Below, one piece after another: positions 1-64,000 of a stretch of 64,000 bases of DNA. The DNA lies in assembly GCF_032925565.1 (NCBI RefSeq), contig NZ_CP136708.1:1612001-1676000 (forward strand), in the 5' to 3' direction. Each line of letters begins with the position of its first letter. Position 1 is the stretch's first letter. The DNA is from Alteromonas sp. CI.11.F.A3. Its GTDB lineage: Bacteria > Pseudomonadota > Gammaproteobacteria > Enterobacterales > Alteromonadaceae. The position numbers were made by a program, and so were the translations under genes. A model generated the notes under the pieces. That model saw only the letters and a program-made list of their open reading frames with translations. It had not been told where the DNA came from and did no database searches.

Positions 1-274
1 TACCCAAGAATAGACCTGGCAACGCGACAGAGTAAATGCGGCTAGCTCGACTTAAGGCAAACGCTTTTATAGTAGTTTCTTTTTCAATACCGCACCATGT
101 AATCACATAGCCACTCAGAACAAAGAATAAGATAACGCCATCTCGTCCCAGCTTGAGTTCTGCAAACACAAGTTGGAGCCATTGTGGCGCGAAATGCGCA
201 GCATGGGAGACAAGCACCAGAAACGTGGCGATAACACGTATTAATTCCAAGTAAATTGACAGTCCTTTATTCAT
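1..274 (-). CDS. Acyltransferase family 3 membrane protein, N-terminal part (cut by window edge)
   Basis: The first 91 codons of a minus-strand gene that runs off the left edge. The start is the ATG at 274, 14 bp after the stop of the upstream glycosyltransferase. The protein begins MNKGLSIYLELIRVIATFLV and continues with a serine-histidine pair (LVSHAAHF) and a hydrophobic segment ending FFVLSGYVITW. This pattern (ELIRVIA, then a His in the first membrane helix, then FFVLSGY) is typical of integral-membrane acyltransferase 3 proteins that O-acylate surface polysaccharides. It is the last visible gene of the exopolysaccharide operon, so acylation of that polymer is the likely job. The family call is good; the substrate is inference. 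Confidence 0.8.
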   Translation of the reverse strand, partial: MNKGLSIYLELIRVIATFLVLVSHAAHFAPQWLQLVFAELKLGRDGVILFFVLSGYVITWCGIEKETTIKAFALSRASRIYSVALPGLFLG

Positions 275-288
275 CTTTTTTCTTTTTA

Positions 289-1413
289 TTAATTGTCGCT
301 TAGTAATTTAATTATGTGTTGGGCGGTTTGCTGCCACGAGTAATGTGCAATCGAATGAGCAATTTTCTGAGGATACCATTTAGTTTGCATTGCTCGTAAA
401 ATACCGGTCGTCACAGAAGTTGAGGATTCAGGCTCAATAAGTATACCATTCACTCTATCTTCCACGACTTCTGGGATACCCCCCACTTTTGTAGCAATAA
501 CGGGCGTTCCTGTAGCCAACGATTCCATTATGACGTTTGGAATACCCTCGCGATAACTGGGAAGAATTAATGCATCAGCGTTCTGGATATGTTGAACGAG
601 TTCGCTATGCTCAATGGCTCCCTTCATAGTGACTGTTGATTGTAGGCCAAGAGATGTAATGTTGTCACTTAATGATGAGCTACTATTGCCCGCGCCGATA
701 ATAGATAGTTTTACCCTACTTCTGTCTTCTAATGCGGCTATTCCTAACAATAGCTCAAAAATACCTTTGGTAGGAATGATGGAGCCAATGAAAACGAGAT
801 GTGTATCAGGTCTTTCGAAGACGGGTAAGCTTCTAAGCGAAAATGTGTCAAAATCTACCCCATTATAAACCACCTTAGGCGCTACACGTGGAGCATGCTC
901 TACCACAACCTTCGCAAGTGCATGGCTTTTTGTGGTGACGGCATTGGCAACGTCAAAAGCCCAACGCATTTGTGCCTTATGGGCTGGCTTCTTCATTAAA
1001 GCATTTACGTCACTTCCTAAACACTCTATCACTAGTTTAAACTGAAAAATTTTCTTCAGTAATGCCGCGCAAACGCCCTCTGCATATGACCAGCTCGCGA
1101 TAACATTATTCGCCTTACTAAATAGAAATAGTGGTTTAATACTAATGAAGACAGATAACACTAAAAACAGAGGATGTAAAAAACTCAACACCTTTGGAAT
1201 ATAAAAGAAGGGAAACAAACACATATTCGCTTCACTTCGATAACCGTTAATAAGCACTTCTTTGACCCAAATAAACCACGGCACGGGAATTAAAAGCGTG
1301 ATGTCAGCGTATTCACCAAGATGGCGTATTTCTTCTCGGTTATAGGTTGCGCGTGTAGGCTGCCAAGGTAAGGGGTGTAAATTCGTAAAAAAGAGTATTT
1401 GTTTTTTCATCAC
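289..1413 (-). CDS. Glycosyltransferase family 4 (GT-B fold)
   Basis: A 374-residue GT-B glycosyltransferase expected to transfer a sugar from a nucleotide donor to a growing lipid-linked polysaccharide at the inner face of the cytoplasmic membrane. The C-terminal donor-binding half holds the family signature near residues 280-310: PSYREGIPNVIMESLATG with the E-x7-E pair, followed by PVIATKVGGIPEVV. A hydrophobic stretch near residues 70-95 may be a membrane-contact helix. Its ATG overlaps the stop of the upstream GT4 gene by 4 bp (ATGA), indicating translational coupling. Donor and acceptor sugars cannot be read from sequence. Confidence 0.9.
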   Translation of the reverse strand: MMKKQILFFTNLHPLPWQPTRATYNREEIRHLGEYADITLLIPVPWFIWVKEVLINGYRSEANMCLFPFFYIPKVLSFLHPLFLVLSVFISIKPLFLFSKANNVIASWSYAEGVCAALLKKIFQFKLVIECLGSDVNALMKKPAHKAQMRWAFDVANAVTTKSHALAKVVVEHAPRVAPKVVYNGVDFDTFSLRSLPVFERPDTHLVFIGSIIPTKGIFELLLGIAALEDRSRVKLSIIGAGNSSSSLSDNITSLGLQSTVTMKGAIEHSELVQHIQNADALILPSYREGIPNVIMESLATGTPVIATKVGGIPEVVEDRVNGILIEPESSTSVTTGILRAMQTKWYPQKIAHSIAHYSWQQTAQHIIKLLSDN

Positions 1414-2453
1414 TGGTAGCTTTTTTCATATATTGCTGAAACGCGTTCGATAGAGTAATGATCTTGCATAAACCGCCTTGCACCAGCTCCCATCGCTTTT
1501 AACTGTTTTCTATCAGTGTTAGCGGCCTGTAGTTGTGTGCTCCAGGTTAACATATCCGAAAGTGAATAAATGACACCATTCTTCCCATTAGTAATGACGT
1601 TAGGTATTTCTCCAACATCTGACGAAAACGCAGGGATTCCTCGCGCCATGGCTTCAAGCAATGACATCGGGAGCCCTTCAGTGGTTGAATTTATCAATAA
1701 GGCATCTTTGTCATGGTAAATTTCATCTTCGTCAAGTATAGCGCCATGAAACCTCACAACGTTATCTAAGGATAACGAGGTGGTTAACTGTTGTAGTGTT
1801 TCCATCTCCGGGCCATCGCCGTAAATATGCAGGCTGGCGTACTGATAGCATTCATGATATTTGAATGCCTCCAACAAGTGTGCAAGATTTTTAAGAGGTA
1901 CCAATCTACACACAGCACATAATTGTAGGCTATCACGTTCGCCTATTTTTACTGGCTCACTTGGGATAGGGACACCATTTTCTATTACTTCTATTGAACT
2001 CGTTGCCCAGGCATACCGTTGAGAGATCCCTGATTTAATTTTTCCTGAAACACCAAAGGCTTTATTTAAATAAAGCATAGCGAGCCAATGAGATTGCTTA
2101 ATGAAACTAACGGGAGGTTCAACTTCGCCATGAATAGTGTACACAACATTTTTTATTAATAAGAAAGGAAATATCAAGGTGAAAGCGCGAATAACCGCAG
2201 GAGAATGCACGTGAAGCGTGGTGAACTTGCTAATGACTTTAAGTAAGAAGAACGTTCTTGAAATTACATTTCCTGATAAATTGATAACGCTTATACCCAA
2301 ATCCTCGAGGTCTTTTTGGAAGGCATCTTTCTTATCCCCAAAAGACAATATGGCTACATCTAGCCCTGAACGTTGCTGCGCAATCACTAGATTCTTTACG
2401 CACTTTTCTGCTCCGCCCACCTGTAAGCTGCTAACGCAGTGCAATATACGCAT
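1410..2453 (-). CDS. Glycosyltransferase family 4 (GT-B fold)
   Basis: A 347-residue glycosyltransferase. The N-terminus shows the acceptor-side glycine motif (CVSSLQVGGAEKCVKNLV) common to GT4 enzymes, and the C-terminal domain has NSTTEGLPMSLLEAMARG with the E-x7-E signature near residues 257-270, then SSDVGEIPNVI. It lies between a polysaccharide deacetylase gene (5 bp upstream) and a second GT4 (4-bp overlap downstream), so the two GT4 enzymes probably add successive sugars of one repeat unit. The family is clear. The specific sugar is unknown, and membership of the exosortase-associated GT4 subfamilies cannot be decided by eye. Confidence 0.9.
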   Translation of the reverse strand: MRILHCVSSLQVGGAEKCVKNLVIAQQRSGLDVAILSFGDKKDAFQKDLEDLGISVINLSGNVISRTFFLLKVISKFTTLHVHSPAVIRAFTLIFPFLLIKNVVYTIHGEVEPPVSFIKQSHWLAMLYLNKAFGVSGKIKSGISQRYAWATSSIEVIENGVPIPSEPVKIGERDSLQLCAVCRLVPLKNLAHLLEAFKYHECYQYASLHIYGDGPEMETLQQLTTSLSLDNVVRFHGAILDEDEIYHDKDALLINSTTEGLPMSLLEAMARGIPAFSSDVGEIPNVITNGKNGVIYSLSDMLTWSTQLQAANTDRKQLKAMGAGARRFMQDHYSIERVSAIYEKSYQ

Positions 2454-2458
2454 GGTGA

Positions 2459-3442
2459 CTAAAACCTTCCGGTGTAGCTAAACATCTTTTTCAATGCCCG
2501 CTGATTCATGTTCGGGGCAACAGGAAAACGATGTAAGTCATAGGGCGTGGCTGCAGGTGAAGCATTTACACCAGGTAAAAAGTTAAACGCAATCTGGTAG
2601 CCCGTATTTCTTAGCCCTTCTATAACCTTTTCATTATAGGTCGATTTATTGCCTACTGGGTAAGAGAAGGCTGTAACACTGCACGCTAACTTCTCTTCTA
2701 AAAGCGCCTTTGAGTGACTTAGTTCATAGAAAAGTTCTTGATCAGTGAGCTTCGTTAAAATATCGTGATTGTGCGAATGAGCGCCGATTTCCATACCTTC
2801 ATCGAGCAACGAAGATAGGTGTTCCCAATGCATGAACTCAGCGTCGGGGTACCCTGATACATGCGAAAATTTTGCTTCTAGCTCAGCTATCTGACTTGCA
2901 GCTGAGTGCTTGCAGCTTTTAACCGCAGTCAGTATTTCTCTGATATCGTTGACTTGGCAGGCGGAGGAGGTAATGCCCTCTTTCCAACCAGAAAGCTTTA
3001 AGCTAGCTGGACGGTAGCGTTTAATTAAAAAAGCGATTTTATCCCACCAAGGTGCCGTATTACTGCCAATCAGGCCAGTGGCAATAAAAAAGCTCGCTTT
3101 TAAGTTATGTTTCTTTAGGATGGGAAGAGCATTGGTGTAATTGTCAATATAACCGTCATCGAAGGTGAGACACATATAACGCTTATCGGGGACGGAATGA
3201 CTTTTTACCAACGATTCAAGTTCGGCGAGCGTTATCACCGTGAAGTGGCACTTTATGAATTCAAGGTGCTTATCGAGTTCCTCAGAACTACACGAAAACA
3301 CACAGGGGTCGAAGGGGGTATCTGCACCTAAACCAATTCGATGAAAATTGAGACAATATAGACCATTAGGCCGATTTTCCCAGTAGTAGCTATCAAGTCC
3401 AAGTAAGCCACCTAACTTCCTTTTTAAACGGGAAAACTTCAA
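2459..3442 (-). CDS. Polysaccharide deacetylase (NodB/CE4 type)
   Basis: A 327-residue protein with the NodB homology core. Motif 1 is LTFDDGYIDN near residue 93 (the paired Asp that act as base and metal ligand) and motif 2 is GAHSHNHDIL near residue 222 (H-x3-H metal ligands). The family removes N- or O-acetyl groups from polysaccharides with a divalent metal. No signal peptide is obvious, so it may act cytoplasmically on lipid-linked intermediates or have an N-terminal membrane contact. It sits 1 bp from the upstream deacetylase-like gene and 5 bp from the downstream GT4, firmly inside the operon. Its length is greater than the usual minimal domain of about 200-270 residues because of a central insertion. 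Confidence 0.88.
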   Translation of the reverse strand: MKFSRLKRKLGGLLGLDSYYWENRPNGLYCLNFHRIGLGADTPFDPCVFSCSSEELDKHLEFIKCHFTVITLAELESLVKSHSVPDKRYMCLTFDDGYIDNYTNALPILKKHNLKASFFIATGLIGSNTAPWWDKIAFLIKRYRPASLKLSGWKEGITSSACQVNDIREILTAVKSCKHSAASQIAELEAKFSHVSGYPDAEFMHWEHLSSLLDEGMEIGAHSHNHDILTKLTDQELFYELSHSKALLEEKLACSVTAFSYPVGNKSTYNEKVIEGLRNTGYQIAFNFLPGVNASPAATPYDLHRFPVAPNMNQRALKKMFSYTGRF

Positions 3443-3443
3443 G

Positions 3444-4607
3444 TTACAACCTCTTAAACGTTGGCGCTGGCAAAACGAAATTTCTAAATTCGTTGGGGTT
3501 ACCTTCTGCGCCAGCTTCTGCAGCTTTGATTATATTGTACATTTCTCGAGCGGAAACATAGTGAAGTAAGTAGTTTTCGCCATCGTTGTACTTGTCATTA
3601 AGGTGGCGATGCATTGCTTCTACAGGTTTCCCTAAAAGCGTATCCATATCCCCATCCTGCGCACCATGAGTGTGAATTTTGATAAATACCCACTCAGGCT
3701 TCCCTTTAACATGAATGCCTTGGTCAACCCACAAATCGACGCGGTTTGGGGTTGGGGGGAAAGTATGTCTGACATCAGAATTTTCAATTTGTGGGAAAAT
3801 TCCTTTTTTCTTAACCTTCCAATTCAGCCCTAAAATACCTTGGATAAGAAGTAGGTCGCCCCATGCTCGTCCACCTTTTTCTATTGGCTCGCCAGTTTCG
3901 TAGGATTTTGGTTTTTCAGGATCATCTTTAGCGTAATAAATAGTATTGAGCATGGCAGGCTGAGATGTATCTGGTGATGGGAATGTGAAATCTGCATAAC
4001 AACCCGTTTCGTTTAATACAATTAACTCATCGTTCACACCACACCAATGACCTTCAGGGTGTGAATTATCCAATACCCAGTTTCCATGAATAAAAGCATA
4101 GGTAGGCTTCCCTGTTTGAGGATCAATACTCAATGCATTGTGTTCTTCATGAAGGCATTGCGCAAATCCCGACAGGGTCTTTCTCAAATTATCACTCGTA
4201 TCATTCTCATGGTGTAAATGAATTTCAATTTCGCCGAATCCTTTAGCACAAAGGTCTGAAATTTTGTCTAGGTGTTCTTTTCTATATTCTTCTTCTGGGT
4301 AGAAAAAACTATGTTTGGGATGGCAACCATCTGAATCAGTAAACTTCGATGCCATTAATGGATAATCTGACATCCAGCGATCTACACGTTTTCTTTCTAA
4401 TTCAATATTATCTTTGTTAAGCCATTGAGGCTCATAATGGTCTACGAAGCAAAACATGACATGCTTCGTACCAGAATGTTCTGGCGCTGTCGAAAATTGG
4501 CTCTTGGTATAGTTCCATAGCCAACTTTGCATTTTTTTCTTTCTGACAATGAAAATAAAAGCGGCTATGAAGAGTGTAAGTAAAATTATTGCAACAACTG
4601 CAATCAT
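3444..4607 (-). CDS. Membrane-anchored deacetylase-like protein of unknown function in exopolysaccharide operon
   Basis: About 387 residues. I place the start at the ATG at 4607, because it overlaps the stop of the upstream GT2 as ATGA and follows AAAGGA by seven bases; an ATG at 4625 would add six residues. One N-terminal membrane segment (residues 1-22) anchors a soluble domain. I do not recognise the family with certainty. The soluble part has FVDHYEPQW, EIHLHHEND, FIHGNWVLDNS and FIKIHTHGAQDGDMD. This spacing of acidic and histidine residues recalls the metal sites of NodB-type deacetylases (an acid pair, then HxxH-like, then C-terminal His). A polysaccharide-modifying hydrolase is therefore plausible but unproven. 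It is flanked by a true deacetylase and a GT2 with overlapping or near-touching frames. Confidence 0.72.
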   Translation of the reverse strand: MIAVVAIILLTLFIAAFIFIVRKKKMQSWLWNYTKSQFSTAPEHSGTKHVMFCFVDHYEPQWLNKDNIELERKRVDRWMSDYPLMASKFTDSDGCHPKHSFFYPEEEYRKEHLDKISDLCAKGFGEIEIHLHHENDTSDNLRKTLSGFAQCLHEEHNALSIDPQTGKPTYAFIHGNWVLDNSHPEGHWCGVNDELIVLNETGCYADFTFPSPDTSQPAMLNTIYYAKDDPEKPKSYETGEPIEKGGRAWGDLLLIQGILGLNWKVKKKGIFPQIENSDVRHTFPPTPNRVDLWVDQGIHVKGKPEWVFIKIHTHGAQDGDMDTLLGKPVEAMHRHLNDKYNDGENYLLHYVSAREMYNIIKAAEAGAEGNPNEFRNFVLPAPTFKRL

Positions 4608-5791
4608 CGAGATGTCCTTTGCCAAGTAGCAGATAAATTGCTTGTTAAATATCTAATGTAGCCGCGAAAGAGCGATATATTCATGGATACAAAAAACGTT
4701 ATTAATGATACTAAACCACTAACAATAGGTATGTTTTTTAAAAGCTTAAGGCTTCCAAGTAGCCATAGGCAATAGAATGCAACTTGCGCGCTAAAAAGAT
4801 AAGTGTAAATCGAATGGCTATGCCAAAGCAAAGCGAAATTTGTAGATAAAGAGAGGATCATGAAGTGTGGTACAAACCAACGAATAACTTTATGACTTAT
4901 ATAGGAAAACCAGCGCCACTTATATTTAGGGTTGAGTAACCATGTCAGCCTAGCAAAAGCTTGGTAATTGCCTGCGCCAATGCGTACGCGACGATTGGCT
5001 TCTTCTTGCATGCTTGGGGCTATCTCTTCTATTGCTTTTGCTTCTGGCGTGTAAACCACAGATTGATTTTGTCGCGCTACATTCATTACAATACAGAAAT
5101 CATCGATAATCGTGTTGCTTGGCAGAGGTATATAAAATTCAGTTTTAATGGCATATATGCCGCCATTCGCTCCCAATAGAGCATCTAACCTTGATTCATG
5201 GAATTTCAGTACTTGTTCATACTTCCAATAAAGGTTGTCTTTGTTATCTCCTGAATGTGCATCAATGAGAACTAGCTCACCACACACAGCGCCGACTCCT
5301 TTCTGATTGATAGACATAACAAGTTGGGTAACCGCGTCTTTTTCGAAGGCAGTATTCGCATCCGAAAAGATAGTTATTTCTGAAGTAACACGTTCCATCA
5401 AATCATTTAATACATTAATTTTGCCTCGATTCTCCTCGAAGCAAAAAGTACTTAGTCGAGGGTCGTCAAATGAAGTCAATATGGAATTAGTGTTGTCCGT
5501 ACTTCCGTCAGACGCAACGAAGATATTGAGCTTTTCTGCCGGATAATCTAAAGCGAGTAAGTTTTCAATGCGTTCTTTAATACATGATTCTTCGTTGAAT
5601 GCAGATATAACGATAGTGACTGAAGAGTCATCAGATGTATCTAAACGCCGTTCTTTTTTCATTAGCGTATAACGGGTGTCTCTAACGCATTGAACCAACG
5701 CGCTGACCAGTATTAATATGAAAGGATAGATAACATAGCTATAGATAATAGCCAAAGAGACAACCCAGAATAAAATTTCAATATACTTCAT
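4604..5791 (-). CDS. Membrane glycosyltransferase family 2
   Basis: A 395-residue processive-type GT2. An N-terminal membrane helix (residues 1-32) precedes the GT-A catalytic domain with VVISAFNEESCIKERI, the ASDGSTDNT nucleotide-binding motif near residue 114 and FSDANTAFEKDA (DxD-like). NRRVRIGAGNYQAF near residue 270 resembles the Q/RxxRW region. Three to four membrane helices close the protein. Enzymes of this shape polymerise or add beta-linked sugars while handing the chain across the inner membrane. It is 6 bp downstream of the acetyltransferase gene and overlaps the next gene by 4 bp. A beta-glycan synthase role is inference; the family is clear. Confidence 0.88.
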   Translation of the reverse strand: MKYIEILFWVVSLAIIYSYVIYPFILILVSALVQCVRDTRYTLMKKERRLDTSDDSSVTIVISAFNEESCIKERIENLLALDYPAEKLNIFVASDGSTDNTNSILTSFDDPRLSTFCFEENRGKINVLNDLMERVTSEITIFSDANTAFEKDAVTQLVMSINQKGVGAVCGELVLIDAHSGDNKDNLYWKYEQVLKFHESRLDALLGANGGIYAIKTEFYIPLPSNTIIDDFCIVMNVARQNQSVVYTPEAKAIEEIAPSMQEEANRRVRIGAGNYQAFARLTWLLNPKYKWRWFSYISHKVIRWFVPHFMILSLSTNFALLWHSHSIYTYLFSAQVAFYCLWLLGSLKLLKNIPIVSGLVSLITFFVSMNISLFRGYIRYLTSNLSATWQRTSR

Positions 5792-5797
5792 TTATGC

Positions 5798-6310
5798 TTA
5801 CTTTGATTTCGCGGGAATACCAAGTGCAGTTTTGTTCGACTCTACGTCCTTTACGACTACTGCATTAGCGCCTACTTTTACATTATCACCCACAGTGATA
5901 GGGCCAAAAACTTTAGCGCCAGCACCAATAAATATATGGCTTCCAAGAGTGGGAGATTTTCCTTTTTCATCACCCATTACGACACCGCTTTCTACAGTGA
6001 TATTGATTCCACCCTTAACTTTGGAGTTTATAACCACGCCGATAGGATGCATAATGACGAAACCTTCGCCAAATTCTGCACTTACGCCAATTACACAGCC
6101 GTTGTAGACCCTGTTTATGTGTTGAATTATCAGAGCAATAGGCGCCAAAATTTTTGTTTTTGCGCACCTGCCAGCTAAGCGGAAAAGGATATTAGCACTA
6201 GTTCCGTCAGTAAGGCACGTTCTAAGTAATGAAATTTCAGCGCCATCTTGATGAAAAATTTCCTGTTTTCTTTTTAAGTCAGATTTTATGAGTTGCAATG
6301 TAGATGGCAT
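5798..6310 (-). CDS. Serine-acetyltransferase-like hexapeptide transferase
   Basis: A 170-residue left-handed beta-helix acetyltransferase. Hexapeptide repeats run from about residue 70 to 165, with GFVIMHPIGVVINS, GVVMGDEKG and the terminal GANAVVVKDVESNKTALGIP that matches the end of CysE-like enzymes. It lacks most of the N-terminal helical domain of true CysE (the 274-residue CysE is elsewhere, at 43040) and so resembles the short exopolysaccharide-locus acetyltransferases. Acetyl-CoA-dependent O-acetylation of a sugar is the likely reaction. It is 2 bp from the upstream ThiF-like gene and 6 bp from the GT2. Confidence 0.85.
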   Translation of the reverse strand: MPSTLQLIKSDLKRKQEIFHQDGAEISLLRTCLTDGTSANILFRLAGRCAKTKILAPIALIIQHINRVYNGCVIGVSAEFGEGFVIMHPIGVVINSKVKGGINITVESGVVMGDEKGKSPTLGSHIFIGAGAKVFGPITVGDNVKVGANAVVVKDVESNKTALGIPAKSK

Positions 6311-6312
6311 GG

Positions 6313-7209
6313 TTATGTGTCTTTACTTTCTTCTAAAATCTGTTTCACTTTCTTAAACATATATTTTTGCAAAGGGTTTCTGTTTCCCCAAGGTCTCCAT
6401 GTCTTTATTAAGTTATTTCGGTAAGCATCAAAGTGTAGACCTTTAGGAGCACAGACAACTTCGCCTCTATCTAGTAGAAGTTTCAGCACATTGGTACACA
6501 ATACCCCCGCCGCTAACGAAATACCCATACATGTTGAGGGCACTTTCTTTTTCATGAAGTTAACTGACGAATTTTGAACGAGGTAATGTCTTTGCTGTAC
6601 TGATGGGGAAACGCCTATCACAAAGCGAACAATATTATCTTCGAAGTATCGTTCCTTAGTGGCATCGTCAGCACCGTAGGGGGCGTCAACCATTGCAAAG
6701 TATTCGTCGAAGGACATGCCCCCTGGTTTGAAACATAGCATAGCTGTACCCATCCCCATTGGGGCTGCAGTAATAGTAGGTATACCTAATTCATAGCAGC
6801 GGCGAAAGACTTGTCTTCTAATTTCTAATGCGAAGATATCCAAACTATCTATGTATACATCCACGCCATCTAAAAATGCTTCAAGGTTTTCGAGCGAAAT
6901 CCCTCTGTCAAAATTCTTTATCTGCGCGTCAGGGTTGATGTCTCTTAACGTTTTTTCCATCACAACTGACTTTTCTTCACCAATTGTAGATACAAAAGCA
7001 CCGGCCTGACGATTGAAGTTGGCGTAATCATATTCGTCTAAATCAGAAATATGGAAATTTGAAATGCCCATTCTAGCACATACAATGGCGTGATCGCCTC
7101 CAACGCCACCCAATCCGCCAATAGCTACTTTGGTATTTTTAATTTTTTTTTGCTCAGCTTCCGTTACCCAGCCGATATTTCTCGAGAATGCTTCGTTATA
7201 ATTGAACAT
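6313..7209 (-). CDS. ThiF/MoeB/HesA-family (E1-like) adenylyltransferase
   Basis: A 298-residue E1-superfamily protein. The Rossmann nucleotide loop GGLGGVGGDHAIVCAR lies near residue 32, the conserved N-x-N-R-Q (YANFNRQAG) near residue 64, and a conserved Asp region (YIDSLDIFALEIR) near residue 120. These residues bind ATP and adenylate the C-terminus of a ubiquitin-like protein, or a small carboxylate, in known members. I see no paired CxxC zinc motif of the MoeB/ThiF type. The gene is embedded in the polysaccharide operon, 26 bp after the PrsT-like gene and 2 bp before the acetyltransferase. No ubiquitin-like partner is encoded in the window, so the substrate is unknown. Confidence 0.85.
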   Translation of the reverse strand: MFNYNEAFSRNIGWVTEAEQKKIKNTKVAIGGLGGVGGDHAIVCARMGISNFHISDLDEYDYANFNRQAGAFVSTIGEEKSVVMEKTLRDINPDAQIKNFDRGISLENLEAFLDGVDVYIDSLDIFALEIRRQVFRRCYELGIPTITAAPMGMGTAMLCFKPGGMSFDEYFAMVDAPYGADDATKERYFEDNIVRFVIGVSPSVQQRHYLVQNSSVNFMKKKVPSTCMGISLAAGVLCTNVLKLLLDRGEVVCAPKGLHFDAYRNNLIKTWRPWGNRNPLQKYMFKKVKQILEESKDT

Positions 7210-7235
7210 AGATTTTTCACCCTATTCCGACGCGA

Positions 7236-9974
7236 TTATTCTTCTAGTTTGTCATATAGAGCGCTAGCTTCATTCTGCTGTTCAACGCTTTTTGGCTCTA
7301 ATTTTGTGAATACAATTTTGGCATAGTCCTTGTTACCAGACTTATGCAAAGCTTCTATATAGTCTAGCGCTATTTCGAAGGAGGATGGAGCTTTTTCATA
7401 TGCTGCTTTCAAGTTTTGTAGAGCTTTGTCATATTTTTTCAAACTAACATAAACGTTTCCTGCGGTTGCCAAAATTGTAGGGTTTTGTGGCAGCAGAGCT
7501 AATGCTTGTTCTATGTAACCTAACGCTTCATCTGCTTTATTACTCTCAACTAGAAGCCATGCCAAATTATTAAGCACAAGAGGGCTAGCTGGAGAGGCAT
7601 TCAATGCTAGGAACTTAAAATGTTCGATTGAATCTTGCTGATCTCGATTCATGAGCTCATTAGCAAGTATTAACCTCATAGCAGTGTCGTTAGGATCTTG
7701 TTTTATATGGTTCTCGGCAAATTTAATGCCTTCATCATAGCTATTTTGTTTAATTAATGCGGTATACAAAAAGCGAGCCGTATCAGCATTGGCGGCTATA
7801 GCATATGAACGACGAAATAGTCCCTCAGCGTCGTTGTACTCTTTCTTAACAAGTAAGAGTCGACCTTGGAGAGAAAGCCCTGAGGCCGTTGATTTTAAGT
7901 TTGCGGGAGTTGAACTGAGGACGCGCTGCGCCTTATCGTAATTTTTATTCAATATTAGTAAGTGTGTATGAATTAAATCTAGCTCACGTTGCTGGGGAAA
8001 TGTAGTGGTAGCTTGGTCAGCAAGGACTAACGCTCGAGAGATATCCCCCGACATTTCTGCAACTCGAATATTCTTAACAAAAGCACTAAAACTTTTTTCT
8101 TTGTTTAGCCAATTGGTATAGGCATTTATACTTTCTTCTGTATTTCCCTTTTCCCAGAGGGCATCACCTAAAAGCATCCAATACTTTGGTTCGTTTTTAC
8201 CTTGTTCCGAGATAGATAATAAATGGGCTACTTGTTCTTCCACTTTACCTTGAGAAGCAAGTGAACCGACATATATTAAATCATAGAGGACATCATTAGA
8301 AGAATCGATAGCTTTTCTCATAGGGGCTAGAGCTCTTTCGTGATTACCAAGTAACTCATGGACCTGGAAGTACTTTACTAACGCATTAGTATTTAGTGGG
8401 TTTTCTGATACAAGAGTTTCGAGGTAGTGAAGAGCAACGTCAATATTATCGCGCTTGATGTTTTGCTCTATGAGAAAAAGAAGCGCAGCAGGATTAGCTG
8501 TATCTATCGCTAGTGAATCCCTGTAAATTTCCTCTGCCATCAATGGCTTTTGCATATAGCTATAAGTGCGGGCTTGTAAATTCATCACTGCTACATCAGT
8601 AGGCTTTTTCTTTAGCCATTCACTGGTAAGTTCAAGGGTCTTCTCAAAGTAATTCATATCTAAATAAGCTGAGGCAAGTATAAAAAGCGCCTCGCTGGAA
8701 TCGGATTCTATAGCATAGCTTCTCTCTAAATCTGCTACGCCGCTTTGATCATCGGCCAGTATTTTTAATGAGCCTAACGTCCGTAAAGCCTCACTATTTT
8801 CTATTTTATTCGAGTCGACTTGGTTCAAGAGTAATTTAGCCGAAATACTATCCCCACTTTTCAACAGACTGTCTGATGCTTGGATAATAAAGCTTGTGTC
8901 GTTGGTACTTAAATCAGATATAGCCCCTAGAGTTTTAGAGGCATCTCTGGTGTATCCTAACTGAAGTTGAATAACGCTGAAAAGCTTGTATGCAAAATGG
9001 CTTTTGGGGACATCGTCAATAATAACGGATAGGTTTTGGTAGGCTTGCTCTACTTGCCCTAAATTATAGCTGGTTAATGCTGCTAACAAACGTGAAGTTG
9101 TATTGGAACTGCCATTTTTTATCGCTTTATCTAAATGCACTAACGCTTGTTGGAAATTTGCTTTAGAAAACTCGATTGTCCCTTTTAGTTGGTTAAAATA
9201 AGGTTGTTCTTGAGATATCTTTAGTAGCTGATTAACTAAAGGCTCAGCTGCGAGGTAATCACCATTGTTAATATACGTATCAGCTAGCTGAAGCTTAATT
9301 TTATAATCGGCTACTCTGAGTTGCAGTATTGATTTAAGTGTATCAATGGCGTTAGACCAAAGCTTTTGTTGTATTTCTATTTTTGATTTCAATTGCAAGG
9401 CGGGTAAGTAATTCGGTCGAGATGCTAAGCTTTTGTTTACAGATGAAATTGCCTTTTCGATATTATTGTTTAAACCAGCTAAATAGGCATCGGCTAAATT
9501 TGATGTTTCCGGCTTATTGGCGTTCTCGGCCAAGGATGCGAACTTTTCTAACGCTTTGAGTTTGTTACCTTCTCGGAATAAGGCAATAGCTTTGTAAACA
9601 TCCAGTTCATCAGAAACTTCCGATTTTTCTTGAGAGCCTGTAATCGTTAATTCGTGTATTTCTGCATGTTTTTCTTGCCATAAAAGTGATTCTGCAAGTC
9701 CCACTTTCGATGAGTCACTTGTCGCTCTAGATAATTCTTTCTCAGCGGCTGAATATAGGCCTTGATGTAGGTAAATGACACCCAACATTTCTCGTGCTTC
9801 AGTATTATTTCTGTCTTGTTTTATCGCATTTTTTAGTGCAATTGAAGCTGCTTGATAGTTGCCATCACTTTGATGTTGGGATGCTATATCAATATATTCT
9901 TTACCGCTTTTTTCGCCGCAGGCTGAAAGTAAAATTGCACTGAAAACACAAATGCTTAATTTAGTCGAAGTCAC
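7236..9974 (-). CDS. prsT: PEP-CTERM system TPR-repeat lipoprotein (PrsT type)
   Basis: A 912-residue lipoprotein. The GTG start at 9974 follows AAGGA. The N-terminus (CVFSAILLSACGEKSG) has a lipobox with Cys near residue 19. The rest is nearly continuous tetratricopeptide repeats, for example NYQAASIALKNAIKQDRNN at the start and NPTILATAGNVYVSLKKYDK near the end. This size, lipobox and TPR count match the PrsT lipoprotein that accompanies exosortase/PEP-CTERM exopolysaccharide loci. It likely scaffolds polysaccharide export in the periplasm. It is the first gene of the minus-strand operon. The region upstream (9975-10138) should carry the promoter; a 13-base inverted repeat, GCGTATAATACGC, lies at about 10058-10070 and could be an operator or part of a -10 region. 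Confidence 0.88.
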   Translation of the reverse strand: MTSTKLSICVFSAILLSACGEKSGKEYIDIASQHQSDGNYQAASIALKNAIKQDRNNTEAREMLGVIYLHQGLYSAAEKELSRATSDSSKVGLAESLLWQEKHAEIHELTITGSQEKSEVSDELDVYKAIALFREGNKLKALEKFASLAENANKPETSNLADAYLAGLNNNIEKAISSVNKSLASRPNYLPALQLKSKIEIQQKLWSNAIDTLKSILQLRVADYKIKLQLADTYINNGDYLAAEPLVNQLLKISQEQPYFNQLKGTIEFSKANFQQALVHLDKAIKNGSSNTTSRLLAALTSYNLGQVEQAYQNLSVIIDDVPKSHFAYKLFSVIQLQLGYTRDASKTLGAISDLSTNDTSFIIQASDSLLKSGDSISAKLLLNQVDSNKIENSEALRTLGSLKILADDQSGVADLERSYAIESDSSEALFILASAYLDMNYFEKTLELTSEWLKKKPTDVAVMNLQARTYSYMQKPLMAEEIYRDSLAIDTANPAALLFLIEQNIKRDNIDVALHYLETLVSENPLNTNALVKYFQVHELLGNHERALAPMRKAIDSSNDVLYDLIYVGSLASQGKVEEQVAHLLSISEQGKNEPKYWMLLGDALWEKGNTEESINAYTNWLNKEKSFSAFVKNIRVAEMSGDISRALVLADQATTTFPQQRELDLIHTHLLILNKNYDKAQRVLSSTPANLKSTASGLSLQGRLLLVKKEYNDAEGLFRRSYAIAANADTARFLYTALIKQNSYDEGIKFAENHIKQDPNDTAMRLILANELMNRDQQDSIEHFKFLALNASPASPLVLNNLAWLLVESNKADEALGYIEQALALLPQNPTILATAGNVYVSLKKYDKALQNLKAAYEKAPSSFEIALDYIEALHKSGNKDYAKIVFTKLEPKSVEQQNEASALYDKLEE

Positions 9975-10088
9975 AATAATGTCCTTTTATTCACAATACT
10001 CTCTAAAATATCGTAACTGCGTCTATTTACAAGATAAGAATGCTATCAGATATAAAGGGCGTATAATACGCTGCGGTAAAATAGATAC

Positions 10089-10118
10089 AAAAAAGCCCCG
10101 ACAAAAGTCAGGGCTTTA
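10089..10118 (-). terminator. Rho-independent terminator of the PEP-CTERM gene
   Basis: Read on the minus strand, AAAGCCCTGAC pairs with GTCGGGGCTTT (one G-U pair) around an UUUU loop and is followed by a T tract. It lies 20 bp after the stop of the PEP-CTERM protein gene and separates it from prsT, which must therefore have its own promoter. Confidence 0.85.
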
Positions 10119-10138
10119 GTAACTCTTCAAATGTAATT

Positions 10139-10990
10139 TTAGCTACGACGCTTACGCGTTGCGCCAGCTAGACCCAAAAGACCTAAACCGAACAAAGCAA
10201 TAGTTGCCGGAGCAGGAACTTGGAATTCTACACCCGCATTGTGATCATCAGTTACTAGAACAGTAGTCCCTTCAGAAATGGTCGAGGCAACAATGTTGGC
10301 TTCCAATTCTGCAACGCTTACTGTCTGAGCTGCTTCAAGGATAATATCCATTGCAGTTGCAGCAATGTAATCTTCAAAGGACTGGTAAGTTACGCCATCA
10401 CCGAAAAAGAAAACGTCTTGACCAGCTGCAGTAATGCTTGTGTTAGTGACTAAGCTTTGAACAACTTGCTCACCAGGGAATATACCGCCAGAAGCCAGTT
10501 GAGTCGTCATCAACATGGTCGCACCAGCACCAAAGTTGAGCGAATCAAATGAATATATGTCTAAGTAACCTGAAGTATAATTAACACCTACTGTAGGGGT
10601 TAAAGTACCTTCTAAATACAAGTCGAAAGTAAGCTTGGTAAATGAAGGACCTGTAGGGTCAAAACCAGCTAATGGAAAATTAGGTGTTGTAGTGAATGTG
10701 TTTGTTTCACCGCCACTTGGCTCAGTCAAAAGATCTTCAAGATCGGTATACGCAGGAGGAGTTCCACCGAATGTATAACCAATTAAGCTGATACCGGCGC
10801 GCGTTACCAATGAACCTGTTGCAGTGTCTACTTCAGTATTAGACACATAAGAAAGATCTAGTTGGTCAATCTCGCCTGTTGGGTTGATTATGCCATCGTT
10901 AGTAAGATCAAGATAAAAAGGGGTAGCTGCGGCTTGTCCACTAAGCACTAAACCCGCAGCTGTAATCGTTGTAAGTAGTAACTTTTTCAT
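10139..10990 (-). CDS. PEP-CTERM sorting-domain protein
   Basis: A 283-residue exported protein. It has a signal peptide (residues 1-22, ending GQAAATP) and a C-terminal tripartite sorting signal: VPAPATIALFGLGLLGLAG followed by the basic tail ATRKRRS. The first part is VPAP rather than the canonical VPEP, a variant I know from other Alteromonadales. Exosortase is expected to cleave at this motif and release or anchor the protein at the surface. The middle part is Thr/Ser/Gly-rich beta-sheet-like sequence with no recognised enzyme domain. The gene is monocistronic, with a sigma-54-like promoter 49 bp upstream and a terminator behind it. A matrix or floc-associated surface protein is the likely role. 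Confidence 0.9.
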   Translation of the reverse strand: MKKLLLTTITAAGLVLSGQAAATPFYLDLTNDGIINPTGEIDQLDLSYVSNTEVDTATGSLVTRAGISLIGYTFGGTPPAYTDLEDLLTEPSGGETNTFTTTPNFPLAGFDPTGPSFTKLTFDLYLEGTLTPTVGVNYTSGYLDIYSFDSLNFGAGATMLMTTQLASGGIFPGEQVVQSLVTNTSITAAGQDVFFFGDGVTYQSFEDYIAATAMDIILEAAQTVSVAELEANIVASTISEGTTVLVTDDHNAGVEFQVPAPATIALFGLGLLGLAGATRKRRS

Positions 10991-11038
10991 TTCTGCTCTC
11001 CGTAAGTATGCAGCGATCTAAATATTGCATTTTTACAA

Positions 11039-11054
11039 AGCAGTTAGCGTGCCA
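11039..11054 (-). promoter_or_regulatory. Sigma-54 (-24/-12) promoter of the PEP-CTERM gene
   Basis: On the minus strand the sequence is TGGCACGCTAACTGCT, matching TGGCACG-N4-TTGC(A/T) at every defined base except one (C for T in the -12 box). The invariant GG and GC are correctly spaced. It starts directly after the stop codon of the upstream acyltransferase gene and lies about 49 bp before the ATG of the PEP-CTERM gene. PEP-CTERM loci are known to be controlled by RpoN with the PrsK/PrsR two-component system; neither regulator is in this window. Confidence 0.8.
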
Positions 11055-11975
11055 CTATTTAAGTTGTTGATTTTGTTGCCTAATAAAATTGGTCGAAAAA
11101 GATCTGTAAATAAACTCGACAATTCTATCGGCGTTTTTAGCGGAAATATCATTATTCTCAACATCATGCCCAAGTGAGGCTTGAATATGCTTAAACATAG
11201 CGGCAAAGCCTTTTGGTAGGTTCTTATGTAGCATCTCGGGCGTTATATAATAAGCGGCACGTTTTCCGTGGTAGTCCACAACAGGACCAATTTGTTCAAA
11301 TTTTATGCCGATGAACCGCATTGAACGAGCTAGACGTGGTTCCATCATTACATAGGTATGCTTAATACCCGAATTGATTGAGATGGACGCCGCGGCAAGG
11401 TAAAGCCCGATAGCAATAAAGGGGAAACATCGAAGTTCAGTTTCCGAGTACGTCGATGTATTGATCACACCTGTAGATGCACCATCAAACTTATCGCTTT
11501 TACGACGGCGAAATTCTTCAGGTACTGCTAATCTCGATACTTCACAAATTTCGCTACGCTTGAAATTTGCCGGGTTAAGTTCAGGATGGGTTATCGAAGA
11601 GGGGCAATATTTTTCAATAGGCAATAACTCATCTTCTTTTTGCGGGCGAACGAGTCGAACCGTACCAGCAAAACGATGTGTCTTTTTATGTTCAATCATG
11701 CAAGCTGTAGAGTAAGCATCAAACTCGTCAATTTCTAGTTTTGATTCTCTTTCTGGTTCAAAGCCTTCTTCTACGCAATAGACTTGATGTCTAATGCCGT
11801 AAGACTGTTCTTTTAAATCCTTATTGCTTGCGACAAGTGGTGTTAAATACGCAGAAAAGTGCGAAGAGATTTCTCTGACCTCTTGTAACTTTTGATATCC
11901 ACTTAATGCTTTTGATATTCTACTTTTTTTTCCAAAGATAGTTTGGATCGTAGAAAGTAATTTCCTTTTTTGCAT
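11055..11975 (-). CDS. PEP-CTERM/exosortase-associated N-acyltransferase
   Basis: A 306-residue protein of the FeeM-like N-acyl amino acid synthase group that travels with exosortase loci. Recognisable parts are YGIRHQVYCVEEGFEPE near residue 62, EIDEFDAYSTACMIEH with a following FAGTVRLVRP near residue 105, and CEVSRLAVPEEFRRR near residue 163, which form the acyl-ACP-binding GNAT-like core. It probably uses acyl-ACP to acylate an amino acid or related amine; the product is unknown. No signal peptide is seen. The gene is followed immediately by the sigma-54 promoter of the PEP-CTERM gene. Its upstream region (11976-12189) is shared with the divergent protease gene. Confidence 0.85.
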   Translation of the reverse strand: MQKRKLLSTIQTIFGKKSRISKALSGYQKLQEVREISSHFSAYLTPLVASNKDLKEQSYGIRHQVYCVEEGFEPERESKLEIDEFDAYSTACMIEHKKTHRFAGTVRLVRPQKEDELLPIEKYCPSSITHPELNPANFKRSEICEVSRLAVPEEFRRRKSDKFDGASTGVINTSTYSETELRCFPFIAIGLYLAAASISINSGIKHTYVMMEPRLARSMRFIGIKFEQIGPVVDYHGKRAAYYITPEMLHKNLPKGFAAMFKHIQASLGHDVENNDISAKNADRIVEFIYRSFSTNFIRQQNQQLK

Positions 11976-12036
11976 GTTAATTCGTACCTATTTATAAAGA
12001 CCATACATCCAGAAAGGCTATAAAGGTATCTGCAAC

Positions 12037-12061
12037 CTAAGCAGTGCAACATCTAAGCAGT
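12037..12061. repeat. Direct repeat CTAAGCAGT in divergent promoter region
   Basis: CTAAGCAGT occurs at 12037-12045 and again at 12053-12061, with start points 16 bp apart. It lies in the 214-bp gap between the divergent acyltransferase and protease genes. It could be a tandem operator; no known regulator is matched. Confidence 0.35.
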
Positions 12062-12189
12062 ATAGATTGTATTCCTAATATTATGAACGTATTATTTTTG
12101 TAGTTGTATTTATTGGTAAATATAAGTGAAACTGTTAGTTATATCTTTCCTGATGTCTACATTGATATCGATTAACCCAAAGGTGCATC

Positions 12190-12969
12190 GTGAAAACAGA
12201 CTCAAAAAGTAGAGCTTTAATGCTATGCGTATTCACAATAGCTTGTATTTTATCGACTCAAGCGCTAGCAAAAAATCTCGTTGAGCTAACTAAAAGCTCG
12301 GTAAAATCTACGGTGGCCATTGCGTTACATAGCCCTTTGAAACACACAACACCTCAAATTAAAGGTACAGGCTTTGTTGTTGGCAATGGTAAACATGTTG
12401 TTACAAACTACCACGTTGTTGATGAAGAGCTAGACCCTACTATAGTCGAACATTTCGTTGTGATGTTGCCAGATGGCAAACAAGTACGCTTTGATAAAGT
12501 AGAAATACTGGCCATTGATGAGAAGCATGATTTAGCCTTATTAAAGGTTAATAATCCTTTCCCTTCTTTTAAATTAGCCAATAACACCTTAGTTGATGCC
12601 GGCACGGAGCTTGCAATCTTTGGTTATCCATTGGGAGGAGCATTAGGATTGTTCCCTGCTGTCCATAAAGGCATAGTGGCAACCATTACGCCTGATTATA
12701 TGCCTTCAAACAATGCGAGATCGCTTACTGCGAAAAGTCTTGATAGACTTAAGAATCCAGACTTGATTTATCAATTAGATGTGACCGCTTATCCAGGAAA
12801 TTCAGGTAGCCCAGTTGTTAATGTTGAAACGGGGGAGGTCTTCGCGGTCATCAATAAAGTTTACGTTAGAGACAGTAAAGAAAGTGCGTTAACGCATCCT
12901 TCAGGCATTTCTTATGCTATCCCAATTGAGCACGTTCATGCACTGTTAAAGCGTGAAATGGAAAAATAG
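12190..12969 (+). CDS. Secreted trypsin-like serine protease (S1 family)
   Basis: A 259-residue protein starting at GTG 12190 after AAAGG. A signal peptide covers residues 1-27 (ending STQALA). The chymotrypsin-fold triad is visible: His in [11 protein letters not shown] (near residue 77), Asp in [10 protein letters not shown] (near residue 118) and Ser in [11 protein letters not shown] (near residue 200). There is no PDZ domain, so it is not a full DegP. It should act in the periplasm or outside the cell. It stands 14 bp upstream of the epimerase gene on the same strand and faces away from the exosortase-associated acyltransferase, so a role in processing surface proteins of the PEP-CTERM system is plausible but only inferred. 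Confidence 0.9.
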
Positions 12970-12983
12970 AAAATAGGACTTTT

Positions 12984-14000
12984 ATGAAAATTCTGGTTAC
13001 CGGTGCTGCTGGCTTCATTGGCGCAGCAGTTTCTCAATATTTAATTAATCGCGGTGACGATGTTGTTGGGATTGACAACATTAACGATTATTACGATATC
13101 GCGCTTAAACATGCCAGGCTTGAGCAAGTTCAAAACTCAGCGGCAGGGGAACGCTTTACATTTGTTAAGATGGGTGTTGAAGATCGCCCTGAAATGGCAG
13201 CCTTATTCGAAGACCAAAAGTTCGACAAAGTGGTGCACTTGGCGGCGCAGGCAGGGGTAAGGTATTCAATTGAAAACCCAAATGCTTATGTAGATGCTAA
13301 CTTGGTTGGCTTCATGAACATCCTTGAGGGATGTCGCCATAATAAAGTAGGTCATTTAGTTTATGCATCATCAAGTTCGGTTTATGGTGCCAACGAAACC
13401 ATGCCGTTCTCAGAACAGCATAACGTCGATCACCAAGTAAGTTTATACGCAGCGTCGAAGAAGGCGAATGAGCTCATGGCGCATACCTACAGCCATCTAT
13501 ATAACCTTCCTACCACTGGATTACGCTTCTTCACCGTATACGGCCCTTGGGGTCGCCCAGATATGGCGCTGTTTAAATTCACTAAGGCCATATTAGAAGG
13601 TAAAACAATTCAGGTCTACAACTTCGGTAACCACAGACGAGATTTCACCTACATTGATGACATCGTCGAAGGGGTGATTCGTTCACTTGATAACGTGGCG
13701 CAGCCAAACGAGAAGTGGAACGCGAGTGAGCCAGATCCAAGTTCAAGTAAGGCACCTTACAAGGTATATAACATTGGTGCACAGACACCTGTGCACTTGC
13801 TGAAGTTCATTGAGACGTTAGAAGAATCATTGGGCGTTGAAGCGAAAAAAGAGCTATTGCCATTACAGCCAGGTGATGTTCCAGATACCTATGCGGATGT
13901 ATCATCATTAGTTAATGACACAGGCTATAAACCGTCTACGTCTATCGATGTGGGTGTTAAAAACTTCGTCGATTGGTACAAAGACTTTTACAACATTTAA
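12984..14000 (+). CDS. NAD-dependent epimerase, UDP-glucuronate 4-epimerase-like
   Basis: A 338-residue extended SDR protein. The NAD-binding motif [10 protein letters not shown] is at residues 7-16, and the catalytic YxxxK is in [12 protein letters not shown] near residue 155, preceded by YASSSSVYG. The length and the motif [20 protein letters not shown] match the UDP-glucuronate 4-epimerase group (capsule gene cap1J/lpsL type), which converts UDP-glucuronate to UDP-galacturonate. It begins 14 bp after the protease gene, with AGGA before the ATG. It would supply a uronic acid precursor to the nearby polysaccharide operon. Substrate is inferred from overall similarity. Confidence 0.88.
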
Positions 14001-14021
14001 AAAGCCAGTCTAAAGTAATTT

Positions 14022-14903
14022 CTAGCCAGTAGAAGCCACTTTGAAAGATTGAAAAGCGGCGCACTTTTTGGGAAGAAATTCTTTAGTGGTTTCGTAACCA
14101 AGTTCAAATAAATGGTTCTTCATTTCAGCGGTTAACGCAAAGTCTACCGCTGAAATTTCCCCCGTATTAATGACCACAGTGTTATGCCAGTACTTCGCAT
14201 TAATATATTCTCTAGATATTGCGGTCATAAAGGTGCGTATCAGCATAGATAAATATTGAGGTAGCAGTAGTACCCCTTTCTTTATTATTTTGCGTTTTTG
14301 AATAGCACTTTGAAGTCGAAAGCATACTGTGGGCGTGCCATCATGTTGCCAATCTTCGAACAAAGCATCTTCTGATAATATTGCGCCGTCTACCAATAAG
14401 TGTTCTTTGAAAGGTTTAAAGGAAAAAAGCAGAGGGATAGACATTGAGTAACGCACGGCTTCTGACACCTTCATGTCGGGTGTATTGTCTTTTCCAAACA
14501 ATACCGGGCCACCACCGTTTACATCGGTCGCTAAAATAGTAAGTGCGATGGGAAGGTCGGCAAAAGTAATGCCTTCAAGCTTATCATCAATCCAGCGTTC
14601 GAAATGATCTCCAGACGACAATCCGCCTTCTCGCAACAATCGCCATACAGAAAAGGCAGTAAACTGTTTGAAGTCGGTGGCGATGACTAGCTCTCGCATC
14701 TCTTCAATGTTATGGCCTTTGGCGTACATCGCCGCAATAATTGAGCCTCCTGAGACGCCCACAAGGGTGTTAATTTCTACATTTAAATCTTTAAGCGCTT
14801 TAAGTATGCCTATATGGGCACTAAGCCGAGTGCCCCCGCCCGACAAAATAGGCACGATGGAAGCGGGTACCTTAGCAACGGGTACCGATGAAGTTACCTG
14901 CAT
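14022..14903 (-). CDS. Patatin-like phospholipase
   Basis: A 293-residue patatin-fold lipid acyl hydrolase. The oxyanion loop is LSGGGTRLSAHIG near residue 23, the nucleophile elbow is LVGVSGGSIIAAM (G-x-S-x-G) near residue 48, and the catalytic Asp lies in LLVDGAILSED near residue 170. It has no signal peptide and is of the small, RssA-like size. It is convergent with the epimerase gene, with 21 bp between stops. It likely cleaves phospholipid or acylglycerol esters; the physiological substrate is unknown. Confidence 0.88.
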   Translation of the reverse strand: MQVTSSVPVAKVPASIVPILSGGGTRLSAHIGILKALKDLNVEINTLVGVSGGSIIAAMYAKGHNIEEMRELVIATDFKQFTAFSVWRLLREGGLSSGDHFERWIDDKLEGITFADLPIALTILATDVNGGGPVLFGKDNTPDMKVSEAVRYSMSIPLLFSFKPFKEHLLVDGAILSEDALFEDWQHDGTPTVCFRLQSAIQKRKIIKKGVLLLPQYLSMLIRTFMTAISREYINAKYWHNTVVINTGEISAVDFALTAEMKNHLFELGYETTKEFLPKKCAAFQSFKVASTG

Positions 14904-15346
14904 GTTTTTAACTCCAGTGATTATAGTAAAAGCGTAGTAGAGTTAGCCGAACCTGCCACTTTATTGGTGTACTAGTATGTGTCGTTATCAAGTGATTAAG
15001 CACTCATGCGAGCATTACTGAATGTGCAACAGAGTCGTGTCTTAAAGTGTATTTGTAGCGGTAGATACGAGATGGTAAACATCGGTAAAAAACATCGATA
15101 AAATAGCGATAAAAAGAGATTTAAAAGATAGCGGGGGAATAGGTAGTAAATAAAACTCAGGCAATGGCTGAAAGAGCTAGTAAGTGGATGTATATTCCAA
15201 AAGAGAACTAACAAAAATGCCGAACTTAACTAACCTTAATAATAAGTTAGCTAAGCTCGACATTGCTTTTACTGGCGTATCCATAGAAATAACGACAACG
15301 AATACACCATTGTATTAGCTCGGCTAATTTAGCCAGTTCAATTTCT
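14904..15346. other. Intergenic region between patatin and malate synthase genes
   Basis: These 443 bp hold the promoter side of the patatin gene and the 3' flank of glcB. The only clear structure is the glcB terminator at 15211-15264. An AT-rich stretch (about 15060-15150) contains several GATAAA-like repeats. A 72-codon minus-strand open frame at 14996-15214 is low-complexity and not convincing as a gene. Confidence 0.5.
15211..15264 (-). terminator. Long-hairpin terminator downstream of glcB
   Basis: On the minus strand a 19-base stem (arms 15246-15264 and 15216-15234, with 16 Watson-Crick and 3 G-U pairs) encloses an 11-base loop and is followed by TTTTTG. It lies 83 bp past the glcB stop. 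The three mismatches are wobble-compatible only in the minus-strand RNA, which supports that orientation. Confidence 0.75.
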
Positions 15347-17524
15347 CTAGGCTAATTTCGCCTTCATCTCACGGCGTCTCGCGTGCAGTAATGGCTCTGT
15401 ATAACCACTAGGTTGCTCTTTGCCTTTAAAGATAAGATCGCTAGCGGCTAAGAAACCAATTGAGCTATCTAAATCAGGCATCATAGGGATGTATTCTGCA
15501 TCACCAGCATTTTGCTCATCCACTAGTTTTGCCATACGGCGAAGTGATTCATCAACTTGCTCTGCACTTACAATGCCGTGCTCAAGCCAATTTGCAATAT
15601 GCTGTGATGAAATACGTAGTGTGGCTCTGTCTTCCATCAGTCCAACATTGTTAATATCTGGCACTTTAGAACAGCCTACACCTTGATGCACCCAACGAAC
15701 CACATACCCTAATATACCTTGTACATTGTTATCTATTTCACGCTGTATGGTACCGGCTGATAGCGAATCTCTACTTTCTAGCAGTGGAATCGTCAAGATA
15801 TCGTTAAGGCCAGAGAAACCCTCGTCTAATCCCTTTTGAATGTCGAAAACATTTACATCGTGATAATGCAGAGCGTGCAAAGTGGCAGCGGTAGGTGAGG
15901 GAACCCAAGCGGTATTTGCGCCAGATTTTGGGTGTCCAATTTTGGTATCCATCATATTTTGCATTTCATCGGGAATAGGCCACATGCCTTTACCAATTTG
16001 GGCCTTACCAGAAAGACCACATCGAAGGCCGACGGCTACATTTGCGGTTTCATACGCTTTAATCCACGGCATAGTCTTAAGCGTCGCTTTCTCGGCGAAG
16101 GCCCCTGCAAGCATAGACGTATGAATTTCATCGCCTGTTCTGTCTAAGAAGCCGGTATTAATAAATACAACACGAGACTTCGCTGCATTGATACAAGCGT
16201 CTAAGTTCACACTGGTACGGCGTTCCTCATCCATGATACCCATTTTCAATGTGTTTTTGGGCACATTGATAACGGTTTCAATCTTGGCAAAGAGGGCATC
16301 AGAAAAGGCGACTTCTTCAGGGCCATGCATTTTGGGTTTAACGATATAAATGCTGCCATGACGAGAATTTTGGAATGGGCTATTATTCAGTAAATCATGC
16401 TTGGCGATGAGCGAAGTCACTAAACCGTCCATAATACCTTCTGGTACTGGCTCACCATCAAATAGCATAGCGTCGTTTGTCATTAGATGACCTACATTAC
16501 GGACAAACATAAGGCTGCGTGCAGATAAAGACAATTGCTCTTGGTTCGTTACATGTTTTGAAGGCGAGTACACTCTATCTTCATGCATAGCGCGAACGAT
16601 GGTTTTGCCACCTTTGTTCATTTCAATGCTTAAAGAGCCTTTCATTAGCCCTAACCAATTACTGTAAACCAGGGTTTTGTCTTCGGCATCAACGGCGGCA
16701 ACTGAGTCTTCGCAATCCATAATAGTAGTAAGCGCGGCTTCAATTAACACATCTTTCACGCCAGCGGCGTCAGTTTTACCAATAGGGCTGGTGATATCTA
16801 TCTGAATTTCAAAGTGCAGACCATTGTGAACAAATAATAGTGCGGTAGGAGCAGTAATATCACCTTGGTAGCCTTGCCACTGTTCGGTGTTTGCAAGCGT
16901 GGTGATGTCACCGTCGGTTAACGAAATCGCTAATTTGCCGGTTTCAATTTTATAACCGGTCACATCAGCGTGACTTCCCTTCGCAAGTGGAAGCATATTG
17001 TCTAAATAGGCTTTCGCTTTCGCTACCACTTTCTCGCCACGTACTGGGTTATAGCTTTTGCCGGGTTCTGCCCCGTTCTCATCGCTAATAACATCAGTGC
17101 CGTACAAAGCATCGTACAAACTACCCCAGCGGGCATTAACAGCATTTAATGCATAGCGGGCATTGTTAATTGGTACCACTAATTGAGGACCAGCCATGGT
17201 AGCAATTTCTGCATCCACGTTTGTGGTATCTGCTTGCACCGTTTCAGGCTGCTCTACTAGATAACCAATTTCTTTTAGGAAAGTAATGTACTGCTCACCA
17301 AAAGCGGGGTTTCCTGCTTGGTGATAATTATCGATAGCGAGTTGGAGTTGTTCTCGTTTTTCTAGCAGGGCACGATTTTGAGGAACGAATTCTGAAAAGA
17401 GGGCTTCTGCACCTTGCCAAAATGCGTCTGGTTGAACACCAGTGCCTGGCATTGCCTGTTGGTTGATGAAATCATCGAGTTGCTCAGCAACCTGTAAACG
17501 GCCTCGAGTAATATAATTTTGCAT
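15347..17524 (-). CDS. glcB: Malate synthase G
   Basis: A 725-residue enzyme, full length for the G isoform. It condenses glyoxylate with acetyl-CoA to malate in the cytoplasm, the second step of the glyoxylate shunt. Visible landmarks are the catalytic Arg region [17 protein letters not shown] near residue 430, [19 protein letters not shown] near residue 535, and the catalytic Asp in [12 protein letters not shown] near residue 628. It lies downstream of a LysR regulator and isocitrate lyase on the same strand, and has its own terminator. The pairing of aceA with glcB instead of aceB differs from enterobacteria. Confidence 0.96.
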
Positions 17525-17678
17525 AACTACCTCTATACATTTTCTGTAGCTCTAGTGTAGAGAGTATAGAGGCAGTTTTTTAATTTATGGTTCCTATCTT
17601 TGCCATTTCTTCAGTGAATGTTCATGTGCAATTAGTATTCACATTTGAAATCTTAACGGCATGAAGCAAGATGGTGCT

Positions 17679-18623
17679 CTAGCTGTCACTCATTTCATTC
17701 GCGACATCGCTAATTAAACGGCGCAACCAAATGTGTCCTGCATCATGATGCAGTAGCGCACTCCAAGCCATTTTCAACGCGATTGGGGGAATATCAAAAG
17801 GCGGCTCTTTTACCACAACGCTAGGGTCGTCTTTGAATAACTTCGCTGCTTTGCTTGGCAAGGTGGCTATAAGCTTTTGCGTTTTGGCTATTTGCAATGC
17901 GGCATGGTAGTGGCGCGTAAATACTCGAATAGCCCGTTGCTTGCCTATTTTGGTTAGCTCAGCATCTACCCAACCTAGTTTCTGTACTTCCGTTGGGTCA
18001 ATACCCACGCCAACACCGAAGCCAGTTTTACTCACCCAAATATGTTGAGCGTTTAAATAACTGTCTAAGTCGCATTTTGCTACCAGCGGGTGATCTGAAC
18101 TCATTACACAGCTGAAGGTATCGTACCAAATCACTTTTTGGTGAAAAGATAGCGGCAGTTCTTCAAAGCGGTTAATGGCCATATCGACCTTGCCTTGCTC
18201 TACATCATGAAAGGTCACGTCACTAGGGGTGATTAAATCTAATGTAATATTCGGCGCCAGGTCGGCTAACCTGCCTACTAGCTCAAGCAATAACGTGCTT
18301 TCAGCATAATCACTGGTCATGATACGAAAGGTGCGTTCACTGGTTAGCGGATCAAAATCGGTTTCAGGCTGAATTGAGCTTTCAAGTCGACTGAGTACAT
18401 CACGAATAGTGGGTTGAAGTTCAAGTGCTCGTTTTGTTGGCGTCATTCCGTCGCTGGTGCGCACCAATAAAGGGTCTTTAAACAAGTCACGTAAACGCTT
18501 TAGCCCATTGCTCATCGCAGGTTGCGTAATGCTTAGCTGATTGGCCGCTTTTGTTACACTGCCTTCCCGCAGTAAGACATCTAAATATACCAGTAAATTT
18601 AAGTCGACCTTCGCTATATTCAT
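17679..18623 (-). CDS. LysR-family transcriptional regulator
   Basis: A 314-residue LysR regulator. The N-terminal winged helix-turn-helix (residues 6-65) includes GSVTKAANQLSITQPAMS, followed by the linker helix and a periplasmic-binding-protein-like effector domain. It lies between aceA (258 bp upstream) and glcB (154 bp downstream), all on the minus strand. By position it may respond to an acetate- or fatty-acid-derived signal and regulate the glyoxylate shunt. That is inference from neighbourhood; no binding site was identified with confidence. Confidence 0.9.
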   Translation of the reverse strand: MNIAKVDLNLLVYLDVLLREGSVTKAANQLSITQPAMSNGLKRLRDLFKDPLLVRTSDGMTPTKRALELQPTIRDVLSRLESSIQPETDFDPLTSERTFRIMTSDYAESTLLLELVGRLADLAPNITLDLITPSDVTFHDVEQGKVDMAINRFEELPLSFHQKVIWYDTFSCVMSSDHPLVAKCDLDSYLNAQHIWVSKTGFGVGVGIDPTEVQKLGWVDAELTKIGKQRAIRVFTRHYHAALQIAKTQKLIATLPSKAAKLFKDDPSVVVKEPPFDIPPIALKMAWSALLHHDAGHIWLRRLISDVANEMSDS

Positions 18624-18832
18624 TATTGTAATGCTCTTAATAAACTCAATTAGACTCAGCTATTATAAAGCCTTTTTAATCTGCTGTCAGATACGCTTTT
18701 GGTCTTACGTTTAAAAAGCGCAAAATCCCTAAGCTGCTGAAAAATATGTTTAATTATATTTATGGTGCTAGTTTGGGCATAACTTCTAGAATTTAGCGAC
18801 ATGGTAAATACAGATAAATTCGCTGAATAATA

Positions 18833-18857
18833 AAAAAAGGCACCCGAAGGTGCCTTT
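18833..18857 (-). terminator. Rho-independent terminator of aceA
   Basis: On the minus strand AAAGGCACC-TTCG-GGTGCCTTT with a UUCG tetraloop is followed by a T-rich tail. It is 24 bp past the aceA stop and separates aceA from the LysR gene. Confidence 0.93.
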
Positions 18858-18881
18858 GAACAAAGTTGGGATACTTTGTGT

Positions 18882-20477
18882 TTAAACGTCGAACTGGTTC
18901 ATGGTGTTATCATCACCAGAAGCTTTAAGTGCACCTTCACCAGAGAAGTACTCTTTGTGTGTATCACCTAAATCTGAACCTGCCATTGCTTGGTGTTTAA
19001 CACACGCAAGGCCTTGGCGAATTTCTTGGCGCTGAACACCGCGAACATAAGCCAGCATACCTTCTTCACCAAAGTAGCCTTTAGCCAAGTTGTCAGTAGA
19101 CAATGCCGTAGTATGGTAAGTCGGTAGTGTAATAAGGTGATGGAAAATACCCGCTTCACGTGCAGCATCTGCTTGGAAGCTCTTGATTTTTTCATCAGCT
19201 GTAGTGGCTAGTTCAGTTGTATCGTACTCTTCGCTCATCAACTTAGCACGGTCGTATGAAGAAACATCTTTGCCTTCTTCAGCCCAAGTATCAAACACTT
19301 GCTGGCGGAAGTTCAGTGTCCAGTTGAAAGAAGGTGAGTTGTTGTAAACCAATTTCGCGTTTGGTACTTCTTTACGAATGGCGTTAACCATTTCAGCAAT
19401 CTGACCAACGTGAGGTTTTTCAGTTTCAATCCACAACAAGTCTGCGCCGTGTTTAAGTGATGTTATACAATCTAGTACTACGCGGTCGAAACCAGAGTTG
19501 TCTTTAAAGCGGAACAAACCATTAGGTAAGCGCTCAGGTTTTACTAGTTGTCCGCCTTGTTTCAATACAAGGTCGCCTTCAGATAAATCGTCAGCACCGT
19601 TAACGGGTGTTGTTTTTAAGAATGCATTGTACTGAGCCGCAAGGTCGCTTTCAGAGGTTGATACGGGGATTTTTTGCGTTAAACCTGCACCTAGTGAATC
19701 GGTACGAGCAACAATAACGCCATCGTCTACGCCAAGCTCTAGGAATGCATAACGAACGGCATTGATTTTAGCGAGGAAGTCTTCATGTGGAACGGTAACT
19801 TTACCATCTTGGTGACCACATTGTTTTGCATCAGAAACTTGGTTTTCAATCTGAATACAACAAGCACCGGCTTCAATCATCTGCTTAGCTAATAAGTAGG
19901 TAGCTTCTTCGTTACCGAAACCCGCATCGATATCGGCAATGATAGGTACTACATGGGTTTCGTAGTTATCAATTTGACTTTGAATGGCTGCCGTATCGCC
20001 GCCATTGGCTTTCGCGTCATCTAACTTATGGAACAAGTCGCCTAACTCACGAGCGTCCGCTTGGCGCAAGAAAGTGTATAACTCTTCAATGAGTGAAGAA
20101 ACGGTCGTTTTTTCATGCATTGATTGGTCTGGAAGAGGTCCGAATTCAGAGCGAAGGGCGGCTACCATCCAGCCTGAAAGGTATAAGTAGCTCTTATCAG
20201 TAGTACCTTGGTGTTTCTTCACTGCCAACATTTTCTGTTGACCTACAAAACCATGCCAGCAACCTAAAGACTGAGTATATTGCGCCGTGTCAGCATCATA
20301 ATCTGCCATGTCTTTTCGCATGATAGCAGCAGTGTAACGCGCAATGTCTAAACCAGTCTTAAACCGGTTTTGGATTTTCATTCTAGCAGCGTACTCAGGG
20401 CTAATGCCTTCCCAAGCACCTTTTTGTGCTGCTTTTAACGTGGCGAAGTTATCAATATCTGTTTGATACTGCGACAT
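18882..20477 (-). CDS. aceA: Isocitrate lyase (large, 531-residue type)
   Basis: Cleaves isocitrate to succinate and glyoxylate in the cytoplasm, the first step of the glyoxylate shunt. At 531 residues it belongs to the longer Pseudomonas-type class rather than the 430-residue E. coli type. The catalytic signature is SDAKQCGHQDGKVTVPHEDF near residue 213 (KQCGH, where many enzymes have KKCGH), and the metal/substrate Asp residues lie in IADIDAGFGNEEATYLL near residue 180. The ATG follows GGGAG. A UUCG terminator follows the stop. It shares the strand with the LysR regulator and glcB. Confidence 0.96.
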   Translation of the reverse strand: MSQYQTDIDNFATLKAAQKGAWEGISPEYAARMKIQNRFKTGLDIARYTAAIMRKDMADYDADTAQYTQSLGCWHGFVGQQKMLAVKKHQGTTDKSYLYLSGWMVAALRSEFGPLPDQSMHEKTTVSSLIEELYTFLRQADARELGDLFHKLDDAKANGGDTAAIQSQIDNYETHVVPIIADIDAGFGNEEATYLLAKQMIEAGACCIQIENQVSDAKQCGHQDGKVTVPHEDFLAKINAVRYAFLELGVDDGVIVARTDSLGAGLTQKIPVSTSESDLAAQYNAFLKTTPVNGADDLSEGDLVLKQGGQLVKPERLPNGLFRFKDNSGFDRVVLDCITSLKHGADLLWIETEKPHVGQIAEMVNAIRKEVPNAKLVYNNSPSFNWTLNFRQQVFDTWAEEGKDVSSYDRAKLMSEEYDTTELATTADEKIKSFQADAAREAGIFHHLITLPTYHTTALSTDNLAKGYFGEEGMLAYVRGVQRQEIRQGLACVKHQAMAGSDLGDTHKEYFSGEGALKASGDDNTMNQFDV

Positions 20478-20892
20478 GAGCGTTTCTCCCTACTATAATT
20501 GTTATCAAATGTTGTTTTGAGAATTCGCATTGGTGCGTTCTCTTAAGCTTCCATTTCATCCTAGTGCGGCTATCAAAATAATAAAAGTGTATAATTTTGA
20601 TTGCCGTCATTCATGGTGTGAATATATTTTGTGTTGAGATAGTGTTGATAAGACGTTTTGAAAAGTGTCTAGAGTCGGTTCGTACCCAGCATCGATGTTC
20701 ACTAATATTCGTAAGAACGTGATTTGTGGACTAGCTTTTACTTTGGAGAATAAAAATTAGGCGGGTTATTAGCATAATTGATAATAGGTTTCTGATTGCA
20801 GGGCGTGTAAATTCTTTTGACACTTAGCTGTATTTCAGCAAATGGTAGCAGGCATTCCGAATAATTGGTTTAGAGAATTAAAGTGAGTAACG
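20478..20892. other. Divergent intergenic region, aceA / cheV
   Basis: These 415 bp separate the divergent aceA and cheV genes and must hold both promoters. I see no open frame, no strong hairpin and no convincing CRP or FliA site. The half of the region nearer cheV is AT-rich. Confidence 0.5.
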
Positions 20893-21846
20893 ATGAGTAA
20901 CGGCGTCCTTTCCTCAGTTGATCAGCGCACTAAGTTAGTGGGTGAAAACAGACTTGAATTGCTGATGTTTCAGTTGGGTTCTCGTCACATCTTTGCCATG
21001 AATGTTTTCAAAATCAAAGAAGTTATCAACATTCCTAAATTTAATAGCATGCCTGGTTCTCACCAAAACCTTAAAGGTGTGATGAACTATCGAGGCAGTG
21101 CCATTCCTATCATTGATATACGCCAAGCGATTAAAATGCGCGGCGGTTCAATAGGTAGCGATGCACATAACGTTATCATTACAGAGTACAACCGAACTGT
21201 TCAGGGTTTCATTATTGGTAAGGTAATGAATATTGTGAATACGTCTTGGGATACTATCCAGCCACCGCCCAGTGGAATGGGTAAAACTAATTACCTTACT
21301 GCCATCACACAAGTTGAAGTACAAGGTAAAAAAGAGATTGTTGAAATTATTGATGTGGAAAAGGTACTAGCCGAGATCATTGATTACGATATCTCTATTT
21401 CCGACAAAGTGCTTGATAAAGACATCGTTAATCACTTTAAAGACAAAAAAGTACTGATTGTTGATGATTCAAGCACGGCAAGAAAACAAGTTAGAGACAC
21501 GCTAGAGCAATTAGGAATAACCATCATTGAGAGAAAAAATGGGGCTGAGGCATTAGCTTTACTTCAAGAGTGGGCAGATGCAGGTAAGCGCCCCAGTGAT
21601 GAAATATTGATGATGTTTACCGATGCTGAAATGCCAGAGATGGACGGCTATAGGTTAACCTCGGAAGTACGAAATGATCCCAGAATGCAAGATCTCTTCA
21701 TAACGTTAAACACCTCATTAAGCGGCAGTTTTAATGATGCTATGGTTGAAAAGGTAGGCTGTGACCGGTTTATCTCCAAATTCCAACCCGATATGCTTGT
21801 AGAAGTTGCCCAACAACGACTTCGAGACTTCCTCTCAGAAAATTAG
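20893..21846 (+). CDS. cheV: Chemotaxis coupling protein CheV (CheW-REC)
   Basis: A 317-residue CheV. An N-terminal CheW-like domain (about residues 15-165: MFQLGSRHIFAMNVFKIKEV, then GVMNYRGSAIPIIDI) couples receptors to CheA. A C-terminal receiver domain (about 190-317) holds VLIVDDSSTARKQ, the phosphoacceptor Asp in MFTDAEMPEMDGY and the conserved Lys in RFISKFQPD. It modulates CheA signalling in response to phosphorylation. It is a lone chemotaxis gene here, as CheV paralogues often are; no other che or fli genes are visible. Confidence 0.95.
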   Translation: MSNGVLSSVDQRTKLVGENRLELLMFQLGSRHIFAMNVFKIKEVINIPKFNSMPGSHQNLKGVMNYRGSAIPIIDIRQAIKMRGGSIGSDAHNVIITEYNRTVQGFIIGKVMNIVNTSWDTIQPPPSGMGKTNYLTAITQVEVQGKKEIVEIIDVEKVLAEIIDYDISISDKVLDKDIVNHFKDKKVLIVDDSSTARKQVRDTLEQLGITIIERKNGAEALALLQEWADAGKRPSDEILMMFTDAEMPEMDGYRLTSEVRNDPRMQDLFITLNTSLSGSFNDAMVEKVGCDRFISKFQPDMLVEVAQQRLRDFLSEN

Positions 21847-21989
21847 TTATTCCTCAAAAGACATCAACCCCCTGTCGACGCTATTTACCCTTAATGCTTT
21901 GAGAAAAGGGCGGGTCTGCCTTACACTAACGCCTTCAATAATAAGCATGTTCAACATTCTCGCCATGTTCTGGTGAATATTTTGTGCAA

Positions 21990-22005
21990 TGTGTGAAATG
22001 ACACA
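21990..22005. promoter_or_regulatory. Inverted repeat upstream of alkaline phosphatase gene
   Basis: TGTGTGAAATGACACA has five-base complementary arms (TGTGT/ACACA) around six bases. It lies 89 bp before the phosphatase start and 27 bp before a hairpin terminator. It could be an operator; it is not a clean CRP site or Pho box. Confidence 0.35.
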
Positions 22006-22031
22006 ATTCTTAAATGCGACCCATTTAGGAT

Positions 22032-22057
22032 GAGGGTCGTCCGCGCCCTCGTTTTTT
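22032..22057 (+). terminator. Terminator or attenuator just upstream of alkaline phosphatase
   Basis: GAGGG-T-CG, TCCG loop, CG-CCCTC form a GC-rich stem with one bulge, followed by GTTTTTT. It stands 185 bp after cheV and only 36 bp before the phosphatase ATG. It may end cheV transcription or act as a leader attenuator for the phosphatase gene, since little room remains for a promoter between it and the ribosome site. Confidence 0.7.
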
Positions 22058-22093
22058 GATATATGGCGCTTTTTTAGTTCTCAGGGAAGTTTC

Positions 22094-23554
22094 ATGATTT
22101 ATAGTAAACGCAAACTATTAACCACCTTAACACTATGCGGCTCGCTTTGTGTATTGTCTGGGTGTGGCTCTACATCAAATGAAAGTGCGCAAAAGACAGT
22201 TGCGCAAAACTCAGCACCTAAAAATATTATCATGGTGGTAGCTGATGGAATGGGGCCTGCTTTCACTACGGCTTACCGTAATTATGTTGATGACAAAAAT
22301 ACCCCTGAAGTTGATGCGGTAGTATTCGATGATATTTTGATGGGTAACGCATCTACTTACCCAGCGCCAGTATCAGGTTTTGTAACCGATTCAGCAGCTG
22401 CGGCCACCGCATTAGCGTCTGGTGTGAAATCTTATAATGGTGCCGTTGGTGTTGATGTGGATAAAAAGCCTGTTAAATCGGTTATGCATTACGCCAAATT
22501 GAAAGGCATGCGGACAGGCCTAGCGGTCACCTCACAAATTGTTCACGCTACGCCAGCGGCTTATATCGCACACAACGAAAGTCGTCAGAACTACAATGCC
22601 ATTGCCGACGATTTTTTCGATGTGCGCGTAAATGGAGAGCTTGTTGCTGATGTAATGTTAGGTGGCGGAACCGATTTTTTTGAACGCGAAGATCGTAATA
22701 TCATTGGCGAGTTTATCGATGCCGGTTATGAATATACTGACACTTACAACCGCTTAGCCACTGTGCCTAAAGGCAGTAATGTATTGGGCTTGTTTGCTTC
22801 GGTAGCTTTACCTGCCATGCTGGACGATAGCCGCGACAATCGTCTTAAATACTTAACAGAACATGCAATTAAGCACCTAGAAAACGACAATGGGTACTTC
22901 TTGTTGGTTGAAGCCAGCCAAGTAGACTGGGCGGGTCACGCCAATGATATCGCATCGGCGATGGCTGAAATGCAAGACCTTGCCTACACCATAGAGTTCT
23001 TAAAGACTTATGTGCAAACGCACCCAGACACCTTGGTTGTTCTCACGGCTGATCACAGTACTGGCGGTCTAACTATAGGTGCTAGAGGTGACTATAGCTG
23101 GAGCCCAGAGTATTTAAATAATCTGAAAGCGTCACTGGGTACTATAGCCAAGAATATGGTTGAGCAAGATAACCCAGGTGAATATGTTGCAACGACTTTT
23201 GGTTTTGATGTTACCGATGAAGAAATCGCCACGTTCGACAGCATTGCTCAGCAAGATGTGAAAGCACGCTTTAATGCCTTGAAAGTATTTTTAGATAACA
23301 AAACCAATACTGGCTGGACAACATCAGGGCATACCGGTGTAGATGTAGAAGTATTCGCGTTCGGCGCCGGCCATAATGATTTTATGGGGCAAATAGACAA
23401 TACGGATATTGCTAAGAAAATTTTTAACTTCATTGATAAACGTAATTCGACTACCCAAGGTATTTCAACAAATGTTGAGTTAATAAAAACAACTGACAAA
23501 AAAGATGCGACCAACACAAGTTGTGATTTTAAAGAAAATTGGCGTTGTGATTAA
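22094..23554 (+). CDS. phoA: Alkaline phosphatase, PhoA-type lipoprotein
   Basis: A 486-residue phosphomonoesterase. The N-terminus (LCGSLCVLSGCGSTSN) has a lipobox, so the enzyme is probably membrane-tethered in the periplasm or at the surface. The metal-binding motif IIMVVADGMGPAFTTAYRN is near residue 47, and the nucleophile Ser lies in FVTDSAAAATALASGVKSYN near residue 100. C-terminal zinc ligands are in VVLTADHSTGGL and TTSGHTGVDVEVFAFG. It releases phosphate from organic esters. AGGGAA precedes the ATG. The glutaminase gene follows 22 bp downstream, so the two may be cotranscribed. Confidence 0.92.
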   Translation: MIYSKRKLLTTLTLCGSLCVLSGCGSTSNESAQKTVAQNSAPKNIIMVVADGMGPAFTTAYRNYVDDKNTPEVDAVVFDDILMGNASTYPAPVSGFVTDSAAAATALASGVKSYNGAVGVDVDKKPVKSVMHYAKLKGMRTGLAVTSQIVHATPAAYIAHNESRQNYNAIADDFFDVRVNGELVADVMLGGGTDFFEREDRNIIGEFIDAGYEYTDTYNRLATVPKGSNVLGLFASVALPAMLDDSRDNRLKYLTEHAIKHLENDNGYFLLVEASQVDWAGHANDIASAMAEMQDLAYTIEFLKTYVQTHPDTLVVLTADHSTGGLTIGARGDYSWSPEYLNNLKASLGTIAKNMVEQDNPGEYVATTFGFDVTDEEIATFDSIAQQDVKARFNALKVFLDNKTNTGWTTSGHTGVDVEVFAFGAGHNDFMGQIDNTDIAKKIFNFIDKRNSTTQGISTNVELIKTTDKKDATNTSCDFKENWRCD

Positions 23555-23576
23555 AAAATAAAGGAATACTGCGCTA

Positions 23577-24485
23577 ATGCTTGAACTGTTAGAAGCCATT
23601 TTTGATGAAGTAAAACCAATGCTAGGGGAGGGGAAAGTCGCAGACTATATTCCTGCGCTAGCCAGTGTTGACCCTCATCAATTTGGCATTGCCATTTGTG
23701 ATATTGAAGGGCGCATTACATCAATTGGTGATGCCGATGTGCCTTTTTCTATTCAAAGTATATCCAAAGTTTTCAATTTAGTGCTTGCCATGAATCACTA
23801 TGGCGAAGATATGTGGGAACGAGTGGGCTGTGAACCGTCGGGTCTGCCTTTCAACTCGCTAGTACAGTTGGAGTATGAAGATGGTATACCACGAAACCCG
23901 TTTATTAATGCGGGTGCACTAGTGGTTAGTGACATGACACAGTCTCGTTTCGCCTCACCTCATATCGGTATGCGAGATTTTGTTAGGCGCCTATCCTGCA
24001 ACGATAATATTTTTGCCAATAAAGTGGTTGCTGATTCTGAATTTGAGCACCGTGCTAGAAATGCAGCCATGGCCTATTTAATGAAAGCCTACAACAACTT
24101 TGAAAATGAAGTTGAAGATGTATTGCATAGCTACTTTAACAACTGCGCATTGGAAATGAGTTGTGTGGATTTAGCACGCGCCACAAACTTTTTAGCAAAT
24201 AGAGGTTACTCTATTTGTGCCGATGAACAGGTACTAAGCCCAGATCAAAACCGTCAAGTGAACGCATTGTTAGCTACAAGCGGTATGTATGACGAAGCAG
24301 GGAGTTTTGCTTTTAAGGTTGGCTTACCGGGGAAAAGTGGGGTTGGCGGGGGAGTGATTGCCGTAGTACCGGGTCGCTTTTCTATTTGTGTGTTCTCACC
24401 TGCGCTAAACGCGGTGGGGAACTCTCATTTAGGTGTTGCTGCGCTTACTTCATTAAGCAAGCGCATTAATTGGTCGGTTTACTAA
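23577..24485 (+). CDS. glsA: Glutaminase
   Basis: A 302-residue glutaminase of the serine-dependent beta-lactamase-like fold, converting glutamine to glutamate and ammonia in the cytoplasm. The catalytic S-x-x-K is in [14 protein letters not shown] near residue 60, followed by [14 protein letters not shown] near residue 108 and [16 protein letters not shown] near residue 255. Its length is standard. AAGGA lies 10 bases before the ATG. The last 20 bp overlap the 3' end of the convergent acyltransferase gene. Confidence 0.96.
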
Positions 24486-25638
24486 CCGTGTTTTGCTTTT
24501 TCTTAACGCCTGATTTTCCCATCTTGATGAAAGGCTGTTCTATTATTAAAAAGGTCAAGCAAGAAAAAATAACTACGATAATTGATACTATTGGAAGTAT
24601 TGTCAAAAATTCAATAAAAGACCTTGTTTTAAAGTCAACTAACTCTATCTCAGTGAACAATACGTACAGAACAATCCCATGCAGTAAATATATGCTATAA
24701 CTTGCTTCACCAAGTACTCTGCAGCTTTTCCACCGAAGAATACCGAATATTGAATTTCCGTTAGTAATGAGAAAAAATAAGACAAATATTAGTATCGAAT
24801 GTGCTACATCTAAAGTACGAGGGTATAGGGTAATAATTAAAATAAGGAATAAGGTCGCGATAGATACCGACGTTGAGTCATAATTAAAATCGTTTCTAAG
24901 AGTTTTTAGTAAGTAAGCTGTAAGTCCCCCAAAGAAAAAGTAGAGAAAAAACTTAGAGCTTATTCCCAATACTTCTAATGGGTAGAGAAATAAATAAAAC
25001 ACCCCACTGAAAAAAATTACAAGAGTTAATATCTTACTTCTAAATACAAGCTGTATTAAAGGTAAAGATAGGTAAAAAAGCCATTCGTATTTTAAAGTCC
25101 AATCTACGGATGCAATTATTCGTTTTGAATCAGCAAATTCGTTAATTGACCGGCCATAGAATAATAGCCATAAGACAATGTCTTTAAAAAAACTTTGCCA
25201 ATCACCAATCTGAAAGTTAGTGTTTTTGAGTGACAAGATTAAAACTATTATGAGAGCGAAAAAATATAAAGGCTGAATTCGAAATAATCTTGATTTAAAC
25301 AGCAAAAACCAATTAACTTTCTTTTTTGAAATGAGTCGGTCTATGAACAAAAAACCAGTAATCATGAAAAATAGTACCACTCCCACTTTACCAAAATTTT
25401 GATAAATATCACTTTCTGGGCGTCGCCAAACCCCATCGATTTTCCAATAATAGGTGATTACGAAATGATGTATAAAAACGGAAAATGCCAAAAAACCTCT
25501 TAGGCCATCTAATGTTACCAAACGGCCATATTGAGGAGGAAGAATTGATGGGAAAAATCGAATAAACGATTTTGCAGCTAGTATTGCGATGGCAAAACTA
25601 GAAAGAACAATAAACGCTTCCATGGTTACTTTCTTCAA
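24466..25638 (-). CDS. Acyltransferase family 3 membrane protein
   Basis: A 390-residue integral-membrane acyltransferase with about ten hydrophobic helices. The N-terminal signature is [20 protein letters not shown] (catalytic-type His in helix 1-2), followed by [17 protein letters not shown]. The C-terminal part ends [16 protein letters not shown]. It probably O-acetylates a surface glycan such as an O-antigen. The gene is visibly richer in A and T than its neighbours and uses many AAA/ATA/TTA codons, suggesting horizontal gain. Its 3' end overlaps glsA by 20 bp. Confidence 0.9.
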
Positions 25639-25706
25639 TCAAGTTTAATCAAATTGACTATAGCAGTATTTATAGTGACATATATCACTAATTACTTTGT
25701 TACAAG

Positions 25707-26405
25707 CTACTGATTAATAAAATCATCCAACTCTTCGCCAGTTATTTTCTTAATCTGGCTGAATAAATACCACAGTGCAGTAATAAGCAAAATCATGCTA
25801 GGGATAACAATGACTGGGTAGCTCAATGCAGTCATTCGGCCTAGCTCTTCGGTGTACGCCGTAGTGCCTGGCTCGCTTACTAAAATAACTTTGGCCAAAA
25901 TATAGTTTAAGGCAGAAGATAAAAAGAACGAGCTAGCCACAATGTATGAACTAACGGCGACTTTGCGCTTAAACAAAGCCTGTTTGTTTTGTTCATCAAG
26001 TACGCGATTTAAGTGAGGCCAGTTTATAATTTGGTCGTTTAAGATAAGCATTTTGACCAGCGGCTTTTCAGTGTATTGGGTTATTAATACTGCCAAACCA
26101 ATAGCGGCAGGAATAGCCGCTTCTTTAATAGCAATATACTCAGCAGGTAGTTTTAACAAACTAAAGCCGCCAGTCAGCAATACGCTGATAATACCTAAAA
26201 CAGAAAATCCGTTTACTTTACCTGATTCTTTTAAATCCCATAGTCCGTAACCGATGGGGAAAGCAAGTGCGGCGACGATACTCCATTCTGGGCCTAAATA
26301 GTCTTCAGAGCTAGCATAGCTCATGAGCACTACGGGTATAATAATGTTGAAAGCGAGGTTGCCGAAAAAGCCCTGATTTTTTTGCTGCGATTGTACTTCT
26401 GCCAT
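25707..26405 (-). CDS. Integral membrane protein, VC0807-like
   Basis: A 232-residue protein with about six hydrophobic segments, alternating with short charged loops (for example GLWDLKESGKVNG and TQYTEKPLVKMLILND). It resembles uncharacterised proteobacterial membrane proteins of the VC0807 type. No catalytic motif is evident and no function is assigned. It stands alone on the minus strand, 63 bp from the rhomboid gene. Confidence 0.7.
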   Translation of the reverse strand: MAEVQSQQKNQGFFGNLAFNIIIPVVLMSYASSEDYLGPEWSIVAALAFPIGYGLWDLKESGKVNGFSVLGIISVLLTGGFSLLKLPAEYIAIKEAAIPAAIGLAVLITQYTEKPLVKMLILNDQIINWPHLNRVLDEQNKQALFKRKVAVSSYIVASSFFLSSALNYILAKVILVSEPGTTAYTEELGRMTALSYPVIVIPSMILLITALWYLFSQIKKITGEELDDFINQ

Positions 26406-26468
26406 AACGCCTTTATCTTTCTCTTATTAGCCGCACTGTTTAATGAACTGCAATTATACGGCATCCAT

Positions 26469-27008
26469 TCATCGTGCCCAGTGCCAAGCGGCAAATAACC
26501 CACCTAAAAAGCCAAATAGATGATATTCAAATGAAATAAATCTAGAGGTTGGCAATATACCTACTAACATTCCGCCATAAACGATGGCAACAATAATAGA
26601 AATAAGTAGGTACTTAACTTTTTTACTTTTAAAGCCGGCTAACACTAAGAAGCCGAAGTAGCCGTAAACCATACCACTTGCGCCAATATGCATAGCGCTA
26701 CGACCGAAAATCCACACACCCAGACCGCCAATAATCAATGCACTTGCGGTGGCGATGAGGAAGGTGCGCTTTCCCCACTGCATGGTAAGCCACATAAATA
26801 ATAACAAAGGGATAAAGTTAGCCATTAAATGCGACGGCGTACCGTGTAAGAAGGGGGCTGTGAAGATAAAGGGCAAGTGAGACAACGAGCGTGGATATAC
26901 ACCAAACTGATTTAAGCTATTTCCAGTTACTAAGTTCACTATCTCAATGACAATGAGAAATGCGCCTAAGGTAAGTAACACGCGAAGTTGAAAAGACAGT
27001 GGCTTCAT
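26469..27008 (-). CDS. Rhomboid family intramembrane serine protease
   Basis: A 179-residue, six-helix rhomboid. The early HGTPSHLMANFIPLLLF corresponds to the H-x-x-x-N helix, the nucleophile Ser is in MHIGASGMVYGYFGFL near residue 112 (GxSG), and the dyad His is in SFEYHLFGFLGGLFAA near residue 163. It cleaves transmembrane substrates in the cytoplasmic membrane; the targets are unknown. Its small size matches minimal bacterial rhomboids. Confidence 0.93.
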   Translation of the reverse strand: MKPLSFQLRVLLTLGAFLIVIEIVNLVTGNSLNQFGVYPRSLSHLPFIFTAPFLHGTPSHLMANFIPLLLFMWLTMQWGKRTFLIATASALIIGGLGVWIFGRSAMHIGASGMVYGYFGFLVLAGFKSKKVKYLLISIIVAIVYGGMLVGILPTSRFISFEYHLFGFLGGLFAAWHWAR

Positions 27009-27102
27009 AAACAGTATTTTATTCCTTCGTTATAACACTTTGTACAGCGCGGTAGTATTGGTGCCAGCTAGGCGCATCAATCAATAACGTTGAGTTGTTT
27101 GA

Positions 27103-28272
27103 TTACAAGATGATATGGGGTAGATATCGAGACAAGTCTTGCGTAATCGCATTGCTGTCTTCACGTACCGAAATACCTGCAGGCATGTCATCTACTAACC
27201 AACTACCGATGAGTGTATGGTTTCCATCAAACACAGGGAGGGGGTGGAAACCTTGCACAATAAACCCTTCTTCTCCATACGGGCCAGGGCTTAATTCCGA
27301 TTCCTTTCCATTTTCAATCAATGAAATATTCGCGCCTTCTCTTGAAAATAACGGCTTTTTCACCCACTTGCCGCCGTGTATCGCATTATGAGGAATATCA
27401 TCGGCGAAATAGGCAGGGAGTAAATTAGGATGGCCTTTGAACTTCTGCCACAACAAAGGCAATAATGCTTTGTTTGAAATAATAGACTTCCATGCAGGCT
27501 CTAACCAATTTACTTTTGCATCAGCGAGGGCATCACCGAACTCTTCTCGCAGAATAAACTCCCAAGGATAGAGCTTAAAGCAATCGGTAATGGGGGCATT
27601 AGCAAGGTCGGTAAATACGCCAGTATCTGCCAAACCAATGTCTTCAATAAAAACAAAGTCGCTTTTAATCCCAGCTTCTCGCGCGCAATCTTGTAAATAC
27701 TGCACCGTACCGCGGTCTTCTTCTGTGTCTTTGCAGCAAGAAAAGTGCATTTGATTCAATTGATAATGCTGGGCTATTTCACCAAAGCGAAACACCAGCT
27801 TTTCTTGCAAGCTATTAAATTGATCGGCATTACGCGCTAATACGCCCGCATTCACTTGCTGTTCTAACCATAGCCACTGCCAAAAGCCTGATTCGTACAA
27901 GCTGGTGGGCGTATCTGCGTTGTTCTCAAGCAGTTTTGCGGGGCCCTTGCCGGAATAAACTAAATCTAGGCGGGAGTACAAGCTTGGGTCACGGTTGCGC
28001 CAACTCTCTTTCACTAAACCCCAGTGGGCTTCGGGAATAGAAAAGCGGGTGAGTAACTGCTCACTATTAACTACATCATCAACCACTGCCAAGCACATTT
28101 GATGAAGCTCAGCGGTAGGATCTTCAATGTCCTTTTCAATCTGAGCAAGGGTAAATTGATAGTAGGCGCGCTCATCCCAGTAGGGTTCGCCATACATGGT
28201 ATGAAAGTGGAACCCAAATTCGCCGGCCAATTGCTGCCAACCTTTACGAGGCTGGCATGGCATTCTAAACAT
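27103..28272 (-). CDS. yjfC: Glutathionylspermidine-synthase-like ATP-grasp ligase (YjfC type)
   Basis: A 389-residue protein corresponding to the C-terminal synthetase domain of glutathionylspermidine synthase, without the amidase half. It has [14 protein letters not shown] near the start, [22 protein letters not shown] near residue 115, and the ATP-grasp core with [20 protein letters not shown] near residue 320. It should use ATP to form an amide bond; the natural substrate of this stand-alone form is not established. It is the last gene of the yjf-like operon, starting 3 bp after the DUF1190 gene. Confidence 0.88.
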
Positions 28273-28275
28273 GGC

Positions 28276-28953
28276 TTATCCGCCCCAACTGCCTTTGCGT
28301 GAGCTACTTCCCCACGACGATTTTGCCCTAACACTGCTACCGAAGCCGCCGCGTTTCATGGTGCGGTTTACGGTAGGTTTAGGTTTTAGTGTATCTGAGC
28401 CCACTTTGTAATTGCGCTTGCGAATATCACCACTAAACACGTTACCATCGGCGGTAACCCAACGAGAACGATAAGAAGAGTAGGGTGAATATGAGGTATA
28501 GAGCGGCTGTGAATAATAGCGATTTGGTGATAATAACTGGCTCACCATGAAGCCGGCCATAAAGGGCATAAATACACTGCCCGAATTGGTATTTACCGTA
28601 CGACATTGGTTGGCGCCAAATTCGTACTCACAATCGTATTCGCTATTGAAGCGAGGGCTGGTGCGCATCGCTTCTTCTGTCGCGGTTTTATAAGCTGCAT
28701 CACAGCGTTCTACCGCATCAGGGAAATCTCGTTTACAGTCTTCCAATGAAGTATAAATTTGTGCGTCTTGCTTCTCTTCACCGCAAGCACTCAGGAAAAC
28801 ACTGGCAATACCAATAGCTAGAGGTTTTAAGGCGTAACTTTTGCGCATACGAGAAAGGTTGATACCTGAGCTACGTTTACGGCCGGTGGCTACACCTGAT
28901 TGGCTATCCATCATATCGTCTTGTACGGCCTGTGATTTATTAGAATTTGTCAT
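28276..28953 (-). CDS. yjfM: DUF1190 lipoprotein (YjfM/YgiB type)
   Basis: A 225-residue protein. A lipobox-like segment (ASVFLSACGEEKQD, Cys near residue 57) is preceded by an unusually long basic N-terminus, so the true start may be the Met near residue 31. Conserved Cys-containing stretches YTSLEDCKRDFPDAVERCD and YDCEYEFGANQC follow. The tail is Gly/Ser-rich (SSWGSSSRKGSWGG). The family commonly pairs with YjfC/YgiC-type ligases, as here, where the ligase follows by 3 bp. Function is unknown. Confidence 0.85.
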   Translation of the reverse strand: MTNSNKSQAVQDDMMDSQSGVATGRKRSSGINLSRMRKSYALKPLAIGIASVFLSACGEEKQDAQIYTSLEDCKRDFPDAVERCDAAYKTATEEAMRTSPRFNSEYDCEYEFGANQCRTVNTNSGSVFMPFMAGFMVSQLLSPNRYYSQPLYTSYSPYSSYRSRWVTADGNVFSGDIRKRNYKVGSDTLKPKPTVNRTMKRGGFGSSVRAKSSWGSSSRKGSWGG

Positions 28954-28962
28954 GGATCCCCC

Positions 28963-29379
28963 TTAATAGGTCATGCATGCCGCATTTAATAAACCCACAG
29001 CAATAGACATACTGGCTAGCATTACGCCTGCGGACACTTCATTTTCGTTAATACGCTGTGCAATTTTAGGCATAAAGGTGAAGCGTAATAATGCAAAGGC
29101 TAACGATTGCGCGATAATAGCGACAACAGCCCAAATAATGAAATCGACAATGGCGACTGAGTGAGTCGCTGCGCTAGCAAGTGCAATGGCAAAACCTACA
29201 ATCGCGCCGCCAAAACCAATGGCAGCTGCTACGTTTTTCTCTTCTTTTACCAGTTTCCACTCATCGTGTGGGGTCACTAGCGCATAAACAAGTTTGAAGA
29301 CGAATAAGAAAACAATTGAGAGGCCGAAGTACACCGCAAAGTTATCTAATCCAGCCAATGAATCCATAATAGTGTCCAT
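28963..29379 (-). CDS. yjfL: DUF350 membrane protein (YjfL type)
   Basis: A 138-residue protein with four hydrophobic helices arranged as two repeats. The helix containing NVAAAIGFGGAIVGFAIALA and the later SAGVMLASMSIAVGLLNAA are typical DUF350 halves. Its function is unknown; the family recurs with PspA-like and glutathionylspermidine-synthase-like genes. It is 9 bp upstream of the DUF1190 gene. Confidence 0.88.
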   Translation of the reverse strand: MDTIMDSLAGLDNFAVYFGLSIVFLFVFKLVYALVTPHDEWKLVKEEKNVAAAIGFGGAIVGFAIALASAATHSVAIVDFIIWAVVAIIAQSLAFALLRFTFMPKIAQRINENEVSAGVMLASMSIAVGLLNAACMTY

Positions 29380-29405
29380 AGAACGTCCTTACCTTTATAT
29401 GTCGA

Positions 29406-30050
29406 TTAACCGTTTATTGTAATGTCAGCGGGCTCTACATCAAACCCAGTGGAGATGACCAAGCAGCGGTCAAAATTGCTTCCAACTACCTTTTCTTCAC
29501 CCACCACCAACAATGATTCTACTCTATCATTTTCTATCTCTCGTTCGTAGAGCATCATAAACTGATCAGTTGTGCTGATATCTTCATCTTCTTCATAAGT
29601 GGTCTCTGATACCGCTACGGGCGGTGATTCTACGCCTACTGCTTCCCAAACGCGCTTAAACACCTTGCCATCAAGGGTATAAGTCGGTTGGCTTATGAGG
29701 GTGTTTACACATGACTTCCATTGTTGTTCACTACCAATGGTTTCAGTGCTATAAAAATGCCAGAGTTTGACGTCAGTAATATGGTTTTCGGTTAGTCCGC
29801 CATCTAATACAACTTGCAGAAAAGCATCATCGTCAGTGTAAAAACGCAGCAAAGTGCCGCCAGTATCAAGGGGGGCTTCGCCAACGGCCTGAATAAGTTG
29901 CGAGCGTGCTGCACCTTCAATCGTTAGTGAAGGCTCAAGTAAAGACAGCTTCAGGTTATCAAGCTCGAATGAACCGCCTAGGTACAAGCCCATTACCTCA
30001 GGCACTTTGGGTTTTTCGGGTGCTTTTTTCTTAAATAATTTACTAAACAC
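29406..30050 (-). CDS. yjfK: DUF2491 protein (YjfK type)
   Basis: A 214-residue soluble protein starting MFSKLFKKKAPEKPKVPEV, with GLYLGGSFELDNLKLSLLEP near residue 25 and LRFYTDDDAFLQVVLDGG near residue 68. It matches the E. coli YjfK family in length and position. Function is unknown. It stands between the channel gene (14 bp) and the DUF350 gene (26 bp). Confidence 0.85.
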   Translation of the reverse strand: MFSKLFKKKAPEKPKVPEVMGLYLGGSFELDNLKLSLLEPSLTIEGAARSQLIQAVGEAPLDTGGTLLRFYTDDDAFLQVVLDGGLTENHITDVKLWHFYSTETIGSEQQWKSCVNTLISQPTYTLDGKVFKRVWEAVGVESPPVAVSETTYEEDEDISTTDQFMMLYEREIENDRVESLLVVGEEKVVGSNFDRCLVISTGFDVEPADITING

Positions 30051-30064
30051 AATACACTCCTGTG

Positions 30065-31120
30065 CTATTCGGCGTCTAACGATGGCCAGTTAATAGCATT
30101 GATACGCCTGTCGGCAATGTAAAATAAGGTATCGCCTGGTGCTAACGTCGACTCTAACGGCGGGTTCACCACCATCTCTTTCACTTGTCCGCCTGGGGCG
30201 TAACCAATGAATATGGCATCGTGTCGACGCTTTAAGTTCATAAATAATTTAGCGACAGAAATAGTAGGGCTATCGCTAGGAATTTTTACTGAAAATTGGG
30301 CTTGGCCTTCATCCACGCTGAGTAAGTCGTGATGCAGCATGCTAGAGCCTGGGTCGAACGCCGCTTTAGCTAGCATTTCAACGGCCACGCTGGGCGTACA
30401 TTCCACTTTCGGGCAATGCTCTTGTAGTAAACCGACTAGACTATCATCGTTAAAATAAGCCACTTGATGGGCTTGTGGATTTCGCTTTGAGCAATACAAT
30501 GCGGTGGTCATAGTCACATCGTCTTGCGGATTGTCGATAAGAATAGTTTGCGCTGAGGCGATACAGGCTCTATCCATGTCGTCATCTTTGTTAAACGAGT
30601 CTACTTTTACAAATTCAATGATGCCGGGCATGGGGTTGGTAATGTCGGCTTTTACACACAAGACAATGTCAGGCCGCTCGGTCATGTCTTCTCGTTCTTG
30701 CAGAAGTAAATTAAGTAGCAAGATGGTGCGTTGCTCGTTCCAGCCAATAACTAAAATATGTTTACTAACGTGAAGGCTTGTCATGCCCATGACCCCTTTT
30801 CTCCATTGTCCAGATACCCAGGCTGCAATTCGGCCAATCACCATGGCAAAAATACTGAGCCCTAGCGGAATAACATAAAACGCAACGATGAGTTTGCCGG
30901 CTGATGTGGTGGGCGATAAGTCGCCATAACCTACGGTAGATGCAGTGACGGCTAACCAATAAATAAAGTCTGCTTGTGCAATTAACGCATTTTCATTGGC
31001 AGCATATAAAAGCCAATAACTACTGACTCCATAAAAAGCAGTTGCGCCTAAAATGGTGTACCAACGAGACTCGGCGAAATACTGCAACATCATCTTGCGC
31101 AGTTTTGTCCATTGCGACAT
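30065..31120 (-). CDS. Two-TM potassium-channel-like protein with cytoplasmic Rossmann domain
   Basis: About 351 residues from the ATG at 31120; a TTG at 31132 in the same frame has no usable ribosome site. Two membrane helices flank a pore loop with the potassium selectivity sequence TASTVGYGDLSPTT near residue 70. A cytoplasmic Rossmann-like domain begins KHILVIGWNEQRTILLLNLL near residue 125, like the RCK/TrkA-N gating domains, and a C-terminal regulatory segment follows. It is probably a ligand-gated K+ channel in the cytoplasmic membrane. It is absent from the E. coli yjf operon and is inserted here between the PspA-like and DUF2491 genes. Confidence 0.88.
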   Translation of the reverse strand: MSQWTKLRKMMLQYFAESRWYTILGATAFYGVSSYWLLYAANENALIAQADFIYWLAVTASTVGYGDLSPTTSAGKLIVAFYVIPLGLSIFAMVIGRIAAWVSGQWRKGVMGMTSLHVSKHILVIGWNEQRTILLLNLLLQEREDMTERPDIVLCVKADITNPMPGIIEFVKVDSFNKDDDMDRACIASAQTILIDNPQDDVTMTTALYCSKRNPQAHQVAYFNDDSLVGLLQEHCPKVECTPSVAVEMLAKAAFDPGSSMLHHDLLSVDEGQAQFSVKIPSDSPTISVAKLFMNLKRRHDAIFIGYAPGGQVKEMVVNPPLESTLAPGDTLFYIADRRINAINWPSLDAE

Positions 31121-31189
31121 AGCGAGAAACAACCTTAGTTTGTCTTTTCTTAACTGTGCCTTTAAGCGGGGGAGATGTCTATAAAAGAC

Positions 31190-31211
31190 AAAGCGGGAGC
31201 CTAAGCTCCCG
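31190..31211 (-). terminator. Internal hairpin (attenuator-like) between pspA-like and channel genes
   Basis: On the minus strand CGGGAGC-TTAG-GCTCCCG is followed by CTTTGTCTTTT. The stem is perfect (7 bp), but the T tract is interrupted, so it may only partly terminate transcription. It lies in the 103-bp gap after the PspA-like gene. Confidence 0.65.
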
Positions 31212-31223
31212 TTAAATATTACT

Positions 31224-31904
31224 TTATTTGCCTAAAATACGAGCAAGCTCATCATCGGCTGAGGTTTTGCCCCCTTTAATACCGGCTTCTGAGAGGCGCT
31301 TTTCTAAATCGCTGCTCGACTCTTCAGTGGCAAGTTCTTCCGCCGCTTGAAGTTCAGCGTTGCGCATCTTCTGCTTATCTTGAATGCGTGAAAGCGATTC
31401 CGTTGCGGTTTTCATTTTACTGTTCGCGCCCATGTGGCGAGATGAAACAGCAACTTGTGCCTTCTGTACACTTTCAGTGGCTTTCACCATATCCACTTGC
31501 TGCTCTAAACGGCGCAAGTTCGCTTTTGCTTGCTGGATATTCTGTGCCAATTGCTTCTCTGATTGCTGGAACTGATCAAGATACGCTTGCTCTTGCGCTT
31601 GTTCTTCTTTCAATTCAGACACCTTTTGAGCACAATCCAAGGCTAACTGGCGATCGTTATCAATGGCTTTACGTGCATGCGCTTCGTATTCAGCAATGGA
31701 TGAATTAAAGCTGTCTACTTTTTGTTGAGACAACTTACATTTCGCTAAAATCTGCGTTCTTGCATGATCAGATTTACGTAACTCTTCTTTAGCTTCTCTG
31801 ATTTCTTGCTCCAGAATACGGATAGCTTGGCTATCTACTACCGACTGTGCCGCTTCGTTGGCACCACCCTTTACTGCAGTAACTAATTTTTTCCAGACTG
31901 ACAT
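31224..31904 (-). CDS. yjfJ: PspA/IM30-family coiled-coil protein (YjfJ type)
   Basis: A 226-residue, almost entirely helical protein rich in Glu, Lys and Gln, with long coiled coils from about residue 25 to 200 (for example ILEQEIREAKEELRKSDH). It begins MSVWKKLVTAVKGGANEAAQ, an amphipathic helix like the membrane-binding N-terminus of PspA. Such proteins assemble on the inner membrane and stabilise it under stress. AAGGAG precedes the ATG. It follows the DUF2170 gene by 23 bp. Confidence 0.9.
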   Translation of the reverse strand: MSVWKKLVTAVKGGANEAAQSVVDSQAIRILEQEIREAKEELRKSDHARTQILAKCKLSQQKVDSFNSSIAEYEAHARKAIDNDRQLALDCAQKVSELKEEQAQEQAYLDQFQQSEKQLAQNIQQAKANLRRLEQQVDMVKATESVQKAQVAVSSRHMGANSKMKTATESLSRIQDKQKMRNAELQAAEELATEESSSDLEKRLSEAGIKGGKTSADDELARILGK

Positions 31905-31927
31905 TCGCTTCTCCTTCGAAGTAAATA

Positions 31928-32317
31928 TTAACTAAGGTGTGTTTCGTAGGCATCTAAAAATGATGCAACGTTCTGAAACAGTGTTTCTACTTCAATCACA
32001 ATACTTTCTGACTTCGACTGTGCACTTAGGGCGCCAAAGGCAACGTAGTACTCTTCGTCACCAACGGTCGAAATGCCTACCGTGGTTAATGGGAACAGCA
32101 TGTGGGTAGATAAAATCTCGTGATCTAAAGCCGCTTTGTCTTTCACTTCTGATGAAGCAAACAATAAGGTTTCTACTAAAATTTGCTCGCCGCTTATCGC
32201 TAGCCACGCGTCTATACCGTCTTGATTCGCAATGAGTAAACAGTTTTCCTCACGCGTCACCACAAAGTCATCGTGCCCTTTAAACAAAGATTCGATGCTC
32301 TCTAGATCCCAACTCAT
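31928..32317 (-). CDS. yjfI: DUF2170 protein (YjfI type)
   Basis: About 129 residues from the ATG at 32317, chosen because AAGGAGAA stands six bases before it; the frame is open 51 bp further upstream without a ribosome site. The protein begins MSWDLESIESLFKGHDDF and contains IANQDGIDAWLAISGEQIL, features of the small YjfI family, which structurally resembles type III secretion chaperone-like folds. It is the first gene of the operon, so the promoter should lie within 32318-32500. Function is unknown. Confidence 0.87.
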   Translation of the reverse strand: MSWDLESIESLFKGHDDFVVTREENCLLIANQDGIDAWLAISGEQILVETLLFASSEVKDKAALDHEILSTHMLFPLTTVGISTVGDEEYYVAFGALSAQSKSESIVIEVETLFQNVASFLDAYETHLS

Positions 32318-32500
32318 ACAGTTCTCCTTTTCGATTGAAGCGATAATGTCGAGTGCCACTGTAACCACAAATTACGCACTCGCCAATATTCTTGACTTGC
32401 AGTGTAGACCCATTATGCCATAATCGTCAACAACGAATACGCTTTAAATGTGTAAAAAAGTGTGTTTTTGTAAATCATACGTCACAAATGGGGTGTTAAA

Positions 32501-32767
32501 TTGAGTGCTAAAAATGCATGGCGACAAACCGTAGCACGACTCGTTAAGTCTGAAATGTCTGTGCGTGGAGTAAAATATCAAGCGCTCAGCCAGCGTTTAG
32601 CCGACATTGGTGTGGAACAAAGTGCTGATAACCTGAGGAACAAGGTCAATAAAGGCATAATGGGCGCAGATTTGTTAGTACAAATATTATACGTCCTTAA
32701 AGCGCGTGCAGTAGATGCGGCGTTAATCGAAGAAATCTTAACTGATCTTGATGATACAAACGGGTAA
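32501..32767 (+). CDS. Small DUF6471-type protein
   Basis: An 88-residue basic protein, starting at TTG 32501 (the next in-frame ATG, at 32554, would remove the first helix). It contains AWRQTVARLVKSEMSVRGVK, YQALSQRLADIGVEQSADNL and ADLLVQILYVLKA, a helix-turn-helix-like arrangement seen in DUF6471 proteins. DNA binding is plausible but not shown. It is divergent from the yjf-like operon and might regulate it; that is inference from position alone. Confidence 0.75.
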   Translation: MSAKNAWRQTVARLVKSEMSVRGVKYQALSQRLADIGVEQSADNLRNKVNKGIMGADLLVQILYVLKARAVDAALIEEILTDLDDTNG

Positions 32768-33148
32768 AATGCTTTATCGCAAAAAGATATGAAGTGAAAA
32801 GTTCGCTCAGGAAGTCGGTAGCAATCGACAGGCGAAAAAAAACCCGACAAGTGTCGGGTCTAAGATAAGGAATGTTAAGGGAGAACATCATCACTATCTG
32901 GGATGAATCTTAACCGTTTAAGGTTTTCTCTTCTATCTTTGTTTGATATTTAACCGTATTGGGTTCTATAAGTAGGTATAGTAAATTATACATGGCTACT
33001 TTAGGCTAATAAAAATAAGAGGTTGGATGGTTGGGTGAAATTGTATTTTGGTTAAAAGTAACCAAAGTCTATGGAACTTAAATATTACTTAATATTCAAC
33101 TTTTGTCTTAATTCTTTAGTTCAATTTTGGCGTCTTTAAATAGTAAAT
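32768..33148. other. Intergenic region before queA
   Basis: These 381 bp contain the minus-strand terminator-like hairpin at 32832-32859 and an AT-rich stretch before queA that probably holds its promoter. No convincing gene is seen on either strand. Confidence 0.5.
32832..32859 (-). terminator. Rho-independent terminator, minus-strand orientation
   Basis: On the minus strand ACCCGAC-ACTT-GTCGGGT is followed by TTTTTTT. No gene on the minus strand precedes it: the nearest sequence is the queA promoter region. On the plus strand it follows the DUF6471 gene by 75 bp but lacks a T tract downstream. Confidence 0.7.
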
Positions 33149-34213
33149 ATGAAATTATCAGATTATCGCTTCACACTTCCAGAACACCTCATTGCCAAGT
33201 ACCCAACAGAAGACAGAACGGCAAGCCGTTTACTTCAGTTGAATGGTAAGTCGGGCGCTGTCACTCACTCTATGTTTAACGACATGCTGTCATTAGTAGA
33301 AGAGGGTGACCTTCTGGTATTTAATAACACCCGGGTTATTCCTGCGCGCCTGTTAGGCAAGAAAGAAACCGGCGGCCAAGTTGAAGTGCTCATAGAGCGT
33401 ATTTTAACCGAGCACACCGCGCTTGCGCATGTGCGAGCCAGCAAAGCACCAAAGCCTGGTACCCGTTTATTGCTTGAAGAACATGTGAATATTACGGTTG
33501 AAGGACGTGATGATGCCTTGTTTTTACTTCGCTTCGATCATGAAGAAACCGCGCTTTCGTTGTTGGAGCAGTATGGTCACATGCCATTGCCACCCTACAT
33601 TGACCGCCCTGATGAATCGACCGATAAAGAGCGCTATCAAACGGTTTACAACGAAACGCCAGGGGCAGTTGCAGCGCCTACCGCGGGCTTACACTTTGAC
33701 GACGATATGCTAGCGGCGCTTAAAGCAAAAGGCATTAATTTAGCCTTTGTTACCTTGCATGTTGGTGCGGGTACTTTCCAACCAGTGCGGGTGGAGAATA
33801 TTGAAGAGCATAAAATGCATGCTGAATATGCCGAGGTATCCCAAGACGTGGTAGATGCCGTATTAGCAACGAAAGCAAAAGGTAAGCGGGTGATTGCAGT
33901 AGGGACTACATCGGTACGTTCATTAGAATCTGCGGCAAAAGCCAGTGCAGAGCAATCAAAAGAAAAAAATGCAGCTGAAAGCCCCGTGATTGCGCCATTT
34001 TATTCAGATACCGAAATTTTTATTTACCCAGGTTTCACCTTCAAAGTAGTCGACGCCATGTTTACTAATTTTCATTTGCCTGAATCGACACTTATGATGC
34101 TAATAAGTGCTTTTGCTGGCAGAGAAAATGTAATGAATGCTTATCAAGAAGCTATCGAAAACGAGTATCGATTCTTTAGCTATGGCGACAGTATGTTTAT
34201 CGAAAAAGCCTGA
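33149..34213 (+). CDS. queA: S-adenosylmethionine:tRNA ribosyltransferase-isomerase
   Basis: A 354-residue QueA, which transfers and isomerises the ribosyl group of SAM onto 7-aminomethyl-7-deazaguanine in tRNA to give epoxyqueuosine. Family landmarks are [20 protein letters not shown] at the N-terminus, [20 protein letters not shown] near residue 55, [19 protein letters not shown] near residue 172 and [19 protein letters not shown] near the end. It precedes tgt on the same strand, the usual order. Confidence 0.97.
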
Positions 34214-34376
34214 TTGAAAGTTTTAGTATCGGCGATATTTTAAGGAATAGAGCAGAGGATGACCGTCCTATTTCTTTATCTCAACGATAAACATGCGTAT
34301 TGGGCATGATCTCAGAAGAATAACTGGTATAATCGCCCACAATTTCGTTTGACCCAGCGCCAGTGCGCGCACCTAA

Positions 34377-35504
<1,128 letters not shown>

Positions 35505-35528
35505 CAACGAAAATAATTGGGGAATTTT

Positions 35529-35867
35529 ATGAGCCTATTTATCTCAAGCGCACATGCGCAAGCTTCTGGTGGCGCTGCACAAGGCGGTGGCATGGAAATG
35601 ATCATCATGTTGGCCGTATTCGGTTTAATCTTTTACTTCCTTCTTTATCGCCCTCAAGCGAAGCGTGTAAAAGAGCATAAAAACTTAGTTACCTCACTGG
35701 GTAAAGGCGATGAAGTGCTAACACAAGGTGGCATTGTTGGTCGTATTACCAAAGTGTCTGACGACAAAGATTTCATCGAAATCTCGCTTAACGACACGAA
35801 CAACATTGTTGTACAGAAGTCGTCTGTAACAGCTGTGTTGCCAAAAGGCACTATGAAGTCGCTGTAA
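35529..35867 (+). CDS. yajC: Preprotein translocase subunit YajC
   Basis: A 112-residue single-span membrane protein of the SecDF-YajC complex. The ATG at 35529 follows TTGGGGA; a TTG 12 bp upstream in frame is rejected. A membrane helix (IIMLAVFGLIFYFLLYRPQA, about residues 25-45) is followed by a cytoplasmic domain with KEHKNLVTSLGKGDEVLTQG and GIVGRITKV. It is in the conserved tgt-yajC-secD-secF order. Confidence 0.96.
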   Translation: MSLFISSAHAQASGGAAQGGGMEMIIMLAVFGLIFYFLLYRPQAKRVKEHKNLVTSLGKGDEVLTQGGIVGRITKVSDDKDFIEISLNDTNNIVVQKSSVTAVLPKGTMKSL

Positions 35868-35922
35868 TTGACAAACGCCGGGGCCGGGACCTTCCCGGTA
35901 CTGGCACGAAAGGAACTATCCA

Positions 35923-37770
35923 GTGCTAAATAAAAATTCAATCTGGAAAGTGCTAAGTACGCTTATTGTCATTGGACTATGCGCACTTTATGCACTTCCC
36001 AATATCTACGGTGAAGATCACGCAGTGCAGATTTCTGCAGGCCGTGACGCTGTTGTAACCGAGTCAATGGTAGGCCAAGTTGAGTCTACGTTGGCGGCAA
36101 AAGGTATTACCCCTAAGCGCATCGAATTCGAAGATGAGCAAATTCTCGTTCGTATCTCAGATTCAGACACTCAATTAGTTGCCCGTGAAGCATTGGAAGA
36201 TGCACTAGGTGACGAGTACTTTGTGGCAATGAACCTTGCTCCTGATACGCCAGAATGGCTTGAAGGTTTAGGCGGTACGCCAATGAAGCTTGGTTTGGAT
36301 TTACGTGGTGGCGTTCATTTCTTGATGGAAGTGGACATGACCGAAGTCATCACTAAGTCATTGGAAGATGCTGAAAGCGGATTCCGTACTTCATTGCGTG
36401 AAGAAGGCATTCGTTATCGTGGTGTTACGCAAAAGGAAGACTACGTAGAAATCACTTTCCGTGATGAAGAAACGCTTGATAAAGCAGAGTTTTTCTTACG
36501 TAACCAAAATCGTGACCTTACGCTAAGCCAAACTGATGACTTAGTGCTTCGTGCAGTATTTTCTGAAGCTAAACTTCAAGAGATTCGCGAGAATGCGGTG
36601 AAGCAAAACATTACGATTATTCGTAACCGTGTTAACCAATTAGGTGTTGCTGAACCCTTGGTTCAAAAGCAAGGTGCCGACCGTATTGTTGTGCAACTTC
36701 CAGGTATTCAAGATACGGCCCGTGCGAAAGAAATTCTAAATGCCACAGCAACCTTAGAATTTAGAATGGTTGATCAGAAAAATGACGTGCGTGACGCTAT
36801 CAGCGGTCGTGTACCTGCGGGCTCTCAGGTTATTGAAGACCAGCAAGGTATTCCTCAGTTGCTTGAAAAACGCATCATGCTTACGGGTAGTCATATTATC
36901 GATGCCAACAGTGGTGTGGATGAGTACGGTTTACCTAACGTTAATATTTCTCTTGATTCTGAGGGCGGCAATAAAATGTCTCGCTCGACCCGCGGCAACA
37001 TTGGCAAACCAATGGCTACGGTGTTTATTGAATACAAGTCAAATGGCGAGCGTAACAAAGACGACAAGCTTATCTTTGAAAAGCATGAGCAAGTGATCTC
37101 TGTTGCCACCATTCGTGCTCAGCTGGGCAGTAAATTTCAAATTACCGGCCTTGATTCTCCGAAAGAAGCCCGCGATTTAGCCTTGCTACTTCGCGCTGGT
37201 GCATTGATTGCACCTATTCAAATTGTTGAAGAGCGCACGGTAGGGCCAAGCTTAGGTAAAGAGAATATTGAACTTGGTACGCAAGCTATTGTGTATGGTT
37301 TGTTAGCGGTTCTAGTATTTATGCTTATTTACTACAAAGCTTTTGGTATTGTGGCAAACATTGCACTTATCACGAACTTAGTGATGATTGTGGGCATTAT
37401 GTCTATGATCCCTGGTGCTACGCTAACCTTACCCGGTATGGCAGGTATTGTACTTACCGTTGGTATGGCGGTAGATGCTAACGTGCTTATTTTCGAACGA
37501 ATTCGAGAAGAGTTGCGTGATGGAAGAAGCCCTCAACAGGCTATTCATCATGGCTATGACAGCGCGTTCTCTACCATTTTAGATGCTAACATCACCACGT
37601 TTATTGCGGGTCTTATTCTGTTCGCTGTAGGAACCGGTCCAATTAAAGGCTTCTCTATTACGCTTATGATTGGTATTGCTACCTCTATGTTTACTGCTAT
37701 TTTACTGACACGCGTTATCGTTAACGCAGTGTGGGGCGGTCGACGTAATGTTCAGAAATTAGCGATATAG
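35923..37770 (+). CDS. secD: Protein translocase subunit SecD
   Basis: A 615-residue subunit that, with SecF, uses the proton gradient to pull exported proteins through SecYEG on the periplasmic side. The start is GTG 35923 with AAAGGA upstream. One N-terminal membrane helix is followed by a large periplasmic domain (with [18 protein letters not shown] near residue 125), then five helices including [20 protein letters not shown] near residue 515. It is 55 bp after yajC and 9 bp before secF. Confidence 0.97.
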
Positions 37771-37779
37771 GAGCAGGAC

Positions 37780-38721
37780 ATGCAATTATTAAAGTTATCT
37801 GAAACCATTAATTTCATGCGTCTGCGTGTGCCAGCGATGGTGCTATCTACCATTCTTATTTTAGGCTCGTTCGTCTCTTTGGGCGTGAACAGTCTTAATT
37901 GGGGATTAGATTTCACTGGCGGAACGCTAATTGAAGTGGGTTACGAAGATTCGGCAAACCTAGAATCGATTCGTACCTTACTTAATAACGCGGAATTCGA
38001 AGACGCTATTGTACAAAACTTTGGCAGCAGCCAAGAGGTGCTTATTCGTATTGCACCTCGTGACGGTGTTAAAGCGGCCACCATTGGTGAGCAAGTATTA
38101 GCCGCGTTACGTGCCGATGGCACTGCGGTTGATATGCGTCGTATTGAGTTCGTAGGGCCAAACGTTGGCGAAGAACTTACCGAACAGGGCGGCTTAGCCA
38201 TGCTGGTGGCGCTAATTTGTATATTAGTTTATGTTGCCATGCGTTTTGAATGGCGATTTGCGCTAGGTTCGGTATCGGCCCTTGCTCATGATGTTATTCT
38301 GACCTTGGGGTTATTTTCGATACTTCAAATTGAATTTGATTTAACGGTACTTGCAGCAGTATTAGCGGTAATCGGTTATTCGCTTAACGATACCATTGTT
38401 GTATCCGATCGTATTCGTGAAAACTTCCGTAAAATTCGCAAAGGCGAGCCTATTGATATTATCAATATCTCTCTTACGCAAACCTTGAACCGTACCATTA
38501 TTACGTCTTTGACTACGGTACTGGTATTGGTTGCACTGTTTTACAAAGGCGGCGCGCTAATTCACGGATTTGCTACTGCATTGTTGTTCGGTGTGGTGGT
38601 GGGTACCTATTCTTCTGTTTATATTGCCAGCTCGGTTGCACTAGCACTGGGTATCAGCAAAGAAGATTTGATGCCACCTCAGGTGGAAAAAGAAGGTGCC
38701 GACTTAGATCCTATGCCGTAA
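37780..38721 (+). CDS. secF: Protein translocase subunit SecF
   Basis: A 313-residue partner of SecD with six membrane helices. It shows SLNWGLDFTGGTLIEVGYED near residue 38 and AVIGYSLNDTIVVSDRIREN near residue 203, the paired SecD/SecF signatures. GGAGCAGG precedes the ATG. A strong terminator 28 bp after its stop closes the operon. Confidence 0.97.
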   Translation: MQLLKLSETINFMRLRVPAMVLSTILILGSFVSLGVNSLNWGLDFTGGTLIEVGYEDSANLESIRTLLNNAEFEDAIVQNFGSSQEVLIRIAPRDGVKAATIGEQVLAALRADGTAVDMRRIEFVGPNVGEELTEQGGLAMLVALICILVYVAMRFEWRFALGSVSALAHDVILTLGLFSILQIEFDLTVLAAVLAVIGYSLNDTIVVSDRIRENFRKIRKGEPIDIINISLTQTLNRTIITSLTTVLVLVALFYKGGALIHGFATALLFGVVVGTYSSVYIASSVALALGISKEDLMPPQVEKEGADLDPMP

Positions 38722-38749
38722 TCATTAACGCTAGGTATCAGCAGATACG

Positions 38750-38785
38750 AAAAAGCTAGTCACCTAAAGTGACTAGCTTTTTTTT
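38750..38785 (+). terminator. Terminator of the sec operon
   Basis: AAAAGCTAGTCAC-CTAAA-GTGACTAGCTTTT followed by TTTT: a 13-bp stem with a T tract, placed between secF and the convergent LytTR gene. The A-rich left flank would let it serve both directions. Confidence 0.95.
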
Positions 38786-38794
38786 GCCTTCAAT

Positions 38795-39706
38795 TTATGA
38801 CGCAGGGGTTAGTCGGGCTTTTAAGGTGTCTTTGTAACGCCTAGAGACGGGAACTTCTGTGCTATCTAACAACGTCAGAATGCCATCACCGCTATCTTCA
38901 AATCGGATGTTATCTATTAGGTTACTTTGCACCGCATAAGAACGATGAACACGAATAAAGCCTTTAGCACTGGCGTGTTCACAGAATTGTTTCATGGTAT
39001 ATCGCAATGGGAATGTCGATTTTGAAGTGTGAAGGTTAATATAGTTCCCCGAAGCTTCTACCCAATAGACGTCACTGAGTTTTACCAAAAACTCTTTGTT
39101 TAGCTTCTTTACCAACAAATTGTCGGGCATGGTCGAGGGCGAGATGTTTCCTTTATTACCACTAACTTCCTCAGGCGCATCATGCTCTCGAATAACCGAA
39201 GCCTCTCCAATAAGCCTTCGATAACTGAACATAATAATGTAATAAAAAGTGACAAGGGTGATATAGCCCCATATATCCTTACGGTACTCATAAAAAAATT
39301 CGCGGGCTAGCGGCCCGAAATTATATTCTTTATCTGATAGTAAGTAGCAAAGCTCTCTAAACGTTACCATTAATGTGACATGAGCAATTGAAAATAGGCT
39401 CGCAAAAGCAAAGTGCCAAACTAGCCATGTTCTAACCCCAAATGCGTAATTATCAAGTTTGCGGATGAAATAAATAAGGGGGACGACTATTAAGGCCGTG
39501 GCCAATGCACTGCTATATTCCCACAGGTAAGGTTCCCATAACGCAGTGCTGTTGTTCGCGTCTCTTGATAGTTCTGTCCAATCTGATGCAGCATTAATGG
39601 AGTTATTCAAAAATAAATAAATCACCAGCAGTACAAAGGCTGCCCATTTATGATATCGCTCTGTATTGCGAAAAAACTGACTGAGTTTTTCGTCACTACT
39701 ACCCAC
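38795..39706 (-). CDS. Membrane-anchored LytTR-family transcriptional regulator
   Basis: A 303-residue protein. The N-terminal half has four or more hydrophobic segments (for example FVLLVIYLFLNNSI and ATALIVVPLIYFIRKL). The C-terminal LytTR DNA-binding domain (about residues 200-303) includes SDVYWVEASGNYINLHTSKS and GFIRVHRSYAVQSNLIDNI. There is no receiver domain, so the membrane part probably senses the signal directly. It faces away from the acyltransferase gene at 39814; the 107-bp shared region contains a dyad. Regulation of that partner is inferred from the arrangement. Confidence 0.92.
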   Translation of the reverse strand: MGSSDEKLSQFFRNTERYHKWAAFVLLVIYLFLNNSINAASDWTELSRDANNSTALWEPYLWEYSSALATALIVVPLIYFIRKLDNYAFGVRTWLVWHFAFASLFSIAHVTLMVTFRELCYLLSDKEYNFGPLAREFFYEYRKDIWGYITLVTFYYIIMFSYRRLIGEASVIREHDAPEEVSGNKGNISPSTMPDNLLVKKLNKEFLVKLSDVYWVEASGNYINLHTSKSTFPLRYTMKQFCEHASAKGFIRVHRSYAVQSNLIDNIRFEDSGDGILTLLDSTEVPVSRRYKDTLKARLTPAS

Positions 39707-39733
39707 CGCTTATCCCCAATTTCTCATTCATTC

Positions 39734-39751
39734 GTCACTCTACGCTAGTGA
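39734..39751. promoter_or_regulatory. Dyad in LytTR/acyltransferase divergent promoter
   Basis: GTCACT and AGTGAC form inverted six-base arms around six bases. It is centred between the two divergent genes and is a candidate operator for the LytTR regulator, although LytTR sites are more often direct repeats. Confidence 0.35.
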
Positions 39752-39813
39752 CAGTAAGAAAATCTACGTTATATAAAACCCTATTACTACATTATTGAAT
39801 AGGATAGACAGTA

Positions 39814-41130
39814 ATGACACAACTAAAAAAAGGCAGCGATTTAACAGAGCTGGCCAAAAGCAGTGGGGAAGCAATTCGGTTTCATGCGCTCGATGCGTTA
39901 AGAGTGATCGCGTTTGGTGTGTTGATTCTTTATCACATTGGTATGTACTACGTGTTGGAATGGGGGTGGCATATCAAAAGTGAACAGCCACAGGCGTGGC
40001 TGCAAGATGTCATGATTCTAACTAACCAGTGGCGGATGTCCCTGTTGTTTTTGATTTCATCAATGGTACTTACCGCGCTGTTAACTCGCGTTGAGCCTCA
40101 ACCGCTTTTATTTTTAAAACGGGCTGGGGTGTTGATAGCCCAACGAACGCAGCGATTATTAATTCCGTTGCTGTTTGGCATGTTTGTGATAGTTGCTCCG
40201 CAAGTCTATATCGAATGGACAGTCAGTGGAGTGATAGACACTACCTTTACACAGTTCTATTTAGCCTATATTAACCCCAATACGCAGTGGTTAGCTGAGC
40301 GTCATTCCGACATTGGCTTACTGACATGGAATCATCTTTGGTTTTTACCATATTTGTGGGTGTATTCGTTACTGATAATTTTGCTTTATCCGGTGATGAC
40401 TCAGTTGGCTAAAGTTCAGATTGGATTGATAACCTTCGCTTTTGCATCTTCTACGGCAATGGTAGCGATATGGCTAATGTTACGAAATACGTACCCGACA
40501 ACCCATGATTTGCTCAACGATTGGTACAGCCACGCTAAATACTTTCTTGTGATGCTGGTGGGGGCGGTCATCATCTTGCAGCCAAAGTTATGGGAAGCGC
40601 TAGAGCGTACTCGCTATGTAAGCATGCTGGTGGCGTTGTGCATGTATTCACTTATTATCGCCGATAGGCACGATATGTTAGGGCCTGTTGGCGATTGGAT
40701 GACAGAGTCCTGGTGGTTCAGAGTGATGGTGGGATACATTGTAGTGCTTAATCATTGGGCTTGGTTAGCCGCGATACTAGGCTTTGGTAAGCGTTATTTA
40801 AGTAAACCCATGGCCTGGGTAAAATACCTTAATAGCGGTGTGCTTCCTTACTACATGATGCACCAAACATTAATTGTGGTTGCCGCGTATGCTCTGCATT
40901 CAATAGGCTTTCCAGTAGGAATTCAGTTTGTGCTCATTTTACTGGTTACGTTAGTTGGCTGTGCGCTTACTTATGAACTTGCCAAGAGAAACCTAGTGAC
41001 ACGGATATTATTTGGATTGAAGGCCAAACCGCAGGGAATTACCCAGATAAACGACATAATGAGTCAAGCACCTTCCACGTCGGTTTTTACTAAGACAGTT
41101 TCCAAGCCATTTACAAAAGCCTCTCAATAA
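39814..41130 (+). CDS. Acyltransferase family 3 / OpgC-like membrane protein
   Basis: A 438-residue membrane protein with about ten helices. The N-terminal signature is FHALDALRVIAFGVLILYHI near residue 28, with the His of helix 1, followed by QWRMSLLFLISSMVLTALL. The order of helices and the WNHLWFLPYLWVYSLLIIL segment resemble the OpgC/succinyl-transferase-like branch of acyltransferase 3. It probably acylates a periplasmic or surface glucan. It is divergent from a LytTR regulator and followed by a bidirectional terminator. Confidence 0.9.
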   Translation: MTQLKKGSDLTELAKSSGEAIRFHALDALRVIAFGVLILYHIGMYYVLEWGWHIKSEQPQAWLQDVMILTNQWRMSLLFLISSMVLTALLTRVEPQPLLFLKRAGVLIAQRTQRLLIPLLFGMFVIVAPQVYIEWTVSGVIDTTFTQFYLAYINPNTQWLAERHSDIGLLTWNHLWFLPYLWVYSLLIILLYPVMTQLAKVQIGLITFAFASSTAMVAIWLMLRNTYPTTHDLLNDWYSHAKYFLVMLVGAVIILQPKLWEALERTRYVSMLVALCMYSLIIADRHDMLGPVGDWMTESWWFRVMVGYIVVLNHWAWLAAILGFGKRYLSKPMAWVKYLNSGVLPYYMMHQTLIVVAAYALHSIGFPVGIQFVLILLVTLVGCALTYELAKRNLVTRILFGLKAKPQGITQINDIMSQAPSTSVFTKTVSKPFTKASQ

Positions 41131-41137
41131 ACAGGCA

Positions 41138-41173
41138 CAAAAAAAGCGGTGTATGAATGACACCGCTTTTTCT
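41138..41173. terminator. Bidirectional terminator between acyltransferase and suhB
   Basis: AAAAAGCGGTGT-ATGAATG-ACACCGCTTTTT: a 12-bp perfect stem with A and T tracts on both sides, between convergent genes. Confidence 0.93.
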
Positions 41174-41219
41174 TAACTTTTTACAGGCAATAATCAACTT
41201 ATTGCCTTGTCTAAAGAGC

Positions 41220-41996
41220 TTATTTCAAGTGCTTAACTAAGCCTTGAACTACTTTGGCACTACCTGCCACGATTTCGCCGCTATAAAGTGGATCGTTACC
41301 GCCTTTAAAGTCGGTTACTAAGCCGCCAGCTTCACGAACAATAAGTTCACCAGCTGCGATATCCCACGTTTTAATACCACGTTCCCAGTAGCCATCATGA
41401 CGGCCAGCAGCAACGTATGCTAAATCTAGCGCTGCGCTACCTGCACGGCGAATATCACCACATTCGTGGAAGATTTTGTTTAGGCTAAGTGCATACTCAC
41501 CGAATTTGGCTTTGTTCTTAAACGGCATGCCGGTGGCAAGAATCGTTTCGTTTAAATCACGAGGCTTAGACGCACGAATACGGTAACCATTCAACTGGGC
41601 GCCTTGTCCACGGCTAGCGGTGAATAATTCGCTACGGATAGGATCAAATACAACAGCTTGGTCTAGACGACCTTTGTGAAGTAATGCAATAGATACGGCA
41701 AAGTGAGGGATGCCTTTAATGAAATTGGTAGTGCCATCTAATGGGTCAATAATCCACTGAAAGTCAGTATCTGCCCCAGCAGTTTCGCCAGACTCTTCAC
41801 CCATAAAGCAGTGATTTGGAAATGATTGCTGAATTTTAGCAATAATAGCTTGCTCAGCTTCTTTATCAACTTGGGTGACGTAATCGTTCAAACCTTTTGA
41901 TTCAGTTGCTACTTCGTTGTGTTTTTCAAAACCACGAACAATAATTGTGCCAGCCGCACGCGCTGCGCGCACCGCAATATTCAGCATAGGATGCAT
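41220..41996 (-). CDS. suhB: Inositol-1-monophosphatase (SuhB)
   Basis: A 258-residue inositol monophosphatase-fold enzyme. The Mg2+ site motifs are MGEESGETAG near residue 70, IDPLDGTTNFIKGIPHFAVS near residue 85 and WDIAAGELIVREAGG near residue 211. In gammaproteobacteria SuhB also joins the ribosomal RNA antitermination complex with NusA. It is divergent from trmJ across a 276-bp gap, an arrangement known from E. coli and relatives. Confidence 0.96.
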   Translation of the reverse strand: MHPMLNIAVRAARAAGTIIVRGFEKHNEVATESKGLNDYVTQVDKEAEQAIIAKIQQSFPNHCFMGEESGETAGADTDFQWIIDPLDGTTNFIKGIPHFAVSIALLHKGRLDQAVVFDPIRSELFTASRGQGAQLNGYRIRASKPRDLNETILATGMPFKNKAKFGEYALSLNKIFHECGDIRRAGSAALDLAYVAAGRHDGYWERGIKTWDIAAGELIVREAGGLVTDFKGGNDPLYSGEIVAGSAKVVQGLVKHLK

Positions 41997-42272
41997 AGAT
42001 AAACCACCAATTGTAAAAGACCAAAGAACTGACCTTGACCATAGGTTAGCCCAACATGCGTTTTACGCAAGTGACCAACAAGGTAAGGTGTTCAAAACGC
42101 GCGCATCTTAACCAGAATGGCGATGTGATGCAAATGAAATGTGGGTAGGCTGCACAAGCACGTGTGATGCTGACAACATTGAGGTATCAATGTAGGGCTG
42201 CAGATAGCCATCTATACCGCCATTGTGCTACTATTCCGTTCAATATTGACGAGGCTACAGGTAATAAAAAGC

Positions 42273-43028
42273 ATGCTCGGGAACATCCGTATTATTTTGG
42301 TGAGTACATCACACACTGGCAACATTGGCTCTACTGCACGAGCGATGAAAACCATGGGCTTGAGTAGCCTCTATCTAGTTAATCCTGTCCATGAGCCTGA
42401 TGGTCAAGCAAGTGCTTTGGCTGCTGGGGCGGGGGACGTTTTAGCTAACGCCAAAATAGTTAGCACCTTAGAAGAAGCCGTGTCTGATTGTGGTTTGGTT
42501 GTGGGTACATCGGCCCGTTCTAGAACGCACTCATGGCCTATGCTAGGTCCACGTGAATGCGGTGAAAAACTAGTACAAGAAGTGAGTAACTTTCCGGTAG
42601 CGCTGGTATTTGGTCGCGAAAATAGTGGGTTAAGCAACGAAGAGTTACAACAATGTCACTTTCATATGTGTATTCCTGCAAACCCAGAATACAGCTCGCT
42701 GAACTTAGCCGCTGCGGTACAAACCTTATGCTATGAAATTCGTATGGCGTACTTAAACAAAGAAGCTTTACCTACGGCTGTAGAAGCGTACCCGCTGAAT
42801 GAAGATTTAGAACGTTTTTATACGCACCTTGAATCAACATTAGAAGGTACGTCTTTCATTCGTAAGAGCCACCCAGGCGTAGTAATGACTAAACTTCGTC
42901 GTTTGTTCAATCGCGCTCGTCCTGAATCTCAAGAGCTCAATATATTACGCGGCATCTTGGCGTCTATCGATAAATCGGTCAAAGCGCCATTGCCAGAGCC
43001 TGACAACGAAAATGAATTACCTAACTAG
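42273..43028 (+). CDS. trmJ: tRNA (cytidine/uridine-32-2'-O)-methyltransferase TrmJ
   Basis: About 251 residues from the ATG at 42273 ([20 protein letters not shown]); the frame is open 48 bp further upstream, but that part is not conserved-looking. A SPOUT-class SAM methyltransferase with the trefoil-knot motifs [17 protein letters not shown] near residue 113 and [20 protein letters not shown] near residue 136. It methylates position 32 of several tRNAs. cysE follows 11 bp downstream. Confidence 0.95.
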
Positions 43029-43039
43029 GCGAGGCACTC

Positions 43040-43864
43040 GTGTTCTCTAGAATTAAAGACGACATTCAAGGGGTATTTCATCGCGACCCAGCGGCGCGAA
43101 ATACCTTTGAAGTGTTAACCAATTACCCAGGTTTGCATGCCGTGTGGCTGCATCGTGTCAGCCACAAATTATGGAAAGCCGACTGGAAATGGTTGGCACG
43201 CAGCCTATCCACATTCAATCGGTGGCTAACGGGAATAGAAATTCACCCCGGGGCGACCTTAGGCCGCCGTGTATTTATCGACCATGGCATGGGCGTTGTG
43301 ATTGGTGAAACAGCAGAAGTGGGCGACGACGTTACTTTGTATCACGGGGTAACATTAGGCGGTACTAGTTGGACGCCGGGGAAACGTCACCCTACGTTAG
43401 AAAAGGGCGCGGTAGTAGGTGCAGGTGCTAAAGTGCTCGGTCCTATTACCATTGGTGAAAATGCCAAAGTCGGGTCTAATTCGGTAGTAGTAAAAGATAT
43501 ACCTGCAGGCGCCACAGCAGTGGGGATTCCTGGGCGAATTATTATCTCTAAGCAACAAAGTGATGCTGCCCAGATTAACCCCAATCGCCATAAAATTGCG
43601 GAAAAATACGGGTTCGATGCTTACGCAGTTGCGCCCGATAATCCAGATCCTGTCGCCAATGCTATGGGGATTATGTTAGAGCACATGCATCAGATGGACA
43701 CCAAGGTAGAAGAGATGTGCAAAGTGATTCAATCTCTCGGTGGTGACGTTTGTACTGATAACTTACATAATATATCTGCGCAAGATTTCGCCGATACAGG
43801 TATTGAGTTTGCAGGCGAGAGTAAAGCTAAAGCTGGCCAAGAGGCATTTGACCCAACAATCTAA
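43040..43864 (+). CDS. cysE: Serine O-acetyltransferase
   Basis: A 274-residue CysE, starting at GTG 43040 after GCGAGG. It makes O-acetylserine for cysteine synthesis. An N-terminal helical domain ([20 protein letters not shown] near residue 10) precedes the left-handed beta-helix with [18 protein letters not shown] near residue 75 and [19 protein letters not shown] near residue 102. The C-terminal tail is longer and more acidic than in minimal forms. It is coupled to trmJ (11 bp). Confidence 0.95.
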
Positions 43865-44311
43865 TCATTAATGGTTATTAAACTAATGGTATTTAAGTTA
43901 CTCATTTTAAAGCTCAAATAGTTCAGCGGTAAAACCCTTCTTACGCTAGACGCTGCTCGAGAGATAGTAGAGCGCGTCATGTATGACAAAATCATTGTCG
44001 CGCGTGTCTGACAGAAATTGCCGATTCCATTGGCTTTCTGCCGAACAGAGTAAGAAAAATCGCTGCCCTAGCTGGCGGCTATAACCGATTCACTTGAAGT
44101 GCTTCACAAACATGATGAGAACGCTAAAGGCCTATGAACTACATTCTGAAAAAAGCCAACAGTCTGTATTGACCGAAGGCCAACGCTATTATTATTCGAT
44201 TACTGACTTCATGTTGCCATACCGATAAAATTAAAACTGGCTGTTCAAACCTCCCCTTGATATATTTCCATGCTCAATAAACAAGGCCAGAAGTAACATG
44301 GACGTGCCGTA
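43865..44311 (+). other. Spacer with possible degenerate coding remnants after cysE
   Basis: These 447 bp contain no intact gene. One plus-strand frame reads LTEIADSIGFLPNRVRKIAA between about 44007 and 44066, a helix-turn-helix-like fragment bounded by stops. A 38-codon frame follows at 44112-44228. The pattern suggests a decayed regulator or mobile-element gene, but I could not identify a parent family. Confidence 0.35.
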
Positions 44312-46330
44312 GTGGGAATACCAGACAAACATAAACAGGAAATTTCTCTATTACACGGCTTTATTGCCCTTTTCTTAATTCTCGTTGTTAGTGGTTTTAC
44401 TTCTTATGCGCTGAACCTAAGTTGGGGATGGCTTCGTCAGGCGCTAGCCCTTGTGCACCTGTTTGCAGGTTATGTAATTGGTGCCATTTTCTTTTTTTAC
44501 TCCTATAAGCATTTTAAACGAACGGTGGGTTTTCGACGGACTGGCTCGATCATTCTTGGCGTAATTTTATTTCTTGCAATCTGCTATCTCGCGCTAACAG
44601 GTGTTCTGATCAGTTTTACCGGAGTATTAAAAAAACAAGCTTGGTTGCTCGACAGTCACATAGTGTGTGCAATCCTAACGCTTTTCCTGTTAGTCGTTCA
44701 TTTAATTTGGCATTACATAACATTCCCAAGAAACAGACGTTCAAGCGTTCCCTCCGGGTTTGTTACGCTTTCTAATAAAATAATCAAACCTATTTTGGTT
44801 TTAGTGGGGGTTGCATGTGCTTTCACCATTACCCTGTTGACTGGAAACTACCTAATCCAAAATAACTACCCAAATAATACGGTGGACGATTATCTTTATG
44901 CTTATGGCGACGGTCCTTTTTTGCCCAGCTTAACTATGACCGAGAGTGGTACTTTTGTACAACGAAGGCATATTGCAGAATCTGCACAATGTATTGAATG
45001 CCATAAAGGGATAGGTGATCAATGGATGGCTTCTACGCACAGACATGCGGCGGATGACCCTACATACGTACGAAACGTGAATTTGCTGACGGAATCTAAG
45101 GGCATTGCACCAACCCGATATTGTGAGGGGTGTCACGCACCAGTGGCTTTGTTAACCGGACAGTTAACACCTGGGGGGAGCCATGGAGGTAAACTCGGTA
45201 CTGTTGCAAACAAAGAGGGGATCAGCTGCATGTCATGTCATGGCGTGAGTCACTTAACTAGCTCAGAAGGGGTGGCAAGTTATCATTTTTCCCCCAGAGA
45301 ATCGTATCTGTTTGCCGATGTGGATGTATGGCCTCTTAATTTTTTACATCAACAGGCACTAAAGTTGGTTCCACAGCGTCATGCGAAGGATCTTTTATCA
45401 CCGCTGCTGCAAGAGTCGCAATTTTGCAGTTCATGTCATATTCAGTTTATGGATAAATCCATGAATAACTGGGGCTGGGTAAAAATGCAGGATGAATTTC
45501 TAGCCTGGTCAAACAGTAAGTTTAATTCGCCTAAAGAGCTGAGATTTTCTCATCCACAAAACAAACAATGCCAAGACTGCCATATGCCGATGATAAAGGC
45601 TGACGACATTGCAGCCGATGGCGCAGGGCAAGTACGTTCTCACTACTTTGTCGGTGCCAACGTAATGTTGGCGAAACATTTCGACAACGAAACATTATTT
45701 GAAATGACCAAAGAATTTCTGCAGCAAGACAAAATTCAGTTGTCGATTGAGCCTCCCGAAGATGAGCAGGCCAAACAAAGCGCACTGTACCTTAAAGCTG
45801 AGCTGAGAAACCAGCACAAATATCCGGTTGCGATGTATCGGGGAGAGCACAAAAAAATCAAAGTGTTATTAACGAATCAAGGCGTTGGTCATAGTTTTCC
45901 CGGTGGCACCATAGACTTAAATGAAGCTTGGATTGACTTTAAGGTATATGACGGACAGCAACGTCTTGTCACCTCCAGTGGTCAGTTGCAAACAGACGGG
46001 TCCCTGGGGGCAGATACGGTTGTTTACAAAGAGATCGCAATCGACAGACACGGAAAAGAAGTATGGCGTCACGACTTGTTCAATATGGTTGGGCGAAGTT
46101 ATGTTAATGTGATCCCTGCGGGTTCTACTGACGTCGTAGAATTTGATCTCATAGTGCCAGACTGGGCCACTTCACCACTTACTATTTCAGCCACACTTAA
46201 GTTTCGCAAACTCAACCAGAAGTATTTAGATTGGGTTAATCTAAAGCAATCAGTTGATACCAATCCAATTATAGATATAGCACGAGACAGTGTCAGTGTA
46301 AAAGTGCTCAAGGCACCAGCGAGTCAGTAG
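44312..46330 (+). CDS. Membrane-anchored pentahaem cytochrome c
   Basis: A 672-residue protein starting at GTG 44312, the first start codon after an in-frame stop at 44294. Residues 1-185 hold five hydrophobic helices, several with His (LVVHLIWHYI, LALVHLFAGY), suggesting a b-type cytochrome or quinol-facing anchor. A periplasmic part follows with five CxxCH haem sites at about residues 226 (CIECH), 270 (CEGCH), 306 (CMSCH), 372 (CSSCH) and 420 (CQDCH). The haem region resembles cytochrome c554-like domains. The C-terminal 200 residues are beta-rich and haem-free. Electron transfer from quinol to a periplasmic acceptor is the likely role. Its 3' end overlaps the convergent FG-GAP gene by 23 bp. 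Confidence 0.88.
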   Translation: MGIPDKHKQEISLLHGFIALFLILVVSGFTSYALNLSWGWLRQALALVHLFAGYVIGAIFFFYSYKHFKRTVGFRRTGSIILGVILFLAICYLALTGVLISFTGVLKKQAWLLDSHIVCAILTLFLLVVHLIWHYITFPRNRRSSVPSGFVTLSNKIIKPILVLVGVACAFTITLLTGNYLIQNNYPNNTVDDYLYAYGDGPFLPSLTMTESGTFVQRRHIAESAQCIECHKGIGDQWMASTHRHAADDPTYVRNVNLLTESKGIAPTRYCEGCHAPVALLTGQLTPGGSHGGKLGTVANKEGISCMSCHGVSHLTSSEGVASYHFSPRESYLFADVDVWPLNFLHQQALKLVPQRHAKDLLSPLLQESQFCSSCHIQFMDKSMNNWGWVKMQDEFLAWSNSKFNSPKELRFSHPQNKQCQDCHMPMIKADDIAADGAGQVRSHYFVGANVMLAKHFDNETLFEMTKEFLQQDKIQLSIEPPEDEQAKQSALYLKAELRNQHKYPVAMYRGEHKKIKVLLTNQGVGHSFPGGTIDLNEAWIDFKVYDGQQRLVTSSGQLQTDGSLGADTVVYKEIAIDRHGKEVWRHDLFNMVGRSYVNVIPAGSTDVVEFDLIVPDWATSPLTISATLKFRKLNQKYLDWVNLKQSVDTNPIIDIARDSVSVKVLKAPASQ

Positions 46331-49300
46331 CTTTCTTTGATGCGAGCACATAATGCTGGCGCCACTGCGAATCAAGTACATAACCTTTAGCTTGCGCGTA
46401 ATGAATAAAGCTAGCAATCCAAACATTATTTACCTGATTAGTAGAGACATCGATGTAACTGTGCTGAAGATACAAAAACTCAAAAATTCTGGTCAGCTGT
46501 GGGCTTGGTTCTCCTAACCCTTCTTTTTGTGCATTTCGTGCAGCACGGGCCAGTTGATTTATTACTACCCGTTTTTTCACCTTTGAGTCGGATTGCATCA
46601 AATAATTAAGTGTCATGGGGTTGTCTTCCAAGATAGCACTAAAACCACTTCTAAGGTGCTTCATGTCTGGCTCAAAGCGTTGCTTACAATACTCTGTTAA
46701 AGAAGTGCGAATACGACACTCCTTTGATATAGCTGACTGAAATGCTAGGGAGTACTGGTTTAAATCTTGGTTTTCGAAAAAGGACTTTAAGCTTTGCAAA
46801 GTTAAGTAAGGAATAAACCAAGATTGCTCAGGATAATGCTCTAGTAGTAACTGTGAGTAATCTTCAGACAGGGGCAGACCGAGTTGGTCCATTTTTAAAA
46901 TAATGCGTTCAATATCCTTTTCTGAGCGCAACCGATTAAGTTGACTTATCGCTCGCAATTTATCCTGCTCTGTTGCTGCTGAAACAATATCGATAGTATG
47001 GGCGATGGAAAAATGACTAAACAAAGTCGAATTAAGGTAGGTGCTGACCCAGGAAGTTTTAGTTGGGTTTGATTCCGTCGTCGTTGTGGGCCCAAAAACG
47101 TTTTGTAAAACAAGTCTGTCAGGATGAAGCCTGAATACCAATTCATCATTTTCAGTCCGCTCAAGAATAGATTTTATCCTGCCAGGTTTTACGTCAAGTT
47201 TGGTTAACGTCACAACGCATTCGGCTTTGAGTACTGGTTCGTAAACGTTGGAACAGATCTGCGTTAATGGGGCTAGTGCTTTTCGGTACTTCAAAAATCC
47301 AATTGTTCTAATGACGGATGAGGTTAGGGCGTTCGGTGCGTGTTGATTCTGTTGGTTCTGGCGAAGAAATACCATGAGCGAAGCGCCTATTGTTGGGTCT
47401 TCGCTCGCGCTCAAAGCGTGAAGCGCACAAATTGTCTCAGATTCAGAGGGCGTTCTCAGTGCGCGGTGCAACAACTGAGACTTCAGTACTGGCTTATTTA
47501 ATGGAGCCACCTCTTCTTCCCAGAACCAGTAATTAAGGTTATCTGTTAGTTGGCAAAATTGCGGTTCTGGCAGTGAACGAATCAAATAATCCAAGTGTTC
47601 GACAAACAGATCACTTTCGGTTTTGCTGATTAACTCAATAAGCATGGCATAAAGTTCACCACGCTGCTGCGATGGCGGAAATCGCTGCATCTGGTTAAAT
47701 AACCAACTGATTAGTGTGATGACTTCCTGACTTCTCGCCTGCGAAGTTTTCACTGTTACAAATTTATCATGGTTTAATTGTCTGGCAAATGTCAGCAGTG
47801 AGCTAAGCGAGGGCTCAATTGTTTGCGATAGAGCGGGAATAAGTTCATTCACCGGTAAATCTATATACGCAAACAAATTGTAATGGCCGGCCTCAATTGA
47901 GTCAGTATGCATTCTTGTTTTTTTCGAGATAATGTCGATCTTACCTTGTGCCAAACTCAACTGATAAATGTTATTTAGTGATAAGTTTTCAAAAATATTT
48001 TTGTTATCAGGTCCTGTCACTTTAAGCGATACGTTAGAATCAAATTGACCTAGGCCGAAATGCACCCTGCGTTGGCTTGAAGACAGAAAGGGCTGAGGCT
48101 TCACTAATGTCTCGGTTGCTAACTGCGTGTTTGACTCAGTGTTTAAAGTAAATTCTACTAGATTGCAGAGGTTTATTGGCTGACAGTTGAAAGATATCCA
48201 GTTATTGTTGGTATGAGTGCGATTCATATACAGTGATAGCACACCATTATTGTTGTTTACGGCGTAATCAAGTTTCCCATCGTTGTCAAAATCAGCAGAC
48301 GCGATCCCTCTGGAGGAACGTTTTAGTGTGGGAAACTGGGAAAATAAAGTTGTCTCAAATCGTCCATTGGCTATCTGAAGTCTTCCGGAATTGACATTTC
48401 CTACAGGCACATAAGGGGTTTCAATATGGGGTTCAGCGTTGCCCTTTGCTATGATGAAGTCTTCACGGCCATCATTATTTAAATCTTCAACAATAGCCCC
48501 CCAAGATTGCACTGAAGCGTCCTTATCGGATGTTGCGAATAATTCCCAAGCTCTGTCCTTGTTTACTTGTTCACCTACCAGATGCAATTGAGTGCTTCCC
48601 CCTCCAAAGGGGATGAACAACAATGCAGTTTTATCTGCAACTTTTATAGAACTGAGTTGAACGTTGGGGGACTTCTTAAAACTCAATAGTTTGGTAAAGA
48701 GGTTACTTGACTGGTTATCGCCAAAATCCATAAAGTCTGAATTTGAACCTGAGCCGTTTGCAATATAGTAGCCGCCTGAAGCGGACCTATTTCCGGCAAC
48801 AATTTGTTTGGGTATGATACTTAAAGTTCGGTCATAACTTGATAGTTGCAGAGTTTCGAATAGAGGAGTGGATGTGTTGGCTTGGGAACCGCTATTCAGC
48901 AGAATTGCGTTTCTTAATCCATTGTAGTTTTCAGCATTAAATTGGGAATCGGTTTCATAACCGTATTCCTGATTCCCTATTTTTATGTCGTTCTCATAAT
49001 CTAGAAAGTTGGCGACGAGAATATCCTGCTTGCCATCTAGATTGTGATCCCAAATAGTAATAGACAGCGGCCAGTAAGGTTTTGGGATTTCACCTATTGT
49101 GGACTGACTAAAAGTTTTGCCATTTTTGTTAGTGAGCAAGATTAATTCGTTAGTTTTACCATAAACGAGGTCTGGATATCCATCGTCATTCAAATCGCCA
49201 ACAGCACAGCCATATCCACCAGGTAACTGCGCTTCTCCTGCTAAGGTGGTGACATCTGTAAAATACTGTCCGGCGATATTCTGATAAAGCTTGGAACCTG

Positions 49301-49655
49301 TCGGGTTGTTCCACCAATGTTTTTTTCCATATCGACGAGTAACGCCTTCGCCACCCACAACAAATACATCCTCATACCCATCTTGATTGAAATCTATGAC
49401 ACATACACCTGAACCCATTGCATCTTTGATACCGGATAGCTTTTCAGTGCGCTGAATATGTTTGAACATGATGCCCTTTATAAAGGCTGATTCTACAAAT
49501 TGAACAGGCGTTTGCTCAGTTTGAAAACTGATAGGATTTACTGACTTGGAGGTTGTCGAAAAAGTAAAATCAGAAATAAGATTTAGTGATAAACAGATAA
49601 CACTTATCAATCCAAAGGTAGTTAGTACTTTGATATTAAGAAGAGCTTTTTTCAC
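46308..49655 (-). CDS. Exported FG-GAP/ASPIC-UnbV and HEAT-like repeat protein
   Basis: An 1115-residue protein with an N-terminal signal or anchor helix (TTFGLISVICLSLNLI). Residues 80-480 carry FG-GAP/VCBS propeller repeats, with Ca2+ loops DFNQDGYEDVF, DLNDDGYPDLV, DHNLDGKQDIL, DLNNDGREDFI and DFDNDGKLDYA. An ASPIC/UnbV-like domain follows (RRVHFGLGQFDSNVSLKVTG, near residue 533). The C-terminal half is helical, with HEAT-like repeats (for example SVIRTIGFLKYRKALAPLTQ). It is expected at the cell surface or in the periplasm; no catalytic site is visible. It is convergent with the pentahaem cytochrome, sharing 23 bp. Confidence 0.82.
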   Translation of the reverse strand: MKKALLNIKVLTTFGLISVICLSLNLISDFTFSTTSKSVNPISFQTEQTPVQFVESAFIKGIMFKHIQRTEKLSGIKDAMGSGVCVIDFNQDGYEDVFVVGGEGVTRRYGKKHWWNNPTGSKLYQNIAGQYFTDVTTLAGEAQLPGGYGCAVGDLNDDGYPDLVYGKTNELILLTNKNGKTFSQSTIGEIPKPYWPLSITIWDHNLDGKQDILVANFLDYENDIKIGNQEYGYETDSQFNAENYNGLRNAILLNSGSQANTSTPLFETLQLSSYDRTLSIIPKQIVAGNRSASGGYYIANGSGSNSDFMDFGDNQSSNLFTKLLSFKKSPNVQLSSIKVADKTALLFIPFGGGSTQLHLVGEQVNKDRAWELFATSDKDASVQSWGAIVEDLNNDGREDFIIAKGNAEPHIETPYVPVGNVNSGRLQIANGRFETTLFSQFPTLKRSSRGIASADFDNDGKLDYAVNNNNGVLSLYMNRTHTNNNWISFNCQPINLCNLVEFTLNTESNTQLATETLVKPQPFLSSSQRRVHFGLGQFDSNVSLKVTGPDNKNIFENLSLNNIYQLSLAQGKIDIISKKTRMHTDSIEAGHYNLFAYIDLPVNELIPALSQTIEPSLSSLLTFARQLNHDKFVTVKTSQARSQEVITLISWLFNQMQRFPPSQQRGELYAMLIELISKTESDLFVEHLDYLIRSLPEPQFCQLTDNLNYWFWEEEVAPLNKPVLKSQLLHRALRTPSESETICALHALSASEDPTIGASLMVFLRQNQQNQHAPNALTSSVIRTIGFLKYRKALAPLTQICSNVYEPVLKAECVVTLTKLDVKPGRIKSILERTENDELVFRLHPDRLVLQNVFGPTTTTESNPTKTSWVSTYLNSTLFSHFSIAHTIDIVSAATEQDKLRAISQLNRLRSEKDIERIILKMDQLGLPLSEDYSQLLLEHYPEQSWFIPYLTLQSLKSFFENQDLNQYSLAFQSAISKECRIRTSLTEYCKQRFEPDMKHLRSGFSAILEDNPMTLNYLMQSDSKVKKRVVINQLARAARNAQKEGLGEPSPQLTRIFEFLYLQHSYIDVSTNQVNNVWIASFIHYAQAKGYVLDSQWRQHYVLASKKATDSLVP

Positions 49656-49714
49656 AACAGTCCTTGTTTTTCAATAAACTGTAACACTACGGGGAAGATG
49701 CCTTTAACGAAAGT

Positions 49715-49757
49715 CTATTCTGTTCACAGAATAGCAACAAGAAAAAGAATATTCTTT
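49715..49757. promoter_or_regulatory. Two dyads in the divergent promoter region
   Basis: CTATTCTG-TTCA-CAGAATAG (49715-49734) is a perfect 8-bp inverted repeat. AAAGAATATTCTTT (49744-49757) is a perfect 14-bp palindrome just beside it. Neither has a T tract. They lie 59-102 bp upstream of the FG-GAP gene and 180-222 bp before the PEP-CTERM gene, so they could be operators for either. Confidence 0.45.
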
Positions 49758-49936
49758 ACTTGAAAAAGTGACAAGTGTAATATTTACTCGCTGGTGTGAA
49801 AAATATACAACTTGTAGTGCTTTATTCATATTTCGATGATTTGCACTTGGTCTTAAGGTTGATGAAATACGACCCCGTGGGTTCAGGCAGGGCGTAATTT
49901 GTACGGAAAAAATAATAACAGAATGGATGCGGTTTT

Positions 49937-50593
49937 ATGAAAAGCAGTAAAGTAACTAAAGCCTGTATTGTGCTTTTATGTCTTGTGCAATCTCTCTTTT
50001 TTAGTGCGGCAGCACTAGCGACCCTAATTAATAATGGTGATTTCTCATCAGGATTGAATGACTGGAGCGACGCGAGTTTCACTGGTTCAGTGACAGAGAA
50101 TGGCGGTCAAGCTATTTTATCATCAGGTGATAATACTGACCCGTTTGCAGCCGTCCTAATACAAGGTGATGATGGAAGCTTCCTTTTTGATTCTCCCATC
50201 ATGGTTGATCCTAATGTGTCAATGTTAAGTGTCGACACGGCGCTACTAAGTATGCTTTTTGATCCAACAGAGCAAGGCGGCTCAGCTTTTAGTGACACGC
50301 TTTTTTTGGCAATTTATGATGCGGCTGACTACACCCTTGATGCTACGTTTGAAATTCCTGCACTTGGGAATGTAGCTGAAACCTTCTTATTTGATATGAG
50401 TGATTGGTTAGGCCGAGGAATTGCCATCTCATTTGAACTTGCCGATGAAGATGATGGTTTTAATCTTTCCTACTCAGTAGACAATGTCCTCTTTACTTAC
50501 AACAACACACCGGTGCCTGTGCCGGAACCAGCGTCCTTCATTATGTTACTCGTTGGTCTCACGCTGTTAGCACGTTGTCGCAAGTCTGCGTAA
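49937..50593 (+). CDS. Second PEP-CTERM sorting-domain protein
   Basis: A 218-residue exported protein. It has a signal peptide (residues 1-30, ending SAAALATL), a beta-rich middle beginning INNGDFSSGLNDWSDASFTG (like carbohydrate-binding or choice-of-anchor domains), and the C-terminal signal VPVPEPASFIMLLVGLTLLA followed by RCRKSA. Here the canonical VPEP is present. It lies about 39 kb from the exosortase-associated genes. No sigma-54 site like that of the other PEP-CTERM gene was found. A large Ig-like protein gene starts 91 bp downstream and may be cotranscribed. Confidence 0.85.
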   Translation: MKSSKVTKACIVLLCLVQSLFFSAAALATLINNGDFSSGLNDWSDASFTGSVTENGGQAILSSGDNTDPFAAVLIQGDDGSFLFDSPIMVDPNVSMLSVDTALLSMLFDPTEQGGSAFSDTLFLAIYDAADYTLDATFEIPALGNVAETFLFDMSDWLGRGIAISFELADEDDGFNLSYSVDNVLFTYNNTPVPVPEPASFIMLLVGLTLLARCRKSA

Positions 50594-50642
50594 ACAAAAA
50601 TCAAAAATTATAGGGGCTAATCAGGTCCTTTTTAGGGAAGAC

Positions 50643-50666
50643 GCTCGTTCTTTTAAAAGATCGAGC
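50643..50666 (+). repeat. 24-bp inverted repeat in the leader of the 1155-residue protein gene
   Basis: GCTCG-T-TCTTTT/AAAAGA-T-CGAGC is symmetrical over 24 bp except for one T-T pair. It lies just before the ribosome-binding AGGGAG and the TTG start at 50685. It could be an operator or an RNA hairpin that limits translation. Confidence 0.5.
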
Positions 50667-50684
50667 TATCAGGGAGATAAAAGT

Positions 50685-53600
50685 TTGAACACGGTTAAGT
50701 CACTACTTTTCATATTCGTTTGTTCGGTTGCTGCTTTACTCGTGAACGTAGGTAAGGCAAATGCGCAAACAAATTCAGATGGTTGGGTAAAAGATACAAA
50801 TATAGAAGTAAGCTGGAATAATCCAACACGTAGTAGGCGCTCACCCGATGCTACCGTTACGGCACAAATCACAAACAATGGTGATGAACCGATAAACGGC
50901 CCGGTCCGCTTTGTTATCGAATCGCTTACGCCAGCTACTATAACGGTTGGCAATGCTGACGGCGAGTTAGGCGAACTGGACTATGTTGTAGCACTTCCTC
51001 AAAACCAGATACTAGAACCCGGTCAAAGTCTGACGGTTGGTCCCATCACTATTGTTGGTGGGCGCAACAGTTTCGATATCAGTGGCTCTGCCTATGTTCA
51101 GGTATCATTAGAGCCTGTGGCACTGGAAGTGGATATCCTTTCACCCACCACGTTATCCACCTTTGGAAGTTCGCCAGTAACTGTTACGGGTACTATTAAT
51201 CAGGAAAATGCGGAATTAACATTAAATGGTGCAGTAATTGCGCATGATGGCAAACAATTTAGTGCCAATGTTGAACTAGGCGAAGGATTTAACACCGTCG
51301 TAGCACGAGCGACCAATGCAAGTGGTGAGCAAACAACCGATTCTATTTCTGTATCACTGGACTTAACCCCTCCTTACATAACAATCGAATCTCATACAGA
51401 AGCACAAGAAGTCTACAGTGACAAAATAACTGTAACAGGCCTGGTTAATGATATTGTGCGCGGGACCGTCTCTGAAGAACAGGCAACGGTTGAAGTTAAT
51501 GGCATTAAAGCGACCGTGAGTAACCGTAGCTATGCCGCAACGGACGTGTCCTTAAACGAGGGCGAAAATGTTATTACGGTTACCGCTATTGATGAATCTG
51601 GCAACAGCGCATCTATTTCCCAAAAAGTTATCTACAAAATTGCAACAGATAAACGCTTAGTATTGGTAAGTGGCCAAAACCAAACTGCACAAATCGGCAA
51701 TAAACTACCTGAACAACTAATTGTAAAATTGCTTGATGGCTCTGATGCGCCAATCGCAGATGCAATTGTTGTTTTCAGGGTAACGCAAGGTGCTGGAATT
51801 GTTGGCAGCACGCCAGAAACATCTGGCCGAGCAATCATTGCGACGACTGACGCTGAAGGTATGGCGCGCACTGAATTTCAGGTGGGCTACCGCACAGGTG
51901 TCGCTAACCATAAGGTTCGCGCTAAAGTCGTGGGGGTTGAAAACGAGGTTATCTTTCCTGCGTCAGCAACCAGTGTAACGGGCGACAAAATCAGCGTTAA
52001 CTCAGGTAATAATCAGCGTGGTGTTGCAGGACAAACCTTACCAGCTCCATTTGTTGTTGCAGTAACAGATAGTGGTGCCAATGTAGTGCAAGGAGCACGT
52101 GTACGCTTTGATGTGATTAAAGGCGACGGTGTTTTCCAAAATGAAGAAAGTAGCTATGAAACCTCGACCGACAGCGACGGACGAGCCTCGGCGCAACTCG
52201 TTTTAGGTCCACTTACGGGCATAGATGCCCAGCGTGTTGAAGCTGTATTGATTGACTCGCCTGAGGGTATTGATTTATTGGCAGGTTTCTCTGCGACGGC
52301 ATTTGTACCAGCAGACGCCGGAATCACTAGCGTAAGTGGTGTTGTACTGGACAATCAAGACAAACCTTTGCCCGGGGTGACGGTGCGTATAGAAGGCACA
52401 GACAGGACCGCATTTACAGATCAACAAGGTCAGTTTACTGTTAGTCAAGCGCCAGTAGGACCGGTTCATTTAATCGTGGATGGCTCAACCACGACTGCTT
52501 TTGGTGAGTACCCGACGTTAAGCTATCATATTGTAACCGTGTCAGGTGTGGACAACCCACTTTCTGGCCCGATCTACATGGTCAAACTAGACACAGATAA
52601 CGGTGTGTATGCGGGTAAAGAAGACGTAGTACTTACTCTTGATAACTTCCCAGGATTTAAACTGGAAATCGCAAAAGATTCAGTGACATTCCCAGACGGT
52701 TCGCGTGAAGGGATTGTTTCAGTCACACCTGTAAACGCTTCAAAAGTACCAATGGCGCCGCCCAATGGTATGCAACCTCAATTCATCGTAACAATCCAGC
52801 CAGTTGGCGCGACCTTCTCTCCTGCTGCGAAATTAACGCTACCTAATGTAGATGGCCATGCGCCAGGTGCACAGGTTGAAATGTATTCTTTTGATCACGA
52901 CCTAGAAGAGTTCGTGGCAATAGGTTTAGGTACAGTTTCGGAAGATGGTTCAGTTGTTTCATCCAATCCTGGTGTTGGTGTCGTGAAAGCAGGCTGGCAC
53001 TGTGGTTCACAGCCGGGCGGTTCAGGTACAGCCCACAACTGTCCAGAGTGTCAGAAGTGTCAAGGCAGTTCATGTGTAAGAGATCCGGGACAGGATAGTA
53101 AACCTCGTTCTCAGCAGACACCAGAAGATTGTAAAACAAAATTGTGTAAGGGCTCTAAAGCAAATCCGGGCGACATTCCGGTAAGTGCAGATGTGAAATA
53201 CGATTGTAAAAAGCCAGGATGCGATGGGGAAAATCCAATTTTTGATGTTCCAGACGATGGAGATATATCTGAAGACGACAAAAAGTGCGGGATGTGCTCT
53301 GGCGGAGAAAAAGTGCCAGATGAAAGTAAGAATAAACAGGAATGTGGTGACGGCTCCGATGCTAAAGAGTGTTACACCTGTAAAGATGGAAGTTGTGGAA
53401 ACCATTGCGAAGCAAGTAATGCAAAAACAACAAAGTCCATTGAGGTAAAAGGCGATCACCCTTTGTTAAAAAAACTTGATGTTTTAAGCAATGGGATGCC
53501 GTACGCAAAGCTTGAAGTCAAAGGTTCATTTGCATTAAACGAAGAAAGTGGTGAAAAGTGCTGCAAAGATTGCTCAATTGGCAAAGACCCGAAACCATAC

Positions 53601-54152
53601 ACTAAAACTGAATTAAAGGGCTCAGGTTCACTGGAAGGGACCTTTATTGTTCCGGGACTAGGTCTATTGTACCAGCTGCCAATCAAAACCTATGGCCCAG
53701 TTAAACTAGGTGGTGAGGTTGAGTTTGGGCCTGGTGTGAAAGGTAATTTAGGTGTTTCTGCATCTGGTTCAACAGAAGTATCAGAGTGTGACCCAGAAAC
53801 GTGCGGTTTATTGACGATAGGAGTCTCAGGGTCGCTAACTTTAGGTGTTTTTGCAAAGGTCAAGGGCGATGTCAAATACTGTAATGTTTTTAATGAAAAA
53901 GACTGTGACAAATTAATTGAAGGTGAAGCTGAAGCTTCATCAACAATTAATGCTGGTGTTTCTTTCGATTACAAAGATTATGAAGGTGACAATTGCACCA
54001 GCTCTGATTGTTATAGCTATAGCTATGGCAAAGCGGAATTTAAAGCAAATGCTCAGTATAAAGTTGAAGTAGGTGGGTTGTATAAATATCAATATCAAAA
54101 CGAAGTTTCAGTAACGTTTGGTGAGGCTGGTTCAGGAGGTACGTGTGGGTAA
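50685..54152 (+). CDS. Large exported Ig-like / carboxypeptidase-regulatory / Cys-rich protein
   Basis: An 1155-residue protein starting at TTG 50685, eight bases after AGGGAG. There is a signal peptide (residues 1-28, ending GKANAQ). Domains in order: an uncharacterised beta domain to about 145; two Ig-like domains to about 315; two invasin-like Big_1 domains (about 320-530, each beginning with a SGNNQ- or SGQNQ-type motif); a carboxypeptidase-regulatory-like domain (GVVLDNQDKPLPGVTVRIEG, about 545-630); a ZU5-like region; then GVGVVKAGWHCGSQPGG near residue 770. That N-terminal order is common in large RHS/YD-repeat proteins, but no RHS repeats follow. Instead there is a Cys-rich stretch (about 785-910) with many CxxC pairs and a Gly-rich beta region with further Cys. 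The surface location is likely; the function is unknown. Confidence 0.8.
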   Translation: MNTVKSLLFIFVCSVAALLVNVGKANAQTNSDGWVKDTNIEVSWNNPTRSRRSPDATVTAQITNNGDEPINGPVRFVIESLTPATITVGNADGELGELDYVVALPQNQILEPGQSLTVGPITIVGGRNSFDISGSAYVQVSLEPVALEVDILSPTTLSTFGSSPVTVTGTINQENAELTLNGAVIAHDGKQFSANVELGEGFNTVVARATNASGEQTTDSISVSLDLTPPYITIESHTEAQEVYSDKITVTGLVNDIVRGTVSEEQATVEVNGIKATVSNRSYAATDVSLNEGENVITVTAIDESGNSASISQKVIYKIATDKRLVLVSGQNQTAQIGNKLPEQLIVKLLDGSDAPIADAIVVFRVTQGAGIVGSTPETSGRAIIATTDAEGMARTEFQVGYRTGVANHKVRAKVVGVENEVIFPASATSVTGDKISVNSGNNQRGVAGQTLPAPFVVAVTDSGANVVQGARVRFDVIKGDGVFQNEESSYETSTDSDGRASAQLVLGPLTGIDAQRVEAVLIDSPEGIDLLAGFSATAFVPADAGITSVSGVVLDNQDKPLPGVTVRIEGTDRTAFTDQQGQFTVSQAPVGPVHLIVDGSTTTAFGEYPTLSYHIVTVSGVDNPLSGPIYMVKLDTDNGVYAGKEDVVLTLDNFPGFKLEIAKDSVTFPDGSREGIVSVTPVNASKVPMAPPNGMQPQFIVTIQPVGATFSPAAKLTLPNVDGHAPGAQVEMYSFDHDLEEFVAIGLGTVSEDGSVVSSNPGVGVVKAGWHCGSQPGGSGTAHNCPECQKCQGSSCVRDPGQDSKPRSQQTPEDCKTKLCKGSKANPGDIPVSADVKYDCKKPGCDGENPIFDVPDDGDISEDDKKCGMCSGGEKVPDESKNKQECGDGSDAKECYTCKDGSCGNHCEASNAKTTKSIEVKGDHPLLKKLDVLSNGMPYAKLEVKGSFALNEESGEKCCKDCSIGKDPKPYTKTELKGSGSLEGTFIVPGLGLLYQLPIKTYGPVKLGGEVEFGPGVKGNLGVSASGSTEVSECDPETCGLLTIGVSGSLTLGVFAKVKGDVKYCNVFNEKDCDKLIEGEAEASSTINAGVSFDYKDYEGDNCTSSDCYSYSYGKAEFKANAQYKVEVGGLYKYQYQNEVSVTFGEAGSGGTCG

Positions 54153-55308
54153 CACGAGAATTTTTAAAACTTTATTTTTTTATATTTTTTTAAGCTCATA
54201 TTCAATTGATGCATTAGCTGAGCAAAAGAGAACCTCATTTATTTTGGCTGAATCACCCAGTGGTGAGGTTTCAGTTGCTGGTAGCATTGTTATAGATAAT
54301 TTGTTTCATAAAACTCAACTGTCGTTGAATGAGAGCGATACTAAAAACAGTATTCAAACCTTATCTAGGTATTACACACTTGCGAAGGAAAACGACAAGG
54401 CGAAGTTGCGAAAGTTGTCGTACGTCAAAGATGGTACCTATTCTTGGATGAGTAGAGAACTGAATAGTATTCCTGATAAATTCGAGGGCTTTGCTAAGTT
54501 GCGAAAAGCTGATGCCACTCACAAATTGTTCTGGGGTGATTACGAACTTTTTATTGTTGATTGGTTCACCGAAGCTCCTCAGAAAGTTATGAGCTGGTAC
54601 GAGGCGGTTATATGTGCAGAAAATAGCCAATGCCATATCAGCAATTTATTGCTTAATGGGAAAACTTCGAGCTCTATCTTCTCCGGTGTGCTTACAGACG
54701 TTTACGTTAAGCCACTAAAAAAAGTGCCAACCTTGCCATACTCTGTAAGCTATCTACCTAAACCATTTAGTGGTTCTAATCAAAATGCGCTCGTTTTTAA
54801 TTTTGAAGTTGAGTGGTTAAACAAGCCATTGGAATTTAAGGTGGATGAGAAAAGTAAACTTCAAGATAAGAATGTTCAGTTCGTACATTTAGAGTCATTT
54901 CTGAGAGAACTTTGGTCTGTGCGCGGGAATACAGTAAAAAGAATAGTTAAAGAAAAGGCATATAAAACGTCTTTAGATGCGCATTGGCTCGACTTTTCTA
55001 CGAGAAATCTTATTCCTGTGATAAATCCTGGTTCGGGGTTTAGTCTAAGTAACTACACGCCTGTTGCTTATTTGGACAGGTTGTCCAAAATTGATGAAGT
55101 GAAAGTTGAGGGTGTACTTCATGCTACAAATGAAATGTACGTCGTCATGACAGCTTCGTTACTAAATCAACAGCAGTTAGTTATTATTACTTTGGACCGA
55201 AAAACAAAAAAACTAAAACAGACACCAAACAACTTTAAACTTCAAGAGATTGTTAATACTCCAGAGTTCTATAGAAAAATGGCTTCTATTGTCAATAAGA
55301 GAGCTTAA
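54145..55308 (+). CDS. Exported protein of unknown function
   Basis: About 387 residues from GTG 54145, chosen because AGGAGG ends five bases before it; the frame extends 27 bp further upstream, inside the previous gene. The start lies 8 bp before the stop of the upstream gene, so translation is probably coupled. The N-terminus (TRIFKTLFFYIFLSSYSIDALA) is a signal peptide. The rest is mixed alpha/beta, Lys- and Ser-rich, with no motif I recognise. The DNA is more AT-rich than that of the upstream gene. A partner role for the Ig-like/Cys-rich protein is likely from the overlap. Confidence 0.7.
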   Translation: MGNTRIFKTLFFYIFLSSYSIDALAEQKRTSFILAESPSGEVSVAGSIVIDNLFHKTQLSLNESDTKNSIQTLSRYYTLAKENDKAKLRKLSYVKDGTYSWMSRELNSIPDKFEGFAKLRKADATHKLFWGDYELFIVDWFTEAPQKVMSWYEAVICAENSQCHISNLLLNGKTSSSIFSGVLTDVYVKPLKKVPTLPYSVSYLPKPFSGSNQNALVFNFEVEWLNKPLEFKVDEKSKLQDKNVQFVHLESFLRELWSVRGNTVKRIVKEKAYKTSLDAHWLDFSTRNLIPVINPGSGFSLSNYTPVAYLDRLSKIDEVKVEGVLHATNEMYVVMTASLLNQQQLVIITLDRKTKKLKQTPNNFKLQEIVNTPEFYRKMASIVNKRA

Positions 55309-55310
55309 AT

Positions 55311-55877
55311 TTGAAAGCGAGCGACGAGATTGATGTTACAGGATACCTAGTTGCTTCTAGTTATTGCAACGCTAAATTGAACATAAATAAAGATGTAGTC
55401 GCTATCACTCCTAACCTCAGAAGTTATTTATTTGAATGTGGATTGCATTTTTTTTGTTGGGCATGTTGCATATTTATGTCGATTAAAGTTTGGCAGTTGG
55501 AACCAAACCTTGATTCGAAAACCAAATTCGTTATTGGTGTGCTTACACTGGGTGGGCTCTTTAGTTTAGGCACAGCCTTTATATGCAGAAGAAGCAGAAG
55601 AAAATTCTATTTTGACCTAAACGAAAGAGTGCTGAATGTCGGCAGTTCGAATGACCCGAAGACTAAAGTTGCTTTTGATTCGTTTGAAAAGCTTCTGTTT
55701 GTTACGACACAAATATATGGTACTGAGTCATCATTCACTTGTTTTGAACTAAGCGTTCTAACCAACAACCGAAAAAGAGTTGTTTTGATGTATCACAGTG
55801 ATTATCACAAAATCCAAAATGATTTAGATGTACTCGCTGAAATACTGGGATTAGAAGTGGAAAGTCTAGAGGCTTGA
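55311..55877 (+). CDS. Small two-TM protein of unknown function
   Basis: A 188-residue protein starting at TTG 55311, 2 bp after the previous stop. It has two membrane segments (HFFCWACCIFMSIKVW near residue 47 and FVIGVLTLGGLFSLGTAFIC near residue 73) followed by a basic RRSRRKF and a cytoplasmic domain of about 90 residues. The layout is like membrane proteins with a PH-like C-terminal domain, but I do not recognise the family. It is probably cotranscribed with the two genes upstream. Confidence 0.65.
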   Translation: MKASDEIDVTGYLVASSYCNAKLNINKDVVAITPNLRSYLFECGLHFFCWACCIFMSIKVWQLEPNLDSKTKFVIGVLTLGGLFSLGTAFICRRSRRKFYFDLNERVLNVGSSNDPKTKVAFDSFEKLLFVTTQIYGTESSFTCFELSVLTNNRKRVVLMYHSDYHKIQNDLDVLAEILGLEVESLEA

Positions 55878-55993
55878 CACCACCACCAATAATTAGTTTT
55901 GCTCACATTAAAATGATTGCAGTTGCAATTGCAGTAAAGTTGCTTGTTTAAGTTAACCAATATACACACACAACGTGTGGCGCAGGGATAGAG

Positions 55994-58900
55994 ATGAGAA
56001 AGGGACAATTAAACTTACTTTTACTCACTGGCTTATGTTTTTCGGCATTTTTTCACAAGACTAATGCAACAGAACTTGATGAAAATTGTGTCATAAATAT
56101 TTTAAATCGTACCATTCAAGTAAGTGAAGATGGCGGCTGGGCGTTACCAAACGTTCCTTCTAATATGGGGCAGATCAGAGCCAGAGCGACCTGTAAATTG
56201 GAGGATGGCCGAACTGTCTCTGGTCAAAGTGATTACTTTAATGTGGTACGTAACGGCATCACAAAAGTTGGTGATATCAAATTTGAAACATTGGATCCTA
56301 TCCCCGTATCATTGAGTTTCTCGACGACCGATACGCTTCTTCTAAACAATCCAGAACAAACCTTTCCTTTAACCGTCACTGGCTTTTTTGCCGATAGCAG
56401 TGTAGATGACTTAACCGCAGGGGAAAAAGGAACAAACTACTCGAGTACAAATGAGAATATAGCTACTGTTAGCCCAGACGGTTTGGTTACAGCTAAAGCC
56501 AACGGTGTTGCACTCATCAGTGCTAGGAAAGATGGTGTCCTAGCTAGCCGTCGAGTAGAAGTCAAAATCGGTGGCGATCTCGATTCGGACGGAATTCCAG
56601 ATGACGCAGAGCGTGCGCTTGGACTTAACCCAAATGACCCAATTGATGCGTTAGAAGATCACGACAACGATGGGTTATCGGCGCTCGAAGAGTATCAGGC
56701 GGGTACCAACATTTTTGAAGCCGACACAGATGGTGATGGTCTTACTGATTTAGAAGAACTTACTGGTGGAACGAATGGTTATGTTACTAATCCGCTTCTA
56801 GCTGACTCCGATGGTGATGGTATTTCTGATGGACTGGAAATAGCCGGTGGTTCGGATCCGAATGATTCAGCAAGCGGTGATTTGGCAGACTATCTTGATT
56901 TCATAACGGTATCCCCAGAGAACTTATTCCTAACTTATAATGCCATTGATGGTGAAGCTAGCGGCAAGCTTTCTGTCACAGGCTACATGCTTGACGGTAC
57001 TTCTGTAGATTTAACCCAGCAATCTAGTGGCACACGCTATACTACCGACGATATAACCATTGCTAACTTTGGCTTATCAGACGGCGAAATTTTTGCTGGT
57101 CAATCAGGCGAAACGAAAATAACGGTGACCAACCGTGATGAAAGTTTCGTTGTTAATGTGACCGTGACTCAGTTCGATCCAGTTGTGCAATCTACGGTGT
57201 CTATTCCGGGCTACGCAAATAATGTGGATATTCAAGGTAACTTAGCTTATATAGCGGCTGGCGATTCTGGGCTGCAAGTGATTAGCGTCGTAGATACCTT
57301 AAATCCTGAAATCATTGGAAGTGTAGATACACAGGGTATTAGCATCGATGTTAAAGCAGTTGGGTCATATGCTTATTTGGCTGACGGTTCTGAGGGTATG
57401 CAAATAGTAGATATATCTGAACCTGAAAACCCGAAAATTGTATCAAAACTTGACACTGCAGGTATTGCTCAAGACTTATCGGTAAAAGGGGACTTCGTTT
57501 TTGTTGCAGATGGCTCTGCAGGTATCGAAATATTCAATGTTGCGAATCCTAACAAACCTTTTGCAGTTGGTTCTACCGAACACCTTACCGATGTAAAAGG
57601 TATTGCTGTAGAAAACAACTTTATGGTCGCCGTGGGTGGTACAACGTTATCCTTGTTTGATATTGAAGACCCATCAGCACCATTACACCTTTCTTCGGTT
57701 AATATCGGCACAGTTAAAGACGTCGAAATCAGCAATGAGTATGTTTATGTGGCAGCATACAGCACTGGCTATCGTATCTATAAGATTACGGATGCTGGAA
57801 TGTTGGAGCTAAAAGGCGGAGACAGGACCTTCGTTCCACGCGATGTTGCGGTGACAAATGGCTTTACCTTTTTTGCTGAGCAATTATTCCCAAATGTAGT
57901 TGCTTATGTGAATACTAAAAATCCTGACGAACCTTTCTTTCAGGATACGATCAACCTTTCTCCTTTAGGTGATTACGCAGGTACCGGTATTGCGCTTAAC
58001 GCAACCCATGCTTTTATTACAGAAGAAAGATATGTTGTGGGCTCAGACTACAAAGCGACGGGCGATACGAAACTGTTTATCGCGCAATATAGAGAGCTAA
58101 ACGATGCGAATGGAATACCTCCAACAGTCTCGCTAGTTGAGCCTGCATCAGACGGCGTTACAGTTGAAGGTGCCAGACTAACGTTAACTGCAGATGCACA
58201 GGATGATATTGCCGTTGGCAAAGTCGATTTCTATGTCAATAATCTGCTCGTAGCGCAGGATACAACCTATCCATACTCAGTTCCTTTCACCGTACCTCAG
58301 GATGTAGGAAATATTGCGGTTAAAGCAGTGGCTACAGATCTAGGCGCTAATAGTACAACAACAGTTACCGTTACGCTTGAAGTGCAAAATGATGAAGACG
58401 GTGACGGTCTCGGTGATGAAGAAGAAGCTAATACGTGGATGACGGATGCCAATAACCCTGACACCGATGGGGATGATCTGTCAGACGGGGAAGAAGTAGC
58501 GCGTGGTATTAACCCTAACAATCAGGATTCCGATGGCGATGGCAGAAAAGATGGCGATGAGATAGCAGCAGGTACCGATCCAGCAAACCCTGATATTGTT
58601 GCGCCTACTATAATTACAACTGAGCCAACTGCTGACCAAACTGAGGTGGCGGAAAATAGTGCTATTATTGTTACTTTTTCAGAGGCTCTATCACGTAAGT
58701 CTGTCAATGCTAATTCTATTCGTGTGTATGGAGACGGTGGAGTACCAGTTTCGGGGAACGTTAAGTTAATTGGCGGTGATACGCAGGTATTGTTTACGCC
58801 TAATGCACTAATGGCAGATTACACAGTGCATGAAGTTGTTACCGGTATTGTAAAAGACACTGCCGGTAACTCATTGGCAGAAGAACACCAGTTTACTTTC

Positions 58901-61900
58901 GAAACCGGAAATACTGTTGATACAGTTAGACCGACTGTTAGCAATATTAACCCAATTCACAACGCAAAAGATGTGCCCGTGAATATTGCATTAACTGTGG
59001 TGATGAGTGAACGTATCGACCCGGAAAGTGTAACCAATGATAGCTTCTACATCGAAGATAACTCGACAAGAGAACTTATTGAAGGGTTAATAGATGTTAA
59101 GGACGATAGCACAACTATCACTTTTACTCCTAATGCGGCGTTTCTTGTGGGAAGGCAGCACAGAATATATTTGGGAAGTGGAATTAAAGACCTCTTTGGT
59201 AATTCCATGTCTAATCGTAATTACTATTTTACTACAGCGTTCGATGCTGATGGTGTTGCTCCACTAATCAATAGTACCAGTGTTATTGAAGGAGAAACAT
59301 CTGTACCTGTTAATGCCAGGTTCAATATAAGGTTTGATGAAGCAGTAAACAGCTATTCAACTAAGAACATACGACTCTTTAAGGAGGATGTGGTTGTTGC
59401 AGTGGACCTTACTAATAGCAGTGATCTGCGTACAGCAACCTTAAAGCCTAAGTTAAATTTGGAGCCTGAGACAGTCTATACCCTAGTTGTAGACGGTATT
59501 TCTGACCTTAGTGGTAATCTGCTTGAATCTGCGCAATCAACCTCTTTTACGACAGGCACTCAAACTGATACACAAACAGGGTCATTGATAAGTTACAGCC
59601 CGAAAAGTGGTGCAACGGACGTGGCATTGAATGCGACGATTACGGCAGACTTCAGTGAGCGTATTGACCCGACATCACTGACCAGTGAGTCATTCAGGTT
59701 GTATAACAATACGGAAAAACGTAATGAGGCTGCGACATTGAGCCTAAGTGCAGACGGTAAGCGTGTGACGTTAACCCCGGATGCATTGTTAGAAGAAGGG
59801 CATCATTATTACGTGTATATCAGTTGGGGTAGCTACCTGAAGGATATCGCAGGTAATAACGTGGGCAGTTATCATCAGTATACGTTTACAGCAGGTGACA
59901 GTGAAGATGCGCAGGCGCCGAGTGTTATAGCAAACAACCTGTCGCAAGGGTTAACGGATGTACCAGTGAATGCCCCTGTGAGACTGTTTCTGGATGAGGC
60001 GTTAGCGGCACATTGTGTGAATGAAAAGACGGTATCGCTCCAAAGCAGTACAGGTGCAGTATCGGGCAGTGTAGCACTGAGCAGTGATCGCAGAACGATT
60101 ACGTTCACGCCGGATGAATATCTGATGGCGGGTGAAGCTTATGAGCTGATTGTTGCGGGAGTGTGTGATGTAGCGGGTAATGAAGTTGTTGAGTATCGCA
60201 TGGACTTCACAGCCGACAGTAGCGGCAGTGTTGATACTGCCTACCCAAGAATAAGCAGTGTTACACCGACAAACAATACAGCAGATGTATCAGTTAACAC
60301 AGCGATTGTGGTGACCTTTAACGAAGCAGTCGATGCACTAAACATTAATGAAGCAGTGCGAGTTCAGGTGAATGGCCAAAGTGGCTATGTAGCGGGTGAC
60401 TATCAGGTAGAAGGCAGCGTGGTGACGTTTACGCCAAGTGAGCCATTACCGGGTAGTACACAAATCAGAACAAGCATTTACTACGTCAAAGATAGAGTTG
60501 GAAATAGTGCATGTTGTTGGAATTATTACTTCACAACAGAAGACGAGCTTGATACTACGGCACCAATCGTAAGCAGTATAAGTCCGGCAGACGGAGCCAT
60601 GGATATAGGAGTAGGTACGCCAATCGTACTAAGCTTCAATGAATCGTTAAATGCAGCTACGGTTAACAGTAATCACTTCAAGTTGTATTCAGAGGGCAGC
60701 ATTATTACGCCGAGCGTTTACCGCTCTGCAGACAGTAAAACAATCACGTTGCGTGGCACCTGGCCAGCCGGGAAGTCACTGTCAGTAATCGTCACGGACG
60801 ATGTGCAGGACTTAAGCGGTAATGCAATGGCGGATTATGTCAGCCTATTTAGCACAGCAGTGGTAGATAATGACAATGGTAGGCCAAGTGTCTCACGCCT
60901 ATACCCGAACAGTGGTGCCAATAATGTACCGAGTGTCGGCAGTATAGTGATGTACACCTCAGAGCCAATGGATGAAAGTTCCTTACATGAGGCCTTCCAT
61001 GTAGCGGAAAACGGTGTACTGGTAGAGGGACAGATTACGCTGTCAGCATCAGGTCAGGCAATCGAATTCACACCAGATGAAGCCTTTGTAGAAGGAGCAC
61101 TCGTTCATGTTTATCTGGATAGCACAGCACGTGATGATTCAGGTAATGCGATGAACCATTATCAAGGTCAGTTCCGCATGGCGACAACTACGGCAACAGC
61201 AGGGGTGCGACCAACGCCTAATGCTTATCTGCCAAGTAATGGTTTAACCAATGTGTCGCTAAATCCGACCATGCGTATCGTTTATAACCAAGATATGGAT
61301 GAGACTACCATTACCGATGAATTCATTGTGATGCGAAACAATGATGGCAGTGCCTTCCCTGCGACGATAAGTCTGGCAGATGACTTACGTACAGTGGAAA
61401 TCACGCCGCAATCACTCTTATCGGCCGACAGTTACTATTATGTGAGCCTATCAAGTAACATTCTGGATACAGATGGTGACCGTCAGTATTGGAGTCGCAG
61501 TTATGGCTTCACCACAGGTGAAGCAGCGCTAGAAGACTTACAGGCCCCACGAGTAACTGCGATGAGTCCGGCAACGGGAATGGAAAATGTGGCATTGAAT
61601 CCGCGTTATCACGTGCGCTTTGATGAAGCGATTAACCCATACAGCTTCGAACGCATAGCAGATATGAGTATCTCGTACAGTGCAAGTAATACCGAAGTGT
61701 TGTACCACCGTTACTCACCATTACCAGAGAGTACGGAACACACAGAAACAATTACACAGGTAGAAGACTTGTCGGGCAATAAAGTTGTTTCACACAGTGA
61801 AACCTTTACAACCGGAACAGGGCCAGACCTGACAAGCCCGAATTACAGTACTTATCTACCTTACGCGAACAGTACAGTTGCAGTAAATAGTAGTGTGATC

Positions 61901-64000
61901 TGGGTAATGAACGAGGTTGTTGACCCACTCACGGTGAACAGCAGCACCGTATATGTACGAGATGTAGACAATGGTTGGACCCATGTCGCGGGTAGTGCCA
62001 GTATTGGTCAGGATGGTAAGACAATCACTTGGGTGTCAGACAATGTACTGACAGCGGGTAGACGGTTTAATGCCAGAATCGACGGTGTAGCGGATATCAG
62101 TGGTAATACAAACTCATCAGATAGCTTCTACTTCTATACCAGTTTGGAAGAAGATACAGCAGCACCAGTTGTAACTGGCACGTCAGTGCACGAAGGCTTA
62201 ACCGATGTGGCGGTAAATGCCCGAGTGAGAGTGAAGTTTAGTGAAACGATAAGTCATTTATCACTGGGTGACATTACCCTGACTCATAACGGTGAGCAGA
62301 TTGCGGTAAATCGTGCACTAGACAGCTCACATACGCTGGTCACGCTCACTCCTGTGACCCTGCTTCCGGCGGGCGAGACGCTAAGCTTGAATGTAAGCGG
62401 TGTGAAAGACCTGGCAGATAACGTGCAGGTAGAAGACATCAATATCCACTTCACAACAGAGCTGGGTATCGATACGCAAACAGGGTCATTGATAAGTTAC
62501 AGCCCGAAAAGTGGTGCAACGGACGTGGCATTGAATGCGACGATTACGGCAGACTTCAGTGAGCGTATTGACCCGACATCACTGACCAGTGAGTCATTCA
62601 GGTTGTATAACAATACGGAAAAACGTAATGAGGCTGCGACATTGAGCCTAAGTGCAGACGGTAAGCGTGTGACGTTAACCCCGGATGCATTGTTAGAAGA
62701 AGGGCATCATTATTACGTGTATATCAGTTGGGGTAGCTACCTGAAGGATATCGCAGGTAATAACGTGGGCAGTTATCATCAGTATACGTTTACAGCAGGT
62801 GACAGTGAAGATGCGCAGGAGCCGAGTGTTATAGCAAACAACCTGTCGCAAGGGTTAACGGATGTACCAGTGAATGCCCCTGTGAGACTGTTTCTGGATG
62901 AGACGTTAGCGGCACATTGTGTGAATGAAGAGACGGTATCGCTCCAAAGCAGTTCAGGTGCAGTATCGGGCAGTGTAGCACTGAGCAGTGATCGCAGAAC
63001 GATTACGTTCACGCCGGATGAATATCTGGTGGCGGGTGAAGCTTATGAGCTGATTGTTGCGGGAGTGTGTGATGTAGCGGGTAATGAAGTTGTTGAGTAT
63101 CGCATGGACTTCACAGCCGACAGTAGCGGCAGTGTTGATACTGCCTACCCAAGAATAAGCAGTGTTACACCGACAAACAATACAGCAGATGTATCAGTTA
63201 ACACAGCGATTGTGGTGACCTTTAACGAAGCAGTCGATGCACTAAACATTAATGAAGCAGTGCGAGTTCAGGTGAATGGCCAAAGTGGCTATGTAGCGGG
63301 TGACTATCAGGTAGAAGGCAGCGTGGTGACGTTTACGCCAAGTGAGCCATTACCGGGTAGTACACAAATCAGAACAAGCATTTACTACGTCAAAGATAGA
63401 GTTGGAAATAGTGCATGTTGTTGGAATTATTACTTCACAACAGAAGACGAGCTTGATACTACGGCACCAATCGTAAGCAGTATAAGTCCGGCAGACGGAG
63501 CCATGGATATAGGAGTAGGTACGCCAATCGTACTAAGCTTCAATGAATCGTTAAATGCAGCTACGGTTAACAGTAATCACTTCAAGTTGTATTCAGAGGG
63601 CAGCATTATTACGCCGAGCGTTTACCGCTCTGCAGACAGTAAAACAATCACGTTGCGTGGCACCTGGCCAGCCGGGAAGTCACTGTCAGTAATCGTCACG
63701 GACGATGTGCAGGACTTAAGCGGTAATGCAATGGCGGATTATGTCAGCCTATTTAGCACAGCAGTGGTAGATAATGACAATGGTAGGCCAAGTGTCTCAC
63801 GCCTATACCCGAACAGTGGTGCCAATAATGTACCGAGTGTCGGCAGTATAGTGATGTACACCTCAGAGCCAATGGATGAAAGTTCCTTACATGAGGCCTT
63901 CCATGTAGCGGAAAACGGTGTACTGGTAGAGGGACAGATTACGCTGTCAGCATCAGGTCAGGCAATCGAATTCACACCAGATGAAGCCTTTGTAGAAGGA
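55994..64000 (+). CDS. Giant multidomain surface protein, N-terminal 2669 codons (runs off right edge)
   Basis: An open frame from ATG 55994 (AGGGA upstream) to the window end with no stop. There is a signal peptide (residues 1-25, ending HKTNAT). Domains in order: Big_2-like Ig (about 108-194); thrombospondin-3-like Ca2+ repeats (about 195-296, for example DTDGDGLTDLEE and DSDGDGISDGLE); a second Big_2-like domain; a LVIVD-type propeller (about 396-702, with repeats such as GNLAYIAAGDSGLQVISV); an Ig domain (about 709-794); a second Ca2+-repeat block (about 799-865); then tandem SbsA-like Big_5 domains of about 107 residues from 868 onward. From residue 1192 the domains belong to a 968-residue unit that begins again at residue 2160. 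An adhesin or matrix protein is likely; the C-terminus is not seen. Confidence 0.88.
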   Translation, partial: MRKGQLNLLLLTGLCFSAFFHKTNATELDENCVINILNRTIQVSEDGGWALPNVPSNMGQIRARATCKLEDGRTVSGQSDYFNVVRNGITKVGDIKFETLDPIPVSLSFSTTDTLLLNNPEQTFPLTVTGFFADSSVDDLTAGEKGTNYSSTNENIATVSPDGLVTAKANGVALISARKDGVLASRRVEVKIGGDLDSDGIPDDAERALGLNPNDPIDALEDHDNDGLSALEEYQAGTNIFEADTDGDGLTDLEELTGGTNGYVTNPLLADSDGDGISDGLEIAGGSDPNDSASGDLADYLDFITVSPENLFLTYNAIDGEASGKLSVTGYMLDGTSVDLTQQSSGTRYTTDDITIANFGLSDGEIFAGQSGETKITVTNRDESFVVNVTVTQFDPVVQSTVSIPGYANNVDIQGNLAYIAAGDSGLQVISVVDTLNPEIIGSVDTQGISIDVKAVGSYAYLADGSEGMQIVDISEPENPKIVSKLDTAGIAQDLSVKGDFVFVADGSAGIEIFNVANPNKPFAVGSTEHLTDVKGIAVENNFMVAVGGTTLSLFDIEDPSAPLHLSSVNIGTVKDVEISNEYVYVAAYSTGYRIYKITDAGMLELKGGDRTFVPRDVAVTNGFTFFAEQLFPNVVAYVNTKNPDEPFFQDTINLSPLGDYAGTGIALNATHAFITEERYVVGSDYKATGDTKLFIAQYRELNDANGIPPTVSLVEPASDGVTVEGARLTLTADAQDDIAVGKVDFYVNNLLVAQDTTYPYSVPFTVPQDVGNIAVKAVATDLGANSTTTVTVTLEVQNDEDGDGLGDEEEANTWMTDANNPDTDGDDLSDGEEVARGINPNNQDSDGDGRKDGDEIAAGTDPANPDIVAPTIITTEPTADQTEVAENSAIIVTFSEALSRKSVNANSIRVYGDGGVPVSGNVKLIGGDTQVLFTPNALMADYTVHEVVTGIVKDTAGNSLAEEHQFTFETGNTVDTVRPTVSNINPIHNAKDVPVNIALTVVMSERIDPESVTNDSFYIEDNSTRELIEGLIDVKDDSTTITFTPNAAFLVGRQHRIYLGSGIKDLFGNSMSNRNYYFTTAFDADGVAPLINSTSVIEGETSVPVNARFNIRFDEAVNSYSTKNIRLFKEDVVVAVDLTNSSDLRTATLKPKLNLEPETVYTLVVDGISDLSGNLLESAQSTSFTTGTQTDTQTGSLISYSPKSGATDVALNATITADFSERIDPTSLTSESFRLYNNTEKRNEAATLSLSADGKRVTLTPDALLEEGHHYYVYISWGSYLKDIAGNNVGSYHQYTFTAGDSEDAQAPSVIANNLSQGLTDVPVNAPVRLFLDEALAAHCVNEKTVSLQSSTGAVSGSVALSSDRRTITFTPDEYLMAGEAYELIVAGVCDVAGNEVVEYRMDFTADSSGSVDTAYPRISSVTPTNNTADVSVNTAIVVTFNEAVDALNINEAVRVQVNGQSGYVAGDYQVEGSVVTFTPSEPLPGSTQIRTSIYYVKDRVGNSACCWNYYFTTEDELDTTAPIVSSISPADGAMDIGVGTPIVLSFNESLNAATVNSNHFKLYSEGSIITPSVYRSADSKTITLRGTWPAGKSLSVIVTDDVQDLSGNAMADYVSLFSTAVVDNDNGRPSVSRLYPNSGANNVPSVGSIVMYTSEPMDESSLHEAFHVAENGVLVEGQITLSASGQAIEFTPDEAFVEGALVHVYLDSTARDDSGNAMNHYQGQFRMATTTATAGVRPTPNAYLPSNGLTNVSLNPTMRIVYNQDMDETTITDEFIVMRNNDGSAFPATISLADDLRTVEITPQSLLSADSYYYVSLSSNILDTDGDRQYWSRSYGFTTGEAALEDLQAPRVTAMSPATGMENVALNPRYHVRFDEAINPYSFERIADMSISYSASNTEVLYHRYSPLPESTEHTETITQVEDLSGNKVVSHSETFTTGTGPDLTSPNYSTYLPYANSTVAVNSSVIWVMNEVVDPLTVNSSTVYVRDVDNGWTHVAGSASIGQDGKTITWVSDNVLTAGRRFNARIDGVADISGNTNSSDSFYFYTSLEEDTAAPVVTGTSVHEGLTDVAVNARVRVKFSETISHLSLGDITLTHNGEQIAVNRALDSSHTLVTLTPVTLLPAGETLSLNVSGVKDLADNVQVEDINIHFTTELGIDTQTGSLISYSPKSGATDVALNATITADFSERIDPTSLTSESFRLYNNTEKRNEAATLSLSADGKRVTLTPDALLEEGHHYYVYISWGSYLKDIAGNNVGSYHQYTFTAGDSEDAQEPSVIANNLSQGLTDVPVNAPVRLFLDETLAAHCVNEETVSLQSSSGAVSGSVALSSDRRTITFTPDEYLVAGEAYELIVAGVCDVAGNEVVEYRMDFTADSSGSVDTAYPRISSVTPTNNTADVSVNTAIVVTFNEAVDALNINEAVRVQVNGQSGYVAGDYQVEGSVVTFTPSEPLPGSTQIRTSIYYVKDRVGNSACCWNYYFTTEDELDTTAPIVSSISPADGAMDIGVGTPIVLSFNESLNAATVNSNHFKLYSEGSIITPSVYRSADSKTITLRGTWPAGKSLSVIVTDDVQDLSGNAMADYVSLFSTAVVDNDNGRPSVSRLYPNSGANNVPSVGSIVMYTSEPMDESSLHEAFHVAENGVLVEGQITLSASGQAIEFTPDEAFVEG
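59567..62470 (+). repeat. 2904-bp tandem repeat, copy 1 (complete)
   Basis: A unit of 968 codons encoding nine Big_5-like domains. It begins GATACACAAACAGGGTC and ends where copy 2 starts, so the two copies abut head to tail and keep the reading frame. Confidence 0.93.
62471..64000 (+). repeat. 2904-bp tandem repeat, copy 2 (first 1530 bp visible)
   Basis: Aligned at an offset of 2904 bp to copy 1. By eye only six substitutions separate the copies: 62476, 62820, 62903, 62930, 62954 and 63029. The remainder, including the last 970 bp before the window edge, is identical. It continues past the edge. Confidence 0.93.

Follow-up and report, generated by a model that had tools for sequence, protein, structure and literature searches.

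The window analysed here is a 64,000-nucleotide stretch (bases 1612001-1676000) of the genome of Alteromonas sp. CI.11.F.A3 (G000), which is assembled as one closed contig of 4,662,912 bp; all coordinates are window positions. Its features of interest, some of which continue past the window end, are:

43928..68258, + strand: 24.3-kb segment between a hexapeptide-transferase (cysE-like) gene and an Rrf2 (iscR-like) gene
50685..54152, + strand: Cys-rich 1155-aa protein, probably secreted (from Pfam and neighbourhood)
55994..66367, + strand: giant ORF, 3457 aa, with its stop 2.4 kb beyond the window end (64000)
58598..59566, + strand: three lead-in Big_5 domains (starts by a local HMM)
59567..62470, + strand: unit 1, 2904 bp, 968 aa, nine different Big_5 domains (phases 1-9)
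59567..60198, + strand: block R1, 632 bp, phase 1 and most of phase 2, putative recombining segment
59916..60125, + strand: 210-bp stretch with five nonsynonymous differences
62471..65374, + strand: unit 2, head to tail with unit 1, first 1530 bp inside the window (to 64000)
62471..63102, + strand: block R2, probable hybrid, left part R3-like and right part R1-like
65375..66006, + strand: block R3, the third, partial copy, 632 bp, directly after unit 2

The giant ORF encodes a signal-peptide-like start, a Big_2 domain scoring slightly below the Pfam cut-off, TSP3_bac, LVIVD and Big_7 domains, and 24 Big_5 domains that extend up to the C-terminus, the N-terminal LVIVD/Big_7/TSP3 region preceding the Big_5 array. 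The Big_5 (PF13205) assignment passes the curated Pfam threshold (24 stretches, 1024.5 bits vs. a cut-off of 23.6), and the local HMM also counts 24 domains, with starts spaced 97-112 aa apart. Judged by eye from its start, the protein is apparently Sec-secreted. In the Pfam results there was no anchor family, ligand site or SLH domain for this protein, whose C-terminal end is a Big_5 domain. AlphaFold2 modelling of eleven domains around unit 1 yielded confident beta-sandwiches (pLDDT 86) with relative placement that was not confident (pTM 0.49). A sequence search of solved structures (PDB) with the protein of the 2904-bp unit gave no match at E <= 0.01, and among the families listed by a fold search were generic Ig-like strings with low whole-chain TM-scores.

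The 24.3-kb segment is shared with G025, a genome of another Alteromonas species assembled as one closed contig, and is absent from G047, which belongs to the same species as G000, and from G058; in both of the latter the flanking genes adjoin, with 32 bp between the matching flanks. No second strain of this species carrying the gene was found among the genomes searched. At another locus of G058, a relative lacking the segment, matches were found (G058:C1:3766734-3769254), some of them broken by stops, possibly a decayed relative. A pattern scan of contigs recovered no relatives with the unit protein alone and 38 loci with an alignment of ten relatives. Relatives of the 1155-aa protein are encoded in 30 of these 38 fetched loci, many of them short, and lie upstream of the giant gene in 29; other recurring neighbours are FG-GAP (19 loci), pentaheme cytochrome (12), thioredoxin-like (8) and PEP-CTERM (7) proteins. 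The recurrent neighbourhood spans 44312-55877 in the window and is also seen in L046-L082. No NCBIfam model scored above its cut-off with the seven neighbourhood proteins scanned. Pseudomaricurvus alcaniphilus carries two neighbouring 24-domain genes of the giant-protein family (L050 and L082).

The initial annotation had reported a near-identical 2904-bp tandem duplication inside the giant gene, and direct copies do start at 59567 and 62471 in the frame opened at 55994. The unit was missed by Tandem Repeats Finder, the period limit of which was 500, and was found by a direct-repeat search at a spacing of 2904; a self-BLASTP comparison of whole proteins did not bring up any internal repeat, probably because nested matches were culled, and a window-wise comparison was used instead. 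In the sequence downstream of the window, unit 2 is complete to 65374 and is followed by the 632-bp third copy and the stop at 66367; three Big_5 domains precede the first unit and three follow the last one. The layout of the array may be written R-M-R-M-R, where R is the 632-bp block of approximately the first two domains and M is the rest of the unit; that of G025 is R-M-R. At unit position 1 the identity of the R copies rises sharply, from 38% before it to 98-100% after it, and in both genomes it breaks off near unit position 632-637.

The earlier count of six differences between the units in 1530 visible positions is exact and is also the total over all 2904 bp (2898 identical). They lie at 59572, 59916, 59999, 60026, 60050 and 60125, that is, in the first 559 bp; the other 2345 bp are identical, and none falls in the 2272 bp outside R. 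Five are nonsynonymous (A to E, A to T, K to E, T to S, M to V) and clustered within 210 bp, as had been noted, and 59572 is silent. Under uniform placement, the probability that all six fall in the first 632 of 2904 bp is 1e-4, and that five of six fall within 210 bp is 7e-4.

Such near-identity could arise if a single true unit had been drawn twice by the assembler. Draft assemblies do break in these genes: 23 of the 38 fetched loci carry two or more Big_5 domains, and in 14 of these the sequence runs out at a contig end or no more than 14 bp away from one; 13 of these 14 breaks come after 2-4 domains, around the left border of the unit. However, the G000 genome is one closed contig with distinct bases in all three R blocks; whole-unit near-identity is seen in 17 proteins, six of which besides that of G000 (P0011, P0013, P0023, P0109, P0124 and P0127) are encoded on contigs longer than 3.7 Mb; and breaks and collapse would be expected to reduce the copy number rather than raise it. 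We therefore consider an assembly artefact very improbable. In Paraglaciecola sp. MB-3u-78, two contigs (L061 and L062) both end after three Big_5 domains, which suggests two genes sharing near-identical units.

As a possible origin of the clustered changes, the initial annotation had proposed a patch recombined from a third, diverged copy outside the window. Such a copy exists (R3), and copy 2 matches it at four of the six sites (59572, 59916, 60026 and 60125); yet with about 99% identity it is not diverged, and at the two remaining sites, 59999 and 60050, copy 2 agrees with neither of the others. At 59999 (unit site 433) copy 2 carries the base of G025 and copies 1 and 3 share another one, and at 60050 its base is unlike both others. 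Copy 3 also differs from copies 1 and 2 at unit positions 499 and 623, having the G025 base at 623. By parsimony, a hybrid copy 2 with one breakpoint requires 9 steps vs. 10-11 without a breakpoint. Only four sites inform the order of exchanges; three of them fit the hybrid, and site 433 conflicts with it and requires a further exchange or conversion. Unequal crossing-over between the two R blocks of an R-M-R gene would be expected to leave just such a hybrid copy 2.

The other origin proposed earlier, diversification of one exposed domain, has in its favour that among the three copies of the 632-bp block seven of the eight differences are nonsynonymous and all seven fall in one domain. Yet these proportions are usual under neutrality: with a neutral nonsynonymous fraction of 0.77, P = 0.58 for five of six and P = 0.42 for seven of eight, and the changes, polarised with G025 as the outgroup, are spread over copies 1, 2 and 3. 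Between the two species, moreover, the same stretch (unit positions 301-600) has 11 synonymous and 8 nonsynonymous codon differences at a total divergence of 6.7%, vs. 1.0% and 1.7% in neighbouring stretches, a pattern that speaks for recombination with a diverged allele. The data do not support selection on an exposed domain, and we find it very improbable that diversifying selection made the cluster.

Among 59 genomes of the genus, G000 included, the unit as DNA matched only those of G000 and G025; as protein, it matched 5 of the 59, and 16 of 246 genomes at the family level at E <= 1e-60. In G025 the gene has a 2489-aa frame with one unit, 97% identical to that of G000, and a partial copy; the local HMM counts 15 Big_5 domains there vs. 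24 in G000, and the G000 array is longer by exactly one 968-aa unit. Since G025 has one unit and a partial copy, the G000 gene most likely gained one unit. The two R copies of G025 are identical over 593 bp, and the two genomes differ at many sites that are fixed among the copies within each genome; the R copies are clearly under concerted evolution within each genome. The earlier reading of the near-identity as very recent whole-unit expansion or continuing homogenisation by recombination is supported in both parts. The concerted evolution of R is also what would be expected if the two-unit state were old and its units were held identical by gene conversion, with no recent change in copy number, and in one clade two-unit arrays are indeed old (see below). 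For G000, however, this is unlikely, as G025 and P0002, the nearest relatives found, both have one unit, and the 2272 bp outside R contain none of the six differences. In other lineages, gene conversion of older two-unit arrays is hard to tell apart from fresh duplication.

Relatives were gathered by two protein searches, each of which scored only those candidates with most words in common (2418 and 7990): 102 came from the protein search, and the profile search gave 591 at E <= 1e-100, 120 of which were listed. After 20 proteins with fewer than 8 domains had been dropped from the 187 gathered, 167 were kept: a family of 119 sharing the N-terminal region at >300 bits, and 48 others that, having been found by array similarity, are no neutral control (41 without an N-terminal match, 7 with a weak one). 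The best self-offset was nine domains in 111 of the 119 family proteins, with eight exceptions, and in 46 of the 48 others. The most frequent domain counts in the family are 24 (47 proteins), 15 (18), 22 (13), 21 (8), 13 (7) and 14 (7). A group without a match to the N-terminal region of the giant protein (P0049-P0087) has 21 Big_5 domains in 34 of 39 proteins and the nine-domain period in 38 of 39. Four proteins (P0015, P0016, P0103 and P0104) have 28 domains, with a C-terminal part that resembles a two-domain repeat after two nine-domain units.

Nine phase-specific HMMs were built from 58 units and applied to 133 proteins outside the profile set, two of which are near copies of profile members (P0106 from Alteromonas halophila, and P0003, N-terminally identical to G025). 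Cyclic nine-phase order was found for 1590 of the 1808 domains in family proteins and for 681 of the 999 in the others. A typical phase string is x-8-9-(1 to 9)n-1-2-3; in relatives the first lead-in domain has no steady phase assignment, and it is followed by phases 8 and 9. As a control for the period, Big_5 was searched for in 150 phylum genomes, of which 39 matched, G000 included; 30 loci of at most 3.4 kb each were returned, one of them the giant gene, and four longer stretches were fetched. The control is thin, L144 (11 domains with a large gap) being its sole array long enough for the offset-nine test: there, neighbours were the most similar (49%) and domains nine apart the least (25%; two pairs). 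In L145 (7 domains) similarity was about equal at every offset.

The period may be a frozen accident of one early duplication, without structural meaning, which would be compatible with the explanation preferred below. In-register recombination alone preserves a period once two similar units exist, and 87 of the 119 domain counts fall in the series 15/24/33 or 13/22/31; the remaining 32 (e.g., 21, 28 and 14) lie outside both, some perhaps cut by contig ends. On the other hand, the nine positions remain distinct from one another when eight distant proteins are compared, identity being 35-49% for domains of the same phase and 23-37% for domains of different phases; the phase order is also seen in the 681 domains from proteins whose N-termini are different or only weakly similar, and in family members with a single unit. 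We would give a frozen accident somewhat less than an even chance.

Several observations bear on change in the arrays. A tree built from 58 units of 34 proteins shows units of the same protein grouping together at many separate points; in one clade of seven proteins (P0024-26 and P0029-32) they group by position instead, the two units being old and stable. Of 140 protein pairs whose N-terminal regions are at least 70% alike, 29 have unequal domain counts, and in 19 of these the difference is exactly nine. Such pairs include P0013/P0028 (N-terminal regions 99% identical, 24 vs. 15 domains), G000/G025 and G000/P0002 (96-97%), P0110/P0154 (92%) and, more distant, P0107/P0159 (22 vs. 13) and P0011/P0027. 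The contig with P0028 is 9.5 kb long, so that a collapsed repeat is possible there; G000 and G025 are closed. The other ten pairs comprise four with P0003, which looks truncated, P0168/P0169, P0169/P0170, P0104/P0105 and P0001/P0018, as well as P0120 and P0128 vs. P0153 (25 vs. 15 domains). Adjacent domains in the 119 proteins have a median identity of 27% and a maximum of 49%, none of 2383 pairs reaching 50%; of the pairs nine domains apart, 188 of 1431 are at least 90% identical. At least one pair nine apart at >=95% was found in 33 of the 119 proteins, in 17 of them over at least five pairs. Some pair two to eight domains apart reached at least 50% in 15 of the 119; by sequence comparison, other internal duplications evidently also occur in the family.

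The explanation that we consider very probable is that a nine-domain block was gained in G000 by recombination between R blocks, that array length is quantised in this way across the family, and that the product is a secreted rod variable in steps. From an older R-M-R state, misalignment of R copies by one unit followed by homologous recombination (unequal crossing-over) would add one M-R and leave a hybrid R in the middle, R2, with its left part from R3 and its right part from R1. The six differences would then for the most part go back to older differences between the outer R blocks that were carried into the hybrid; a few would be later changes, and beside the crossing-over there was probably one further small exchange. 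The same in-register process may act family-wide, so that array length would change mainly by nine-domain quanta (968 aa) and neighbouring domains would stay different meanwhile. The recombination reading of the array is strong. As to the role, we infer a periscope-like secreted rod, with a titin-like arrangement, the length of which would vary in super-repeat steps without identical domains being placed side by side.

Periscope proteins (SasG, Rib, Sgo_0707, CdrA) are described, in the passages of the source available to us, as repetitive rods at the cell surface, with intragenic recombination between near-identical DNA repeats as the presumed cause of changes in length; adjacent domains of large multidomain proteins usually share less than about 50% identity, a pattern broken by the highly similar tandem domains of periscope proteins (PMC8201768). 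The giant gene has near-identical tandem DNA repeats. In a periscope protein, repeat number would vary between similar strains; the variation seen here is between close species or sequences (G000/G025, P0013/P0028, P0110/P0154). Of the N-terminal ligand domain and C-terminal surface anchor that mark the class, the giant protein offers the LVIVD/Big_7/TSP3 region at one end and, with no anchor family in the Pfam results, a terminal Big_5 domain at the other. However, the highly similar adjacent domains that those passages give for the class (PMC8201768) were not found in the 119 proteins. The giant protein would thus work like a periscope protein, yet it is not filed there, as it is without the highly similar neighbours of that class.

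The A-band of titin has fixed 7- and 11-domain super-repeats of Ig and Fn3 domains, with about 43 nm per C-zone repeat, according to the sections available (PMC5648799). Several distinct Ig-like domains repeated in a fixed order are likewise found in the giant-protein family, but titin is eukaryotic and combines Ig with Fn3, and the likeness is one of layout only, with no sequence relation or ruler role claimed. The BAP of Acinetobacter is also a giant surface protein of diversified Ig-like modules, the low identity of which is suggested by its authors to limit misfolding and slippage; its modules, however, vary in composition and arrangement, and a fixed nine-module super-repeat is not described in the available parts of that paper (PMC4647330). 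From the Ig-like S-layer proteins (SbsC, Sap) the giant protein differs in that its unit has no PDB sequence match at the threshold given above and SLH is missing from its Pfam results; a shared fold by itself shows no function. Our searches of the open-licence PMC literature gave no report of a nine-domain bacterial Ig super-repeat and no study of this protein family.

More tentatively, the nine-Ig block could be a bacterial counterpart of the titin super-repeat and serve as a quantum of length, corresponding perhaps to a single turn or to the period of binding along a partner. Its order would be kept across bacterial phyla, and the block would be gained or lost whole by recombination, allowing the cell to adjust the rod stepwise without misfolding of identical neighbours; this is possible but, in our opinion, rather doubtful. 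The family appears to combine near-identical DNA, available for recombination nine domains apart, with neighbouring domains that differ, and the idea that the identity of neighbours limits length variation becomes directly testable. The giant protein of Alteromonas sp. CI.11.F.A3 would thereby belong to a widespread family of quantised length, and related proteins in many bacteria appear to grow and shrink by the same block.
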